NCBI GenBank assembly: GCA_959347345.1
Contig: OY365738.1
Location: 1,240,001 to 1,304,000 of the forward strand
DNA from: an uncultured Amylibacter sp.
GTDB taxonomy: Bacteria > Pseudomonadota > Alphaproteobacteria > Rhodobacterales > Rhodobacteraceae
Reading direction: 5' to 3'
DNA: 64,000 nt
The notes below the pieces were generated by a model. It ran no database searches. It was not told where the DNA came from and saw only the letters and a program-made list of their open reading frames with translations. Both the position numbers and the translations under genes were made by a program. Positions 1-64,000 of this stretch are shown here, one piece after another. How positions within the stretch are numbered: the stretch's first letter is position 1; each line of letters starts with the position of its first letter.

Positions 1-661
1 CTCCAACCCCACAATACGCATTCACATTCTGCCCTAACAAAGTAATCTCCCGCACGCCCCGTGCGACCAAATCACGTGCCTCTGCTATAATTTTATCGGG
101 CGAGCGCGACAATTCCGCCCCGCGAGTATAAGGCACAACGCAAAACGAGCAGAATTTATCACACCCCTCCTGCACCGTTAAAAACGCACTGGGCGCACGG
201 CGAGTCTGCGGTAAAGGCGGTAGATGGTCAAACTTATCCTCTGGCGGGAACTCCGTATCAATCAACGCCTTACGCCCGTTTTTCAAATCACGCAACATAG
301 CGGGTAAGCGGTGATACACCTGCGGACCCACGACCAAATCAACCATCGGCTGACGGCGGATGATTTCCTCACCCTCTGCCTGGGCGACACACCCCGCAAC
401 GCCGATTTTCAAATCGGGATTAGCCTTTTTCAAAGGCTTATACCTCCCCAATTCGGAATAAATCTTTTCCGCCGCCTTTTCGCGGATATGGCAGGTATTC
501 AGCAAGATAACATCGGCATTATCGGGGCTATCGGTCATAGTATAGCCGTCTGTGCTGAGTGCGGATGCCATTCGCTCCGAATCATAGACGTTCATCTGGC
601 AACCATAGGTTTTGACGAACAGTTTTTTGGTAGGGGGATGAGCGGGGGCTTTGGTTTGCAT
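1..661 (-). CDS. miaB: MiaB, tRNA-2-methylthio-N6-dimethylallyladenosine synthase (3' end missing)
   Basis: This radical-SAM enzyme adds the 2-methylthio group to i6A37 of tRNAs reading codons that start with U. I translated it by hand from the minus strand; about 220 N-terminal residues are visible and the gene runs off the window start. The N-terminal UPF0004 domain has the three expected cluster cysteines at C21 (YGCQMN), C57 (NTCHIRE) and C91 (AGCVAQ). The radical-SAM triad CDKFCSFC lies at C167/C171/C174. The ATG shares one base with the TAA stop of irr upstream (TAATG), so the two genes are probably translationally coupled. The C-terminal SAM and TRAM parts lie outside the window. Confidence 0.95.
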
Positions 662-1107
662 TACGCCCCGCGTTTCTTACGCAGGCGGATAATCACATCA
701 AGGCGGGCGATTTCCATGCCTTTGGGTGCACTGGCTTGCGTATGAAAACGAACCGCACCGTTTGGTGCGTCCGATAGCCGTGCTTCCTCCTCCCAAAAAT
801 AGTGTAAATGGGGATCAAGGCGGGTATCAAAATACGACTTCTGCCCATCCACGGTGATTTCCTGCAATAACCCCGCATCGCAAAATAACCGCAAGGTATT
901 ATAGACCGTTGCCAATGAAATAGGCATCTGGGCGCGGGCGGATTCAAACAAGCTCTCTGCACAGACATGGCGGTCTTTACCATCACCCACCAGCAAATCG
1001 GCAAGGGCGAGCCTTTGGCGGGTCGGGCGCAAATCGGCACGGTTCAACCACGCAAGAGCGCGAGTTTCACGCGGTGTTTGCGGATAATCTGGTTGTTCAT
1101 TTTGCAT
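661..1107 (-). CDS. irr: Irr, Fur-family iron/heme response regulator
   Basis: A 148-residue Fur-superfamily protein with a winged-helix N-terminus ([14 protein letters not shown], then [20 protein letters not shown]) and a short dimerisation domain starting [17 protein letters not shown]. The HLHYF motif and the lack of the C-terminal CxxC pairs fit Irr rather than canonical Fur. Irr proteins of alphaproteobacteria sense heme and control iron genes. The position divergent from fabA is common for alphaproteobacterial irr genes. It overlaps miaB downstream by one base. I saw no clear Irr box in the shared 146-bp intergenic region. Confidence 0.88.
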
Positions 1108-1253
1108 AATTAACCCAATCTACATTTTTCATTTGCGGGCTTCGTTTTCGGCTTGTATAAATCTGTTATATAAGGTAGGTTAATGAAAGACAACTGAAAA
1201 CACGCAAAAACAACGCGAATAAATAAACGCAACCGCAATGATAAAAGAGAATA
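1108..1253. promoter_or_regulatory. Divergent promoter region between irr and fabA
   Basis: This A+T-rich 146-bp gap must hold the promoters of irr (minus) and fabA (plus). A TATATAA stretch near 1168 is a possible plus-strand -10 element, but I could not pair it with a convincing -35. A weak purine-rich ribosome-binding stretch (AAAAGAG) precedes the fabA ATG. No inverted operator stands out. Confidence 0.35.
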
Positions 1254-1760
1254 ATGACAAAACGACTTGAAAAACTAGGGTTTGAAGACCTGATGGACTG
1301 TGCCAGAGGCACTATGTTTGGCGATGGCAACCCGCAGTTGCCCACGCCTCCTATGCTGATGTTTGATAGGATTACCGCGATTTCTGACGATAAAGGCACG
1401 GATGGCAAGGGGCATGTCGTTGCCGAATTGGATATAAAACCCGATTTGTGGTTCTTTGAATGCCACTTTATTAACGATCCCGTGATGCCCGGATGTTTGG
1501 GGCTGGATGCTCTGTGGCAGTTGACTGGGTTTAATCTCGGCTGGCGTGGAATGCAGGGGCGCGGTCGCGCCTTGGGCGTGGGTGAGGTGAAATTCACTGG
1601 CATGGTGAAACCCGACCACTCCCTTGTGCGCTATGAGATTGATATAACCCGCCTGATTGATCGCCGCCTGAAGCTGGGCATGGCGAATGGCAAAGTTTTT
1701 GCCGATGATGTGCTGATTTACAGCGCGACAGATTTGAAAGTTGGGCTGTTCCACGAATAG
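1254..1760 (+). CDS. fabA: FabA, 3-hydroxydecanoyl-ACP dehydratase/isomerase
   Basis: FabA dehydrates 3-hydroxyacyl-ACP and isomerises trans-2- to cis-3-decenoyl-ACP, the branch point to unsaturated fatty acids in type II synthesis. The 168-residue length is typical. The catalytic pair is visible as His71 (FFECHF) and Asp85 (LGLDALWQL), close to E. coli His70 and Asp84. It is the first gene of a co-directional cluster with fabB (about 24 bp gap), fabI (11 bp gap) and a dehydratase gene overlapping fabI. FabA and FabB together supply the anaerobic route to unsaturated acyl chains. Confidence 0.97.
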
Positions 1761-1784
1761 CCCCTTAATGAAAAGGAGATGATT

Positions 1785-3011
1785 ATGCGCCGTGTTGTGA
1801 TTACAGGAATTGGGATTATTTCTTCCATTGGTAACAATGTGAAGGAGGTGACTCAAAGCCTGAAAAACGGAACTTCGGGGATAGTTTTTGCCCCCGAATA
1901 TGCGGAACGTGGGTTTCGCAGTCAAATCCACGGGATGCCGCAGATTGACCCGACCGAGCATATAGACAAACGCCAAATGCGCTTTATGGGCAATGGTGCC
2001 GCCTATAATTATATGGCTATGGAGCAAGCTATTACCGATAGCGGGCTGGACGCTGGCGATGTATCAAACGACCGCACGGGGCTGATTATGGGGTCTGGTG
2101 GGCCTTCCACATTAAACCTGTTTGCCGCCCATAATGCCGTTACCGAAAAGGGTTCGCCAAAGAAAATGGGGCCGTTTATGGTGACCCGTTGCATGTCTTC
2201 CACGAATTCGGCTTGTTTGGCGACTCCGTTCAAAATTCGCGGGGTGAATTATTCGATTACCTCTGCCTGTTCGACCTCTGCCCATTGTATTGGCAACGGG
2301 GTGGAACAAATCCAGTTTAACAAGCAAGATATCGTTTTCGCGGGCGGAGGGGAGGAGTTGGATTGGACTCTGTCCTGTCTGTTTGACGCGATGGGCGCGA
2401 TGTCTTCCAAATATAACGATACGCCCGAATGCGCGTCCAGAGCGTTTGATGCAAACCGCGATGGTTTCGTTATTGCTGGCGGTGGCGGGGTTGTTGTGCT
2501 GGAAGAATTGGAACACGCTTTGGCACGGGGTGCAAAGATTTATGCAGAGGTTACGGGCTATGGCGCGACCTCTGACGGGTTTGATATGGTTGCCCCATCG
2601 GGTGAGGGTGGCGAGCGTTCCATGCGATTGGCTATGCAGACTATCGGCGCACGCAAGGTTAATTATATTAACGCCCACGGTACCTCCACCCCTGCGGGCG
2701 ATGTGACCGAGGTAAAGGCGATTCGCACAATTTTTGGCGCGGATGTGCCAAAGATTAGCTCGACAAAATCCCTGACTGGGCATAGCCTTGGGGCAACGGG
2801 TGTGCAAGAGGCAATATATTCCCTTATCATGCTACGCGATGATTTCATCACTGCCAGCGCGAATGTGGATGAGCTAGACAGCGAATTAGTTGCTGGTGAA
2901 ATCGCAACCACGCGGATAGATAACGCAGGGCTAGACACGGTTTTATCCAATAGTTTTGGCTTTGGCGGTACCAACGCAACCCTTGCCCTCAGCAAATTTA
3001 ATAAAGAATAA
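1785..3011 (+). CDS. fabB: FabB, beta-ketoacyl-ACP synthase I
   Basis: A 408-residue condensing enzyme that elongates acyl-ACP and accepts the cis-3-decenoyl product of FabA. The catalytic cysteine is C162 in [12 protein letters not shown], with active-site histidines in [12 protein letters not shown] and [11 protein letters not shown]. An earlier in-frame ATG exists at 1779, but the Shine-Dalgarno AAGGAG at 1773-1778 abuts it, while the ATG at 1785 has a normal six-base spacing and gives the family-typical N-terminus MRRVVITG. I therefore chose 1785. Confidence 0.96.
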
Positions 3012-3022
3012 AGAGACATATA

Positions 3023-3811
3023 ATGACAAAACTTTTACAAAACAAACGCGGTTTGATTATGGGGGTTGCCAACGACCATTCCATCGCCTGGGGCATAGCC
3101 CGCGAAATGGCAGCACAGGGGGCGGAGCTGGCATTCACCTATCAAAGCGATGGTTTGAAAAAGCGGATTATCCCTTTAATGCAAAGCATTGGGATGAGTG
3201 TGTTGGTAGAGGCGGATGTGCAGGACGATGCGTCCATGGACAACACTTTTGCGACTTTAGAAAAAGAATGGGGGCAATTGGATTTTGTCGTCCATGCCAT
3301 CGCCTATTCGGACAAAAGCGAGCTGGCAGGGCGGTTCAGTGAAACCAGCCGCGCCAATTTCAAATCCTCTTTGGATATTTCGTGTTATTCGCTGATTGAT
3401 GTTGCCCGCCGTGCGCGTCCTTTGATGAAAAATGGCGGGACGATTTTAACGCTTACTTATCAAGGCTCTAACCGTATTATTCCCTATTACAATGTTATGG
3501 GAGTGGCAAAGGCGGCGCTCGAATCTGCTATGCGCTATCTGGCGAATGATTTAGGGCCAGAGGGAATTCGCGTGAATGCGATAAGCCCTGGACCGATGAA
3601 AACGCTGGCTGGCTCTGCCATACGCGGGGCGCGGCAGACGTTTCGCACAACGCAGGATAACACGCCGATGCGCAGTAATGCAACACTGGAATCCATCGGC
3701 GGGGCGGCGGTTTTTCTGGCGAGCGATTATGGCAAAGACACAAGCGGGGAAATTATCCACGTTGATGGGGGCTATCATATCCTTGGGATGATGCAGCCGA
3801 CAAATCTATAA
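3023..3811 (+). CDS. fabI: FabI, NADH-dependent enoyl-ACP reductase
   Basis: A short-chain-dehydrogenase-fold enzyme of 262 residues that performs the last reduction of the fatty-acid cycle. The cofactor-binding N-terminus reads GVANDHSIAWGIA. The catalytic Tyr156 and Lys163 sit in YYNVMGVAKAALE, with the Y-x6-K spacing typical of FabI. The segment RVNAISPGPMKTLAGSAI follows. It sits 11 bp after fabB and its TAA shares one base with the next ATG, supporting an operon. Confidence 0.96.
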   Translation: MTKLLQNKRGLIMGVANDHSIAWGIAREMAAQGAELAFTYQSDGLKKRIIPLMQSIGMSVLVEADVQDDASMDNTFATLEKEWGQLDFVVHAIAYSDKSELAGRFSETSRANFKSSLDISCYSLIDVARRARPLMKNGGTILTLTYQGSNRIIPYYNVMGVAKAALESAMRYLANDLGPEGIRVNAISPGPMKTLAGSAIRGARQTFRTTQDNTPMRSNATLESIGGAAVFLASDYGKDTSGEIIHVDGGYHILGMMQPTNL

Positions 3812-4821
3812 TGGATGTTTTTGCGGATAAGGCAACGGCGGGGGTTGCTTTGCGGGGGGCGATTGCGCGGATTGGGGCGCATGCCGTGCGCACTCCGCTT
3901 TTGCGCAGTGATGCTTTGGATAAAATCGCTGGGCGGCGCGTTTGGGTCAAGGCGGAATGTTTGCAGCATAGCGGGTCTTTCAAATTTCGTGGGGCTTGGT
4001 CGGCTATTTCGGCTTTGAGTGATGAGGCTCGGGCACGGGGGATTATCGCGTTTTCCTCTGGCAATCATGCCCAAGGCGTGGCAATGGCGGCGGCTATGCA
4101 CGGCGCACGAGCCGTTATTATTATGCCCGAAGACGCGCCTTTGGTGAAAATCGCGGGGACTCGGGCTTTGGGCGCATCGGTGGTTTTGTATAAACGCGAG
4201 TCCGAAGACCGTGAAGCCGTGGCGAATACCCATAATCCAGACGGGTCTATGTGTTTAATCAAGCCGTTTGACGATGTAAATGTCATTGCTGGACAGGCGA
4301 GCGTGGGTGCGGAATTGGCGGAGCAAGCTGTTGCTGCTGGGATTATCGGTGCGGATGTTTTTGTGCCGTGCGGTGGCGCTGGTTTGTCCTCTGGTATCGG
4401 TTTGGCTATGGAGCAAGCGGGCGGGTTTGGGCAGTTGCATCCGTGTGAGCCTGTTGGATTTGATGATGTTAAACGGTCGTTAGCCTCTGGTGTGATTGAA
4501 TCTAACGCACGGTTAGCGGGTTCTGTTTGTGATGCGATTATAACGCCCAGCCCTGGGCAGATTACTTTTCCAATCTTGCGCCGTTTGCAGGATGCGGGGA
4601 TTTGTGGCGATGGGATGGTGGCAAGTGATGCGCAATGTTTGCAAGCGGTCGCCTTGGCGGTGCGACATTTGCGCGTGGTGATAGAGCCAGGGGGCGCGGT
4701 CGCACTGGCTTGTGCCTTATTTGGCGGGGGTACGGGCGATGTTATCGCAGTTGCATCTGGCGGGAATATCGATGCGGGCGTTTTGGCGGGTGCTGTGCGG
4801 GAGTATGATGGTGGGTTATAG
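3811..4821 (+). CDS. PLP-dependent threonine/serine dehydratase-like protein
   Basis: A 336-residue fold-type II PLP enzyme. The Schiff-base lysine is K58 in SGSFKFRGA, and the glycine-rich phosphate loop reads GGAGLSSG. Members of this group deaminate L-threonine or L-serine, act on threo-3-hydroxyaspartate, or racemise serine. There is no C-terminal ACT domain, so it is not the feedback-regulated biosynthetic IlvA type. Exact substrate cannot be read from the sequence. The ATG overlaps the fabI stop (TAATG). Its 3' end overlaps the convergent GNAT gene by six bases. Confidence 0.85.
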   Translation: MDVFADKATAGVALRGAIARIGAHAVRTPLLRSDALDKIAGRRVWVKAECLQHSGSFKFRGAWSAISALSDEARARGIIAFSSGNHAQGVAMAAAMHGARAVIIMPEDAPLVKIAGTRALGASVVLYKRESEDREAVANTHNPDGSMCLIKPFDDVNVIAGQASVGAELAEQAVAAGIIGADVFVPCGGAGLSSGIGLAMEQAGGFGQLHPCEPVGFDDVKRSLASGVIESNARLAGSVCDAIITPSPGQITFPILRRLQDAGICGDGMVASDAQCLQAVALAVRHLRVVIEPGGAVALACALFGGGTGDVIAVASGGNIDAGVLAGAVREYDGGL

Positions 4822-5337
4822 CGCGATTTGGATGTTTGCCTTTGCATCCTTAATGGATAGAGCCATGCGCAGGTTTTCTTCTTCAATAAAACGAAACCCA
4901 TGGGTTTTGTAAAATTGAACGCGTCTATCAAAACTATCATCTTTTTCTACGTCAAGAAGGATTTCTGAAACGCCAATGTGATTGGAAACCATTACGCACT
5001 TTTCAATAGCATGCATCAATAAACTACCACCAAACCTCTGCCCTTGCTGGGTTTTATCCACGGCTAAAACGCTTAGATAAATCATGGGTATTTCGTGAAT
5101 TTCGCCAAAAATAGCTATATTTCCTGCATGTTCAGGCAAAGCACTATACGTCGACAGAGCATAAAACCCGACCAGAACACCATCATCATTTACCCCGCAC
5201 CAAACACGCACACGGTCATTTTTAATCTTCTTGCTGATTGAGTATTTGAACCATCTATCAATAGAATCGACACCGCAGGAAAACCCCGTGCGGTCGTGTT
5301 TAGCCTTATCAAACAGCGAAATATGGATATTAGCCAT
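4816..5337 (-). CDS. GNAT acetyltransferase, TacT-like toxin candidate
   Basis: A 173-residue GNAT-fold protein. The N-terminus (SLFDKAKHDRTGFSCGVDSI) and the length match TacT-like toxins, which acetylate aminoacyl-tRNA. The acetyl-CoA loop is seen as QQGQRFGGSLLMHA, and the C-terminal FYKTHGFRFI strand is typical of GNATs. It begins 8 bp inside the small gene upstream (5330-5614), as toxin genes usually follow their antitoxin. Toxicity is inferred from family and arrangement only; it could also be an ordinary small-molecule or protein acetyltransferase. Confidence 0.75.
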   Translation of the reverse strand: MANIHISLFDKAKHDRTGFSCGVDSIDRWFKYSISKKIKNDRVRVWCGVNDDGVLVGFYALSTYSALPEHAGNIAIFGEIHEIPMIYLSVLAVDKTQQGQRFGGSLLMHAIEKCVMVSNHIGVSEILLDVEKDDSFDRRVQFYKTHGFRFIEEENLRMALSIKDAKANIQIAL

Positions 5338-5614
5338 CGGTTGTATTTTCGCGCATTCGCTTCATAGCCGCCGCCAGCGCAGGAATATACCTGCCCGGTC
5401 TTTCTGCATCTCTTTCCAGCGCCTCAAAAGCCTCACGGCTGATTATTAAAGGCTCCGCCGAGCGAAAACAGAGAACCTCTGGATAGTCCTCTTCCTCTTG
5501 TTCTAGCTTAACCACCTTGGCAGGTGTTGCTTTGACAGATTTTGCCTTAACAGGTTTGCGCGATACAGATTTAGATTTGGCAGGTTTGCCCGTTTGTTCA
5601 TTTGGATTTAACAT
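5330..5614 (-). CDS. Putative antitoxin partner of the GNAT gene, atypical N-terminus
   Basis: A 94-residue protein that overlaps the GNAT gene by 8 bp. Its C-terminal third (ISREAFEALERDAERPGRYI then PALAAAMKR) recalls the toxin-neutralising tail of DUF1778/TacA antitoxins. The N-terminal 40 residues are instead a Lys/Ala/Ser-rich low-complexity stretch (for example SVSRKPVKAKSVKATPAK) where TacA has a ribbon-helix-helix DNA-binding domain. The position argues for an antitoxin; the missing DNA-binding domain suggests non-classical autoregulation or a basic tail binding nucleic acid. Confidence 0.6.
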   Translation of the reverse strand: MLNPNEQTGKPAKSKSVSRKPVKAKSVKATPAKVVKLEQEEEDYPEVLCFRSAEPLIISREAFEALERDAERPGRYIPALAAAMKRMRENTTDG

Positions 5615-5677
5615 AAGATACCCCTTTACAACTATCTTTATATCGCACCTTATATCACCGAGTCAACCCCCTAAAAC

Positions 5678-8170
5678 CTACCCATCCGCGCGAATCGTCG
5701 CATTCTTACCGTCATACGGGCTATCGGACACGATTTCCGCATCCCAAAGCTCCCCCAACATCCGCACTTTCAGCTTTTGCCCAACATCCGCATGCTCGGG
5801 CGTAACATACCCCATACCAATGGATTTTTTAAACGCCACCGAATACCCGCCAGAGGTCAAACGCCCGACTTTCGTACCATTCAAATACAAGGCCTCGCGC
5901 CCCCACGGGTCAGCATCAGCGGGTCCATCCACCAGCAAGGTAACGCATTTGGAACGAATCCCGATAGACTCCATCGCCTCTTTACCATAAAAATCCTTGG
6001 ACAAATCAACGAAACGGGGTAAATCCGCCTCTAACGGAGTCGCATCGCGCCCCAATTCCGTGCCGAAGGCGCGGTAGGACTTCTCTAACCGCAACCAGTT
6101 TTGCGCCCGCGCACCGACCAGTCGCAAACCTGCATCCTCGCCCGCGTCCATCAGCAAATCAAACAGATAGTTCTGCATTTCAATCGGGTGATGCAATTCC
6201 CAGCCCAATTCGCCCGTATAGGCAACGCGGACAGCGTGCAAAGGACACATACCCAATTCCACAGACCGCGCCGATAACCACGGAAACCGAGCGTTTGACA
6301 ACGCAGTAGCGGCATCCGCATCACGAATAACCCGCCCCAAAACATCGCGCGTTTTCGGTCCAGCAATGGCAAAAACTCCCCATTGCGTGGTCACATCCTG
6401 TATCACAATCGCGCCGAATTTCGCCGCCATATCTTCAGCCGCTTTACGCATATAATCGCCATCATAGGCCAACCACGCGCCCGCAGAAATCAGATAATAA
6501 TCGTTTTCTGCCAGCCGAACGATCGTATATTCGGTACGGGTAGTCCCTGCCCCAGTCAAAGCATAGGTCAAATTAATCCGCCCAATCTTTGGCAAACGAT
6601 TGCAGGTGAACCAGTCCAAAAACGCAGTCGCGCCAGCCCCGCTAACCCTATGTTTGGCAAAGGCAGTCGCGTCAATTAAACCAACGCCTTCACGGATAGC
6701 CCGCGCCTCCGCTTCGGCATATTGCCACCAACCACCGCGCCGAAAACTACGGCTTTGTTCGTCATTAAATCCAGCAGGAGCAAAATAATTGGGACGTTCC
6801 CACCCATTGACTTGCCCGAATTGCGCACCCGCCGCCTTTTGCCTATCGTAAGCGGGGGAAGTCCGCAAACCCCGCGCCGCGGGGCGTTCTTCGTCAGGAT
6901 GATGCAACACATAAACATGGTCATAGCATTCTTCGTTTTTCTCACGCCCATAATCGGTGGTAATCCAACTGCCATAGCGTTTGGGGTCAAGGCTGGCCAT
7001 ATCAATCTCTGCCTCACCCTCTACCATCATTTGCGCCAGATAATGCCCCACACCACCCGCGGCGGTTATACCAAAGGAAAAACCCTCTGCCAGCCACATA
7101 TTGCGCAATCCTGGGGCGGGTCCCACCAGAGGATTGCCATCGGGAGTATAACAAATCGGCCCGTTGAAATCGTCTTTCAATCCGCTTTGCTCGCAAGACG
7201 GCACGCGGTGAATCATCGCCATATACTGCTCTTCAATCCGTTCCAAATCCAAGGGAAACAAATCGGCGCGAAAGCTATCAGGCACACCATAAGGGAAACG
7301 CGCGGGCGCACCGCGTTCATAAACCCCCAAAATCCAACCACCGCGTTCTTCGCGGACATAGGATTGGGCATCGGCATCGCGAACAACGGGATGTTCATCA
7401 TTGCCTGCCTCGCGCCATTTCACCAAAGCAGGGTCTTTATCGGTGACGATAAACTGATGCTCCACAGGGATAGCGGGGATTTTTATCCCCAAAAGACGCG
7501 CGGTACGCTGGGCATGGTTGCCCGTGGCGGTGATAACATGCTCGGCACGAATGATAATCTGCTCATCACTCGGCACCAAATTACCGCCTTTTTCAATCAT
7601 CTTTGTGCAGGTCACCTGCCATTCATCACCCATCCATTCGTAGGCATCGACTTGCCATTTGCGCTCTATCACCACGCCCAGCTGCCGCGCCCCCGCAGCC
7701 ATAGCCATAGTGACATCGGCAGGGTTAATATAGCCATCGGTGGGGTGGTAAATCGCGCCTTGCAAATCATCGGTGCGGATTAACGGCCAGCGTTCCTTTA
7801 TCTGGTCGGGGGTCAGGGTGTGGTATTCCACGCCCACGGTTTCCGCCGTTGCACCATAGAGCATATATTCATCCATCCGCTCTGCCGTTTGCGCCATTCG
7901 CAGGTTGCCAACAACGGAAAAGCCAGCGTTCAAACCTGTTTCCGCCTCCAGCTTTTTATAGTATTCCACAGAGTAATTATGAATATGCGAGGTCGCGTAA
8001 GACATATTAAACAAGGGCAACAGCCCCGCCGCGTGCCAAGTTGACCCGCTCGTCAATTCGTCACGTTCCATCAGCATCACGTCTTTCCAGCCGAATTTTG
8101 CCAGATGATAGGCGATAGCGGTGCCGACAGCCCCGCCCCCAACGACCAGTGCTTTTACATGAGTTTTCAT
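5678..8170 (-). CDS. FAD-dependent dimethylglycine/sarcosine dehydrogenase-like protein with GcvT domain
   Basis: An 830-residue flavoprotein with two parts. The N-terminal DAO-type oxidoreductase has the dinucleotide motif VVGGGAVGTAIAYHLA and the segment SGSTWHAAGLLP. The C-terminal half (from about residue 430) is a GcvT/aminomethyltransferase-like folate-binding region, with VAYTGELGWELHHP and RLEKSYRAFGTELG. Such proteins oxidatively demethylate dimethylglycine, sarcosine or related N-methyl compounds and pass the carbon to tetrahydrofolate. The ATG at 8170 has AAAGG at normal spacing; an ATG three codons earlier (8179) overlaps that ribosome-binding site. An MttB-family gene lies about 1 kb away on the other strand. 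Confidence 0.85.
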   Translation of the reverse strand: MKTHVKALVVGGGAVGTAIAYHLAKFGWKDVMLMERDELTSGSTWHAAGLLPLFNMSYATSHIHNYSVEYYKKLEAETGLNAGFSVVGNLRMAQTAERMDEYMLYGATAETVGVEYHTLTPDQIKERWPLIRTDDLQGAIYHPTDGYINPADVTMAMAAGARQLGVVIERKWQVDAYEWMGDEWQVTCTKMIEKGGNLVPSDEQIIIRAEHVITATGNHAQRTARLLGIKIPAIPVEHQFIVTDKDPALVKWREAGNDEHPVVRDADAQSYVREERGGWILGVYERGAPARFPYGVPDSFRADLFPLDLERIEEQYMAMIHRVPSCEQSGLKDDFNGPICYTPDGNPLVGPAPGLRNMWLAEGFSFGITAAGGVGHYLAQMMVEGEAEIDMASLDPKRYGSWITTDYGREKNEECYDHVYVLHHPDEERPAARGLRTSPAYDRQKAAGAQFGQVNGWERPNYFAPAGFNDEQSRSFRRGGWWQYAEAEARAIREGVGLIDATAFAKHRVSGAGATAFLDWFTCNRLPKIGRINLTYALTGAGTTRTEYTIVRLAENDYYLISAGAWLAYDGDYMRKAAEDMAAKFGAIVIQDVTTQWGVFAIAGPKTRDVLGRVIRDADAATALSNARFPWLSARSVELGMCPLHAVRVAYTGELGWELHHPIEMQNYLFDLLMDAGEDAGLRLVGARAQNWLRLEKSYRAFGTELGRDATPLEADLPRFVDLSKDFYGKEAMESIGIRSKCVTLLVDGPADADPWGREALYLNGTKVGRLTSGGYSVAFKKSIGMGYVTPEHADVGQKLKVRMLGELWDAEIVSDSPYDGKNATIRADG

Positions 8171-8308
8171 TGTTTTCATCCTTTAAGGTTTGATTTATTT
8201 TTACCGCGTAATAGCAGGTATTATGACAAAATCAAACCCCATGTGGGGACGAAAACTCGACGTGAAGGCGGGCGGTTGCGACATTGTTAAGGTTTGGCAG
8301 GATTTTAA

Positions 8309-8452
8309 TAGTTATTAGTTATTAGTTGTTAGTTATTAGTTATTAGTTGTTAGTTATTAGTTGTTAGTTATTAGTTATTAGTTGTTAGTTATTAGTTGTT
8401 AGTTGTTAGTTATTAGTTGTTAGTTATTAGTTATTAGTTGTTAGTTGTTAGT
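8309..8452. repeat. Heptamer tandem array, left flank of repeat element A
   Basis: About 20 tandem 7-bp units, mostly TTATTAG and TTGTTAG in irregular alternation. There is no spacer, so it is not a CRISPR. It leads directly into the core of repeat element A, and units in the opposite orientation follow the core at 8948-8982. Confidence 0.9.
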
Positions 8453-8892
8453 GGCTTTAGCCCTTCGGGTCTTCGTCATCGCGACATAGGGCAGTTGAAC
8501 CTGCCCGCAAATTAAAACAATGAATGCCGACCAGCGTGGTCTTTTGTGCGTAGCCCCCGCTTCGCGGGAGCATGCCAAAAGCCCTTGGGTTTCAAGACTA
8601 TAGATTCGTCATAAATTTACTATCTGGAATAACAAGACTATAAAGTGGATTATTTGCAAAGAATACTTGGGAATTGGTGATGGGTTTGCTCTAAATTTAT
8701 TTAGGCTTTGCCTAGATACTAGGACAGACTTTAGCCATAAAAATCCGCTCGCCCAAGCCTCGCAGAGGGGTGGGCGGGCGGGAAGCCCGAACGAGAGGGG
8801 CTTGCCCCGAAGTGAGGGCGCAACAAAAAACCTCCGCTCTTAACCTCTAATAACCAACTCCTAATCTCTAATAACCAATCATTCATCATTAT
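8453..8892 (+). repeat. Interspersed repeat core, copy A
   Basis: A non-coding core of about 440 bp shared with copies B-F. Conserved blocks are the GTCTTCGTCATCGC end, a hairpin AGCCCCCGCTTCGCGGGAGC, the segment AATTTACTATCTGGAATAAC, the segment GCAAAGAATACTTGGGAATT, TTTGCTCTAAATTTATTTAG, and a G/C-rich GGGGTGGGCGGGCGGG part before a poly-A stretch. Copy A has an extra piece near 8495-8520 missing in other copies. With 8171-8308, where I see nothing, this explains the gene-free stretch before the tRNA. Confidence 0.88.
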
Positions 8893-8982
8893 TTAGCCCT
8901 TGCGGGTCTTCGTCATTGCTACGCAATGCCGACCAATCAAGAAGTGGCAACTAATAACTAACAACTAATAACTAATAACTAA
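8893..8982 (+). repeat. Truncated second repeat end plus right heptamer array of copy A
   Basis: From 8893 to about 8940 the GTCTTCGTCATT/GCCGACCA end of the core appears a second time in the same orientation as copy A. It is followed at 8948-8982 by heptamers AACTAAT/AACTAAC, the reverse complement of the left array. This looks like a fragment nested or fused next to a full copy. Confidence 0.75.
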
Positions 8983-8989
8983 AAAACCA

Positions 8990-9017
8990 TTGACAAAACC
9001 TAAAACATCGTTAATAT
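8990..9017 (+). promoter_or_regulatory. Sigma70-type promoter of tRNA-Leu
   Basis: TTGACA at 8990-8995 and TAATAT at 9012-9017 are separated by 16 bp, a near-consensus housekeeping promoter. The tRNA begins 15 bp after the -10 box. The -35 box lies just beyond the end of the heptamer array. Confidence 0.8.
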
Positions 9018-9032
9018 CCCCCTCAGTGGTTT

Positions 9033-9117
9033 GCCCGAGTGGCGGAATGGTAGACGCGATGGATTCAAAATCCATTGTCCTTGTGACGTGTCGGTTCGAG
9101 TCCGACCTTGGGTACCA
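9033..9117 (+). tRNA. tRNA-Leu (anticodon CAA)
   Basis: An 85-nt class II tRNA gene with encoded CCA. The acceptor arm starts GCCCGAG and ends CTTGGGT-ACCA, the anticodon stem-loop is ATGGA-TTCAAAA-TCCAT with CAA at the anticodon, and the T arm contains GGTTCGAGTCC. The extra arm is the short variable stem expected in tRNA-Leu. It reads UUG codons. A long open frame runs through it, but that frame is not coding here. Confidence 0.95.
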
Positions 9118-9189
9118 CTGCAAATTAAACAGGTCTCTTTATACCAAAGATGCCCTATGAATACACGGTTTTATGGGGGATTCGCCACG

Positions 9190-10731
9190 ATGACACAAAC
9201 ACCAAATCGCCGCGCTGGCGGGCGTTCTGCCCGAAAAGCGCTCCGCTCCGCTCCACTGGCAGAGGATATTCGCCCGATTCGCCCGGGCATGGAATCCAAC
9301 ACCTACAAACCGCTCAGCGAAGCCTCCATGCAAAAAATCCACACCGCCGCGATGCGCGCGTTGCAGGAAATCGGACTGGCCGATGCTCCGCCCAGTGGCA
9401 TAGAGGTCATGACAAAGGCGGGCGCAGTCCTTGGCGATGACGGGCGTTTGCGGTTTTCTGCCGCGATGGTGGAGGATATGTTGGGCAAAGCCGCCAAATC
9501 CATTACCCTACATTCGCGCGATGGCAAAAATGATTTAGACCTATCAGGCAACCGCGTTCATTACGGAACGGCGGGGGCGGCCGTGCATCTGGTGGATGTT
9601 GAAAACAATTTATACCGCGAGTGTGGCGTGCAGGATTTGCACAATGCCGCGAAAATCGCCCAACAACTGGATAATATCCACTTTTTCCAACGTCCTATGG
9701 TTTGCCGCGATATCCCCGATAATTTTGAGATGGATTTGAACACCGTCTACGCCGCGTGTTCTGGTACAACCAAACACGTTGGGGTCAGCTTTACCGAACC
9801 GTCCTTTATGCCTGGATTGATTGACTTTATTTACGATATAGCGGGGGGTGAGGCGGCGTTCCGCGCCCGTCCGTTTATCTCCAATTCCAACTGTTTTGTT
9901 GTGCCACCGATGAAATTCGCCACCGAATCCAGCGAGGTGATGGAGGCTGTTATTCGCGCAGGCATGCCTGTTTTATTGCTATCTGCGGGGCAAGCAGGGG
10001 CGACCGCGCCCGCACCTATTGTCGGGGCGATTGTCCAAGCCGTGGCGGAATGTTTGGCGGGTGTTTGCTATGTTAATGCGATTGCACCTGGGCATCCTTG
10101 CGTCTTTGGCACTTGGCCGTTTGTGTCGGATTTGCGCACGGGGGCTATGTCTGGTGGCTCTGGCGAGCAAGCGTTGCTCACCGCAGGGTGCGCCCAAATG
10201 CACAAGTTTTATGGGCTTCCAGGGGGTGCCGCGGCGGGGATAGCCGATGCGAAAATGCCCGATATGCAGGCGGGCTATGAACAGGCGCATTCCAATGTTA
10301 TGGCGGGGTTATCGGGGTTGAATATGGTATATGAAGCGGCTGGGATGCATGCGTCTTTGCTGGGTTTCTGCCTTGAAAGCCTGATTATCGGCGATGATTT
10401 ACTGGGGCAATCCTTGCGTTGCGTACGCGGGATAGAGGTGACAGAAGACAATCTCTCACTGGAAGTCATGCGCAGCGTATGTTTGGAAGGACCGGGGCAT
10501 TATTTGGGTAGCCAGCAGACTCTGGGCCTCATGCAAACCGAATATGTCTATCCGCGTTTGGGCGACCGTACCAGCCCGAAAGAATGGGAAGAGCTGAAAA
10601 AACCAAACCTGATTGCAAATGCGATAGCCTATAAGAACGAAATCCTCAGCCTGCCATCGGAAGCGCGGTTTAATCCAGAATTGGATAAAAAACTGCGTGA
10701 AAAATACACCATCCATTTGAAATCGGCATAG
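9190..10731 (+). CDS. MttB-family trimethylamine/betaine-type methyltransferase without pyrrolysine (COG5598)
   Basis: A 513-residue member of the trimethylamine methyltransferase superfamily. The open frame has no in-frame amber codon, so this is the non-pyrrolysine branch. One studied branch member transfers a methyl group from glycine betaine to a corrinoid protein; others act on different quaternary amines, so the substrate is uncertain. Recognisable segments include ALQEIGLADAPPSG, VHYGTAGAAVHLVDVE and a glycine-rich core. The open frame extends upstream through the tRNA, so I placed the start at 9190 (MTQTPNRR); 9157 is an alternative. No corrinoid protein gene is nearby. Confidence 0.85.
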   Translation: MTQTPNRRAGGRSARKALRSAPLAEDIRPIRPGMESNTYKPLSEASMQKIHTAAMRALQEIGLADAPPSGIEVMTKAGAVLGDDGRLRFSAAMVEDMLGKAAKSITLHSRDGKNDLDLSGNRVHYGTAGAAVHLVDVENNLYRECGVQDLHNAAKIAQQLDNIHFFQRPMVCRDIPDNFEMDLNTVYAACSGTTKHVGVSFTEPSFMPGLIDFIYDIAGGEAAFRARPFISNSNCFVVPPMKFATESSEVMEAVIRAGMPVLLLSAGQAGATAPAPIVGAIVQAVAECLAGVCYVNAIAPGHPCVFGTWPFVSDLRTGAMSGGSGEQALLTAGCAQMHKFYGLPGGAAAGIADAKMPDMQAGYEQAHSNVMAGLSGLNMVYEAAGMHASLLGFCLESLIIGDDLLGQSLRCVRGIEVTEDNLSLEVMRSVCLEGPGHYLGSQQTLGLMQTEYVYPRLGDRTSPKEWEELKKPNLIANAIAYKNEILSLPSEARFNPELDKKLREKYTIHLKSA

Positions 10732-10743
10732 AGGCATCCACGC

Positions 10744-11634
10744 ATGCATCCTGCTCCGTCTGTTATTTTTTTCACCGCGCTGTCTGGTTTGGGCTTTGGC
10801 TTGCTGTTTTTTCTGGCGTTGGATAGCCCTGATATTCGCGGATTGCGGGCGTTTGGCTTTTTCTTTATTGGGTTTGCACTGGCGGTTGGCGGGTTGCTGA
10901 TTTCTACCCTGCATCTGGGCAATCCGAAAAACAGCCTGAAGGCATTTAGCCAATGGCGCACATCGTGGCTCAGCCGTGAAGGGATAGCCAGTATCGCCGC
11001 CCTGATAGTCATCGGGCTTTACGCTGGGCTGGTGATTTTCTTTGATATAAAGGTCGTTTGGCTGGGCTGGATTGGTGCGGGGCTGGCTCTGTTGGCGGTT
11101 TTCTGTACCTCTATGATTTATGCTAGTTTAAAGACGATTCCGCGGTGGAATCACTGGACGGTGCCTGTTTTGTTTATGCTTTATACGCTGGGCGGGGGCG
11201 CGTTGTGTATCGGTTTTAATGGGCTGGCGATTGTTTTGCTGGTGATTTTGGGCGGGTTTCAGATTTTTTATTGGGGTGTGGGCGATGGGCTGTTTGCTCG
11301 CGCGGGTTCCACCATAGCCTCTGCCACGGGTTTGGGCGCGCTGGGCAGTTTGCGTCAGTTTGAACCGCCCCACACGGGTAGCAATTTCCTGCTGGATGAG
11401 ATGGTTTATCAAATCGGGCGTAAGCATACCGATAAACTGCGGGTGTTAGGGTTTGCGGCGGTGTGTGTTGTGCCTATTGGGTTTTTAGTGGCGGGGTTGG
11501 TTGGCGATTCGGTGGTTTTGAGTATCGGTGCGGTGGCGTTTCATTTTATCGGTTTGGTGGTGTGTCGGTGGCTGTTCTTTGCCCAAGCCGAGCATGTGGT
11601 TGGGTTGTATTATGGCGCGGATTTTAGTTATTAG
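10744..11634 (+). CDS. DmsC-like membrane anchor subunit
   Basis: A 296-residue integral membrane protein with about eight hydrophobic helices, resembling the DmsC anchor of DMSO-reductase-type molybdoenzymes, which takes electrons from quinol. The segment LISTLHLGNPKNSLKAFSQW followed by RTSWLSREG is characteristic of the family. No catalytic DmsA or iron-sulfur DmsB gene is in the window, so its partners are elsewhere or it is an orphan. It starts 12 bp after the MttB-family gene. Its last residues and stop (DFSY then TAG) come from the first heptamers of a repeat array. Confidence 0.82.
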   Translation: MHPAPSVIFFTALSGLGFGLLFFLALDSPDIRGLRAFGFFFIGFALAVGGLLISTLHLGNPKNSLKAFSQWRTSWLSREGIASIAALIVIGLYAGLVIFFDIKVVWLGWIGAGLALLAVFCTSMIYASLKTIPRWNHWTVPVLFMLYTLGGGALCIGFNGLAIVLLVILGGFQIFYWGVGDGLFARAGSTIASATGLGALGSLRQFEPPHTGSNFLLDEMVYQIGRKHTDKLRVLGFAAVCVVPIGFLVAGLVGDSVVLSIGAVAFHFIGLVVCRWLFFAQAEHVVGLYYGADFSY

Positions 11635-11668
11635 TTATTAGTGATTAGTTGTTAGTGATTGGTTATTA
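11625..11668. repeat. Left heptamer array of repeat element B
   Basis: Units TTAGTTA, TTAGTGA and TTAGTTG. The array begins inside the last codons of the DmsC-like gene and supplies its TAG stop. Confidence 0.85.
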
Positions 11669-12046
11669 AGGATTTGGGGTTGGTTATTAGAGGTTAAGGG
11701 CAGAGGTTTTTTGTTGCGCCCTCACTTGGGGGCAAGCCCCTTCGTTCGGTCGCCCACCCGCCCACCCCTCCTGCGGAGAGCTGGACGGGCTATTTTTTGG
11801 CTGGGGTTTGGCTCAGCGTCTTGTAGATAGTCTAAATAAATTTAGAGCAAACCCATCACCAATCCCCAAGTATTCTTTGCAAATAATCCAATCTAACGTC
11901 TTGTTATTCCAGATAGTAAATTTATAGAATCATTATCGTCTTGAAACCCAAGGGCTTTTGGCATGCTCCCACGAAGTGGGGGCTACGCACAAAAGACCAT
12001 GCTGGTCGGTATTCGCGCAAGCGATGACGAAGACCCGAAGGGCTAA
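11669..12046 (-). repeat. Interspersed repeat core, copy B
   Basis: Reverse complement of copy A. From left to right it has GAGGTTTTTTGTTGCGCCC, CTAAATAAATTTAGAGCAAA, CCAAGTATTCTTTGCAAATA, GTTATTCCAGATAGTAAATT, the hairpin CTCCCACGAAGTGGGGGC and GCGATGACGAAGACCCG. It fills the gap between the DmsC-like gene and tupB; no gene is seen in it. Confidence 0.88.
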
Positions 12047-12049
12047 AAA

Positions 12050-12086
12050 ACTAATAACTAATAACTAATAACTAACAACTAATAAC
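12050..12086. repeat. Right heptamer array of repeat element B
   Basis: Tandem AACTAAT/AACTAAC units, inverted relative to the left array at 11625. The array stops a few bases before the putative tupB -35 box. Confidence 0.85.
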
Positions 12087-12088
12087 CA

Positions 12089-12116
12089 TTGACTCCCCCC
12101 GCAAAAACCACAATAA
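12089..12116 (+). promoter_or_regulatory. Possible tupB promoter giving a nearly leaderless mRNA
   Basis: TTGACT at 12089-12094 and CAATAA at 12111-12116 are 16 bp apart. The tupB ATG at 12124 is only 7 bp after the -10 box and has no Shine-Dalgarno sequence, so the transcript may start at or next to the start codon. Confidence 0.5.
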
Positions 12117-12123
12117 AACCAAC

Positions 12124-12825
12124 ATGGAAACCCTAACCACCGCGCTAAACCTCATCCTCGATCTGAACGCCGATTTATGGCGGATTATCGGGCTGTCCCT
12201 GCGGGTATCGCTCAGCGCAACGCTCATCGCGGCAACCCTAGCCATCCCCATCGCCGCCCTCATCAGCCATTACAATTTCTACGGCAGACGGCTGATTTTA
12301 CTGCTATCCAGCACGATGATGGCACTGCCCCCCGTCGTTGTCGGCCTCGCCGTTTATCTGTTTTTATCCCGTGCGGGGCCTTTGGGCGATTGGGGGTTGC
12401 TCTTCACCCCCCAAGCCATGATTATCGCCCAAACCATCCTGATTTTCCCAATCATACTGGTTTTGACATTCGAATCGATAAAACCCATCGCCCGAGACTA
12501 CAGCGCGATGTTTAACGCCCTGAACACCCCGCCCGCGTTATGCTTGCGCACACTAATAATGGACGCGCGATTCGCCATCCTTACGGCTGTTTTGGCGGGG
12601 TTTGGGCGCGCACTGGCAGAGGTCGGGGCGGTGATAATAGTCGGCGGGAATATCAACGGATTAACGCGGGTGATGACAACGACTATCGCCTTGGAAACAT
12701 CCAAAGGCAACCTGTCATTCGCCTTGGCTTTGGGGCTTATTTTAATCGGCATAGCCCTTTTTATTAACGCCATAATCCACATTATCGGCGCGATTGGGCG
12801 CAGGTTTGAAAACACACGACCATGA
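12124..12825 (+). CDS. tupB: TupB, tungstate-type ABC transporter permease
   Basis: A 233-residue inner-membrane permease with about five or six hydrophobic segments and the EAA-type cytoplasmic loop (ALAEVGAVIIVGGNINGLTR). Together with the ATPase and the TupA-type binding protein it forms a tungstate-specific importer, related to but distinct from ModABC. The stop overlaps tupC by four bases (ATGA). No ribosome-binding site precedes the ATG. Confidence 0.88.
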   Translation: METLTTALNLILDLNADLWRIIGLSLRVSLSATLIAATLAIPIAALISHYNFYGRRLILLLSSTMMALPPVVVGLAVYLFLSRAGPLGDWGLLFTPQAMIIAQTILIFPIILVLTFESIKPIARDYSAMFNALNTPPALCLRTLIMDARFAILTAVLAGFGRALAEVGAVIIVGGNINGLTRVMTTTIALETSKGNLSFALALGLILIGIALFINAIIHIIGAIGRRFENTRP

Positions 12826-13541
12826 CCGCCACAGAACCAACCATTATTAGCTTTGAAAGAGCCTCGTTCCATCAAGGCGGGCAACGTCTGCTGGGCGTGC
12901 TGGATGGCAACTATACGCTGGGCGAGGTTAATTTTCTGCTGGGGCATAACGGCGCGGGCAAAACCCTTTTGCTGGGGCTGATGCACGGCATGATTGTACC
13001 GACTCGCGGGCGAATCCGCCTGAACGGAGCGAACCCACGCGGCAGTCGCCACAAACGCGGTTATATCTTTCAACGCACGGCTATGATGCGGCGTTCCGTG
13101 CGCGATAATATCGCGATAGGTCTTGCCCGCCACGGGCTTACGCGGGCGGAACGGGGGGCGCGGCTGGACGAATTGCTCGCCCTTGTGCAACTGGCGGATA
13201 AGGCGGATTTACCGGCCGCCGTGCTGTCGGGGGGGGAGGTTCAACGGATGGCGCTGGCGCGGGCGTTAATCGGTCGCCCTAACCTTATTTTTATGGACGA
13301 GCCGACCAGTCATCTTGACCCAGTAACGACCCAAGCGTTCGAGCAAATAGTGCTGACTCTGGCGCAGAGCGGGATTGGGTTCGTGTGGGCTTCGCACAAT
13401 CGCAGCCAAGCACGGCGGTGCGCCGATAGGATTATGTTTCTGGACGGCGGGCGGATTATAGAAACCGCCGAAGCGTGGCAGTTCTTTGGCAATCCGCAAA
13501 CCCCTGTGGCGGGGAAATATCTGGAAGGGATGGTGCGGTGA
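12822..13541 (+). CDS. tupC: TupC, tungstate-type ABC transporter ATPase
   Basis: A 239-residue ABC ATPase. Walker A is GHNGAGKTLLLG, the Q-loop FQRTAMM, the signature LSGGEVQRMALARAL, Walker B LIFMDEP, and the H-loop lies in VWASHNRSQARRC. It powers the TupB permease. It overlaps tupB by four bases and shares one base with the tupA start (TGATG), a tightly coupled operon. Confidence 0.9.
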   Translation: MTATEPTIISFERASFHQGGQRLLGVLDGNYTLGEVNFLLGHNGAGKTLLLGLMHGMIVPTRGRIRLNGANPRGSRHKRGYIFQRTAMMRRSVRDNIAIGLARHGLTRAERGARLDELLALVQLADKADLPAAVLSGGEVQRMALARALIGRPNLIFMDEPTSHLDPVTTQAFEQIVLTLAQSGIGFVWASHNRSQARRCADRIMFLDGGRIIETAEAWQFFGNPQTPVAGKYLEGMVR

Positions 13542-14434
13542 TGCGTGTTGTTTTACGCTTTGTTTTATTGGGGATTATGGGCGTGTTTGCAGGCGGCGAA
13601 GCAATCGGCGAAGACCTGCCGTTCTTCACCCTAGCCTCCACCAGTTCGACCCAAAATTCGGGGCTATACGACGCTATTTTACCGCAATTCACCGCCGACA
13701 CGGGGATAGCGGTTCGGGTTGTCGCGCTCGGCACTGGGCAGGCGATAAAAATCGCGCAAAACGGCGACGCGGACGCGTTGCTGGTGCATCACCGCCCGTC
13801 CGAGGATGCGTTTGTCGCGGCGGGCTATGGTGTACAGCGTTTTGACGTGATGTATAACGATTTTGTTTTGATTGGGCCACGTGCGAATCGGGATGCGTTT
13901 CAGGATGATTTTGCTTCGTTAGACCATGTTTTCACCCATTTTCACCGCAACCAGCAGTTGTTTTTCATATCACGCGGGGACGACAGCGGCACGCATAAAA
14001 AGGAACGCGAAATCTGGCAACGCGTGCGGGCGGAACCCAAGGGCGCGTGGTACAGAGAAATCGGCGCAGGCATGGGGGCTGCGTTAAATATGGTCGCGGC
14101 GATGAACGCGGGCGACGGAGTGGCGGTTTATACCCTATCGGATCGCGGGACTTGGCTGGCGTTTGGCAATAAGGACGGGTTGGCGGTCGTGTGGGAAAAC
14201 GAGCCTTATTTGCAAAATCCATACGGGCTCATTGCCGTTAATCCCACGCGGTTTGCCCATGTGAAAGCAGAGCTGGTGGCGCGGTTTATTGATTGGATTA
14301 GGTCACCCCGAGGGCAGTCCGCAATCGGTGAATTCCGCGTGGATGGGCGGCAGTTATTCTGCCCCAATGCCAATGGTTTGGCGATTACCCGTGAGCGGTT
14401 GGCAGGCGGCGAATGTCCGCGTGATGTGCGTTAG
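13541..14434 (+). CDS. tupA: TupA, periplasmic tungstate-binding protein
   Basis: A 297-residue solute-binding protein with a hydrophobic N-terminal signal (MRVVLRFVLLGIMGVFAGG). The mature start holds the TupA hallmark ASTSSTQNSGLYD, the oxyanion-binding motif of this family, followed by ARGDDSG-like SRGDDSGTHKKE. The open frame extends 22 codons upstream into tupC, but the ATG at 13541 overlaps the tupC TGA and begins a proper signal peptide, so I start there. Tungstate is the family substrate; molybdate uptake is possible. Confidence 0.88.
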   Translation: MRVVLRFVLLGIMGVFAGGEAIGEDLPFFTLASTSSTQNSGLYDAILPQFTADTGIAVRVVALGTGQAIKIAQNGDADALLVHHRPSEDAFVAAGYGVQRFDVMYNDFVLIGPRANRDAFQDDFASLDHVFTHFHRNQQLFFISRGDDSGTHKKEREIWQRVRAEPKGAWYREIGAGMGAALNMVAAMNAGDGVAVYTLSDRGTWLAFGNKDGLAVVWENEPYLQNPYGLIAVNPTRFAHVKAELVARFIDWIRSPRGQSAIGEFRVDGRQLFCPNANGLAITRERLAGGECPRDVR

Positions 14435-14439
14435 GGGGC

Positions 14440-14545
14440 GGGGCTTTTGGCATGCCCTCACAACGTGAGGGCTACGCACAAAAGACCATGCTGGTCGGTA
14501 TCGCGCAAGCGATGACGAAGACCCGCAGGGCTAAAAATTAGTCGT
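14440..14545 (-). repeat. Partial repeat core G between tupA and tuf
   Basis: Only one end of the core is present: GGCTTTTGGCATGCCC, a hairpin CCTCACAACGTGAGGG, CACAAAAGACCATGCTGG and GCGATGACGAAGACCCG. It ends in TTAGTCG-TTAATCG heptamers that overlap the tuf stop. It lies between the convergent 3' ends of tupA and tuf. Confidence 0.8.
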
Positions 14546-15723
14546 TAATCGTTTATTTTGGCAACAACGCCAGAGCCAACAGTCCGACCACCTTCACGGA
14601 TAGCAAAGCGCAAGCCTTGTTCCATAGCAATCGGCGCAATCAGCTCCACATTGAATTTCAAATTATCACCAGGCATCACCATTTCCGTGCCAGACGGTAG
14701 TTCCACCGTCCCCGTCACATCGGTTGTGCGGAAATAAAATTGCGGACGATAATTGGCGAAAAACGGAGTATGCCGCCCGCCTTCGTCTTTTGTCAAAATA
14801 TAAACCTCGGCTTCAAATTTCGTGTGTGGATTAACGCTTTTCGGCTTGCAGAGAACCTGCCCGCGTTCCACAGCATCGCGTTCCACGCCACGCAACAGAA
14901 CACCGACATTATCGCCAGCTTCACCACGATCCAGCAGTTTGCGAAACATTTCCACACCTGTGCAGATGGTTTTCGTCGTGGCTTTCAAACCAACAATTTC
15001 AATCTCATCACCGACATTAACAACGCCGCGTTCCACGCGACCCGTCACAACCGTCCCACGACCAGAGATTGAAAACACATCCTCAATCGGCAACAAGAAC
15101 GGCTGATCAACCGCCCGTGCAGGCTGGGGGATATTAGCATCAACAGCCTTCATCAATTCAGAAATTTTCTCCGTACCGATAGCATCATCGCGCCCTTCCA
15201 AAGCTGCCAGAGCAGACCCCGAAACGATGGGAATATCATCACCCGGATAATCATAACTGGACAATAATTCGCGGATTTCCATCTCAACCAATTCCAGCAA
15301 TTCATCATCATCCACCTGATCGACTTTATTCATAAAGACAACCATCGCGGGAATGCCAACCTGACGACCCAGCAAAATATGCTCGCGAGTCTGGGGCATA
15401 GGGCCATCGGCGGCACTCACCACCAAAATCGCGCCGTCCATTTGCGCAGCACCGGTAATCATGTTTTTCACATAATCGGCGTGACCTGGGCAATCAACGT
15501 GGGCATAGTGCCGAGCTTCGGTTTCATATTCCACGTGCGCCGTGGAAATAGTAATACCACGCGCTTTTTCTTCTGGCGCACCGTCAATTTCGTCATACGC
15601 CTTAAAGGTGTCTGAGAATTGCTTAGTAATCGCCGCCGTAAGCGTCGTTTTGCCGTGATCAACATGACCGATTGTGCCAATGTTGCAATGCGGCTTGTTT
15701 CTTTCAAATTTTTGTTTTGCCAT
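14545..15723 (-). CDS. tuf: Elongation factor Tu
   Basis: A 392-residue translational GTPase that delivers aminoacyl-tRNA to the ribosome. G motifs are visible: GHVDHGKTT (P-loop), DCPGHADYV and NKVDQVDD, with [10 protein letters not shown] following. The open frame extends 20 codons upstream, but [12 protein letters not shown] is the universal N-terminus and is preceded by AGGAGG at 15728-15733. It stands alone, without fusA, rps or secE/nusG neighbours, so it could be one of two tuf copies. Its stop lies in the heptamers of repeat fragment G. Confidence 0.97.
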
Positions 15724-15789
15724 AATGGCCTCCTGTTTTAGGGTTATATCGGCGAATCTACCCCACCACAAACCGAATTGCAAGGCACT

Positions 15790-16521
15790 TTAGCGTGATT
15801 TTTTAATAAAAAACGCGAAATGCAAGATTAAAGCCATCAGCCACACGAAAAGAAAGGCGAAAATCGCGTCCGATAGGAAATGTCCGCCCATGCCCACGCG
15901 GGTTATGAACGCGCCCGCCAACGCCACGCCGCCGAGCATTCGCAAGCCCACGCGGGGGAAAACCGTGTTTAACAAGCAAAGCGATAGGAATAAGGTCGCC
16001 GCGCCAGCGACCTCGCCCGATACGAACGAGCAGTTTTTGACGCATTGGTTGGCGAAATCAAAGGCGGGGGTGAAGATTTTATCGCCGTCAAATTCGGCGA
16101 TATTGCGCGGGCGGGCGCGACCAGAATAGGCCTTTAACACTCCGTTAACCAATATCAGGGGGGCGGTGATGTAAAGCACCGCGATAAACCCCCATATTTT
16201 CGCGGGGATTTGCCAAAATGGTCGCCAGTGGGCTATGAAAAAACTGCCCAGTGCGAATACGCCCAGCGCGAGTGTGATGTACCATATAAACAGGCGTATA
16301 ACTTGCGCGGTTGCGTTGTTTGCCATCCACCAGCCGCCGAATTCAGGGTCATAAAACCAGCCCGCCACGGATAAATCAACCCACGGGGCAAGGCGGAAAA
16401 CCGCGATAAAAGCGGCAAAACAGACCGCGCAAATCACCCATCCGCACAGTGAATAAAAATCCGAATTGGCAAAGAAATCCCGAGGTTTATGGGGGGGTGA
16501 GTGCGGGGGTTTGCGCGTCAC
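15790..16521 (-). CDS. PAP2-family membrane phosphatase
   Basis: A 243-residue integral membrane protein with several hydrophobic helices and the three PAP2 phosphatase signatures: KAYSGRARP (K-x6-RP), SFVSGE (in place of PSGH) and TRVGMGGHFLSD (R-x5-H-x3-D). Family members dephosphorylate lipid A, undecaprenyl pyrophosphate or phosphatidic acid at the periplasmic face. Substrate cannot be assigned. Its start overlaps the stop of the DUF924 gene by four bases, and it ends 66 bp before the tuf start on the same strand. Confidence 0.82.
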   Translation of the reverse strand: MTRKPPHSPPHKPRDFFANSDFYSLCGWVICAVCFAAFIAVFRLAPWVDLSVAGWFYDPEFGGWWMANNATAQVIRLFIWYITLALGVFALGSFFIAHWRPFWQIPAKIWGFIAVLYITAPLILVNGVLKAYSGRARPRNIAEFDGDKIFTPAFDFANQCVKNCSFVSGEVAGAATLFLSLCLLNTVFPRVGLRMLGGVALAGAFITRVGMGGHFLSDAIFAFLFVWLMALILHFAFFIKKSR

Positions 16522-17075
16522 GGGCGATAGCCTCCGTTGTCCAGAAAATCCACCTCGGCTTGGGTCGATTCCCGCCCCAGAGCCTCATTACGATGGGGAA
16601 ACCGCCCAAATTTTTCAATCAGGGCGTAGTGCTCTTGTGCGTGATGCAACGCGTCTTCACTGCCCAAACGAGTTTTTACCAAATCAATACAATACTGTTG
16701 GTCGTCCAGATTTTCCGAGTGCATAAAGGGCAAATAGGCGAATATCCGCCGCTCATCGGCTATATTTATATCGTGTTTATCGGCAATCATCGCGCGGGCG
16801 AGCGTCAATGAAAGGTCGCACCAAGCAAAGGCCTGCGGCGTGTCGCGATAGATATTACGCGGGAACTGGTCGGCCAGCAGGATTAACGCAAGCGCACTGT
16901 TCGCATCATTCTGCCACGGATGGGTTTGGGTTTGCTGGAATTGAGCAATTTCGGTGGCGGTGAAATCGCCGAACCTTGCACGGATTGTGGCATCAAACTG
17001 CGGGGCGGTTTGGAACCACTGCGCGGGGGAGGATTCGGTGAACCAGAAATGCAGGATATCTTGGGGGGTAGTCAT
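16518..17075 (-). CDS. DUF924 family protein
   Basis: A 185-residue protein of the DUF924 family, with ILHFWFTESSPAQWF at the N-terminus and ALILLADQFPRNIYRDTPQA in the middle; AYLPFMHSENLDDQ and HRNEALGRESTQAE are also typical. The fold is all-helical, TPR-like. Biochemical function is not established. It is co-directional with, and overlaps, the PAP2 gene. Confidence 0.85.
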   Translation of the reverse strand: MTTPQDILHFWFTESSPAQWFQTAPQFDATIRARFGDFTATEIAQFQQTQTHPWQNDANSALALILLADQFPRNIYRDTPQAFAWCDLSLTLARAMIADKHDINIADERRIFAYLPFMHSENLDDQQYCIDLVKTRLGSEDALHHAQEHYALIEKFGRFPHRNEALGRESTQAEVDFLDNGGYRP

Positions 17076-17154
17076 TTTTTGTGCCTTATTTTTGTGCCTT
17101 TTGGGTTTGGGGTTTTATCTATTTACCCGATTCGGCGGGGATTGTGAATGGTGA

Positions 17155-18183
<1,029 letters not shown>

Positions 18184-18264
18184 TAAAAGGGTTGCACTTT
18201 TATCTAAACCATATAAAAAATCATAACCGCCATTCACAAACACACACCTAAAAAGGAAATAACA

Positions 18265-18666
18265 ATGACTTCACAACAACTCATGCATTACCAAAACAAA
18301 TTAAACTATGAATTTGATTCGTGGGATACATTTGAACAGCTTGAAAAACCCAATTCAAATCTTATCGTTGTTGACGGTCGCTCGGCAGAGGCCTATGCCA
18401 AAGAAGCAATCCCCGGCGCGATCAACCTGCCCCACCGCGAAATATCCGCACAATCCACGGCGCACCTTGATAAATCCAAGGTCTATGTCTGCTATTGCGA
18501 TGGTATTGGTTGCAATGCCTCGACCAAAACCGCGTTGAAACTTGCCACGCTTGGCTTTGAAGTCAGGGAGCTTATGGGCGGTTTGGACTGGTGGATTCGC
18601 GATGGTTACAACACCCAAGGCACAAACGGACGCGCCGCCACTGGTGCATTTTGCGGTTGTGGTTGA
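18265..18666 (+). CDS. Rhodanese-like domain protein
   Basis: A 133-residue single rhodanese domain. N-terminal strand VVDGRSAEAYAKEAIPGAIN matches CH2A-type motifs, and LMGGLDWWIRDGY is the usual C-terminal helix. The active-site cysteine is probably within VCYCDGIGCNASTK; a six-residue loop DGIGCN is unlike the CRxGxR of thiosulfate sulfurtransferases. It ends with a cysteine-rich GAFCGCG tail. A good AGGAA ribosome-binding site precedes the ATG. The next gene (sat-cysC) starts directly at its stop, which suggests a role in sulfur handling. Confidence 0.8.
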   Translation: MTSQQLMHYQNKLNYEFDSWDTFEQLEKPNSNLIVVDGRSAEAYAKEAIPGAINLPHREISAQSTAHLDKSKVYVCYCDGIGCNASTKTALKLATLGFEVRELMGGLDWWIRDGYNTQGTNGRAATGAFCGCG

Positions 18667-20376
18667 ATGATTACGACCCCCACCCTTGCCCCTTTGGAAG
18701 AGCTTTACGCCCCCGCGCCCGCCCGTGCCACGTTAAAAAAACTGGCCGCGCAATACGCGTCTTGGGATTTAACCCCACGTCAAATCTGCGATTTGGAGCT
18801 TTTGATGACTCGCGGGTTTTACCCCTTGGAGGGGTTTTTAAACCGCCCCGATTATGAAGGCGTGGTTGACCACATGCGCCTTGCCAATAACACGCTTTGG
18901 CCGATGCCTATTAATTTGGATGTCTCCGCGGAATTCGCGGCAGGTCTGGAACTCGGCATGGATATTGCCCTGCGTGATGAAGAGGGTGTGATTCTGGCGA
19001 TATTACACCTGCAAGACATTTACACCCCCGATAAAAAACACGAGGCTATGCAGGTTTATGGCACCACAGACCCCGCCCATTCGGGTGTGAATTACCTGTT
19101 TAATAAGGCGGGTTCGGTCTATCTGGGCGGACCGATAACAGGGATAGAGCCCGTAACGCACTATGATTTTCGCGACCGCCGCGATAGCCCAAACCAGCTC
19201 CGCCAGCAATTCCGCCGTGCCGGTTGGCAAAAGATTTGCGCGTTTCAAACCCGCAATCCCTTGCATCGGGCGCATTATGAACTCACCAAACAAGCCGCGC
19301 AAATGGCACAAGCGAACCTGCTGATTCACCCCGTTGTCGGCATGACAAAGCCCGGCGATGTCGACCATTTCACCCGTGTGCGGTGTTATGAAGCCGTGCT
19401 GGAACACTATCCGCCGAAAACAACTGCCCTGTCGTTGTTAAACCTAGCCATGCGAATGGCGGGACCGCGTGAAGCCGTGTGGCACGGGCTTATCCGTAAA
19501 AACTACGGTTGCACGCATTTTATTGTTGGGCGAGATCACGCCGGGCCGGGCGTTGATGCTACGGGGGCGGATTTTTATCTGCCTTATGCGGCGCAGGAGT
19601 TATTCGCCGAGCATAGCGATGAAATCGGCTTGCAAATGGTGGATTTCAAACACATGGTTTATGTCAAAGAACCCAAGCAATATCAGGCGGTAGATACCGT
19701 GGCTGCGGGCGATACTGTGCTGAATTTATCGGGCAGTGATTTGCGCAAACGGCTGAATTCGGGGGCGGATATTCCCGAATGGTTTTCCTTCCCCGCCGTG
19801 GTGAAACAGTTACGCAAATCCTATCCTGCAAGGCAGAATCAGGGTTTTACCGTTTTTATGACGGGGTTATCTGGCTCTGGTAAATCAACGATTGCCAATG
19901 CGTTGCTGGTGAAATTGATGGAGATGGGCGGGCGACCCGTTACCTTGCTGGACGGCGATATTGTCCGCAAAAACCTGTCCTCGGATTTGGGGTTTTCTAG
20001 GGAGCATAGGGATTTGAACATTCACCGTATAGGCTATGTCGCGTCTGAAATTACGAAAAACCGAGGCATTGCTTTGTGTGCGCCCATCGCGCCTTATGCT
20101 GCGGGGCGGCAGGCTGTGCGTGAGCAGATAGAGGCGTATGGTGCTTTTTTGGAAGTGTATGTGGCGACCCCGTTAGCCGAGTGCGAACGGCGCGATAGAA
20201 AAGGGTTGTATCAGTTGGCACGGGCGGGGAAAATAAAGGAATTTACCGGGATTTCTGACCCTTATGAGGTGCCTGATGCGGCGGATGTGGTGATAGATAC
20301 GATTGCCTGTAGTGTGGATGAATGCGCCGAGCAGATTATTGCGAAGTTGGTGGATATGGGGTTAATTAGTGATTAG
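18667..20376 (+). CDS. Bifunctional sulfate adenylyltransferase / adenylylsulfate kinase
   Basis: A 569-residue fusion. The N-terminal ATP sulfurylase (to about residue 385) shows QTRNPLHRAHYEL, HPVVGMTKPGDVDHFTR and GRDHAGPG. The C-terminal APS kinase shows the P-loop GLSGSGKST and the GDIVRKNLSSDLGFSREHRD segment. It converts sulfate and ATP to PAPS in one protein. The ATG follows the rhodanese TGA without gap. The last codons (GLISD, TAG stop) come from TTAGTGA heptamers of repeat element C. Confidence 0.93.
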   Translation: MITTPTLAPLEELYAPAPARATLKKLAAQYASWDLTPRQICDLELLMTRGFYPLEGFLNRPDYEGVVDHMRLANNTLWPMPINLDVSAEFAAGLELGMDIALRDEEGVILAILHLQDIYTPDKKHEAMQVYGTTDPAHSGVNYLFNKAGSVYLGGPITGIEPVTHYDFRDRRDSPNQLRQQFRRAGWQKICAFQTRNPLHRAHYELTKQAAQMAQANLLIHPVVGMTKPGDVDHFTRVRCYEAVLEHYPPKTTALSLLNLAMRMAGPREAVWHGLIRKNYGCTHFIVGRDHAGPGVDATGADFYLPYAAQELFAEHSDEIGLQMVDFKHMVYVKEPKQYQAVDTVAAGDTVLNLSGSDLRKRLNSGADIPEWFSFPAVVKQLRKSYPARQNQGFTVFMTGLSGSGKSTIANALLVKLMEMGGRPVTLLDGDIVRKNLSSDLGFSREHRDLNIHRIGYVASEITKNRGIALCAPIAPYAAGRQAVREQIEAYGAFLEVYVATPLAECERRDRKGLYQLARAGKIKEFTGISDPYEVPDAADVVIDTIACSVDECAEQIIAKLVDMGLISD

Positions 20377-20395
20377 TGATTAGTGATTAGTGATG
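20363..20395. repeat. Left heptamer array of repeat element C
   Basis: TTAGTGA units beginning within the 3' end of the sat-cysC gene and supplying its stop codon. Confidence 0.88.
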
Positions 20396-20783
20396 AATGA
20401 TTGGTTATTAGGGATTAAGAGTTAGGTATTGGAAGTTAAGGGTAGAGGTTTTTTGTTGCGCCCTCACTCGGGGGCAAGCCCCTTCGTTCGGGCTTCCCAC
20501 CCGCCCACCCCTCCTGCGGAGAGCTGGACGGGTAATTTTTGGCTAAAGCCTATCCTAGCATCTAGGCAAAGCCTAAATAAATTTAGAGCAAACCTATCAC
20601 CAATTCCCAAGTATTCTTTGCAAATAATCCAATCTAACGTCTTGTTATTCCAGATAATAAATTTATAAAATCCCTAACGTCTTGTAACCAAAGGGCTTTT
20701 GGCATGCTCCCACGAAGTGGGGGCTACGCACAAAAGACCATGCTGGTCGGCATTCGCGCAAGCGATGACGAAGACCCGCAGGG
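20396..20783 (-). repeat. Interspersed repeat core, copy C
   Basis: Same orientation as copy B and closely similar to it, with the same order of conserved blocks (GTTGCGCCCTCAC, AAATTTAGAGCAAACC, GTATTCTTTGCAAATAATCC, TTATTCCAGATAATAAATTT, the CTCCCACGAAGTGGGGGC hairpin, GATGACGAAGACCCGCAGG). No gene is seen in it. It sits between convergent sat-cysC and purK. Confidence 0.88.
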
Positions 20784-20784
20784 C

Positions 20785-20885
20785 ATCACTAATCACTAAT
20801 CACTAATCACTAATCACTAATCACTAATCACTAATCACTAATCACTAATCACTAATCACTAATCACTCACCACTAATCACTAAAT
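20785..20885. repeat. Right heptamer array of repeat element C, entering purK
   Basis: About 13 near-perfect TAATCAC units, the reverse complement of the left array. The last units lie inside the purK frame and encode its C-terminal residues VISGE and the stop. Confidence 0.9.
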
Positions 20886-21930
20886 TAACATGCCCCATCT
20901 TCCGCCCTGCCCGCGCCTCTGCCTTGCCGTACAAATGCACACAAGCATTCGCCCGCCCAGCATAATCACTCACCGCCAACACATCATCGCCTATTAAATT
21001 CGTCATAATAACATCGCTATGCCGCGACCCATCGCCCAAAGACCAGCCCGCTATCGCGCGAATATGCTGCTCAAACTGGTCAATCGCGCAACCATCCTGC
21101 GTCCAATGCCCCGAATTATGCACCCTTGGGGCGATTTCATTCACCAACAACCCCGCCTCTGTCACGAACAATTCCACGCCTAACACGCCGATATAATCCA
21201 AAGCATTCATAATCTGCCCGCATAAAATAACCGCCGAAGTCACCGTGTCCTTGCCCACCCCAGCAGGCACGCGAGTTTCACGCAAAATCCCATTCTCATG
21301 ACGGTTTTCGCCAATATCAAAACACACCAAACCGCCAGACGCACCCCGCGCCCCGATAACGGATATTTCCTTACTGAACTCCACAAACCCCTCTAAAACC
21401 GCGCTAACCGCACCAATATCCGTGAACGCTTGCGCCCCGTCTGAAACCGATTTAATCACCGCTTGCCCCTTGCCATCATAGCCAAACCGCCGCGTTTTCA
21501 AAATACTGGGAGCACCAATCGCCGCCAAAGCCGCGTCCATATCCCCCGCATTATCCACCGCGTGATAGGGGGCAACCGCCACCCCCAAACCGCGTAAAAA
21601 ATCCTTTTCCGCCAAGCGGTCCTGCGATACCGACAACGCCCTGCGATTCGGCAAAATCGGCTTTTGCGATTCCAGAAAATCCAACGCCTCTATCGGGATA
21701 TTTTCAAATTCAAAGGTAATGACATCAACGCTATCGGCAAACCCAGCCAGTGCGGTTTTATCGGTGAAATCGGCGATAGTCGCCGCCCCAGCCACCTGCA
21801 CCGCGGGCGCATCAGCCGCATCCGCGAATATATGCACGCGAAACCCCAGCCGAGCCGCCGCCAGCGCCAGCATCCGCCCCAGCTGTCCCCCGCCCAGAAT
21901 CCCTATCGTTGCGCCAATCGCCAGCATCAC
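20863..21930 (-). CDS. purK: PurK, N5-carboxyaminoimidazole ribonucleotide synthase
   Basis: A 355-residue ATP-grasp enzyme that carboxylates AIR with bicarbonate and ATP in purine synthesis. The N-terminus GILGGGQLGRMLALAAARLG is diagnostic, with ILKTRRFGYDGKGQAV and NEIAPRVHNSGHWTQDGC further on. The first codon is GTG at 21930 with ATG directly after it (21927); either could start. It follows purE without a gap. The last residues VISGE and the stop are encoded by heptamer-array sequence, so the native C-terminus may have been altered. Confidence 0.95.
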   Translation of the reverse strand: MMLAIGATIGILGGGQLGRMLALAAARLGFRVHIFADAADAPAVQVAGAATIADFTDKTALAGFADSVDVITFEFENIPIEALDFLESQKPILPNRRALSVSQDRLAEKDFLRGLGVAVAPYHAVDNAGDMDAALAAIGAPSILKTRRFGYDGKGQAVIKSVSDGAQAFTDIGAVSAVLEGFVEFSKEISVIGARGASGGLVCFDIGENRHENGILRETRVPAGVGKDTVTSAVILCGQIMNALDYIGVLGVELFVTEAGLLVNEIAPRVHNSGHWTQDGCAIDQFEQHIRAIAGWSLGDGSRHSDVIMTNLIGDDVLAVSDYAGRANACVHLYGKAEARAGRKMGHVNLVISGE

Positions 21931-22416
21931 CTAATCCTGCGGGACGGCAGGCACAGCGTCGCTCTGCCCTTTGCGCCAGTTTTGCAATCGCACCGCAACA
22001 TCGGCATCCCCCAGTGCAATAATCGCCGCCGCCATCAGCCCAGCATTCACCGCACCAGCCGCGCCAATCGCCATCGTCCCAACGGGATAGCCCTTTGGCA
22101 TCTGCACGATAGAATACAGGCTATCCAGCCCGCCCAAGGCCTGTGTCATTATCGGCACACCCAGAATTGGAATAATCGTTTTGGACGCAAGCATGCCGGG
22201 CAAATGCGCCGCCCCGCCCGCGCCCGCTATAATCACCTTTAACCCACGCTCGCCCGCCGTTTCACCATATTGCCACAAACGGTCTGGCGTGCGATGGGCA
22301 GAGACTATTTTGCACTCATAGCCCAATTCCAGCACATCCAGCACAGCAGTAGCCTCACGCATAACCGACCAGTCAGATTGACTGCCCATAACCACGCCTA
22401 TTTCAATTTTGCTCAT
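21931..22416 (-). CDS. purE: PurE, N5-CAIR mutase
   Basis: A 161-residue class I PurE that moves the carboxyl group of N5-CAIR to give CAIR. GSQSDWSVM, SAHRTPDRLWQY and IAGAGGAAHLPGM are the canonical active-site segments. AGGAG lies at a normal distance before the ATG. It begins 10 bp after the outer-membrane-type gene at 22427, so purE-purK may be transcribed with it. Confidence 0.96.
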   Translation of the reverse strand: MSKIEIGVVMGSQSDWSVMREATAVLDVLELGYECKIVSAHRTPDRLWQYGETAGERGLKVIIAGAGGAAHLPGMLASKTIIPILGVPIMTQALGGLDSLYSIVQMPKGYPVGTMAIGAAGAVNAGLMAAAIIALGDADVAVRLQNWRKGQSDAVPAVPQD

Positions 22417-22426
22417 TTTAATACTC

Positions 22427-23116
22427 CTAAAACGCGAAGGTAACCCCGAATTTTATGAACGGAAACATCATCCGCAAAAACGTGGGTTTATTTAAGTTTG
22501 CCGTCACTTTCGCCAGCTCTGCCGTCAAATTTGCCGCAGGAATCGGCGCACCCGCCGTTTGGGTGATAGAGGTCTTATAGCCGTTATTCAGCAAAAATCC
22601 AATATCAAAAACAAAAGACGCATTGCCCGCCAAATTACCGCCATAGCCAATCGCTATCATCGGAGTTATTGGGTTGGCAAATCTGCCTATTGTGCGGACG
22701 GAAACATCGGTATAATCCACCCCGCCAAGCCTGATTGGTGCATCCGCACTGCCCGTGTAATTCCCGCGAACATGCCAAAACGGCACAATCGCACCAGCCG
22801 ACAGGCGCAACCGCCCACGCTGAGGATACCAATCAAACAAAACCCCAACGCCACCTATGCCAATCCGCCCGTCTGTTACCAAGCCATCGGCTTGATCTCG
22901 CAGAGTAAATAGCCCGATATCGTTAGTATTATAGCGAAACCCCGCCAAAGGAACGCGGAGTCCAAAGCGGTCATTAATCATCGCATGCCCCTCAATCATC
23001 ATCCCCATGCTGGTGATGCTGGGCGTTATGCCATAGGGTTTTTTGTGTAATTGCGCGGTGGCGGAGGTGGTGAAAAAAAGGGCGACCAACACTGCCCCGC
23101 CTTTAATTTTGCTCAT
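22427..23116 (-). CDS. Outer-membrane beta-barrel-type protein, paralog 1
   Basis: A 229-residue exported protein with a signal peptide (GGAVLVALFFTTSATAQ) and alternating beta-strand segments, ending in aromatic FIKFGVTFAF, the terminal-Phe signature recognised by the BAM complex. It is clearly similar to the protein at 23963-24679: both share GVGxLxDWYP, GRxRLSxGAI, IxxGGVDY and the GYGGNL/GYAGDL segment. Function unknown; small porin-like or OmpW-like barrels are possible. The paralogs flank a Sel1 gene. Confidence 0.7.
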   Translation of the reverse strand: MSKIKGGAVLVALFFTTSATAQLHKKPYGITPSITSMGMMIEGHAMINDRFGLRVPLAGFRYNTNDIGLFTLRDQADGLVTDGRIGIGGVGVLFDWYPQRGRLRLSAGAIVPFWHVRGNYTGSADAPIRLGGVDYTDVSVRTIGRFANPITPMIAIGYGGNLAGNASFVFDIGFLLNNGYKTSITQTAGAPIPAANLTAELAKVTANLNKPTFLRMMFPFIKFGVTFAF

Positions 23117-23125
23117 TTTATAGCC

Positions 23126-23938
23126 CTAGCATCCCTGATAGTTCTTTGCCACACAATCCCGCGCGAGCTGTTGTGCTTGTGTTATTTGTTCGGGAGTCAT
23201 GTTTTCTGTTGCCATATCCCTTGCCTCTATTGCATATTCAGACCCGTTTGATGCGGCAAAATTTATCCACATGTGGGCAAGGATATAATCTTGCGGAACG
23301 CCTTCTCCGTTTGCATACATGAAAGCCAAATAGTATTGTGAATCTGCATATTTTTGTTCAGCAGACAATCTAAACAATTTAGCTGCCTCTTGATAATCCT
23401 GTGAAACGCCCCATCCATTGTAATGCATCAATCCCAAATTATACTGCCCTGTGGCATCGCCTTGTTCTGCAACAAGGCTATACCATTTTAACGCTTGCCA
23501 ATCATCTTGCGCAACACCGAGTCCTAAGCGATACATCACGCCCAAATTAACTTGTGCCGAAGCAAGCCCTTTTTCAGCCGCCAATTTATACCATTTTATC
23601 GCTTGGGCATAATCTTGTTCAACACCTTGTCCGTTACGATACATCAATCCTATATTATTTTGCGCCCATAAATATCCCTGCTCGGCAGACATTTCATACC
23701 ATTTCGCAGCCTTTTCATAATCTTGCGGAACACCCCGCCCGTTGTAATATAACAACGCCAAATTATACTGTGCAACTTTATCTCCAACCTGCGCAAGGGA
23801 TTGCCACTCATTGAATGCGGTTGCATAATCACCCTGTTTGGCAGAAGACAAGCCCTTGCGTAAATCAGCAACAACAAAGTATCCGCCCACCAGCAAAGCA
23901 ACGCACACAACCCCAATAATAGTAAAAAAGTTTTTCAT
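23126..23938 (-). CDS. Sel1-repeat protein with N-terminal membrane anchor
   Basis: A 270-residue protein with one N-terminal hydrophobic segment (FFTIIGVVCVALLVGGYFVV, residues 4-23) and then about six Sel1/TPR-like repeats of roughly 36 residues. The repeats carry AQYNLALLYYNGRGVPQDYE-type cores. Such solenoids bind proteins at the envelope or in signalling pathways. It is probably periplasmic and membrane-tethered. It lies between two paralogous outer-membrane-type genes on the same strand, with very short gaps, so a shared envelope role is likely. Confidence 0.85.
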   Translation of the reverse strand: MKNFFTIIGVVCVALLVGGYFVVADLRKGLSSAKQGDYATAFNEWQSLAQVGDKVAQYNLALLYYNGRGVPQDYEKAAKWYEMSAEQGYLWAQNNIGLMYRNGQGVEQDYAQAIKWYKLAAEKGLASAQVNLGVMYRLGLGVAQDDWQALKWYSLVAEQGDATGQYNLGLMHYNGWGVSQDYQEAAKLFRLSAEQKYADSQYYLAFMYANGEGVPQDYILAHMWINFAASNGSEYAIEARDMATENMTPEQITQAQQLARDCVAKNYQGC

Positions 23939-23962
23939 AACTTAACCCTAGCTCATGCCATC

Positions 23963-24679
23963 CTAAAACGCAAAGGTAATCCCAAATCTTACATAAGGGA
24001 AAATCTTGCTTTTATTTAACTGCTCGCGCAGGTCGCTTATCTGTGAATCAAGCCCACTTTGGGGAACGGGCGCACCGCCAGTTTGCTTAAACGATACATC
24101 ATAACCGCCATTCACAAGCGCCCCGAATTCAAAACTAAAACTACCGCCCCCGCTCAAATCGCCAGCATAGCCCATGGCAAACATCGGCACGATGCTGTTC
24201 TTAAAGGTCGCCGTGTTGGTGAACGAGGTATTATCATAATCCACCCCGCCGATATTAACCGGAACCCCAGGTGCGCCTACGAAATCGGTTTCAATCTTGT
24301 AAAGCGAATAAATCGCGCCCAGCGACAGGCGAAACCGCCCAATCCGTGGGTACCAATCCGCTAGAAATCCAACCCCGCCTGTTCGTACCTCACCATAAGT
24401 CTCCAGATTATCGTTCTGATCAGGCAATCCGAACGCGCCCAAATCTTTCGTTTTATACAGCATCCAGCCGACAGGAATCCGAAATCCATAGCTATCATTC
24501 AACGCGTGATGCCATTCCAAAGTCAAACCCAGAGAGCTATACCCAGCGGTCAAACCATTGGAACGTTTGTCCTGCTGAGCCATGGCGGGTGTGGTCATGG
24601 CAAAAACGATAATAGTGGCTAAAATAGCACATATTATCGCGATAAATCGGGACATAGGGATATTAAAAAGGGTTTTCAT
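23963..24679 (-). CDS. Outer-membrane beta-barrel-type protein, paralog 2
   Basis: A 238-residue exported protein with a signal peptide (hydrophobic IAIICAILATIIVFAM, cleavage after AMA) and a C-terminal strand VRFGITFAF ending in Phe. It aligns along its length with the product of 22427-23116. Conserved segments include GGVGFLADWYPRIGRFRLSL and NIGGVDYDNTSF. Function unknown. First gene of a minus-strand group: barrel, Sel1 protein, barrel, purE, purK. Confidence 0.7.
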   Translation of the reverse strand: MKTLFNIPMSRFIAIICAILATIIVFAMTTPAMAQQDKRSNGLTAGYSSLGLTLEWHHALNDSYGFRIPVGWMLYKTKDLGAFGLPDQNDNLETYGEVRTGGVGFLADWYPRIGRFRLSLGAIYSLYKIETDFVGAPGVPVNIGGVDYDNTSFTNTATFKNSIVPMFAMGYAGDLSGGGSFSFEFGALVNGGYDVSFKQTGGAPVPQSGLDSQISDLREQLNKSKIFPYVRFGITFAF

Positions 24680-24763
24680 CTGCTCTGTCTTTCATTTTGC
24701 GGGCTTTTCACGGTCTTTTCGCCGTCTTTTCGCAGGTTTTCCCATAGATAAACCCCATAAAAA

Positions 24764-24791
24764 AACGGGCTACCACAAGGGATAGCCCGTT
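24764..24791 (-). terminator. Rho-independent terminator downstream of groEL
   Basis: Perfect 9-bp stem AACGGGCTA / TAGCCCGTT with a 10-base loop. Read on the minus strand the stem is followed by a run of T, as expected for a terminator ending the groES-groEL transcript. Confidence 0.85.
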
Positions 24792-24892
24792 ATAATGATT
24801 TTTTCGCAAGTTTGCAACGAATTAGCAAAACCTTTTACAAAGAATTTTTCATATCTTCCAAAGGTTTATACGCAATCGCTAAACCGCATGGG

Positions 24893-26572
<1,680 letters not shown>

Positions 26573-26857
26573 TTATAGAATACCGAAAATATCGGATTCT
26601 TTCATAATCAGTAATTCTTCGCCGCCAAGAGTTATCTCTGTTCCGTTCCATTTGCCGAACAAAATTTTGTCGCCAACTTTCACGGACATTTTGATAATCT
26701 CGCCGTTGTCTTTGCGTGCGCCTTCACCGATAGCGATGATTTCGCCCTCGGCAGGTTTTTCTTTGGCCGTTTCTGGAATGATTAAGCCACCAGAGGTTTT
26801 TTCTTCACTTTCCAAACGGCGTACTAATACGCGGTCTTGCAAGGGTTTGAATCCCAT
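26573..26857 (-). CDS. groES: GroES co-chaperonin
   Basis: A 94-residue co-chaperonin. The N-terminus [20 protein letters not shown] and the mobile loop [15 protein letters not shown] are typical. The open frame continues 18 codons upstream, but the start at 26857 has GGAG at normal distance and the family N-terminus, and the upstream codons lie in the leader next to CIRCE. Confidence 0.97.
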
Positions 26858-26897
26858 GTTTTTCTCCATTGTTGTTAGGGGGGCGGTTAGGTTAGGA

Positions 26898-26924
26898 TTA
26901 GCACTCGCCACCCGTAAGTGCTAA
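26898..26924 (-). promoter_or_regulatory. CIRCE operator (HrcA-binding) of groESL
   Basis: TTAGCACTC - 9 bases - AAGTGCTAA matches the CIRCE inverted repeat (TTAGCACTC-N9-GAGTGCTAA) with one mismatch in the right arm. It lies about 40 bp upstream of the groES ATG, implying repression by HrcA with relief on heat shock. Confidence 0.92.
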
Positions 26925-27045
26925 TGATGCTTACATAGTCTTTTTATCGCAGTCGTCAAGGGGTAAATGGGGCGTAAATGGAATAAAAACGGGGAAACGG
27001 CAAATTAATGCTTGTTTAATGATTTTTTAGTGATAAAAACCGCGT

Positions 27046-27927
27046 ATGACACAAACCCCCGCCGAAACCCAAATCATCCAGAATATAGCCGATATATCCG
27101 CGCCTTATACCGCCGTATTGTGCGACCTGTGGGGCTGTTTGCACGATGGTATCCGCCCGTTTGACGCGGGGCTGACCGCATTGCAAACCCTTTGCACGCA
27201 AGGCAAATCGGTGTGGTTGCTGACCAATTCACCGCGTCCCAGCCCCGATGTTATCCGCCAGTTGGATGCGATAGGCGTTGGGCGCGACCTCTACCATGGT
27301 GTGATTTCCAGTGGTGATGCGGCGATAGCGGAGGTTGCGAATGGCACTTATGGCTCGCACATATACCACCTTGGGCCGGCGCGGGATTTGCCGTTCTTTG
27401 ATACGCTGGATGTCACGCTCACCACGCAAGACCACGCGGACGCGATAATCTGCACGGGGCTGATAAACGATGAAACCGAAACGCCCGATGATTACGCGAA
27501 CGCCCTGCTGGACGCGAAAAACCGAAACCTGCCGATGCTCTGCGCCAACCCTGATATAATAGTTGATCGGGGTGATAAACGGATATTCTGCGCGGGCGCA
27601 CTGGCGGCCGCCTATGATAAAATCGGTGGGCGGGTGGATTACGCGGGCAAACCGCACGCGCCGATTTACCGCCTTGCGCTGGCTAAATTAACCGCGATAC
27701 ACCAAAACATAACGCCCGCAGACATCCTGTGTATAGGCGATGGTATCCATACTGACATAGCGGGGGCAACCGCCCAATCCATGCCATCCGTGTTTATCAC
27801 GGGCGGGCTGGCGGCACGGCAAACCGAAACGCGGGCAGACCCACAATCCAACCCAAACCCCACGAAACTAGGCGAATTCCTGATAAACCAACCGCGTCCG
27901 ACCTACGCCATTGGTCGCTTGCGCTAG
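27046..27927 (+). CDS. TIGR01459-type HAD hydrolase
   Basis: A 293-residue HAD-IIA (NagD-like) phosphatase. Motif I is VLCDLWGCLHDG, motif II lies in LLTNSPRP, and motif IV is LCIGDGIHTDIAGA. The first Asp of the usual DxD is present, followed by LWG as in this subfamily. The natural substrate is unknown. In alphaproteobacteria it often precedes ribF, as here, so an FMN- or nucleotide-related substrate can be suspected. No Shine-Dalgarno sequence is apparent before the ATG. Confidence 0.85.
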   Translation: MTQTPAETQIIQNIADISAPYTAVLCDLWGCLHDGIRPFDAGLTALQTLCTQGKSVWLLTNSPRPSPDVIRQLDAIGVGRDLYHGVISSGDAAIAEVANGTYGSHIYHLGPARDLPFFDTLDVTLTTQDHADAIICTGLINDETETPDDYANALLDAKNRNLPMLCANPDIIVDRGDKRIFCAGALAAAYDKIGGRVDYAGKPHAPIYRLALAKLTAIHQNITPADILCIGDGIHTDIAGATAQSMPSVFITGGLAARQTETRADPQSNPNPTKLGEFLINQPRPTYAIGRLR

Positions 27928-27937
27928 AAAGACCGCC

Positions 27938-28903
27938 ATGCAAATCATCCGCGATTATCAATTCCTAGACACGGAGCATAAGGGCAGCACCGTTGCCATC
28001 GGTAATTTTGATGGAGTCCATCTGGGGCATCGCCATGTGATAGCGATTGCGCGGGATATTGCCAAAGCCTCGGATACTCCGCTGGGGGTGCTGACGTTTG
28101 AACCGCACCCGCGGGCGTATTTTAACCCGCAAACCCCGCCGTTTCGCCTGATGTCGGCGCAGGCGAAAGCCAGCCAGTTGGATTTTTACGGCATAGACCG
28201 CCTGTATCAGTTGAACTTTAACGCGCCTTTGTCAAACCTGACCGCGCGGGAGTTTGCGGGGGCGGTTATCACCGATGGGCTGGGGTTGGCCCATGTTGTG
28301 GTCGGCGAAGATTTCTGTTTTGGCAAGGGGCGGTCGGGCTCGGCGGATGATTTGCAACGATTGGGGGCGGAGTTTGGCTTTGGCGTGACGATAGCCCCGC
28401 TTTTGCGCGATGATGCCAGCACCCAGATTTTTTCTTCCACGGCGATTCGCGGGGCGTTGTCGGAGGGGCGGCCAGATGCGGCCGCAAAGATGTTGGGGCA
28501 TTGGTATCGTATTGAAAATAAGGTTATTCACGGGGATCAACGCGGGCGGACGTTGGGCTATCCGACGGCGAATTTATCGATTGACGGGTTGCATCCGCCG
28601 CGCTTTGGCGTTTATGCGTGTTTGGTGGATGTGCTGGACGGGGCGCATCGGGGGCGGTATCGCGCGGTTGCGTCCATTGGCGAGCGTCCTACCTTTGGCG
28701 GGCGGGTGGCGAATTTGGAGGTGTTTTTGTTTGATTTCAGCGCGGATATTTATGGAGCGCGGTTGTCGGTGGCTCTGGTGGATTATCAACGGGCAGAGCA
28801 AAAGTTTGACTCGGCGGAGGCTTTGATAGCCCAAATGGACGAGGATTCAACCCGCGCCCGTGCGACCTTGGCGGGGCTTGCCACAGGAAGCCCCACAAGC
28901 TAG
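27938..28903 (+). CDS. ribF: RibF, bifunctional riboflavin kinase / FAD synthetase
   Basis: A 321-residue enzyme making FMN and FAD. The N-terminal FAD synthetase has VAIGNFDGVHLGHRHV and IRGALSEG; the C-terminal flavokinase has RTLGYPTANL and ASIGERPTFGG. An in-frame upstream start at 27911 overlaps the HAD gene, but MQIIRDYQFL at 27938 is the family-like N-terminus. A strong terminator follows. Confidence 0.94.
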   Translation: MQIIRDYQFLDTEHKGSTVAIGNFDGVHLGHRHVIAIARDIAKASDTPLGVLTFEPHPRAYFNPQTPPFRLMSAQAKASQLDFYGIDRLYQLNFNAPLSNLTAREFAGAVITDGLGLAHVVVGEDFCFGKGRSGSADDLQRLGAEFGFGVTIAPLLRDDASTQIFSSTAIRGALSEGRPDAAAKMLGHWYRIENKVIHGDQRGRTLGYPTANLSIDGLHPPRFGVYACLVDVLDGAHRGRYRAVASIGERPTFGGRVANLEVFLFDFSADIYGARLSVALVDYQRAEQKFDSAEALIAQMDEDSTRARATLAGLATGSPTS

Positions 28904-28930
28904 CCACAAAAAACAACCCGCTAAAAATAA

Positions 28931-28961
28931 ATCGGGGGCAGTGATGCCCCCGATTTTTTTG
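28931..28961. terminator. Bidirectional terminator between ribF and the giant lipoprotein gene
   Basis: Perfect stem ATCGGGGGCA / TGCCCCCGAT with a GTGA loop, followed by a T run on the plus strand and preceded by an A-rich stretch (T-rich on the minus strand). It can end both convergent transcripts. Unlike several other convergent pairs in the window, this one has no heptamer repeat. Confidence 0.92.
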
Positions 28962-28984
28962 TTTTGATTAGATTTTAATCGTTA

Positions 28985-31900
28985 TTATTGGTTGCCCGCA
29001 GGAGGTGTAACAATAAACCCGCCAGAATAACCATTGGCGGTGTTAACATTGTCATTACTGATAAACACACCAACCGCGGCTTTATGCCCGATAATACCGC
29101 GTAGCGTTCCGGCTTCTGCGGTCGCCAACCCATTAATAGACGCACCTATACTAATCGCGGCACCAGCAGCAGGATTAGGAGTCGCAGTGTAATCCCTAAT
29201 GCTCGTATCACCACTAATAATACCAGCACCCGTATAACTACCATTTATGACAAGGTGATTACCTGTTACACCCTCGCTGGCAGAACCACCGTTTGTACCA
29301 GCCGCTATCGGTATAGCACCTTGTATGGTTCGGGCAGAATAATTAACCCGCATCTTAAAGCCAGTACGTGCGGTGGCATTGGCAGCAGTCCCCTGCCCAA
29401 TCCAGTCAATAGTCCCAGTCCAAGTTGCATTGCTCACTGCCCTATCAAACAGGGGCGCGCCAACATCAAGGGTATTGTTGATAATCCCAGCATAGAACCG
29501 CGTAGCACCCGCATCTACAGGGGTAATTGGAGTAACTCCCTCGGTTATTACCATATCATAATGCGAGGAATCAACCACAGGAATTACAGTGCCATCAGCT
29601 AACGTAACCTCGTTACCAAGATCATCACTATCCACTAGCTCCTGTATCACCTCTGTCCTCCCTATCACCTCTGGTGTCCGCGCAGAAAAGAATCTTATAG
29701 ACGGTAGAGCACCGTCAATCGTAAGAATCCTACCTGCTTCTACTTGCTCCAAATTCGCATTATTTGAGAAATCTGGCGCACTTGCAGTCAAACCACTCAA
29801 GAATTGATTTGTCGTACCATCCAAAGCCGAAAATGCAGACGTGGTTGTAGCAGTGTTCCATTGCGTATACGTCTGTGCGACAGGGCAACCCGTCGCAGGA
29901 CGAACATTGGTCGGTACATTACATAAAAGTCTCGCCGCATTATAACCCCCGCATTCATACTGATTACTAGAAGCCCCCGCACATTCGGTAAGACGGTCGC
30001 GCCGACGGTCATCATAGCGACTGAATGCCCGACAAACTGCCGTGAATGGGTCTTTGGTTTTATCAGCGCCACTTGTATTCGATTCGTCCGTGCCGTAACA
30101 AAGCCATCCAATCGCGTCTGAATCGCTTGTATCTGCAACATAACATAGGTTAATAATCTTTTCTGAACCCGTCCCTTTATCCTTTGATACCGTAACTAGA
30201 TTCGTTTGATCTCCTAAAAGAATCTCAGTCTCGTCTAGTCCGCTACAATAATCTCTCCGTGCCCGTCGAACCGCGTATAGAGCGGAATCACCACCAAACG
30301 TAGCGCTACAGGCACTTGCGAACGGATTTTGCAGACAAATCGCGTATAGACCAGAGGCAGAAGATGTCCTACAAATATTCTGTTCTTCATTTATACGGTT
30401 TTCTTGAACGCAATACGCAATACGATCTGTCCTTATCGCCGTTCTATACGCGTCTGCCCTGTCATTAGCAGTACTCCCCGAACCGCTAGCCTGAGCAAAT
30501 TGAGTCCGTCGTGCCGCTTGGGTACAAGAATCAGGGTCTTCCAAACATGCCAAATGGCCAACAGCAGTATCGCATCTGCCAGTGGTATCAGCAACAATCC
30601 CCGCACCAGTCTTACACAAGTCAAGAACCGCAGTTTTCTGACCATTATAGCCAGCATCATCACAAGTAGTCGGCGTGAACGGATTGTTCGCACAATTAAT
30701 CACAGGCGTTCGGCAGGTTGCACCACCAGTTACAGTATCACCGTCTGATTGATTAACACACAACGCGGCCAAAGCCGTTTTTGTAGCAGTATCTGCGTCT
30801 GCGCCAATACAAAGCTCCGTATTAAACGGATTTGAAAACTCCGTTAGTGTTGAGCCACCTTTACAAACATCAGCTAGAACAGTACCTTTACTGCAATTGG
30901 CTTTATTATAATCCGTGGAAGAATCCCGACACGCTCTCCTAAAGTTATCCTGTGCGGGGTCAAACGCATTATAGTTGTTACAATTAAAAGTGCTAAATCC
31001 AGGCACGGTCGTTACCGCGGCATTAAAGGGATTATCAGTCGCAGCAAAACCCGCACATGCACTATTTGCTGCTGTTACTGACGCACCTGCTCGCCCATCC
31101 TCAGTCGCACACAGTCCAGTAGTAATGCCAAGAGTTAGGCAATTGTCCACAGCCCTGCTTCTAGCACCTCCAATACCAGTAAAATCCGTAGTCTGCGTAC
31201 AAATCGGTGCAAACGGACGGGCGTTTTCGCCACTATCGGTACAAATTTCACCTCTAACAGCATCTGCGGGACACAAAGCCTCCTGATTACCACCCGTTAA
31301 AGCCGTATCACCAGCACAACCAGTAGCATACCGCGCCAAACGCCCGATGTTAAAAGGCTCATTCACGTCTGCGTAATCATCACAAGCCGCATTGCGTGGG
31401 TCGCCATTCGTTGCGTCAGGGCTACAAGTGGTATAAACCAACTCCGCCCCTGTTCTTCTGCAACGAGGGTTTTGCCCGCGGACGGTGGGATCCGTGATTA
31501 GAGCACATTCTGTAACAACCGCGAGCCGTGTGGCAAGGGTAGGTATTGATTGCTCAGCACAAATAGCTGCCCAAGGATTGGTTTGCGCACCATTGGTGGT
31601 TGTGCAAATCGCTACCTGTGTATTCATGCACTCCGTACCCGCAGTCGTCCTATCATTAGATGCAACCTCTGCACAAAGAGCATACTGCGCTATACGGTCG
31701 GCGTTATATGTGCCTCCTTCATCCGTCAAACAATCAAACACCCCAGCACCCGTGGCACTCGCAAACAGGTTATCACCCGTACAGAAATTTTCAACAGCAC
31801 CAAGGCAATATCCGGCAGTGCTATCGCCTCTAATAGTTGCACTTGACGTACCCAAACCAGAACAATAGGTCGTCCGCAATGTCCGCGCGGCTGTCAACGC

Positions 31901-34900
31901 ATCATTATCATCATCCCCGCCCAACATTGCATTCGTACAAGTTGAACCAAACGGATTGGCAACACACGTATCGGTAGTAGCAAACATTTGACATTTTTCC
32001 AGACTGATATTCGCCGTACCAGTTGTGCTTCCCGTGCCACAATAGGTTATCGTGGGGTTAACAAACGCGGCACTGACGCTGGTAGCATCGCACGCCACGG
32101 TACTAGTCCTAGTAGTAATCCCACTTGTCGCAAAGGGGTTAGCAATACAGTCAATAATTTCTTGCGTACATGCGTCTGTCGCAGTTGTTACGCCAACACA
32201 GCTATCAACCAATGTTTTTCGTTGCACGTCAAAAGTGTTACTGGGAGCAAAACAGTAATCAGAGTTAAAGGGGTTTGATCCCACATCCGTGCCTTCCCCA
32301 CAAACATTAGCCACAAGAATTGGGCAACGGGCAGCATCCCCTGCTCCGCCTTCAACGCAAGTAGTATCCTCCAAAGTTGTACGAACAACTGAATAATCAG
32401 CATTACCCGCACAATTAAGCCCAGCCACAGCATCATCCGCCCCAGGCGCAGTTTCAGCAACAGCCGCGCGAATCAGGTAAGGATTTGCCAAACACGCAAC
32501 AATATTAGCATTGCTGGTGCAAAGCGCATTTGTAGGTGTATCACTCTCACAATCGGCAATAACAACTTGACGCACGCTGGAATAGGCCGCTTCATCAACG
32601 CAATCCGCGTCATAGGCATCGGCATTACACGCGATTATAGATGCGGTACAAGTCGCACCACCAGCCAAAGCCGTTGCAGATGAATCTGCTTTAACCAATG
32701 CATCACAAGCCTGAACAAAAGCCGCCCGCTCTGTGGCAAAATCCGCATCATCAAGGGTACAAAGACCTGAAAACGGGTCGCCATTCGCGCCTTGACTCGC
32801 GCAAATTTCATTTTCAACACCTACGGCAGCATCGAGATTACAAAGCGTGGCATCAAAATCTTCCCCTGCCGCCTCACGGCAATACGCCACGCGTTTTGTG
32901 GTTATTCTGGTTCTAACGTCAGCATCTATCGCGTCGGTAGTCGCAGTCGTACAAGCCGTGCTAAACGGATTTTCAAGACACCCAGCGGCAACAGTCGTAT
33001 TAAAGGTGGAATCCGTACACGAATCCTGCGTTTTACTGTTATCACCCACGCCACAATAATCAATTTGCGCATCGGCATTGTCATCACCACAAACTCCTGC
33101 AAACGGGTTCAGACGGTCGCCAATCGCAACCACACCGTCATACGAGCAAATTTCACTACGGATAGTGGTTCCAGTTCCACCCGAGCCCTCACCCGCGCAG
33201 AGACCGCCAGTACCGCCCTCATCCCCTGCACGCGAACCTTCACAGAAAGCATAACGGGCAGCCCGTGCATTCCTGTACCTATGCCCACTTGTAGAAGACA
33301 TGCATGCCGTATCAAACGGGTTTCTAAGACAAGTTTGGTAAGTTGTGTCGCCGGTGTTTATGTTTGTGCAACTTGGCAGCTTGGCGTTACCATTGCTCAT
33401 ACAAACTTCCATATGGTCGGCACGGAATTCATCAAACAAATCGCTGGCACAAGCCGTATGAAACGGATCGTCCAGACAACTGCCGACTGTTACGGCAGGA
33501 ATGGCGGGCGTTCCCGCAACCGTATCCTCAGCAACCCCTGCGACAATAACTCTACCTGTGCAACTGGCATCATTCTTATTAGTGGTAAGAAAGGCAACAC
33601 ACTCGCCAATCGCGTTACCCCGCGCGGTGGCAATACCCGTGCGTGAATCGCAATTCGTATCAAAAATCGTGCGGGCGTCATCGGCACAATAGGCAGCCTG
33701 CCGTTCGACAGTGTTAAACAATTCGGCATCACACCCAGCGGTGAAAGGGTTGTACCCACAGGCACGAGCCGTTGGCGCGTCTATGTCAGATGAAACTGCT
33801 GTATCACAACTAGGAGAATCGGGGAGGGCCAGGCAATATCCTGCAGCACTCTGCCGTGCGGTCGCTATATTTGGATAGTCTGCCTCGGTACATTCTGAAT
33901 TAAATGCAGTTCCCAAACCTCCACCACTGGGGGGGGCACAGATAGCATCCCTTGCGGTGTCATAGTTACTATCCGTGGCGCAACCTGTATCAAATGGTCT
34001 AGCCATACACCTTGCGCCGTCATAGGAGGCATTATCAAGGCAATCGGCATAAAATGGGTTAGCGGTACACCTTGCGCCCGCAAACGCATCAAGCGTCTCA
34101 CAACCCGAAGCGAACGGGTCATCAGTACAAGTGGCAACAGTGACTAGGGTCACGTCATTGGTCGCATCTGCGGCGATAATCACCTGCTCGCATGCCGTAC
34201 CTGTTCTGGCATCTGAGGAAACACCAGCACAGGTGCTAACGCTCGCCATTCTTGTACTATCAAAAGCACCATTGGTACAATCGGCACTAAACGGGGCATC
34301 AAGACAACCTTGAACTGTTACGGGCATGTCAGAGGCATCTTGCCCAACCACAGTGCCGCAAGCATCAGTTTTCGTTTGTCCACCGCCATCCGTGCAAAGA
34401 AACCGAACGGTATCCCTCCTACCATCAAACAGACCATCTGCACAAGCGGTAAGGTAAGGGTTAGCAAAACAGCTAGCAAGAGTTACGGCGGGTACTAAAG
34501 CCGCGCCACCCGGAACCATAGGAATCTCCGCTTTAATCTCTACATCCGTACAAAGGGTAGAGGACGTTTTATCACCTACCACGCCGTCACATGCATTAAA
34601 TAAACTTGTTCTTGCACTATCAAACGCACCATCCGCACAATCCGCAAGGAAAGGGTTAGCAACACAATGAGCAAGATTTACGGCTGGTACTAAAGCCGCG
34701 CCACCCGGAACCGCAGGAATCTCCGCTTTAATCTCTACACCCATACAAAGGGGAGAGGTATCTCTGTCAACTTCTGCCACACCCTCACATGCAGCAATAG
34801 CACGGTCGCGGTTATCGGCATAAATATTACCATCAGCTAAACAATCGCTGGCAAATGGATTGGCAACACAGGTTGTCTGTGTCGCACAACGCGTATCGCT

Positions 34901-37258
34901 TGCATTGGCGGGTTCGTCACAAAATAACGCCCGCACACCTGTGTCAGCGGCATCAATATTAGCGACATCTTCACAATACGCATGGAAAGGGTCTGCACCC
35001 GCCGCTGTGGCAGAGCAAAATTGCGATGTTTTAAGCTCGGGGGTACAAAGTGCTGTATCAGGCGTATCACCGAAACAAAGTGCGTTCAGATTGGCTTGCG
35101 CCCGTGCCACGGCATCGGAATCACCCAAAGACATCTCACAATCAATCGTGCCAGCAACGGTAGCCGTGAAAGGATTATCCAAACAGGTTCTTACATTACC
35201 AGCAGGTATATTCGTACAAACCGTGTTCGTTCTAAAATTATCACTATCCGCAGTCGTACAAAGTTCACGTATATTCATTTGCGCTGTTGTCGCTTGCTCC
35301 ATGCCCAATTCTGCAACACAGGTTGCGTCAAAAGGATTGGCTAGACATGTTGTTACTTCCACATCACCCAATATCGCACAACGGGTGTTTGAACCATCGG
35401 CATCCGCGCCTGTGCAAACCTCAATCAAATTATTTTGCGCTGTTGTCAAACTATCGCCCAATTCTGTATCACAACCCGTCCCAAAAGGATTGGCTAGGCA
35501 ATCCTTTAATGCGACCGTTAATGCGACCGTTTCTTCGGTATCCTTCGCTATCGTACAAAGCGTGTTCGCACCATCAGCATCAGCACCCGTGCAAAGCGCA
35601 ATCAAATTGGCTCGCGCCCGTGTCACGGCTTCCGTACCACCCAGAACTGTTTCACAATTAGTAGTAGTGGCACCCAGAAGCATCGTACCAACGGTGAAAG
35701 GATTATTCAAACAGGTTTTTACATTTATATTCCCATTATTATCAGTACCATCACTAGCAATCCTCGTACAAATTGAGTTCGTTGCAAAGTTATCACTATC
35801 CGCAGCCGTACAAAGTGCAAGCACATTGCTTTGTGCTGTCATCAAATTTGTTGCACCCAAAGCGGTATCACAATCGACGACAAAAGGATCGCGAAGACAA
35901 TCCGTTAATACGACCTCCTCCGCTATCGTACACCGCGGGTTTGTGCCATCCGCACCATCGCCCGTACAAGCCGTAATCAAAGTGCTTTGCACGTCCGCCA
36001 CAGTGCCACCCAAAGCCGTGAACAACATCCCACAATCAACCGAGCCACCAGTCGTGAAAGGATTTGCTAGACACGTAATCTCATCCGCAGTAAACCCGCC
36101 ATTGTTATTACCATCAGCATCACAAAAACTGTCTTTGTCATCAACGACACCATTCGTACAAATTCCAAACAGAGCGGTGCGCGCCCCAGCAAAGGTGTCG
36201 ACTCCCCGACAATCCGTAGAAAACGGCGCACTGGAACAGCTTGCAACGGTTACAGGTGTTGTCATACACGTTGGGTCATTTGGATTTGTCGCAAGCTCGC
36301 CAGCCACCCCATCACATAGGGCAGCATCGCCCGTACGTGCCATTTCAAAAGCTGTCACGGTACAATCAGCACCATTATTCTCATCATTAAAACAGTTCGT
36401 GGCAAAATCTGCCCGCACACTATCAAAAGTATTGCCCGTAGCCATGCAAAGGTCGTCAAACGGATTGGCACCCGCACCACTATCCACACAAACCTGCGCC
36501 AAAGCAGACCCGCAAACCCCTACATCCGCATCATCGCCCAGACAATAAGCAAGACGGCTCGTCTGTGCATCATCCCTAAAGCTGGCAAATTCGCGATACA
36601 TTGTTGACGTTAAGCATGAGTCTGCCCAAGGATTATCAAAACAAGTGAAACCCGCCGTACGCGCCGCCACACAATCAGCATTCTTCGTAGAATCCGCAAG
36701 TGTTGCACTATCGACACACTTCTCAATAATTGCGTCCCGCGCGGGGTTCAATCTGCCACAAAGCAAATCAAACGGGTTGGCATCATCACCGCAGTTTTGC
36801 ACAACCGCACTGGTGCATAAAGTCAAATCATTCCTGTTTGAACCCTCACGGCAAAGGTTAAGACGAGTGGTTTCCAGCACAGCAAGCGTGACACCTGAAC
36901 CTTGCCTTGCAGTGTCATACGCCGTCGCATCACACGCCGTTGTACCCGAAGTAGAATCAAGTGGGTCACTCAAACAATATCGCACCGCATCAGGCACAAT
37001 AGCACAGTTTTCAGTGGCTTTGGTATCAATACTGGTAGCACAATCGGTGATCGCCGTTGCCCGCGCTGTTGCATCCGCAGGCCTGGTACAGGTTGGACCA
37101 AACGGATTGGCATCACAAGCATTCGTCCCTGGCCCCGCAGGTGTGGTTGGCGCAGCAGCCCCGCCCCCGCCACAAGCGGCCAGAATAAATAAACCCGCGA
37201 ATAATGCGATAAGCACCGCGCGAGTAAGGATTAAGTTTGTTTTTAAAGTGTTAAGCAT
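28985..37258 (-). CDS. Giant Cys-rich NPF-repeat lipoprotein (about 2757 residues)
   Basis: A very large exported lipoprotein. The signal ends in the lipobox FILAACGGGG; after the lipidated Cys a Gly/Ala/Pro/Thr linker follows, with no Asp at +2, so outer-membrane sorting is likely. The body is a long series of irregular units of about 40-60 residues, each built around C-x2-NPF-x2-8-C, then a helix-like stretch ending in LC or YC, then another Cys. At least 20 NPF cores can be counted, plus several DPF variants. The last 250 residues lack this pattern and form a domain shared with the next two proteins (FYAGIINN ... WTGTIDW ... GGFIVTPP). I do not recognise a characterised family. A surface adhesin or binding stalk is an inference from size, lipidation and repeats. 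Confidence 0.8.
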   Translation of the reverse strand: MLNTLKTNLILTRAVLIALFAGLFILAACGGGGAAAPTTPAGPGTNACDANPFGPTCTRPADATARATAITDCATSIDTKATENCAIVPDAVRYCLSDPLDSTSGTTACDATAYDTARQGSGVTLAVLETTRLNLCREGSNRNDLTLCTSAVVQNCGDDANPFDLLCGRLNPARDAIIEKCVDSATLADSTKNADCVAARTAGFTCFDNPWADSCLTSTMYREFASFRDDAQTSRLAYCLGDDADVGVCGSALAQVCVDSGAGANPFDDLCMATGNTFDSVRADFATNCFNDENNGADCTVTAFEMARTGDAALCDGVAGELATNPNDPTCMTTPVTVASCSSAPFSTDCRGVDTFAGARTALFGICTNGVVDDKDSFCDADGNNNGGFTADEITCLANPFTTGGSVDCGMLFTALGGTVADVQSTLITACTGDGADGTNPRCTIAEEVVLTDCLRDPFVVDCDTALGATNLMTAQSNVLALCTAADSDNFATNSICTRIASDGTDNNGNINVKTCLNNPFTVGTMLLGATTTNCETVLGGTEAVTRARANLIALCTGADADGANTLCTIAKDTEETVALTVALKDCLANPFGTGCDTELGDSLTTAQNNLIEVCTGADADGSNTRCAILGDVEVTTCLANPFDATCVAELGMEQATTAQMNIRELCTTADSDNFRTNTVCTNIPAGNVRTCLDNPFTATVAGTIDCEMSLGDSDAVARAQANLNALCFGDTPDTALCTPELKTSQFCSATAAGADPFHAYCEDVANIDAADTGVRALFCDEPANASDTRCATQTTCVANPFASDCLADGNIYADNRDRAIAACEGVAEVDRDTSPLCMGVEIKAEIPAVPGGAALVPAVNLAHCVANPFLADCADGAFDSARTSLFNACDGVVGDKTSSTLCTDVEIKAEIPMVPGGAALVPAVTLASCFANPYLTACADGLFDGRRDTVRFLCTDGGGQTKTDACGTVVGQDASDMPVTVQGCLDAPFSADCTNGAFDSTRMASVSTCAGVSSDARTGTACEQVIIAADATNDVTLVTVATCTDDPFASGCETLDAFAGARCTANPFYADCLDNASYDGARCMARPFDTGCATDSNYDTARDAICAPPSGGGLGTAFNSECTEADYPNIATARQSAAGYCLALPDSPSCDTAVSSDIDAPTARACGYNPFTAGCDAELFNTVERQAAYCADDARTIFDTNCDSRTGIATARGNAIGECVAFLTTNKNDASCTGRVIVAGVAEDTVAGTPAIPAVTVGSCLDDPFHTACASDLFDEFRADHMEVCMSNGNAKLPSCTNINTGDTTYQTCLRNPFDTACMSSTSGHRYRNARAARYAFCEGSRAGDEGGTGGLCAGEGSGGTGTTIRSEICSYDGVVAIGDRLNPFAGVCGDDNADAQIDYCGVGDNSKTQDSCTDSTFNTTVAAGCLENPFSTACTTATTDAIDADVRTRITTKRVAYCREAAGEDFDATLCNLDAAVGVENEICASQGANGDPFSGLCTLDDADFATERAAFVQACDALVKADSSATALAGGATCTASIIACNADAYDADCVDEAAYSSVRQVVIADCESDTPTNALCTSNANIVACLANPYLIRAAVAETAPGADDAVAGLNCAGNADYSVVRTTLEDTTCVEGGAGDAARCPILVANVCGEGTDVGSNPFNSDYCFAPSNTFDVQRKTLVDSCVGVTTATDACTQEIIDCIANPFATSGITTRTSTVACDATSVSAAFVNPTITYCGTGSTTGTANISLEKCQMFATTDTCVANPFGSTCTNAMLGGDDDNDALTAARTLRTTYCSGLGTSSATIRGDSTAGYCLGAVENFCTGDNLFASATGAGVFDCLTDEGGTYNADRIAQYALCAEVASNDRTTAGTECMNTQVAICTTTNGAQTNPWAAICAEQSIPTLATRLAVVTECALITDPTVRGQNPRCRRTGAELVYTTCSPDATNGDPRNAACDDYADVNEPFNIGRLARYATGCAGDTALTGGNQEALCPADAVRGEICTDSGENARPFAPICTQTTDFTGIGGARSRAVDNCLTLGITTGLCATEDGRAGASVTAANSACAGFAATDNPFNAAVTTVPGFSTFNCNNYNAFDPAQDNFRRACRDSSTDYNKANCSKGTVLADVCKGGSTLTEFSNPFNTELCIGADADTATKTALAALCVNQSDGDTVTGGATCRTPVINCANNPFTPTTCDDAGYNGQKTAVLDLCKTGAGIVADTTGRCDTAVGHLACLEDPDSCTQAARRTQFAQASGSGSTANDRADAYRTAIRTDRIAYCVQENRINEEQNICRTSSASGLYAICLQNPFASACSATFGGDSALYAVRRARRDYCSGLDETEILLGDQTNLVTVSKDKGTGSEKIINLCYVADTSDSDAIGWLCYGTDESNTSGADKTKDPFTAVCRAFSRYDDRRRDRLTECAGASSNQYECGGYNAARLLCNVPTNVRPATGCPVAQTYTQWNTATTTSAFSALDGTTNQFLSGLTASAPDFSNNANLEQVEAGRILTIDGALPSIRFFSARTPEVIGRTEVIQELVDSDDLGNEVTLADGTVIPVVDSSHYDMVITEGVTPITPVDAGATRFYAGIINNTLDVGAPLFDRAVSNATWTGTIDWIGQGTAANATARTGFKMRVNYSARTIQGAIPIAAGTNGGSASEGVTGNHLVINGSYTGAGIISGDTSIRDYTATPNPAAGAAISIGASINGLATAEAGTLRGIIGHKAAVGVFISNDNVNTANGYSGGFIVTPPAGNQ

Positions 37259-37390
37259 TGAAGCCTCCATTAGATTAGTTTTGTTTTTGGTTGAGGTTAT
37301 AGGGTTCAGCATTGATGCCTCCGTTAGATTAGCCGTTAGGTTAGTTGTGTTTTTAACAGGTTTTAAAGAGTGTAGCATTGATGCCTCCGT
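37256..37390 (-). promoter_or_regulatory. Three tandem ribosome-binding-site/start units before the giant lipoprotein
   Basis: GGAGG followed by a CTTCA/CATCA spacer and ATG-CT occurs three times in frame, with starts at 37378, 37312 and 37258. The surrounding bases (ATTAGATT...GGAGGC.TCAATGCT) are repeated too. I chose 37258 because it gives a normal-length signal peptide; the upstream starts would add 20-40 polar residues. Confidence 0.7.
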
Positions 37391-37667
37391 TAATTTTTCT
37401 GCACTTTCTTACGCAGAATTCGTGTATTTCGTGATGGTCGCAAAGACCGTTCCAGCTCGTTTCGCAGGTTTTAGGGGGTTTTGTCAATAGGCTTTTTTAA
37501 AAAAAGCATAAATTTTGAAAAGATTTTATGAAAAAGTGATATTTTTTCCACTTTTTTAGCGTTTTTTGGATTTTTGGGGGATTTTGTGAATATTTTTGCG
37601 GGGATTGTTATACACTATACCATACGCGGTATCATACGCGATGTTATTCGCTTTAGTATTCGCACTA

Positions 37668-40370
37668 TTACTCGGCTGGTTTTGTCGCGATAAATCCACC
37701 TGCATAGCCACTCGTCTCTGACTCATTGCTATGAAACGCGCCCAACGCACCATCCTGCCCGATAATACCCGTCAATATGCCGTTTGTGGCGCGACCACCC
37801 GCGGGGGTGCCTTCGACTCCGCCCGTGAATGCGCCATAATTTACCGTTCCCTCTATAACGCCATTGGCGGTAAAAGTGCCATCCAGCAAGAAGTGGGTGG
37901 TACCCGAAACGGGGACAAAGGCGTTGATAACCCGTGTATTACCTCCATCGGCATAGATAACGTGCAACGTCATTGGCAACACTGCGCTAGGGGTTGCGCT
38001 TGAACCGATAACCGCTCGCAAATCACCCGTCCAAGTGCCAGCTTGCGTGCCATCATTCAAAGGTGCGCCCAGATTTGCCCCATCAAACAGCCCTGCATAA
38101 AAGCGGTCGTTCGCGGTGAAAAAGCCCACGCCGTTTGGGGAATCATCCCCTATCATTAATAAGGTGGCGGTTGTAGTTGTGCCTGTGGTGTCAATCCCAT
38201 TTGCCGTCCCCAATAAGAATTGGTTTTTTCGGGTGGAGGTGGTGTCCAAAGCAACCAGCGTGTCGCTATCATCGCGAAATTTCTTCGCCCAAGTGGCGGC
38301 ATTTGGACGGGTGAGTATGTCGTCCGTGCAATCCGCCGTACCAGCCGTTGTCGCGTCAGTGCATGCGGCAACACGTGCGCCGTCAAAATAGGCAGGTGCG
38401 CAAGGATCACCATTATAGTTTGCAAAGGGGGCGCGATTACACGCATTGATAACGCTGTCTTGTGACCCCCCACATCCCTCTGTCCGCGTCCCTGCACGGC
38501 ATTCATTAACTAATCTTGTCTGACTTTTTAACCGCGTACTGTCAAAATGGGACGCACCGCAAGCCTCATCATTAGGTATAAGATTATTATCATCAGGATT
38601 GCTACCCGGAACTAAAAACCGCACAAACGGGTTATCGAGGCAACTGTTTATAAAATTGCTCGTGCAACCTGCTGTCCTAGCACCGCTCTCACAGTCTTCA
38701 ACGATTGTCTGTCTTGCGCTATCATATTTAGAAACGGTACACATCACCACGGGAGTCTTGCGGAATGGATTGCTCTTACAAGCAATCCCTTCAGACAAAT
38801 AGCTGGCGCAAAGGTTGTCTTGCTCTGCCGTACCAGCCGTTATCTGCGTCTCGCAATGATTGGTGCGAAATAGCTGGGCATTTGTACCTTGCTCCGCCGT
38901 GCCAAAGAAAGTCGTGCAAGACGCGTGATACGGGTTTTGCATGCAACTCTGATTCGTCGCCCCAAGGCAGAGCGGGTCTTCCGTTCTGTCACCAACAATA
39001 CAATATCGTGCGCGAGTCTGTTGGGCGATGAGCTGTCCCGCCCCAAGACCCTCTGCGCAAGTACCACCGAAAGGGTCTGTGACGCATGCTTCTTTCGCAA
39101 CCGCCCCCCCGCATATATCTGGATATCTGTCTGCAATAAAGGCATTCACGCAAAGAACCGCACGGCTTTGTTGGGCGGTTTTAACATTTGCGTCACTGCC
39201 CAGATTAAATTCAGAGGCGCAATCCACGCTATCCGTGAAAGGGTCGCCAAAACAAGGATTATTGGCAAGTTCAACCCCACACGCGTTTGCTTGTGCCGCG
39301 GTGCTGGCGTCAATACATAGTTCAACCCGTATCAACCGCGCGGGGGCAAAGGCAGGAATATCGCAATTAGGATTGCCAAACGGGGATTCATTGCAAAAAT
39401 TAACGACAGAGGTACAACCCTCTGCCAAGGTGGGTGTTTCATCATTAAGGCAAGTTGTTGCGATTTTTAACCGTTCATCCGCATAGGGGGTTTCGCCCGT
39501 GGCTGGATCATCTTTACAAAACACATCAAAAACACCTGACGGATTGGTCTCGTCCTCGCACACATTCGTAATTGTAGATGCACATAAAACAGCGTTTGAT
39601 TCGATTTCGATATTTGGAACACCTGCATCATTTGTATCTCGGCAATAATTAATCCGCGCCTGTCTGGTGTTTTCCACCAAGGATACCATTTTTAATTCTG
39701 TTACTTCTTCGCCATTTTCATCTAAAACCACATCGTTGTTTGCATCTCTCTTTGTCACTTGACCACTGATTGTTTCTTGCAAGGCCGTCTGCTGTTCGCA
39801 AGCCTCATTATACGGGTCTTTTAAGCAACTAAACACACCCGTTTGGGCTGCCAGTGCGCTCGCACATTCGGGGGAATTGGTGTTTTCAAAATCACTGCAC
39901 CAAACAAAGGCATCACGGCATCGCGCTGCCCGCGGATTGGCAGTGCATTCGGCAACAACGGGTTCAATCAATGCTTGGCGTTCGGGGGCATATTTTGCTA
40001 ATGCTGCTTTCCGTGCGGCCTCTTGCGCTGCACGGCGAGCGATGGATGCATCACGGTCGGCGATTTCTTCGGGGGTTAAGTCTGTGCTTTCGTCGTCGGT
40101 TATTACCGTTGCTGCTCCAGCCAACAATTCTTCGGTTATCTCAGGATAGCATTTTGTTTGAAACGGATTTATATTGCAGGGAAGATTGCCCGTACGCGCA
40201 GCATTTATCAAAGAACCCAAGCCACAGCCCGTAAGGATAAACATAGCGGACATCACCACGAATAGCACTGTTGTTAAACGTGCCACAGATTGGCGGGCGG
40301 GAATAATAGTCCCCCCTGTAGCCCCACCCCTTGCAAAGAGTGTTTGAAGTTTTGAGTTTATATTACGCAT
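37668..40370 (-). CDS. Large Cys-rich repeat lipoprotein (900 residues)
   Basis: A relative of the giant lipoprotein. The signal peptide TVLFVVMSAMFILTGCGLG carries a lipobox (LTGC). After it come an Asp/Glu/Ala-rich helical stretch (about residues 85-130) and then Cys-rich units with CxxNPF, CxxSPF and DPY-type cores. The C-terminus repeats the shared domain: NQFLLG, RFYAGLFDGANLGAPL, GTWTGDLRAV, HFLLDGTFTANGVIEGTV, GIIGQDGALGAF and GYAGGFIATKP. It is the middle of three related genes on this strand, with its own promoter-like sequence upstream. Function unknown. Confidence 0.8.
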   Translation of the reverse strand: MRNINSKLQTLFARGGATGGTIIPARQSVARLTTVLFVVMSAMFILTGCGLGSLINAARTGNLPCNINPFQTKCYPEITEELLAGAATVITDDESTDLTPEEIADRDASIARRAAQEAARKAALAKYAPERQALIEPVVAECTANPRAARCRDAFVWCSDFENTNSPECASALAAQTGVFSCLKDPYNEACEQQTALQETISGQVTKRDANNDVVLDENGEEVTELKMVSLVENTRQARINYCRDTNDAGVPNIEIESNAVLCASTITNVCEDETNPSGVFDVFCKDDPATGETPYADERLKIATTCLNDETPTLAEGCTSVVNFCNESPFGNPNCDIPAFAPARLIRVELCIDASTAAQANACGVELANNPCFGDPFTDSVDCASEFNLGSDANVKTAQQSRAVLCVNAFIADRYPDICGGAVAKEACVTDPFGGTCAEGLGAGQLIAQQTRARYCIVGDRTEDPLCLGATNQSCMQNPYHASCTTFFGTAEQGTNAQLFRTNHCETQITAGTAEQDNLCASYLSEGIACKSNPFRKTPVVMCTVSKYDSARQTIVEDCESGARTAGCTSNFINSCLDNPFVRFLVPGSNPDDNNLIPNDEACGASHFDSTRLKSQTRLVNECRAGTRTEGCGGSQDSVINACNRAPFANYNGDPCAPAYFDGARVAACTDATTAGTADCTDDILTRPNAATWAKKFRDDSDTLVALDTTSTRKNQFLLGTANGIDTTGTTTTATLLMIGDDSPNGVGFFTANDRFYAGLFDGANLGAPLNDGTQAGTWTGDLRAVIGSSATPSAVLPMTLHVIYADGGNTRVINAFVPVSGTTHFLLDGTFTANGVIEGTVNYGAFTGGVEGTPAGGRATNGILTGIIGQDGALGAFHSNESETSGYAGGFIATKPAE

Positions 40371-40428
40371 CGTATCGTTCCTTAGTTTTTGAGAGATGTT
40401 TGGTTAATAAACATGAAAGTATCAAATC

Positions 40429-40457
40429 TTTTTACCTTATGTTTGCATGTGCGTCAA
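40429..40457 (-). promoter_or_regulatory. Possible promoter of the 900-residue lipoprotein gene
   Basis: On the minus strand TTGACG (40457-40452) and TAAAAA (40434-40429) are 17 bp apart, within a very A+T-rich 147-bp gap. Confidence 0.5.
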
Positions 40458-40517
40458 GCGTTTTTTTACCAAGTTTTAATTTTTTCACATATAAATTAAT
40501 ATAAATTAAAACTGTGA

Positions 40518-43500
40518 TTAACCGCCCGAAGGTTGCCCAGAGGACGAACCCTGTTGTTGCGTTGGCTCTTGCGTTGGCGTTTCCACCACAGAGTCTGACT
40601 CCACTGGTGGAGTCACCACAAACCCGCCAGCATAGCCCACATCCGCCGCATTATCACTGATAAACGCGCCAACCGCTCCGATTTCACCAATCAGCCCTTT
40701 AACAACCCCCGCACTGACCTCCGTAGGCGTGGCGGTCGCATCATTATTGGCAAAGATACCCAGTTTAACCGTACCATCAATCACCCCTTTTTCATTAAAA
40801 GTGCCTTCCAGCAAAAAATGCTCATAGTTATCGGTAACCTCATCACCAAGCCGTCTGACAACCCCCCTAATCGCGGTTTGCTGAAAATCAATCCGTAAAT
40901 CAAAATCTTTCACGGCGGAAGTGGCAGAGCCAGACGCGCCAGCGTCGCTAATCACCCATTGGATACTGCCAGTCCAAGTCGCATGGACATCATCGCCTTG
41001 GGTAAAGGCAGGCAAGGGTTTGCCCAGGGTCGTGCCAGAGAATATCCCCGCATAAAACCGCGTTGTTTCATGCGGTTGTCCCGCGAAAAACGCCACACCA
41101 TATTCGGAAATACTTTGAAGATTTTCTGTATAATACCGCGCTGGAGTCAGGCTTAGATGGGTGATGGTCGGGTCGTTCCCCTCTTTATCATTGACATCGC
41201 CAAAATCCAAACCGTGCTCAAGCCCGATAAGGAATTGGTTGGAGTCCGATACATCCCCATTGGCGGCAACGCTTGCCAGCTCGGTTGTGAAACTTTGCTC
41301 AAAAGTCGCGGCCGTGGGGCGTGCCAAAACAAACGCACAGTCAGAGTCATCCACATTGGCTCTAATCGCGCAGTTTCTAATAACACTATCGCGGGCATCG
41401 GCATAGCTGTTATTATGCTGATGGCAAACGGCGGCAAACGGGTTGGCATGGTCGCCCGTATCCGTGCAAATCATCGGCGTTGCCCCCACGCAAAGTTCAA
41501 AATTCGCACTATCGCCAAGGCAATAGGTCAAACGCGCATTGCGGGTAAGAGTCACCAATTCGGCACTGCCCAGTTCTACCGCGCAGTCAGTGTTTGGCAC
41601 GGTTGAAAACGGGTCATCAAAGCAAGTGTAAGTATCCACGTAATGTGCGCAAAATTGCGTTGCTATCGCATTACCCTGATTGCAATAATTGGCAATTGTA
41701 CCCAGAAAGGCAGGATTATCCCTGCATATAAGATTGCTTTGAGTCGGATCTTCATTGCAGGACTTAATCAAGGCAGTACACCCCGCACCCTCAGGCGTAA
41801 CGCGGCATGTATTAACCAGAGCCAACCGCTCTGCCTTATAGCGTGAATCGGTAAGGCAATCAAAGGATTCATCCATCAAATTATCGGCGCAGAAGTCGGC
41901 AATCGCATTGATGCAAGCCATATCCTCACGCACGCTCGCCCCACCAGTGGCAAGGGTTTGGCAATGGCTTATCCGTGCGGATTTGGCATCGGCAAACCCC
42001 TGTGTGCCACCCAGTTGGACCTCGCAATCCGTGCCATTCCCCGTCATAAACGGGTCGGACAAACAGACATAATCCATAACCGTCACTTCGCAATCGGTTG
42101 AGGTGAAATTATCTGCCATAGCACAATGGGCTATACGGGCAACATCATAGGCATCATCGGCACTACAACCATATTGGGCAGCAAACAGATTATCCGTGCA
42201 AAACGATTTCACCGCACCAGAGCAGAGCGAATCGGCGCGGGCAATACGCGAATTCGTGTTTGCGTTTGCGTTTTCATTGGCGTTTTCATTAGCATTTTCA
42301 TCCGCACCCAAACCGCTACAATAATCGTGTCGCTTTGTGCGGGTCGCCATAACCGCATCGGCAGAGCCTAACTCGGCATCGCAATTACCATCCATAAAGG
42401 GGTTTTCAAAACACGCGGTGTTTTCGGCATACGTGCTACACACCCGCAGGGTTTGGTTTTCATTGCAAAAAGTCGTCCGTGCAAGATTAAACGCGTCTCT
42501 ATTGCAAGTTTCACTGCCAAACGGGGCGGTATTACAGGTATTCACCTCTGGTGTGCAGGTTTTATCCTTTGGGTCGGCAAGGCAGGTATGGGCTAAATCC
42601 AACCGTGCCATGTCATAATCCGTATCGGTCAAACAGCCAAAGGTCGTTGATAGGGGGTCAGCCGTACAATGGGCAAATATCGCGGTTAAACACCGCGAAT
42701 CCAACCCCGCATCCGCGCCATTAACACCCAGCGTTTCACAATGGTCTATCCGTGCTTGTTGGGCGGCTTTTTGCGCCGTTACATCGCTATAAAACCCCTG
42801 ACACTCGCCGAACGGGTTATCAATGCAATCGCTGGCGGTATCCGCACCAATACATAAGGTCGCGTGGGTATAGAGGTTATTGCCCTCGGTACAAAACGCG
42901 GCGCGTTCATGCTGGGCATCCGTCAGGGCTTGGGCACTGCCAAGGTGCTCGGCAGCCGAGCAATCCACATCATCGGTAAAGGGATTGGTAACGCAGGTAT
43001 ATCTAGCGGCGACATCACGGCAATTCCTTAACCCGATGGTTTCGGCGGTGTTGCAATAGGTTATCCTTGCGCCCTCAAACGCGGGAATACCGCACAGAGT
43101 CGCACGAAACGGGTTTGAATTACAGGCATTAATAGCAACGGTGCAACCATCGCCTTGCGCATCCAAACGGCAGTTATTGGCCATATCCAGCCGAGCTTGC
43201 CCATAATCGGCACTGCAAATGGTATCAAACGGGCTGCCCTCCCCTTCGCACAAATGAACGATAGTCCGCGCACAAAGCGCGTCATTATCGGCGTTTGTCC
43301 CATCACGGCAGAAATTCACGCGGTGCCCGATAGCATGGTCGCGAAATTTGGCGAATTTTTCGTCCTTATCACAGCCGTCATTGAACGGGTCTTGAATACA
43401 AGGATTGACGGCAAAGGCGGGCGTGCATTCGTCTTGCGCTATTTTATCCTCTTGCACGCAATAGCCGACTATCGGCGCACATTGTGCGGTATTCACGTTT

Positions 43501-43760
43501 GGCGGTTGCGAGCAGACATCAATCACGGCTTTGCGGGCCCCGGCGTAAGTATCGCCGCAATCTTCACCAAACGGATTGCTTAGGCAGGGGGTTAGTGCGG
43601 TTTTCAATGCGTTTTGGATGTTGTTGGCTTGGCTGTCTATACTGGCGGCAAGCCCCCCGCCCCCGCAAGCGGTAAGGATGAAGAGCGCGGATAAGATGAT
43701 GGCTGATGTTGCCCGTCCGAGTAGTGGGGTTTTTGTGGGCTGGTTTGTTCTCGTGTTCAT
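40518..43760 (-). CDS. Large Cys-rich NPF-repeat lipoprotein (1080 residues)
   Basis: Third member of the lipoprotein group. The signal peptide ends SALFILTACGGGG (lipobox LTAC). Cys-rich units with CLSNPF, CNSNPF, CVTNPF, CIDNPF and DPF cores follow. An ENAN low-complexity tract lies near residue 500. The C-terminus has the shared domain: NQFLIGLEHGLDFG, RFYAGIFSGTTLGKPL, ATWTGSIQWV, HFLLEGTFNEKGVIDGTV, GLIGEIGAVGAFIS and GYAGGFVVTPP, then a short Thr/Gln/Ser-rich tail. AAGGAGA precedes the ATG at good spacing. Probably surface-exposed; role unknown. Confidence 0.8.
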   Translation of the reverse strand: MNTRTNQPTKTPLLGRATSAIILSALFILTACGGGGLAASIDSQANNIQNALKTALTPCLSNPFGEDCGDTYAGARKAVIDVCSQPPNVNTAQCAPIVGYCVQEDKIAQDECTPAFAVNPCIQDPFNDGCDKDEKFAKFRDHAIGHRVNFCRDGTNADNDALCARTIVHLCEGEGSPFDTICSADYGQARLDMANNCRLDAQGDGCTVAINACNSNPFRATLCGIPAFEGARITYCNTAETIGLRNCRDVAARYTCVTNPFTDDVDCSAAEHLGSAQALTDAQHERAAFCTEGNNLYTHATLCIGADTASDCIDNPFGECQGFYSDVTAQKAAQQARIDHCETLGVNGADAGLDSRCLTAIFAHCTADPLSTTFGCLTDTDYDMARLDLAHTCLADPKDKTCTPEVNTCNTAPFGSETCNRDAFNLARTTFCNENQTLRVCSTYAENTACFENPFMDGNCDAELGSADAVMATRTKRHDYCSGLGADENANENANENANANTNSRIARADSLCSGAVKSFCTDNLFAAQYGCSADDAYDVARIAHCAMADNFTSTDCEVTVMDYVCLSDPFMTGNGTDCEVQLGGTQGFADAKSARISHCQTLATGGASVREDMACINAIADFCADNLMDESFDCLTDSRYKAERLALVNTCRVTPEGAGCTALIKSCNEDPTQSNLICRDNPAFLGTIANYCNQGNAIATQFCAHYVDTYTCFDDPFSTVPNTDCAVELGSAELVTLTRNARLTYCLGDSANFELCVGATPMICTDTGDHANPFAAVCHQHNNSYADARDSVIRNCAIRANVDDSDCAFVLARPTAATFEQSFTTELASVAANGDVSDSNQFLIGLEHGLDFGDVNDKEGNDPTITHLSLTPARYYTENLQSISEYGVAFFAGQPHETTRFYAGIFSGTTLGKPLPAFTQGDDVHATWTGSIQWVISDAGASGSATSAVKDFDLRIDFQQTAIRGVVRRLGDEVTDNYEHFLLEGTFNEKGVIDGTVKLGIFANNDATATPTEVSAGVVKGLIGEIGAVGAFISDNAADVGYAGGFVVTPPVESDSVVETPTQEPTQQQGSSSGQPSGG

Positions 43761-44081
43761 TGTGCTCTCCTTGTTTTAATCCGCGGTGCGTGGATTATCA
43801 TTGCATAAAATGGTGCGACCACCGGTGAAAACCTATTGGCAATAGGCGTTATTAACAGGGACGCTTATCCCTTGTTTTTATGTTTGGATCAAGGATTTTG
43901 TATGCGCAAATCGCGGTAAATTTGCGGTGAATGTGGGGTAAATTTGTGGTGAATTGGAATGAATGGTTAGGGGGTAGTGGTGAAAGGGGAATGGTGAATT
44001 TTCACGACCTAATGAACCCTTTATTAACCTTTACACCTGCTACTATACATGTTATGATAAATCCAAATAAAGGGGCAAGCC
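43761..44081. other. Intergenic region between lipoprotein and methyltransferase genes
   Basis: About 320 bp between divergent genes. It holds the leader of the lipoprotein gene, a weak imperfect hairpin near 43855-43880, degenerate GGTGAAT-type heptamers at about 43958-44000 and the promoter of the methyltransferase gene. No gene is seen. Confidence 0.6.
44030..44058 (+). promoter_or_regulatory. Promoter of methyltransferase/GIY-YIG gene 1
   Basis: TTTACA at 44030-44035 and TATGAT at 44053-44058 with a 17-bp spacer. The block from GACCTAATGAACC to the start codon is repeated before the second copy near 62290. Confidence 0.7.
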
Positions 44082-45359
44082 TTGCTAAATAACGATTCGA
44101 TAAAAAACCGCACTATCTTTTGCCACGATAATTTGGAGATTTTACGTGGGATAGATTCTGACTGCGTGGATTTGATTTATCTTGACCCGCCGTTTAATAA
44201 GAAAAAGACCTTCACCGCCCCGATTGGTAGCAATGCCGAGGGCGCGTCCTTCAGCGATATATTCCGTGAAGAAGATGTGAAAGACGACTGGCTTTTGGAT
44301 ATTAAAGAAGACCATTATTTTATCCACGATTTATTATCCACCGTGAAAACGATAGAGGGGCGAGCGTCCTACAATTTCTGCTACCTTGCTTATATGGCGA
44401 TTCGCCTGCTGGAGTGCCATAGGATTTTGAAAGAAACGGGCAGTCTGTATTTGCATTGCGACCCGACCATGTCGCATTATTTGAAACTGCTGATGGACTG
44501 TATTTTTGGCGAAATCAACTTCCGCAATGAAATTATCTGGTGCTATCACGGGCCAGGCTCGCCCAAAATGCGCCAGTTTAATCGGAAAAGCGATAGTATC
44601 TTTTGGTACTCTAAAAGCAAGGTTTGGACGTTCAATGGCGATGATGTTCGTGTGCCGTTCAAAGACCCGAATCAAAGCCTGCGGCGGGCTATGGCGACCG
44701 ATGGTACGTTTTCGGATGAAGAGGTCAAAGAATATCGTGAAAAGGGTAAAATCCCTGAAAATTGGTGGGAAATCCGCATCGCGGCGCGGAGCAAAACCGA
44801 ATACACGGGTTATCCCACGCAGAAGCCACGCGCTTTATTAGAGCGGATTATTAAGGCAAGCAGTAATGCGGGTGATGTCGTGCTTGATCCGTTTTGTGGC
44901 TGTGCGACGACTTGCGTTGCGGCGGAAAACCTAGGTCGGCAATGGATTGGTGTGGATGTGTCCATAAAAGCGTTTGAGCTGATTAAAGAGCGGATGAAAA
45001 AAGAAGTGGAACGCGTGGATGAGTTGATTAAAGAAAAGGTGGATTTCCAAACCAGCCCACCAAAGCGTACGGATACAGGGAAGGAAAAACGACTGGAAAA
45101 ATATGTTTATATCATATCAAACCCGCAATATAAGAATTATTTTAAGGTCGGCATAGCGTCTGACCCAAAACGCCGTTTGAGTTCTTACCAAACCTCTGAT
45201 CCGAAACGCGGGTATGTGCTGGAATATAAATTTCTAACGCCCAATTTTCGCAGGATTGAATCCTATATCCATGACCTTTATAAAAGCCCGCATGAGTGGG
45301 TGTTTGAAACCGATATGCAAAAGATTGTTAAAGAGATAGAGGGATTTAATAATGATTAA
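44082..45359 (+). CDS. DNA methyltransferase fused to a GIY-YIG (T5orf172-like) nuclease domain, copy 1
   Basis: A 425-residue fusion starting at TTG, 7 bp after AGGGG. The methyltransferase has the catalytic motif LDPPF (residues 34-38) before the SAM motif VLDPFCGCATTCVAA (267-281), the beta-class order of adenine-N6 or cytosine-N4 enzymes, with a variable block at about 154-242 in between. Residues about 340-420 form a second domain: YVYIIS, FKVGIAS, an Arg pair at 364-365, IESYIHDLY with a candidate catalytic Glu, and HEWV. This matches T5orf172-type GIY-YIG nucleases. One chain could therefore methylate and cut. No separate restriction gene is adjacent. A paralog lies at 62364. Confidence 0.85.
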   Translation: MLNNDSIKNRTIFCHDNLEILRGIDSDCVDLIYLDPPFNKKKTFTAPIGSNAEGASFSDIFREEDVKDDWLLDIKEDHYFIHDLLSTVKTIEGRASYNFCYLAYMAIRLLECHRILKETGSLYLHCDPTMSHYLKLLMDCIFGEINFRNEIIWCYHGPGSPKMRQFNRKSDSIFWYSKSKVWTFNGDDVRVPFKDPNQSLRRAMATDGTFSDEEVKEYREKGKIPENWWEIRIAARSKTEYTGYPTQKPRALLERIIKASSNAGDVVLDPFCGCATTCVAAENLGRQWIGVDVSIKAFELIKERMKKEVERVDELIKEKVDFQTSPPKRTDTGKEKRLEKYVYIISNPQYKNYFKVGIASDPKRRLSSYQTSDPKRGYVLEYKFLTPNFRRIESYIHDLYKSPHEWVFETDMQKIVKEIEGFNND

Positions 45360-45489
45360 TGATGAATGGTGAATGATTGGTTATTCTTGTTATCCGTTAT
45401 CTAAAATAATTGGAGTTCGTTATTTTAGGAAAGAAATTTGCCACAAAACCCAATTCACAATTCATCATTCACAATTCATCATTCACCAC
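45355..45489. repeat. Small inverted heptamer element between methyltransferase 1 and bolA
   Basis: Left units GATGAAT-GGTGAAT-GATTGG overlap the methyltransferase stop; right units ATTCACA-ATTCATC repeated, then ATTCACC, enter the bolA 3' end and encode its terminal residues. The 70-bp centre differs from the A-F cores. Confidence 0.75.
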
Positions 45490-45742
45490 TAACCCCCGCC
45501 ACATCCAACCGTAACGCATGCAACCCCGCGTCCAGCTCTTCCGCTAACGCCTTATACACCAACCTCTGCGCCTGCACCCGCGACACCCCATCAAACGCCG
45601 CCGCCCGTATCCGCACGACAAAATGGCTGTTCCCACCCTCGCGATAGCCCGCATGCCCAATATGCAGATGGCTTTCATCCACAACCTCCACTTCCACAGG
45701 CGCAAACGCCCGTTCCAACTTGCCCATTATTGTTTTTTTCAT
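45479..45742 (-). CDS. BolA family protein
   Basis: An 87-residue BolA-fold protein. ESHLHIGHAGYREGGNSHF is the family signature, followed by VVRIRAAAFDGVSRVQAQRL. BolA proteins pair with monothiol glutaredoxins in iron-sulfur handling. It is divergent from a J-domain gene, an arrangement common in alphaproteobacteria. The last residues VSGE and the TGA stop are read from the ATTCACC heptamer region, as in purK. Confidence 0.92.
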   Translation of the reverse strand: MKKTIMGKLERAFAPVEVEVVDESHLHIGHAGYREGGNSHFVVRIRAAAFDGVSRVQAQRLVYKALAEELDAGLHALRLDVAGVSGE

Positions 45743-45848
45743 CGGATTCGCACGACCTTATTCTAAAAGAGGTTAATTTAACTAGACTTTTACCAACTCT
45801 TTGTGCTAAAGCAAACCATAAACAATCCCTGACCCAAAGAAAACGACA

Positions 45849-46472
45849 ATGAGCACCGACCCTTTTAATTTTGATATTTCCGTTTCCGCCGATAAACAAC
45901 GGCGCAAACGGGCAAAGGGAACAGGGCCAGGTGCGCAAGAAACCTCGCTGCAATCCTGCCAGCACCGCGGGTGTGAGAAGCCTGGTAAATACCGCGCCCC
46001 GATGAATCCCAATAATATGGAAGAGTTTCGCTGGTTCTGCCTTGCTCATGTCCGTCAATTTAACCAAAAGTGGAATTATTACGAGCATTATGACACGGGG
46101 ACTTTCGACAATCCCTTCGCATCCAGTGAGGATGGACAGGAAAAACCCCGTGGCAAAACCACCGAACAACGCGCGTGGGAGCGTATGGGCATTAACAATC
46201 CGCACCAAGTTTTGGGCAAAAATGCCACGCAAAATCCGGGTCGTGGCAATGCTTTGGGCGGGTCGCGGCGGTTGACTATCGCCGAAAAACGCGCGATTGT
46301 GATTTTGGAGGCTAAGGAATACTGGAATAAAGAGGCTTTGCGCAAACAGTATAAAGCGTTAATAAAAACTCTGCATCCCGATTTGAATGGCGGGGATAGA
46401 AGCCATGAATCTCAACTGCAAGATGTCGTGTGGGCGTGGGATCAGATAAAAGACAGTCGGACGTTTGATTAG
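45849..46472 (+). CDS. Small J-domain (DnaJ-like) protein
   Basis: A 207-residue protein with a C-terminal J domain: the HPD tripeptide lies in KTLHPDLNGGDRS and helix IV at VVWAWDQIKD. The N-terminal half holds possible metal ligands, C-x4-C in SCQHRGCEK and C-x2-H in WFCLAHV, separated by an RAPMNPNN segment. It should stimulate a DnaK-type chaperone. This gene is often found between bolA and cobS in alphaproteobacteria, and both occur here, though with an insertion of other genes before cobS. Confidence 0.85.
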   Translation: MSTDPFNFDISVSADKQRRKRAKGTGPGAQETSLQSCQHRGCEKPGKYRAPMNPNNMEEFRWFCLAHVRQFNQKWNYYEHYDTGTFDNPFASSEDGQEKPRGKTTEQRAWERMGINNPHQVLGKNATQNPGRGNALGGSRRLTIAEKRAIVILEAKEYWNKEALRKQYKALIKTLHPDLNGGDRSHESQLQDVVWAWDQIKDSRTFD

Positions 46473-46528
46473 GGGATATTCGTGAAATATCTCTGTGATT
46501 TCATCATTAACAATTTAAAAGACCGCCC

Positions 46529-47572
46529 ATGAATTTTGCCTCCGACAACGCCTCCCCCGCCGCCCCCGAAATATTAGCAGCCCTGCTGGCGGAAAACGCG
46601 GGGGCGGGTTATACTCCGCCTTATGGTGCGGAGGATTTGATGGACGAAGTGCGCGATAAAATCCGCACGATATTTGAAGCACCCGAGGCTTCGGTTCATC
46701 TGGTCGCCACTGGCACGGCGGCGAATTGCCTTATTCTCAGCACTTTCACCCAGCCGTGGCAAAAGATTTTCTGCCACAAAAACGCCCATATAGAAACCGA
46801 CGAATGCGCCGCGCCAGAGTTCTTTACGGGTGGCGCAAAACTGCATATTTTGGACGGGGCGGACGGGCGGATTGACGCGGATATATTCGCCCAAGCGGTT
46901 GAAACCACCGCCCCACACGGAGTCCATAACGCGCAGTTAGGTTGCCTGTCCCTGACCTCGGTTAATGAGCTGGGCGGTGTTTATTCCCTGCCCCAGTTGC
47001 ACGATTTGTGCGATATAGCCGCGCGGTTTGATATGCCCGTGCATCTGGATGGGGCGCGGTTTGCCAATGCGATGGTCGCGCTGGGGTGCTCGGCGGCGGA
47101 TATGAGCTGGAAATGCGGGATTGATGCGGTTAGTTTTGGCGCGACTAAAAACGGGTGTTTGGGGGTGGAGGCTGTTATTTTCTTTGACCCCGCGAAGGCG
47201 TGGGAATTTGAATTGCGACGCAAACGCGCTGGGCATTTGTTTTCCAAACATCGGTTTTTATCGGCGCAGATGTTGGCGTATTTGACGGATGATTTGTGGT
47301 TGCGATTGGCTGGGCGGGCGAACGCGGCGGCGGCGCGGTTAGCGGTTGGAATGGCCACGGCGGGCGCGGTTTTGCATCATGGGTGTGAGGCGAATATGGT
47401 GTTCGCGGGCTGGTCTTCGGCGGGGCACGAGCGGGCGCGGTCGGCGGGTGCGGCCTATTATCCGCATCCCACGCCAGAGGGGATAGATGGGGTGGAATCG
47501 GCGCGGTTAATCTGCAATTGGGCGACCACGGATGAAGAGGTGGATGGGTTTGTTTTAGCGATTAGTGATTAG
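46529..47572 (+). CDS. Low-specificity L-threonine aldolase-like PLP enzyme
   Basis: A 347-residue fold-type I PLP enzyme that cleaves threonine/allo-threonine to glycine and acetaldehyde. The N-terminus is NFASDNASPAAPEIL, with the YGAEDLMDEV segment typical of the family; the PLP lysine lies in VSFGATKNGCLGVEAV. The final residues LAISD and stop derive from TTAGTGA heptamers of repeat element D. No clear Shine-Dalgarno sequence is seen before the ATG. Confidence 0.88.
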   Translation: MNFASDNASPAAPEILAALLAENAGAGYTPPYGAEDLMDEVRDKIRTIFEAPEASVHLVATGTAANCLILSTFTQPWQKIFCHKNAHIETDECAAPEFFTGGAKLHILDGADGRIDADIFAQAVETTAPHGVHNAQLGCLSLTSVNELGGVYSLPQLHDLCDIAARFDMPVHLDGARFANAMVALGCSAADMSWKCGIDAVSFGATKNGCLGVEAVIFFDPAKAWEFELRRKRAGHLFSKHRFLSAQMLAYLTDDLWLRLAGRANAAAARLAVGMATAGAVLHHGCEANMVFAGWSSAGHERARSAGAAYYPHPTPEGIDGVESARLICNWATTDEEVDGFVLAISD

Positions 47573-47585
47573 TGATTAGTGATGA
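47556..47585. repeat. Left heptamer array of repeat element D
   Basis: GATTAGT/GATTAGC units overlapping the threonine aldolase stop. Confidence 0.85.
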
Positions 47586-47945
47586 ATGCCCTTCGGGTCT
47601 TCGTCATCGCTTACGCGAGTGCCGACCAGCGTGGTCTTTTGTGCGTAGCCCCCGCTTTGCGGGAGCATGCCAAAAGCCCTTTGGTTACAAGACTATAGGT
47701 TCTCTATAAATTTACTATCTGGAATAACAAGACGGGTGAGTGGATTATTTGCAAAGAATACTTGGGAAGTGGCGATGGGTTTGCTCTAAATTTATTTAGG
47801 CTTTGCCTAGATGCTTGGATAGGCTTTAGCCAAAAACCCCCGTCCAGCTCTCCGCAGGAGGGGTGGGCGGGTGGGCAACCGAACGAAGTGAGGGCGCAAC
47901 AAAAAACCTCTGCCCTTAACTTCCAATACCTAACTCCTAATCTCT
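47586..47945 (+). repeat. Interspersed repeat core, copy D
   Basis: Same orientation as copy A, with GTCTTCGTCATCGC, the CCCCCGCTTTGCGGGAGC hairpin, TTTACTATCTGGAATAACAA, CAAAGAATACTTGGGA and TTTGCTCTAAATTTATTTAG. A small open frame inside (near 47762-47947) lies in the conserved repeat and is not judged a gene. The core lies between convergent genes. Confidence 0.88.
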
Positions 47946-47954
47946 AATAACCAA

Positions 47955-48002
47955 TCATTCATCGTTAATCGTTAATCATTCATCGTTAATCGTTAATCAC
48001 TA
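47955..48002. repeat. Right heptamer array of repeat element D
   Basis: ATCGTTA and ATCATTC units in inverted orientation. The end overlaps the stop of the isomerase gene, whose C-terminus reads ASSD. Confidence 0.82.
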
Positions 48003-48592
48003 GAAGCCAGCCTCTTCTCCACAAAATCCAGCCTATCCTGCCCCCAAAACGCATCCTCACCTATCCAATAAAACGGCACACCGAACACGCCCCGCGTCAC
48101 AGCCTCGGCGGTATTGGCGGCTAACGTATCCCCATAATTATTAGCATCATCAGGATCAGCCAAATCACCAGAAAACCCGCTTGCCACCAGAGCTTCGCGC
48201 ACCACAGCCTCCTCCGCTATATCCTTCTCTTCCGCCCAAACTGCCCGCAATAAGGCATGGACAAACGCGCCCGTATCACCAGACCCGTCAGACTGCGCCG
48301 CCACAATCGCACGACACGCCATTCCAGCATCGGTAGGCCAATACGCGGGTTTCAAATTCAAAGGCAACCCAGTATGCTCCGCCCACCGCGCCAATTCCTG
48401 CCCGCGATACGCCATTCGCGATGGATGCCGTTTGGCAGGTCGCACGCCCCCAGTTTCATCAAACAATTCCATTAATAACACAGGTTTATACACCACTCGC
48501 GCACCATATTTCTCCGCCATAGCCTCCAACCTAGCCCCAGCCAAATAGCAATAAGGCGACAGTGGAAACACATAATAATCAATATCGGTCAT
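47993..48592 (-). CDS. DsbA-fold 2-hydroxychromene-2-carboxylate isomerase-like protein
   Basis: A 199-residue thioredoxin-fold (kappa-GST/DsbA family) protein. The glutathione-site region reads FPLSPYCYLAGARLEAM, and GVFGVPFYWI is the cis-proline loop. FWGQDRLDFVEKRL is the usual C-terminus. HCCA isomerases act in naphthalene breakdown, but most homologs have unknown glutathione-linked roles, so the substrate is open. The 3' end runs into heptamer repeats. Confidence 0.83.
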   Translation of the reverse strand: MTDIDYYVFPLSPYCYLAGARLEAMAEKYGARVVYKPVLLMELFDETGGVRPAKRHPSRMAYRGQELARWAEHTGLPLNLKPAYWPTDAGMACRAIVAAQSDGSGDTGAFVHALLRAVWAEEKDIAEEAVVREALVASGFSGDLADPDDANNYGDTLAANTAEAVTRGVFGVPFYWIGEDAFWGQDRLDFVEKRLASSD

Positions 48593-48710
48593 TTTATATC
48601 CTTTTCAAAGTGACAATTTTATCGTAAAAACACCCTAGCACATATAAAAAGACTATGCAAACCCGTTTCATGGTGCTAAAAGAGCTAAAAACCCACAAAC
48701 AGGACATCCC

Positions 48711-49733
48711 ATGCCACAGCACGAGCCAAAACTGATAACCGGCAATTCCAACCGAACCCTAGCCAAGGCGATTGCCCGCAATATGCCTATGCAGAATGGT
48801 CGCCCCGTTGTGCTCGCCGATACACGGGTGGAACGGTTTAACGATGGCGAGATTTTCGTTGAAGTCTTTGAAAACGTTCGGCGGGAGGATATGTTTATCA
48901 TCCAAAGCACCTCTAACCCTGCTAATGATAATTTGATGGAACTGCTGATTATGGCGGACGCTTTGCGTAGGTCGTCTGCCGCACGGATTACCGCTATTAT
49001 ACCGTATTTCGGCTATGCTCGCCAAGATCGCCGTAGCAAGGCACGCACGCCAATCTCTGCCAAATTGGTGGCGAATTTACTGGTGGAGGCTGGTGTGGAA
49101 CGGGTTTTAACCCTTGATTTACATGCGACTCAGATACAGGGGTTTTTCGATATACCCGTGGATAATCTGTATGCCGCACCAGTGTTCGCACTGGATATCA
49201 TCCATAATTTCCGCGATTTAACCGATATAGCCGTTATTTCCCCCGATGTGGGCGGGGTTGCCCGTGCGCGGGAGCTGGCAAAAAGGATTAACGCCCCCCT
49301 TGCTATCGTTGATAAACGGCGTAATAAGCCGGGGGAAGTGTCCGAGATGACCGTGATTGGCGAGGTGAAAGGCAAGCGGTGCATTATCGTTGATGACATT
49401 TGCGATACGGCTGGGACTTTGTGTAAGGCTGCCGATATTTTGCTGGAACAGGGCGCGAAGGAGGTTCATTCCTATATCACTCACGGAGTTTTGTCTGACC
49501 CCGCGATTGACCGTATTACCCATTCTTCTATGAAACAATTGGTTATTACCGATTCGATTGAATTGACGGAGGCGGCGCAGAAATGCAAGAAAATCCGTGC
49601 CGTGCCGCTGGCCCCCGTATTATCCCAAGCGATTATGAACATAGCCAATGGTGCGTCCATATCCTCGCTGTTTGATGAAGAGACTTTGAATCCCCTTTAT
49701 GACCGTTTTTATCAACCCCTATTTGAAAGATAA
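48711..49733 (+). CDS. prs: Ribose-phosphate pyrophosphokinase
   Basis: A 340-residue class I PRPP synthase making PRPP from ribose 5-phosphate and ATP, for purine, pyrimidine, His and Trp synthesis. [47 protein letters not shown] and the PRPP loop [17 protein letters not shown] are all intact. The length is somewhat above the usual 310-320. A small hypothetical gene starts 3 bp after it. Confidence 0.96.
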
Positions 49734-49736
49734 CCT

Positions 49737-50228
49737 ATGACAGATCTTACCTATACGACTATTCCCGCACCTGACCGCGCCCAGTGGGCCGTGCCTTTAA
49801 TGGGGAAAAATCCGGATTTATCCGATGAAATGACTGCCGTTTTGAATGATATGGCGAATAAAGGGTGGCGATTTCTGCGCTCTGAAACTCTGCCGTTTGT
49901 GGCGCGGCGTGGGTTGTTAAGGCGGAAGGTGGAAAGCCGACAGACGATTTTGATTTTCTATAAAAACGCCAGTAGCTTGGCGGACGCGGATATCCCCGCC
50001 CCTTTGGCAGGTACGCCGATGTTTGCCCAGACGGGCGGGCGTGAAACAGGCAAGCATGAACCAACCAGCCAACGCGAGCCTGTAAGCCAACGCGAGCCTG
50101 TAAGCCAGCGTGAGCCTGTAAGCCACGCACCCCACATCATGCCGAACCCGACCCATCCCAAAACCAGCTCTGCCCCGCCTTTGACCTTAAACCCGAGCAA
50201 AGACCCCGCCCCAAAAGACGATACCTAA
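49737..50228 (+). CDS. Hypothetical protein with QREPVS repeats
   Basis: A 163-residue protein. The N-terminal half (MANKGWRFLRSETLPF followed by a strand ILIFYKNA) loosely resembles small DUF4177-like domains. The C-terminal half is disordered, with three SQREPV units encoded by an 18-bp tandem repeat and a Pro/Thr/Ser-rich tail. It starts 3 bp after prs and probably shares its transcript. Function unknown. Confidence 0.6.
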   Translation: MTDLTYTTIPAPDRAQWAVPLMGKNPDLSDEMTAVLNDMANKGWRFLRSETLPFVARRGLLRRKVESRQTILIFYKNASSLADADIPAPLAGTPMFAQTGGRETGKHEPTSQREPVSQREPVSQREPVSHAPHIMPNPTHPKTSSAPPLTLNPSKDPAPKDDT

Positions 50229-50245
50229 AGTGTCCTAGAGGGCGC

Positions 50246-50291
50246 AGGGCTTTTGCCTACTACCCGCAAGGCGGGTAGATGCAAAAGCCCT
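50246..50291. terminator. Long hairpin after the prs operon
   Basis: Two-tier stem: AGGGCTTTTGC pairs with GCAAAAGCCCT, and inside it CTACCCGC pairs with GCGGGTAG around an AAG loop. The T run is poor, so it may terminate or stabilise mRNA ends. It resembles the GGGCTTTTGGCATGC hairpin end of the repeat cores. Confidence 0.55.
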
Positions 50292-50364
50292 TTGCTATTT
50301 GTTGCACGATTCGCGTGGGGAACGGGGGCTGGTATCATCCGTTTTACAAATAACCAAAAAAACA

Positions 50365-50450
50365 TAATCCCACCCGTCCAGCTCTCCGCAGGAGGGGTGG
50401 GCGGGTGGGCAACAAAAAACCGCCATCCTTAACCACCAATAACAAACCGT
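50365..50450 (+). repeat. Partial repeat core H
   Basis: CCCGTCCAGCTCTCCGCAGG and GGGGTGGGCGGGTGGGCAAC match the G/C-rich block of core D, followed by AAAAAACCGCCATCCTTAAC. The rest of the gap up to cobS (50451-50573) is A+T-rich with no gene seen; no cobalamin-riboswitch box was recognised. Confidence 0.7.
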
Positions 50451-50573
50451 TTTTTATTTTTTCCATAAAATCCGCAAAAAACCCCTTGCAATTTCCCCAA
50501 AAATATCACATTGACCCACAGTATAAACCAACCATAAACCAACCAATCAAACCCCCTATCGCGGACCCACACT

Positions 50574-51545
50574 ATGACAAACTCTTTTGAAACCATGGAC
50601 AAACCCACCAAGAAAATATCCATAAAAACCGAATTCAACCTAGATTCCAAAATGGAAATCCTCGGCTTCCCCACCAAAACCGAGCATGTCCCCGAAATCG
50701 ACCCAAGCTATCATTTTGACCATGACACCACACTGGCTATCCTTGCGGGCTTTGCCCATAATCGCCGCGTGATAATCCAAGGCTATCACGGCACTGGCAA
50801 ATCCACCCATATTGAGCAAATCGCCGCACGGCTAAACTGGCCTTGCGTTCGCGTTAATTTAGACAGCCATATCAGCCGTATTGATTTAATCGGCAAAGAC
50901 GCTATCCGCCTGAAAGACGGCAAGCAAATCACCCAGTTTCAAGAAGGCATCCTGCCTTGGGCTTTGCGCAACCCTGTCGCCATTGTCTTTGATGAATATG
51001 ACGCGGGTCGCCCCGATGTTATGTTTGTGATACAAAGGGTATTGGAGGTTGATGGCAAGCTCACCCTGCTAGACCAAAACACCGTTATCACCCCGCATCC
51101 GTGCTTTCGTATGTTTGCCACGGCGAATACCGTTGGGCTGGGCGATACCACGGGGCTATATCACGGCACCCAGCAGATTAACCAAGGACAGATGGACAGA
51201 TGGTCTATTGTCGCCAGCCTGAATTACCTGCCCCACGATCAAGAAACAAAAATCATCGCGTCCAAAACGCCCGATGCCGACCCGAAGATATTAAAACAGA
51301 TGGTCACGGTCGCGGAGCTCACCCGCAGTGCCTTTATGAACGGGGATATTTCCACCGTTATGTCGCCGCGCACGGTTATCACTTGGGCGCAGAATATGGA
51401 GATTTTTAACGATATCGGCTTTGCCTTTCGCTTGACGTTTTTGAATAAATGCGATGAATTGGAACGCGAGACTGTTGCCGAATTCTACCAACGTTGCTTT
51501 GACGAGGAATTGCCAGAAAGCGCAATCAATGTCAGTTTAGGCTAG
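50574..51545 (+). CDS. cobS: CobS, cobaltochelatase AAA+ subunit
   Basis: A 323-residue AAA+ ATPase. Walker A is [10 protein letters not shown] and Walker [13 protein letters not shown]. With CobT and CobN it inserts cobalt into hydrogenobyrinic acid a,c-diamide in aerobic B12 synthesis. The cobT gene follows 10 bp later. CobN is not in the window. The start is the first in-frame ATG; no clear Shine-Dalgarno sequence is present. Confidence 0.92.
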
Positions 51546-51555
51546 GGCTTATGCC

Positions 51556-53448
51556 ATGAAATACCCATCAAACGACACGGCCGCCCCTTTTAAAAAGGCT
51601 CTATCCTTGGCGATGCGGGCTATGGCGAATGATGCGGATTTGAATGTGACCTTCACGCCAGACCCCGCAGGAGTCAGTGGTGAAATCGCGCGGTTGCCAC
51701 AGATATCCCGTGCGTTAAAGAATGATGAAATCCTGATGGCACGGGGGACTTCCGATGTTTTGGCTCTGCACAAACGGTTTCATAATGAGGCAGTGCATAA
51801 CCGATATTTACCGCAAGGTGCGCAGGCGGTTGCCTTGTATGATACGATGGCAAAGGCACGATGTGAGGCTTTGGGGGCAAGGGCAATGCCCGGAACGGCG
51901 GGTAATATCGATGCGAAGCTGGAATCAGACGCATTAAAGCAGAATTTTGATGTGGCGCAGAGCTTCAAAGACGTGCCAATGGAAATCGCTTTGGGCTATT
52001 ATTTACGCCAGAAAATCACTGGGCGAGTTTTGCCCGCGACTATAACCCACGCTTTGGCGCAGTGGGAAACCATTATTAACGAGCGGTCAGGCACACGATT
52101 TGATGATATTGGCGCACAGATTGAAGACCCCACGGTTTTCGCCAAATTCGCCCGTGAATTGATAAAAGATTTGGGGTTTGGCGATGAATTGGGCGATGAT
52201 CCGGACGATAAACCCGATGACGATGGCGAGCAACAAAACGCCGAGGATGACCAAGACGCGCCCCCAGATACGGACGGTGGTGATGGCGAAGATCAGGATA
52301 CTCCCGATATTGACCTGCCCCCCGATTTGGCAGAGGAAAACCAAAGCCAAGCCAGCATGGATGAACAGGATGCCGCCCAAGACGAAGACACACCCGAACA
52401 GCAGGCGGACGCGAATCCCTCCGAACAACCCACCCCCAGCCCGATATCCGATGCCGACCCGAACTACACCGTTTATACGGCAGAGTTTGATGAGGAAATA
52501 AAAGCCGAAGATTTGGCAGAACCGATTGAATTGGAACGACTCCGCGCCTATCTGGACACGCAGTTAGAGCCGTTAAAAGGCGTGGTTGCCCGATTGACGA
52601 ATAAACTGCAACGTCGCTTGCAAGCCGCGCAAAACCGTGCGTGGTCGTTTGATATGGAAGAGGGTTTGCTGGACTCGGGGCGATTGGCGCGGGTTATCAG
52701 CAACCCCACGACTCCGTTGTCGTTTAAGGTAGAACAGGACACGCGGTTTTTGGATACCGTGGTGACTTTGCTGCTGGATAATTCGGGGTCTATGCGTGGG
52801 CGACCGATTTCCATTGCCGCGATTTGTGCCGATGTTTTGGCACGAACTTTGGAACGGTGTCAGGTGAAATCGGAAATTCTGGGCTTTACCACTCGCGCGT
52901 GGAAAGGCGGGCAGAGCCGTGAGAAATGGCTGGAAACCCGCGTGCCGTCAGAGGATACTCCGCAACCCGGGCGTTTGAATGATTTGCGCCATATTATCTA
53001 TAAATCCGCCGATATGCCGTGGCGGCGGACTCGCGATAATCTGGGCTTGATGATGAAAGAGGGTTTGTTAAAGGAAAACATAGATGGGGAGGCTTTGGAA
53101 TGGGCCTATAACCGCCTATCCAGACGTAACGAGGCTCGGCGGATTCTGCTGGTGATTTCCGATGGTGCGCCCGTGGATGATTCCACTTTATCGGTGAATT
53201 CGGCAGCGTTTTTGGAGGGGCATTTGCGTAAAGTGATAAAAATGATTGAATCGCGGGGTGGAGTGGAATTGGCGGCGATTGGGATTGGGCATGATGTCAC
53301 CAGATACTACCACCGCGCCGTTACCATTACCGATGCAGAGCAGTTGGCGGGCGCGATAACCGAGCAATTGGTGGATTTGTTTGATACCAAAGAGCCAAAG
53401 AAAGCACGGCGAGGACGCGGGGTTGGGGCGGTTCGGGCGGCAAGATAA
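51556..53448 (+). CDS. cobT: CobT, cobaltochelatase vWA subunit
   Basis: A 630-residue partner of CobS. A helical N-terminus is followed by a strongly acidic linker (residues about 210-310, rich in Asp, Glu, Gln and Pro) and a C-terminal von Willebrand A domain with the MIDAS motif [10 protein letters not shown] near residue 415 and ISDGAPVDD. CobT co-assembles with CobS in rings that drive the CobN chelatase. Its TAA shares a base with the next ATG. Confidence 0.93.
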
Positions 53449-55259
53449 TGTTCCAAGATTTCACCCCACCTGCCCTGCCTGACGACACGCACCCGCGTTT
53501 GGTAAAATTGCGGGGGGCTATGGCGGACGCAGGTTTGGATGGGTTTTTCATCCCCCGCGCCGATGCGTTTCAAAACGAGTCCCCAACCGCCCACGATGCT
53601 CGGCTGGAATGGATAACGGGGTTTTCTGGCTCGGCTGGGCAGTGCCTCATTTTGGCAAAACAAGCCGCGATTATCAGCGATGGTCGCTATCGGTTGCAAT
53701 TGCGCGAGCAGGTGAATATGGCAGACTTTACCCTGCTGGAATCGCCCGCGCAAACCCTAACCCACTGGGCGGGTGAGGTTTTGGGGGCGGATACACGGCT
53801 GGGCTTTGACCCTTGGTTATACAGTGCGGGGCAGGTTGAAACTATGCGCCAAGTGCTGGATACATTTACCATAAAACTAATCCCGTGTGATAATTTAATT
53901 GACGCGATTTGGCACGATCAACCGCCCCGCCCGAATACCCCCATGAGCGTTTATCCGCAGAAATACGCGGGTGTTCTGCATGCCGATAAACGCGCGGATA
54001 TAGCCGCGACTTTACGCAAAGACGGGCATAAATCCACGTTAATTACCAAGGTGGATAATCTGGCGTGGCTGTTAAATACTCGTGGTGCGGATTTGGCGCA
54101 CACCCCGATTAATTTAAGTTTCGGTATTTTGTATGATGACGGACAGGTTGATTTGTTTATTGATTCGGAGGTTCGCGATGCCGTGCGTGGTCATCTGGGC
54201 GACTCGGTACGGATTAAACCGATGAATGATTTTATCCCCGTTATCGCGGGTTTATCTGGCACGGTTCGCGTGGATAAAGGCAGCGTTCCCTATGCGTTAA
54301 TTGACGCGATGCACGCGGCGAATATAGATTTTGCCTTTGCCCGTGACCCAATCGCTCTACCCAAAGCCTGTAAGAATCCCGTGGAAATCAAAAACAGCCA
54401 AGCCGCCCATATAGTGGACGGGGTAGCGATGTGCGAATTTTTATGCTGGCTGGATTCGCTCGGCACAAACCCGCAAATCAGCGAAATTGATGTGGTGCGG
54501 GCGTTGGAATCCTATCGCGGTAGAGCCGATACTCTGCGTGGTATTTCCTTTGATACGATAGCTGGCACGGGCGCAAACGGCGCGATTATCCATTACCGAG
54601 TCACTGAAAAAACCAACCGCCAAATCCAGAATGGCGATGTTTTGCTGGTGGATTCTGGCGGGCAATATATCAATGGAACAACGGATATAACGCGGACGGT
54701 GGCGATTGGGGATGTGGGCGAACGGGCGCGTTTTGCCGCGACTCTGGTTCTGCGGGGGATGATTGCGGTGTCCGTTGCGCGGTTTCCCATCGGGCTGGCT
54801 GGGCGAGATTTGGACGCGCTGGCGCGGGTGGCGTTGTGGTCGGCTGGGCTGGATTACGACCACGGAACCGGGCATGGAGTCGGCGCGTATTTATCGGTGC
54901 ATGAGGGGCCGCAAGGGTTGTCTCGGCGGGCGGGTGAGGTTTTGCAGGCGGGCATGATTTTATCAAACGAGCCTGGCTATTATGCCGAGGGTGCGTTTGG
55001 CGTGCGGATAGAGAACTTGGTGTTTGTGAAGCACGCGGAGGCTCGCGGGGATGACGGGCGCGATATGCTGGATTTTGAGACGTTAAGCCTTGCCCCGATT
55101 GATAAAAATTTGATTGATGTGGGGCTGTTAACGGGGGAAGAGCTGGATTGGTTAAACGCCTACCACGCACGGGTAGAGCGAGTGATTGCCCCGTTATGTA
55201 GTCCGCAAACGCAGGTGTTTTTGAAGAAGGCATGCGGTGTTTTAGTGATTAGTGATTAA
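53448..55259 (+). CDS. Aminopeptidase P family protein (Xaa-Pro aminopeptidase)
   Basis: A 603-residue M24B metallopeptidase of the long, three-domain type. Metal ligands are visible: LLVDSGGQY and TTDITRTVAIG (two Asp), GTGHGVGAYLSVHEGP (His), SNEPGYY (Glu) and RIENLVF (Glu). It removes N-terminal residues before proline. It overlaps the cobT stop by one base (TAATG). Its last residues VLVISD and the TAA stop come from TTAGTGA heptamers. Confidence 0.92.
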   Translation: MFQDFTPPALPDDTHPRLVKLRGAMADAGLDGFFIPRADAFQNESPTAHDARLEWITGFSGSAGQCLILAKQAAIISDGRYRLQLREQVNMADFTLLESPAQTLTHWAGEVLGADTRLGFDPWLYSAGQVETMRQVLDTFTIKLIPCDNLIDAIWHDQPPRPNTPMSVYPQKYAGVLHADKRADIAATLRKDGHKSTLITKVDNLAWLLNTRGADLAHTPINLSFGILYDDGQVDLFIDSEVRDAVRGHLGDSVRIKPMNDFIPVIAGLSGTVRVDKGSVPYALIDAMHAANIDFAFARDPIALPKACKNPVEIKNSQAAHIVDGVAMCEFLCWLDSLGTNPQISEIDVVRALESYRGRADTLRGISFDTIAGTGANGAIIHYRVTEKTNRQIQNGDVLLVDSGGQYINGTTDITRTVAIGDVGERARFAATLVLRGMIAVSVARFPIGLAGRDLDALARVALWSAGLDYDHGTGHGVGAYLSVHEGPQGLSRRAGEVLQAGMILSNEPGYYAEGAFGVRIENLVFVKHAEARGDDGRDMLDFETLSLAPIDKNLIDVGLLTGEELDWLNAYHARVERVIAPLCSPQTQVFLKKACGVLVISD

Positions 55260-55281
55260 CGATTAGTGATTAGTGATTAGC
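55242..55281. repeat. Left heptamer array bounding the A+T-rich two-gene module
   Basis: TTAGTGA-TTAGTGA-TTAACGA-TTAGTGA-TTAGTGA-TTAGCGG. It begins inside the aminopeptidase 3' end. Units in the reverse orientation occur at 56752-56818, beyond the two-gene module. I see nothing recognisable in 55282-55365. Confidence 0.85.
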
Positions 55282-55365
55282 GGGTCGCCGTCAAATACTA
55301 GAATTCTCGGCATCCACTAGCAAGATTCGGGGGAAACTTGTGCAGTGCAAGAGGGCAAAATTTCA

Positions 55366-55866
55366 TTAGTTTTGGGGCTTGCTTGCCTCTTCTATAAATC
55401 CATTAAAAAAGATTCTAAACAACAAAAGCATAACCATTACACTTGTTGAAGCCAAACCAAGAGATATTCCTGCAAGAATTTGATTCAAACACAAGGGAAT
55501 TTTCCATAAATAAGAACATTCTGCGATATGGCTAGATTGAGTTTGTACCGTCATGTCCGATAGATTAATTATCAAAAGCAAAATAATACATGATAGGGCG
55601 GTGAATATATTAACCTTAAAGTACGCCACTAATGCGTTAAGATTTGTCCGTGTCCTTTTATGAGGGTCTTCTTGGCTTTGCAATCTTCTGCTAAAATTTT
55701 TCCCAAACAGGACGGATACAGCCGTAAAGAAAAAACCAAACACAATGGAAAAGAAAGTAATTAGATAACTAACAAAATTATCTGTCAATCGTAATTCTAG
55801 CGTGTATGAAATAATAAAGATTCCAAAAAATAGTATAACCGCGAAAACTTTATGAAGAGGACGCAT
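55366..55866 (-). CDS. Unknown four-helix membrane protein of the A+T-rich module
   Basis: A 166-residue protein with four predicted membrane helices (about residues 7-25, 31-54, 86-104 and 128-155) and a basic, polar cytoplasmic-type loop between helices 2 and 3 (RRLQSQEDPHKRTRTN). It overlaps the upstream gene by 17 bp and has AAAGGA at good spacing. I do not recognise the family. A small membrane protein coupled to a soluble partner is a layout seen in several phage-defence modules, where the membrane part is the effector; that is inference only. Confidence 0.6.
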   Translation of the reverse strand: MRPLHKVFAVILFFGIFIISYTLELRLTDNFVSYLITFFSIVFGFFFTAVSVLFGKNFSRRLQSQEDPHKRTRTNLNALVAYFKVNIFTALSCIILLLIINLSDMTVQTQSSHIAECSYLWKIPLCLNQILAGISLGLASTSVMVMLLLFRIFFNGFIEEASKPQN

Positions 55867-56665
55867 TGTATATATCCTTTAGTTTTAAGATTATCTGGTT
55901 CTCTACCACGTCTGGGGGAAAAAGACTCTGTTCGTCTCTCTGAATTGGAATATCAATTTTTTTGATAAAGCTATTGGTATTAAATACAGTTGAAAGCCCT
56001 CTGTCATCTTTCCCAATACAAACTAAAGTTTTTATATCGCCATCTTTTTGGTGTTGGGCAAAACCACGAAGCGTATCTTTTAGCCTATCGCTCATGGGTC
56101 TTTCCCATCGTGCTTCTATTGAAAAATGGTCTGGCTCATCGTACCCATAAACATTCCTCACGCGCTGATGCAGGTCACTATTTTGGTTAATCAAGTCACG
56201 TGAGCCTGTAAATTGTATTTTACTTATGCTTTGAATTGCTTCAATAAAGTCATTAACAGTTTTATATACCTCTTTAATAACCACCTCTTTACCTGCAACA
56301 TCTTTAAGAAAATGTTCTATAAATTTTTTCTGCAGCAAATTTGAAATATAAAAAAGCGTTGATTGTATATCATAGATAGCAAATAGTTGCTTGGTGGGTT
56401 CAAATTGGTTCTCGGTTCTAAGATTTTGATGTTTCGTAAATAATTGACTATCTACGACAATATGTGGATGTGGCATCGTTTTACCAAAGTTTGAATATAG
56501 CCAATAAAACCTATCTTCAATCACTTTACAATTAATTATATGTGAAGAATCCCCATGATTTACTTCATGGCTATCTTGCGCAAAAGCATTATCCAGATAT
56601 GCTTTATCAGGCACTTCGTCGCCTGCAATCAATTCAAATGATGAAAATGATACAATATCAGCCAT
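55850..56665 (-). CDS. Unknown soluble protein of the A+T-rich module
   Basis: A 271-residue protein without signal or membrane segment. Segments such as DHFSIEARWERPMSDRLKDT and IKTLVCIGKDDRGL suggest an alpha/beta domain, and FDxxIQSISK-like helices lie in the middle, but I cannot assign a family. AGGAA precedes the ATG. Both genes are richer in A+T than their neighbours and use codons such as AAA, AAT and TTA freely, which points to acquisition. The 17-bp overlap indicates coupled expression with the membrane protein. Confidence 0.6.
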   Translation of the reverse strand: MADIVSFSSFELIAGDEVPDKAYLDNAFAQDSHEVNHGDSSHIINCKVIEDRFYWLYSNFGKTMPHPHIVVDSQLFTKHQNLRTENQFEPTKQLFAIYDIQSTLFYISNLLQKKFIEHFLKDVAGKEVVIKEVYKTVNDFIEAIQSISKIQFTGSRDLINQNSDLHQRVRNVYGYDEPDHFSIEARWERPMSDRLKDTLRGFAQHQKDGDIKTLVCIGKDDRGLSTVFNTNSFIKKIDIPIQRDEQSLFPPDVVENQIILKLKDIYNASSS

Positions 56666-56751
56666 GTTGGTTTCCTATCTGTTTATTTTTTTACTAATCT
56701 TTTCTTAATCCGTTGTCAAGTCTTAATAGTGTTACGAACCGCGCAATGATA

Positions 56752-56818
56752 CCACTAATCACTAATAACTAATAACTAATAACTAACAACTAATCACTAA
56801 TCACTAATCACTAACTAA
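56752..56818. repeat. Right heptamer array bounding the A+T-rich module, entering the ClC gene
   Basis: CACTAAT, AACTAAT and AACTAAC units, inverted relative to 55242-55281. The array supplies the TAG stop of the convergent-side ClC gene. Confidence 0.85.
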
Positions 56819-58416
56819 CCATGCTCCTCCTTCACCAAATCCGCCAAGGCCGCACTATACGCGCTTAACACATCCACATGATACAACGCACCTATCATAA
56901 CCCCCGCCTCGTCCATAACGCCAATCGCCTTGCACTTATGCTGATTGAATAAATGTATCACCGCATCCGCGCTCTGGCTGGGCTGCACGACCACTCCATC
57001 TTCCGCCAATCGCGCCAGAGCCTGCGCCCGCGCCTCCGACACCGTACCAATCAAACGCATCAAACCCGCAACCTGCAATCCTGCCAATAAATACCGTTGC
57101 GGACCCTCTGCCAGATAAACCCCTCGCCGCGCCAATTGCGTTAAAAAGAACGAACGTTGCACGAAGACTCCCGCCACCAAACTGGATATAGACACGGCAA
57201 TCAGCACCGCCAAGCCTGCCTGCCAATCGCCCGTTATCTCTATAATAATCAGGCTGGTGGAAATCGGCGCACCCAAAACCGCCGCCGCCACCGCCCCCAT
57301 ACCCGCCAGCGCATACAACGTCTCATCCCCTTGCATAGTCGGCAGAAACACCCCCGACATCAGCCCAAATCCCAGCCCCACCAACGCCCCCAGCATCAGG
57401 GACGGCGAGAATATCCCCCCGCCCATACCGCCAGCTATGGTTATCGCGACCGCAATGACTTTCACCAAAGCGAACACCATAACCGTTTGAAACGCCAGCC
57501 GTCCAGTCAGCGCGGCCGTCGTTGTTTCATAGCCAACGCCTATGATATGGGGGAACCATATCGCTATTATCCCCAGCAAAACCCCCGCGCAAGCAGGGCG
57601 CAGAACCCTCGGGATTCGCGCGCGTTTCTGCACCCAATCGCCCATTTTCTCCGCGATAAAAACCGAGCGCATAAACCCCACGGCAACCAGCCCGCAAAAC
57701 AATCCTAGCAGAATGAAAAATGGCAATTCTGTGTAGAAATAATCGTTGCGCAGGGGGAGTATGAACTCTGTCACATCGCCTAGCATCACGCGGCTGACGA
57801 CGGTTGCGGCGACCGCGGACAGCGTAATCGGGGCAAAAGCGTGGATGGCGAAATGGCGCAAAACGACTTCCAGTGCGAATAACGCCCCCGCGATTGGCGC
57901 GTTAAAGGACGCGGATACGGCGGCGGCGACCGCACAGCCTAGCAGGTTGCGCCCAGTGATGCCGTTCGCGTTTATGAACCGCGCGATTTTGGAGGAGACT
58001 AACGCGCCCAGATGAACCGCCGGGCCTTCGCGCCCTGTTGATCCGCCCATGGACAGCGTAATCAGCGAGGCTGCGACCGATGCCAACCCCGATCGCCCCG
58101 CGATTCGGCCTTTGTTTAACGCCGCGCCTTCTATGACGGTGGCGATGGATTGCACGCGCCCTTCGGGGATGAAATATTTGACGATGAGCCCGATGATAAG
58201 CCCTGCTATGATGGGTAATATCAGGACGACGAGCCACGGTAGATCTCGCGCGGCGGTGTGGAGGGTTGGGTCGGTTGCGCCGTAGAATACGGATTGCAGG
58301 GCGGCTATGGATAGGCGGAAGCCGACCGTGGCAAACCCGACAACCCCCCCGATGGTGAGGGCTAACAGCCAGAACGATAGGTTTTTTAGGTGGCGGTGGG
58401 AGAGGGGGTTAGTCAT
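56815..58416 (-). CDS. ClC-family chloride channel/transporter with CBS domain
   Basis: A 533-residue membrane protein. The selectivity-filter motif GGSTGREGPAVHLGALV includes the gating glutamate of GREGP, and GGGMGGGIFSPSLMLGAL-type glycine segments follow. The C-terminal part (about residues 440-530) has a CBS-like region, HLFNQHKCKAIGVMDEAG. It moves chloride, by proton exchange if a second internal Glu is present. The ATG at 58416 comes one base after the upstream TAA; a TTG eight codons earlier overlaps that gene and is less likely. Confidence 0.88.
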   Translation of the reverse strand: MTNPLSHRHLKNLSFWLLALTIGGVVGFATVGFRLSIAALQSVFYGATDPTLHTAARDLPWLVVLILPIIAGLIIGLIVKYFIPEGRVQSIATVIEGAALNKGRIAGRSGLASVAASLITLSMGGSTGREGPAVHLGALVSSKIARFINANGITGRNLLGCAVAAAVSASFNAPIAGALFALEVVLRHFAIHAFAPITLSAVAATVVSRVMLGDVTEFILPLRNDYFYTELPFFILLGLFCGLVAVGFMRSVFIAEKMGDWVQKRARIPRVLRPACAGVLLGIIAIWFPHIIGVGYETTTAALTGRLAFQTVMVFALVKVIAVAITIAGGMGGGIFSPSLMLGALVGLGFGLMSGVFLPTMQGDETLYALAGMGAVAAAVLGAPISTSLIIIEITGDWQAGLAVLIAVSISSLVAGVFVQRSFFLTQLARRGVYLAEGPQRYLLAGLQVAGLMRLIGTVSEARAQALARLAEDGVVVQPSQSADAVIHLFNQHKCKAIGVMDEAGVMIGALYHVDVLSAYSAALADLVKEEHG

Positions 58417-58417
58417 T

Positions 58418-59170
58418 TTAGGCTTCTTCTGGTGGTACAATCCATTTTATTTTTGCATCTTCGCCTTCTCTTCCTGCTATCTCTGTATTTACAGCAGAGA
58501 AGTGGTGGCAGTTTAGAAACACATCAAGGTTTCCGCCGTTACGCTGACTTGGATGATTTGTTGTATGGATATGGCAAGGCGGGGTCTTTATATAGTATTC
58601 AAAGACCTTAGCATGCCCACCCCATAACATAAAATGTATTGGTCGCCCGCTATTAGACAATGCTTCTACAACAGCTTGTATAAAGCATTTCCAAAGTTCT
58701 GTGCGCAAATTTTCTTTGACATCTTTATGCAATGTTAATGCAGAGTTTAGCAGCAAAACATATTCTTCCTCCGCCCAACGTTTTAGACAAGCATTTGTAA
58801 GATTCGCGTTCCCTATACCATCACGTCCCATCGCGGTATAAATATTTTTTAAGCTTTTTGTAGGATTTCTGTTAGAAAAAAAAGCTATGCCCGTTACATC
58901 ACGAGGTTTTGGATAGGGATCTTTCCCTATAATGACAACGCGCACTTTATGAAAAGGAGTTGCCTTAAATGCAGCGAAAATATCCTGACCTTCTGGCTGA
59001 TAGGCGCGGTTTTCGCTCTCCTCGTTTTGTAAAAAAGCCTCTATACCAGTTATAGTATTGCGCCATCTAACTCGCCCAACATGACCGTCAAGAGCATTGC
59101 GCCAATCTTTGGGAATATCGTCTATCATAGTTTTATTTCTAAATAGACGCTTTTTAATGAAATCTATCAT
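58418..59170 (-). CDS. Divergent uracil-DNA glycosylase-family protein
   Basis: A 250-residue protein with the order of motifs of family 1 UDG. The first motif reads VVIIGKDPYPKPRDVTGIAF, where canonical Ung has GQDPYHGPGQAHGLAF: Gln becomes Lys and His becomes Pro, while the catalytic Asp is kept. LLLNSALTLHKD follows, and the HPSP motif is NHPSQRNGGN. These changes suggest altered base recognition or lost activity. The gene is more A+T-rich than its neighbours. The ATG at 59170 has AAGGAG at five bases; a GTG lies two codons earlier. It abuts the ClC gene. Confidence 0.78.
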   Translation of the reverse strand: MIDFIKKRLFRNKTMIDDIPKDWRNALDGHVGRVRWRNTITGIEAFLQNEESENRAYQPEGQDIFAAFKATPFHKVRVVIIGKDPYPKPRDVTGIAFFSNRNPTKSLKNIYTAMGRDGIGNANLTNACLKRWAEEEYVLLLNSALTLHKDVKENLRTELWKCFIQAVVEALSNSGRPIHFMLWGGHAKVFEYYIKTPPCHIHTTNHPSQRNGGNLDVFLNCHHFSAVNTEIAGREGEDAKIKWIVPPEEA

Positions 59171-59247
59171 ACCCACTCCTTACATTCTAAATCCAATATC
59201 TTTCACAAAACAACGGCTTTTGCACAGAGCCTTTTCTAGTCTGTGCA

Positions 59248-59285
59248 GTGTTTTGCATTTTGCGTTTTGTGTTTTGCGTTTTGCT
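59248..59285. repeat. Heptamer array of a different sequence beside repeat element E
   Basis: Five or so units of the TTTTGCG type (TTTTGCA, TTTTGCG, TTTTGTG). The period is again 7 bp, but the sequence differs from the TTAGTGA family. Confidence 0.75.
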
Positions 59286-59334
59286 ATCGGCAGTGTCGCA
59301 CATATTACCCCGCTTTGCAACTTGCAAGAGGGCG

Positions 59335-59628
59335 GGGTCTTTTGTGCGTAGCCCCCGCTTTGCGGGAGCATGCCAAAAGCCCTTTGGTTATAAGATGATA
59401 GAAATTCTATAAATTTACTATCTGGAATAACAAGACGATAGATTGGATTATTTGCAAAGAATACTTGGGAATTGGTGATAGGTTTGCTCTAAATTTATTT
59501 AGGCAGTGCAAAAGATGCTTGGACAGGCTTTAGCCACAAAAACCCGTCCGCCCAAGCCTCGCAGAGGGGTGGGTGGGCGGGAAGCCCGAAGATCGGGGCT
59601 TGCCCCCAAGTGAGGGCTAAACAAAAAA
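59335..59628 (+). repeat. Interspersed repeat core, copy E
   Basis: Starts at GTCTTTTGTGCGTAGCCCC, so the GTCTTCGTCATCGC end is missing, then the CCCCGCTTTGCGGGAGC hairpin, TTTACTATCTGGAATAACAA, GCAAAGAATACTTGGG and the G/C-rich GAGGGGTGGGTGGGCGGG block. Same orientation as copies A and D. No gene is seen between 59177 and 59667. Confidence 0.85.
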
Positions 59629-59661
59629 CATTAATCGTTAATCATTAATCACTAATCGTTA
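59629..59661. repeat. Right heptamer array of repeat element E
   Basis: TTAATCG/TTAATCA/CTAATCG units ending just before the helicase stop. Confidence 0.8.
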
Positions 59662-59667
59662 AAAAAA

Positions 59668-61287
59668 CTATTTTAAAAAACTTGGGATATGTTCGCCCAT
59701 ACCCGCAACTTTGCTTTTGCCTTGTCCGCCGTCGCGCCGATTGCGCCCCTCGTTGCGATTAGAATTGCGACCTTCGTTGCGACCTTCTTTACGACCTTCG
59801 TTGCGGGTTTCTTTACGCGGTTCGGTGCGTTTTTCATTACGGTTTTCACCACGATTCTCACCACGGGTTTCATTACGACCTTCACCGCGTTTCCTATTAC
59901 GCCCCTGACCACGTTTCTCACCGCGATTCTCGCCACGGTTTTCACCGCGGTTTTCACTTGGTTTAGCGTTGGGGTTTGCACCGCCAGTTTTACTACCACT
60001 GCGATTGCGCCGTCTGCGACCACCACTGCCTTCGCGTTTTTTATCACCCGAACCGCCGCCAGCACCAGCACCAGCACCGCCCGCATCCCTCTGCGTTGTC
60101 CGCGATTTCGGCTTATCTTCCGCCTCTGCCTCAAACCCGAAATCATCCAGCTCAATCGACAATATCCTGCTACCCATCAATTTTTCAATCGCCGCTAAAT
60201 ATTTATGATCCGCCTCGGCACATAAACTAAACGAAAACCCGCTACGCCCAGCGCGCCCAGTCCGCCCAATACGATGGATATAATCCTCTGGATGCGTGGG
60301 AATATCATAATTAAACACGTGACTCACCATAGGAATATCCAACCCCCGCGCCGCCACATCGGAGGCCAACAGGAACGTTATCTCGTTGTTTTTAAATGAT
60401 TTTAACACCCGCAACCGATGTTTTTGCTCTAATCCACCGTGAATAGCCCCCGCGCTAATCCCGTGTTTCTTAAACGATTTCAGCAAGGTATCCACCTCCG
60501 ACTTCCTGTTACAAAACACAATCGCATTGGTTAATTGATGCGATTCATGGGCGATTAACGCCCGCAAAACCGACCGTTTAACCGGACTATTGCTGCGCTT
60601 TACATTGGTTGGCAAATCGCACACCCGTTGGGTTATCAGGTTCGAGGTCATCTCTTCACGTTTCACCTCCACCTTCGCCGGATTTTGCAAGAATTCCTTG
60701 GTAATCCGCGCGATTTCTGGCGCCATAGTCGCGCTGAAAAACAAGGTTTGCCGCGTGAAGGGCGTTAGTTTGAAAATCTTTTCAATATCGGGAATGAAAC
60801 CCATATCCAGCATACGGTCGGCCTCATCCACGACCATAATTTCTATCCCGCTGAGCAATAATTTGCCGCGCCCAACGTGGTCTAATAACCGCCCAGGGGT
60901 GGCTATTAAAACATCCACGCCTTTGTCCAGCAATCGCCCCTGTTCCCTGAACGACACGCCGCCGATAAGCAACGCCATATCCAATTTTACGTATTTCGCA
61001 TAAAGCTCAAAATTCTCTGATACCTGTGCGGCCAATTCGCGGGTTGGCGTTAAAACCAGCGAGCGAGGCATCCTTGCCCGCCCGCGCCCTCGCGCCAGTT
61101 TTTGTATCATAGGCAGGGTGAAACCTGCGGTTTTGCCCGTGCCTGTTTGGGCAATCCCCAAGACATCGCGCCCTTCCAGCGCAAAGGGTATGGCCTGCTC
61201 TTGAATAGGAGTCGGCGTGTCATAGCCCACATCTTCAATAGCTTGCAAGATTTTCGGTGAAAGGTTAAGGTCGGTAAATTTGGTCAT
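59668..61287 (-). CDS. DEAD-box RNA helicase, RhlE-like, with Arg/Asn/Glu-rich tail
   Basis: A 539-residue helicase. Motifs: AQTGTGKT (I), PTRELAAQV (Ia), VDEADRMLDMGF (II), FFSATM (III), ARGLDIPMVSHV (V) and HRIGRTGRAGRSG (VI). From about residue 400 it turns into a low-complexity, very basic tail of GENRGENRGE, KRGQGRN and NEGRNSNRNEGRN type units, ending GEHIPSFLK. The tail likely binds RNA nonspecifically and may drive condensation. Probably acts in ribosome assembly or RNA decay. Confidence 0.93.
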   Translation of the reverse strand: MTKFTDLNLSPKILQAIEDVGYDTPTPIQEQAIPFALEGRDVLGIAQTGTGKTAGFTLPMIQKLARGRGRARMPRSLVLTPTRELAAQVSENFELYAKYVKLDMALLIGGVSFREQGRLLDKGVDVLIATPGRLLDHVGRGKLLLSGIEIMVVDEADRMLDMGFIPDIEKIFKLTPFTRQTLFFSATMAPEIARITKEFLQNPAKVEVKREEMTSNLITQRVCDLPTNVKRSNSPVKRSVLRALIAHESHQLTNAIVFCNRKSEVDTLLKSFKKHGISAGAIHGGLEQKHRLRVLKSFKNNEITFLLASDVAARGLDIPMVSHVFNYDIPTHPEDYIHRIGRTGRAGRSGFSFSLCAEADHKYLAAIEKLMGSRILSIELDDFGFEAEAEDKPKSRTTQRDAGGAGAGAGGGSGDKKREGSGGRRRRNRSGSKTGGANPNAKPSENRGENRGENRGEKRGQGRNRKRGEGRNETRGENRGENRNEKRTEPRKETRNEGRKEGRNEGRNSNRNEGRNRRDGGQGKSKVAGMGEHIPSFLK

Positions 61288-61311
61288 AAAGCCCTGTTCT
61301 GCTCTGCCCCA

Positions 61312-62082
61312 TTAGTGGGGCGTGTGTGCGCTTGATCGCGCGTTTTGAACCGCCGCGCCGAACGCTGAAAACAGCGCGCGCGATGATGGATTGTCTGCCG
61401 CTTGCCATTCGGGATGCCATTGTACGGCAAGAGCAAAATCAGCATTTTTGATACGAAGAGCCTCTTGCGTGCCGTCGGGGGCAAAGCCCTCTGCACAGAC
61501 GCAATCGCCCAAAGTTTTCACCCCTTGCCCGTGAAGGGAATTCACCATAATCGCATCGGTTTTGAAAATATCGGTGAAGACCGAGCCCTTTTCAAACTGC
61601 ACCAAATGGCGCAGGGCGAATTTCTCGTCCAGCGAGCCATCGGGCGGCATACGGTGATTCATCCGCCCTGGTAGGTCGCGGATTTCGGGGTAAAGAGCGC
61701 CGCCAAAGGCGACATTGAATTCTTGGAAACCTCGGCAAATACCCAAAATGGGGATTTGTTGCGCAACACAATGGCGGATGAGTGGCAACGCCAATCGGTC
61801 GCGGTCGCGGTCAAAGGTGCCGTGTGCTTCGGTTGGGGTCTCGTTATATTCCTCTGGATGAACATTGGGGAACGCGCCCGTGAATAAGAATCCGGCGAAA
61901 TGCGGGGCGAAGGTGTCTAAATCTATGGCGAGTTCCCCCGCATAGCCCATAGACGGCACGATAACGGGGGTTGCCCCCGTCAATTCTGCGATAGCTTTCA
62001 GATTGCTGGTGCCTGCGCCCTGCACAGGATAGCCATCATTCACAATAAAAGCATTGCCAATCACGCCGATTAACGGTTTCAT
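61312..62082 (-). CDS. PuuD-like gamma-glutamyl hydrolase (class I glutamine amidotransferase fold)
   Basis: A 256-residue hydrolase. The nucleophile is the Cys of GICRGFQEFNVA, and the His-Glu partners lie in AVQWHPEWQ. LPGRMNHRMPPDG and VNSLHGQGVKTLG match the PuuD family, which hydrolyses gamma-glutamyl-GABA in putrescine breakdown. No other put genes are near, so the substrate is inferred from family only. The helicase gene starts 25 bp downstream on the same strand. Confidence 0.85.
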   Translation of the reverse strand: MKPLIGVIGNAFIVNDGYPVQGAGTSNLKAIAELTGATPVIVPSMGYAGELAIDLDTFAPHFAGFLFTGAFPNVHPEEYNETPTEAHGTFDRDRDRLALPLIRHCVAQQIPILGICRGFQEFNVAFGGALYPEIRDLPGRMNHRMPPDGSLDEKFALRHLVQFEKGSVFTDIFKTDAIMVNSLHGQGVKTLGDCVCAEGFAPDGTQEALRIKNADFALAVQWHPEWQAADNPSSRALFSAFGAAVQNARSSAHTPH

Positions 62083-62311
62083 TTCGCCTGTGTCCTATAA
62101 CGCTCTTAGGTCTGGTTTGACCCGTGCGCCAGTTTTCGGCGCGTCCATTTACGGATTATCCACCCATTGTTTGGGCTTTTTGGTGCGTTTGGCAGGTTTT
62201 TGAGGGAATGGCAAGGGGGTTTTGTGGGTTTTTTGTATTATTTGTTATTTAGGTGTTAATTATGAATAGGGGATGGTGAATTATTACGACCTAATGAACC
62301 GTTTATTAACC

Positions 62312-62340
62312 TTTACACCTGTTACTATATTTGCTATCAC
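62312..62340 (+). promoter_or_regulatory. Promoter-like block of methyltransferase/GIY-YIG gene 2
   Basis: TTTACA at 62312-62317 and TATCAC at 62335-62340 with a 17-bp spacer, homologous to the block before copy 1 but with a poorer -10 (TATGAT in copy 1). Confidence 0.6.
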
Positions 62341-62363
62341 AAATCCAAACAAAGGGGCAGGTC

Positions 62364-63779
62364 TTGCTAAATAACGATTCGATAAAAAACCGCACCATCT
62401 TTTGCCACGATAATTTGGAAATCTTACGTGGGATAGACTCCGATTGCGTGGATTTAATATACCTTGACCCCCCGTTCAATAAGAAAAAGATTTTCACCGC
62501 CCCGATTGGCAGTAACGCCGAGGGCGCGTCCTTCAGCGATATATTCCGCGAGGAAGACGTGAAAGAGGATTGGTTGCAGGATATAAAAGAGGATTTTTAC
62601 CCTGTCCATGACCTGTTAATTGCCGTGCAAACGATAGAGGGGCGGACTTCCTATAACTTTTGTTATCTTGCTTATATGGCGATTCGCCTGATAGAATGCA
62701 AAAGGATTTTGAAAGACACAGGTGCGCTTTATTTGCATTGCGACCCGACTATGTCGCATTATTTGAAACTGCTTTTGGATTGCATCTTTGGGGAGACGAA
62801 CTTCAAAAACGAAATCATTTGGAAACGGCGACAGGATACTCATAACCTTGCAACAAAGGTTATGGGAAGCGTGCATGATGTTATTTTTTGGTACGGGGGG
62901 TCTGAAGCCTCTTTTTATAAACGGCAATTCACACCATATGACGCGGCTTATTTAAAGGAATTTTACAAATATAAAGACAATCGCGGGGAATACAGATTGT
63001 TGCCCTGCACGAACGAATCGGGGGGCAATAAACCTTATACATTTCAAGGGATAAAAAGGGCGTGGCGATTTAGTCCTGAAACGATGCAAAGCATGTTTAA
63101 TGATAATATGCTTGTTCAATTAAAAACGGATGGACCTTATTATTATAAAAAGCATTTAACCCATGCACAAGGCGTTCCCTTGCAGGATTTATGGAACGAT
63201 ATTTCCCCCGCACGGGGTAAGGAGGCAACGGGTTATCCGACCCAAAAGCCTATTGCTTTGCTGGAAAGGATTATAAAATCATCTTGCCCTGAGGGTGGTA
63301 TTATTCTTGATCCGTTCTGCGGATGTGCGACCACCTGCGTTGCTGCCGAAAAATTCAAACGGAAATGGGTTGGGATAGATGTGTCGGTCAAGGCATACGA
63401 TCTTGTCAGGGAACGTATGAAAAAAGAGGTGGAGTGGGAGGATGATTCTTTATTCAAAGATGATTTGGTTAGCTTTGAAACCGAGCCTCCTGTTCGTACG
63501 GGCGCGGATGTGCGGGTGCAGAAATATGTTTATATCATTTCCAACACGCAATATAAGGGGGAATGGAAAGTTGGTATCGCTTCTGATGTGAAAAAACGCC
63601 TGAGTTCTTACCAAACCTCCGACCCGAACCGTGGTTATGTTTTGGAATATAGTTTTCTAACGCCTAATTTTCGTGAGATTGAAAAATATATCCATGACCA
63701 TTATGACAACCGCCACGAGTGGGTGCGCGAACCTGATATGCAGAAAATCGTTAGGGATATAGAGGGTTTTAACGATTAA
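62364..63779 (+). CDS. DNA methyltransferase fused to a GIY-YIG (T5orf172-like) nuclease domain, copy 2
   Basis: A 471-residue paralog of the gene at 44082. I start it at the TTG at 62364, which aligns with copy 1 and follows AGGGG; an upstream in-frame TTG at 62331 lies inside the promoter block. DPPF, LDPFCGCATTCVAA, and the C-terminal YVYIIS, WKVGIAS, EKYIHDHY and HEWV segments match copy 1 closely. The central block (about residues 154-288) is unrelated to that of copy 1 and about 46 residues longer. The likely meaning is a different DNA target. The stop is followed by heptamer-like repeats and repeat copy F. Confidence 0.85.
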   Translation: MLNNDSIKNRTIFCHDNLEILRGIDSDCVDLIYLDPPFNKKKIFTAPIGSNAEGASFSDIFREEDVKEDWLQDIKEDFYPVHDLLIAVQTIEGRTSYNFCYLAYMAIRLIECKRILKDTGALYLHCDPTMSHYLKLLLDCIFGETNFKNEIIWKRRQDTHNLATKVMGSVHDVIFWYGGSEASFYKRQFTPYDAAYLKEFYKYKDNRGEYRLLPCTNESGGNKPYTFQGIKRAWRFSPETMQSMFNDNMLVQLKTDGPYYYKKHLTHAQGVPLQDLWNDISPARGKEATGYPTQKPIALLERIIKSSCPEGGIILDPFCGCATTCVAAEKFKRKWVGIDVSVKAYDLVRERMKKEVEWEDDSLFKDDLVSFETEPPVRTGADVRVQKYVYIISNTQYKGEWKVGIASDVKKRLSSYQTSDPNRGYVLEYSFLTPNFREIEKYIHDHYDNRHEWVREPDMQKIVRDIEGFND

Positions 63780-64000
63780 TGGTGAATTGTGAATTGTGAA
63801 TGATTGGTTATTAGGGATTAAGCGTTAGGTATTAGAATTTAAGGGCAGAGGTTTTTGTTGCGCCCTCACTTCGTGGCAAGCCACTTCGTTCGGTCGCCCA
63901 CCCGCCCACCCCTCCTGCGGAGAGCTGGACGGGCTATTTTTTGGCTGGGGTTTGGCTCAGCGTCTTGTATATAGTCTAAATAAATTTAGAGCAAACCTAT
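63780..64000 (-). repeat. Heptamer stretch and interspersed repeat core, copy F (cut by window end)
   Basis: GGTGAAT-TGTGAAT-GATTGG units follow the methyltransferase stop. Then comes a core in the orientation of copies B and C: GAGGTTTTTGTTGCGCCC, the GGCGGGTGGGCGACC-type block and CTAAATAAATTTAGAGCAAA, ending at the window edge. Its TTGGCTCAGCGTCTTGTA segment is closest to copy B. Confidence 0.85.

Follow-up and report, generated by a model that had tools for sequence, protein, structure and literature searches.

The three adjacent genes studied here, which lie in a window of 64,000 nucleotides from an uncultured Amylibacter sp., encode lipoproteins of high cysteine content, the largest with 169 such residues. 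They raise the question of what the cysteines are for, what kind of protein carries them and on which side of the outer membrane such chains would operate.

Organization of the locus

All three genes are on the minus strand and are transcribed in the order C, B, A. Their features are the following (positions are those of the window):

40518..43760, minus strand: gene C, 1080 residues, 63 Cys, first in the direction of transcription
43665..43667, minus strand: gene C lipobox Cys, residue 32, ILTAC
41337..43586, minus strand: gene C Cys-repeat region, residues 59-808, 62 Cys
40605..41318, minus strand: gene C C-terminal handle-barrel domain, residues 815-1052, predicted by homology to B
37668..40370, minus strand: gene B, 900 residues, 43 Cys
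40224..40226, minus strand: gene B lipobox Cys, residue 49, ILTGC
38328..40178, minus strand: gene B Cys-repeat region, residues 65-681, 42 Cys, mostly helical in models
37677..38318, minus strand: gene B C-terminal handle-barrel domain, residues 685-898, predicted by match to the hemophilin/TbpB fold
28985..37378, minus strand: gene A, 2797 residues from the first ATG (2757 from the third in-frame ATG), 169 Cys
37172..37174, minus strand: gene A lipobox Cys, residue 69, ILAAC
29885..37117, minus strand: gene A Cys-repeat region, residues 88-2498, 168 Cys, corresponding to 42 units of four
28988..29866, minus strand: gene A C-terminal handle-barrel domain, residues 2505-2797, predicted by homology to B

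These reading frames bear out the description of the locus in the first-pass annotation as three neighbouring minus-strand genes of 2757, 900 and 1080 residues, the first of these figures being that obtained from the third in-frame ATG of gene A. The lipobox that it had noted in each gene is likewise present, behind a hydrophobic stretch in every case; lipoboxes and signal peptides were read directly from the sequence and not by a predictor. A chance origin of the frames is ruled out by the existence of orthologs and by residue conservation (nine relatives for gene A and many for gene B). The start of gene A (window 37213-37392) carries three imperfect copies, spaced by 54 and 66 nt, of a stretch in which a GGAGGC-type site accompanies an ATG, and this copying results in three candidate in-frame starts. 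On the plus strand, an open frame of 562 residues (34860-36548) runs antisense to gene A and is probably a by-product of the codon make-up of its repeat.

Two plus-strand genes flank the cluster, one for a DNA methylase (44082-45359) and ribF (27911-28903). The former and a second DNA methylase gene about 17 kb away (62331-63779) look similar, as judged without alignment, and each is fused to a T5orf172 domain. Elsewhere in the window, two similar small signal-peptide proteins with no Pfam match (22427-23116 and 23963-24679) flank a Sel1-repeat gene; their C-terminal ends, GVTFAF and GITFAF, resemble those of outer-membrane barrels.

A predicted helical repeat with four cysteines

The first-pass annotation described long runs of units built on C-x2-NPF-x-C, with at least 20 such cores in the largest protein. 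The long runs of cysteine units are indeed present, but the literal core with a single x occurs in none of the three proteins, and even the shorter C-x2-NPF core is found only 16 times in A, with 3 and 5 occurrences in B and C, respectively. Three further cysteines follow this core at the unit spacing in 15 (A), 1 (B) and 4 (C) instances, and NPF alone is present 22, 3 and 6 times. A relaxed definition of the unit (a cysteine, then [ND][PL][FYLWT], then three more cysteines) recovers 25 units in A, 4 in B and 10 in C, against shuffle means of 0.175, 0.025 and 0.05 and maxima of 2, 1 and 1 (200 shuffles per gene). The run in gene B is made up of cysteine units of which the majority are without the strict NPF core.

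From one NPF-like cysteine to the next, the four-cysteine interval is the commonest (12 of 26 in A, 4 of 6 in B and 5 of 11 in C), and the remaining intervals hold 2, 6, 8, 12, 14 or 18 cysteines, with the exception of two in A that hold 1 and 3. Within the four-cysteine intervals the median steps are 9-11 residues for C1-C2, 14-21 for C2-C3, 11-14 for C3-C4 and 9-11 for C4 to the following C1, with ranges across the three proteins of 8-19, 13-27, 9-32 and 8-27. The unit is thus of about 44-54 residues, with four cysteines and an NPF-like turn. No two cysteines lie within 5 residues of each other in A, B or C, against averages of 45, 9 and 16 such pairs in the respective shuffles. This excludes CxxCH, CxxC, CC and CxC, of which none is found in the three proteins, and with them a c-type heme or any usual zinc or iron-sulfur site.

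Neither A, B nor C matched any Pfam family, NCBIfam returned a single row, for gene C, far under the cut-off, and comparison of 11 repeat segments with known families gave only chance-level matches, with none to Sel1. Structure prediction, the check that had been proposed for the repeat, models the segment as helical, and the model matched none of the solved structures searched. The earlier assertion that no characterized family shows this pattern therefore holds for the cysteine repeat, as far as Pfam and the solved structures go, and fails for the C-terminal domain, for which a known fold is predicted (see below).

Conservation, parity and probable disulfide pairing

Gene A has nine relatives of 2383-2894 residues (P0052-P0060), one of which, P0056 (2383 residues), is without an intact C-terminus, and gene C has a relative cluster, P0001, at 97% identity with 27 member sequences. 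When gene A is compared with eight of its relatives (identity 0.52-0.85; P0052, with 99% identity in the part searched, was omitted), cysteine is the most conserved residue, being retained in 0.94 of alignment cells, with Trp at 0.77, Phe at 0.76, Pro at 0.67 and the others down to Glu at 0.42. In gene B and 11 relatives, cysteine (0.96) is second to Trp (1.0), which has just three positions. Across 10 gene A sequences, P0052 included, 130 of the 205 cysteine-holding columns are invariant, and the others represent blocks gained or lost jointly (one being the missing end of P0056), slides of a few residues, or pairs; P0053, P0055 and P0060 have gained cysteine pairs in the C-terminal domain.

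In each of the 36 complete lipoproteins with cysteines beyond the lipidated one, three from the window and 33 relatives, the number of these cysteines is even. The totals take 12 distinct values from 12 to 176, with 160-176 in the complete relatives of gene A. Cysteines after residue 30 are also even in number in four of four relatives with a signal peptide and no lipobox, chosen by eye for the signal peptide. The set of 36 leaves out five sequences without an intact C-terminus (P0016, P0036 and P0045 odd, P0038 and P0056 even), three without cysteines beyond the lipidated one, and 13 without a Met start or a lipobox, two of which are odd in total with one cysteine each. The sequences are related and hence do not constitute independent trials; the many distinct even values make chance an unlikely source of the parity.

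Even parity and cysteine conservation are both predicted by full disulfide pairing and, taken together with the spacing, they suggest such pairing rather than heme c or metal clusters, with about 84 inferred disulfides in A, 21 in B and 31 in C. The lipid anchor and many disulfides postulated in the first pass thus gain support from the lipoboxes, the parity and the conservation, all features of the sequences themselves, and the metal or heme binding by cysteines offered beside them is disfavoured by the missing motifs. Spacing and parity together make metal, iron-sulfur or heme-c binding by these residues highly improbable. Even cysteine parity may also provide a cheap marker of fully disulfide-paired giant proteins in metagenomes.

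The predicted C-terminal barrel domain

A, B and C have in common a C-terminal domain, overlooked in the earlier annotation, and are cysteine-free to the end from residues 2505, 695 and 815, respectively. The model of this domain from gene B matches the hemophilin/TbpB fold, its best fold matches being hemophilins (PDB: 7rea, 8gm3, 8gmm, 8glo, 6om5) at 11-16% identity. A handle and an 8-stranded β-barrel at the C-terminus, predicted for B by this match and for A and C by homology, is a trait of Slam/type 11-dependent surface lipoproteins, as is a lipoprotein signal peptide with a lipobox, which all three possess by sequence. The TbpB_B_D family (PF01298) gave no sequence match to A, B and C, to 8 barrels or to 19 barrels, and hhalign against it reached a probability of 3-4% at best, two of the 16 PF01298 domains in this profile-profile comparison having fallen below the family cut-off. 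Of 289 genomes from the class to which G001 belongs, 22 contain PF01298 itself (17 above cut-off), as against none of 14 control genomes, implying that TbpB-type barrels exist in this class; the open frames around 16 of those domains have 0-6 cysteines.

HphA holds heme by two histidines of its clamp, H43 and H106, as described in PMC8560813, whereas residues 685-802 of gene B contain no histidine, and heme binding by the gene B tip in the HphA manner is therefore not supported. The C-terminal domains of A and C carry some histidines.

Used as a profile, the last ~220 residues pick out 122 stretches in 53 sequences (50 related proteins, among which P0004 repeats gene B, and the three window proteins), with at least one in each and six in two of them. 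P0025, P0026, P0027 and P0031 have 4-5 tandem barrels and at most two cysteines, and in these the barrel seems able to be the repeat itself. Other relatives have many cysteines and one barrel, suggesting that stalk and barrel vary as modules.

Linkage and spread

For six of the ten gene A clusters, among them that of the window, a gene B-family cluster is presumed to lie on the same contig (of 19,119 bases in one case), the linkage being inferred by taking longest contigs of equal size as the same contig. A seventh pairs with P0039 of the 590-600-residue group, and three are without a partner. A fourth family member, P0041 (590 residues), is on a contig of 4,737,489 bases, the size of the window's, from which the genome probably holds further genes of the A/B/C kind.

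Profile searches in partly overlapping sets of genomes gave no hits, for the barrel in 5 and 385 genomes (profile A1) and in 398, 6 and 369 genomes (profile A4), and for the repeat in 398 genomes (profile A3, a check asked for by the first-pass annotation), zeros that show little as the searches had no positive control. Comparison of gene C with genome contigs and of the barrel alignment with viral contigs yielded no confirmed relative. CobT sets the organism on a long branch (1.25) with no firm position, at a best identity of 53%, and its gene content suggests an alphaproteobacterium.

Proposed architecture and export

We consider it probable that A, B and C belong to the TbpB/hemophilin type of outer-membrane surface lipoprotein and are set apart by an unusual central region, the whole taking the form of disulfide-stapled helical stalks with a TbpB-like tip. 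Guided by its signal peptide, each chain would be lipidated at the lipobox cysteine and then delivered to the outer membrane. The middle would form a chain of mostly four-cysteine helical units (by medians, C1-x8..10-C2-x13..20-C3-x10..13-C4-x8..10-C1') whose C1-C2 stretch contains an NPF-like turn, and every stalk cysteine is probably disulfide-paired, as parity and conservation indicate, which would make for a stiff, protease-resistant stalk. At the end far from the lipid, the cysteine-free domain would fold into a handle and 8-stranded barrel like that of TbpB/hemophilin, most likely with two roles, as the signal by which a Slam/type 11-like outer-membrane translocon recognizes the chain and as the tip that binds the ligand. 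Relatives with 1 to 6 barrels and few or no cysteines suggest that the middle part may be a variable spacer keeping the barrels off the membrane.

PMC12282271 assigns targeting to the C-terminal barrel of predicted type 11 cargo and the effector role to the N-terminal part, and it is on this model that A, B and C are read as surface lipoproteins, a location supported only indirectly, by the Slam/type 11 fold predicted for the C-terminal domain. The same division of roles favours a reading that shares the anatomy of the stalk and tip and differs in which part works, the cysteine region providing a large surface that binds in adhesion or in the capture of prey and the barrel only an export tag. 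This would also agree with the different number of units among orthologs (160-176 Cys), but the conservation sits on framework residues (Cys, Trp, Phe, Pro) and Pfam revealed no known binding module, making this reading doubtful.

For the stalk with a TbpB-like tip, the step in question is passage through the outer membrane. In the experiments of PMC9090332, Slam1 moved only unfolded TbpB, and a cargo expected to have dozens of disulfides must therefore stay reduced until outside or take another route. Transport in either the reduced or the pre-oxidised state was not found reported for Slam/type 11 cargo in the literature searched, and no account of cysteine-rich repeat cargo of this type was found, most subscription journals being outside the scope of the search. 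It is possible, and we propose it only tentatively, that the locus represents a new four-cysteine disulfide-stapled helical repeat fold, present up to ~42 times and fused to a TbpB-like barrel in a proteobacterial lineage, and that chains with up to ~84 disulfides are exported across the outer membrane, either reduced until outside or pre-oxidised. A, B and C pose a sharp test of the secretion model, the unfolded-cargo rule reported for Slam1 against dozens of expected disulfides, which is the most useful question raised by the locus. A DsbA-fold protein encoded in the window (47993-48592), with no evident signal peptide or CxxC, is probably a cytoplasmic isomerase-type member and not an oxidase for the stalks.

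The periplasm is the usual folding place of disulfide-rich proteins, and oxidative folding would be unproblematic there if the three were giant lipoproteins facing the periplasm, with no need of outer-membrane export, their stalks spanning it or scaffolding the outer membrane to the cell wall and their barrels binding a periplasmic partner. A scan of 43 of the 66 listed window ORFs detected no translocon gene, including none for a Slam/T11SS protein (PF04575), a neighbour that surface lipoproteins of this class often have; this is in line with such a location. We nevertheless regard it as unlikely, given that the C-terminal domain has the predicted fold of exported surface lipoproteins, that relatives with 3-6 tandem barrels resemble surface arrays, and that ~42 helical units might outreach the periplasm. 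Storage, with the many cysteines (169, 43 and 63) binding metal or covalent heme, draws on this high content and on the hemophilins being the best fold matches, and is rendered highly improbable by the missing cysteine motifs, by the even parity in 36 of 36 and by the histidine-free stretch of gene B where HphA needs two (PMC8560813).

Comparison with known systems

If the stalk-and-tip interpretation is true, the TbpB/hemophilin class of surface lipoproteins would come to include giant stalks rich in disulfides, from an uncultured lineage. TbpB, LbpB and HpuA have one or two lobes and are not known to have a disulfide-rich helical stalk, and PF01298 does not match A, B or C. Hemophilin and HphA, with chains of 218-255 residues, have no room for a long repeat region of the kind seen here. 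The cysteine-rich proteins of Helicobacter consist of secreted, disulfide-stapled, Sel1-like α/α helical repeats of ~36 residues with two cysteines each; the repeat described here resembles them in being helical and apparently disulfide-stapled, and differs in its ~44-54 residues, four cysteines and NPF-like turns, with no Sel1 or HCP match for A, B and C in Pfam or for the 11 repeat segments. Twin CX9C or CHCH domains have two CX9C pairs per helical hairpin and so likewise four cysteines per helical unit, and the C1-C2 and C4-C1' medians of 9-11 are comparable, but C2-C3 steps of 13-27 in A, B and C depart from the two-CX9C-pair arrangement, and no such domain emerged from the structure and family searches of the repeat. 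Multiheme c-type cytochromes require the CxxCH motif, which the three proteins lack. There is a parallel in layout with the Pls-like predicted type 11 cargo, which are mostly lipoproteins with a long helical repeat before a C-terminal barrel, as here; their repeats are of the EEARKA type, unlike the cysteine repeat, and the main text of PMC12282271 has 'cysteine' once and 'disulfide' never. The fold of the tip would thus be a known one and the stalk new.
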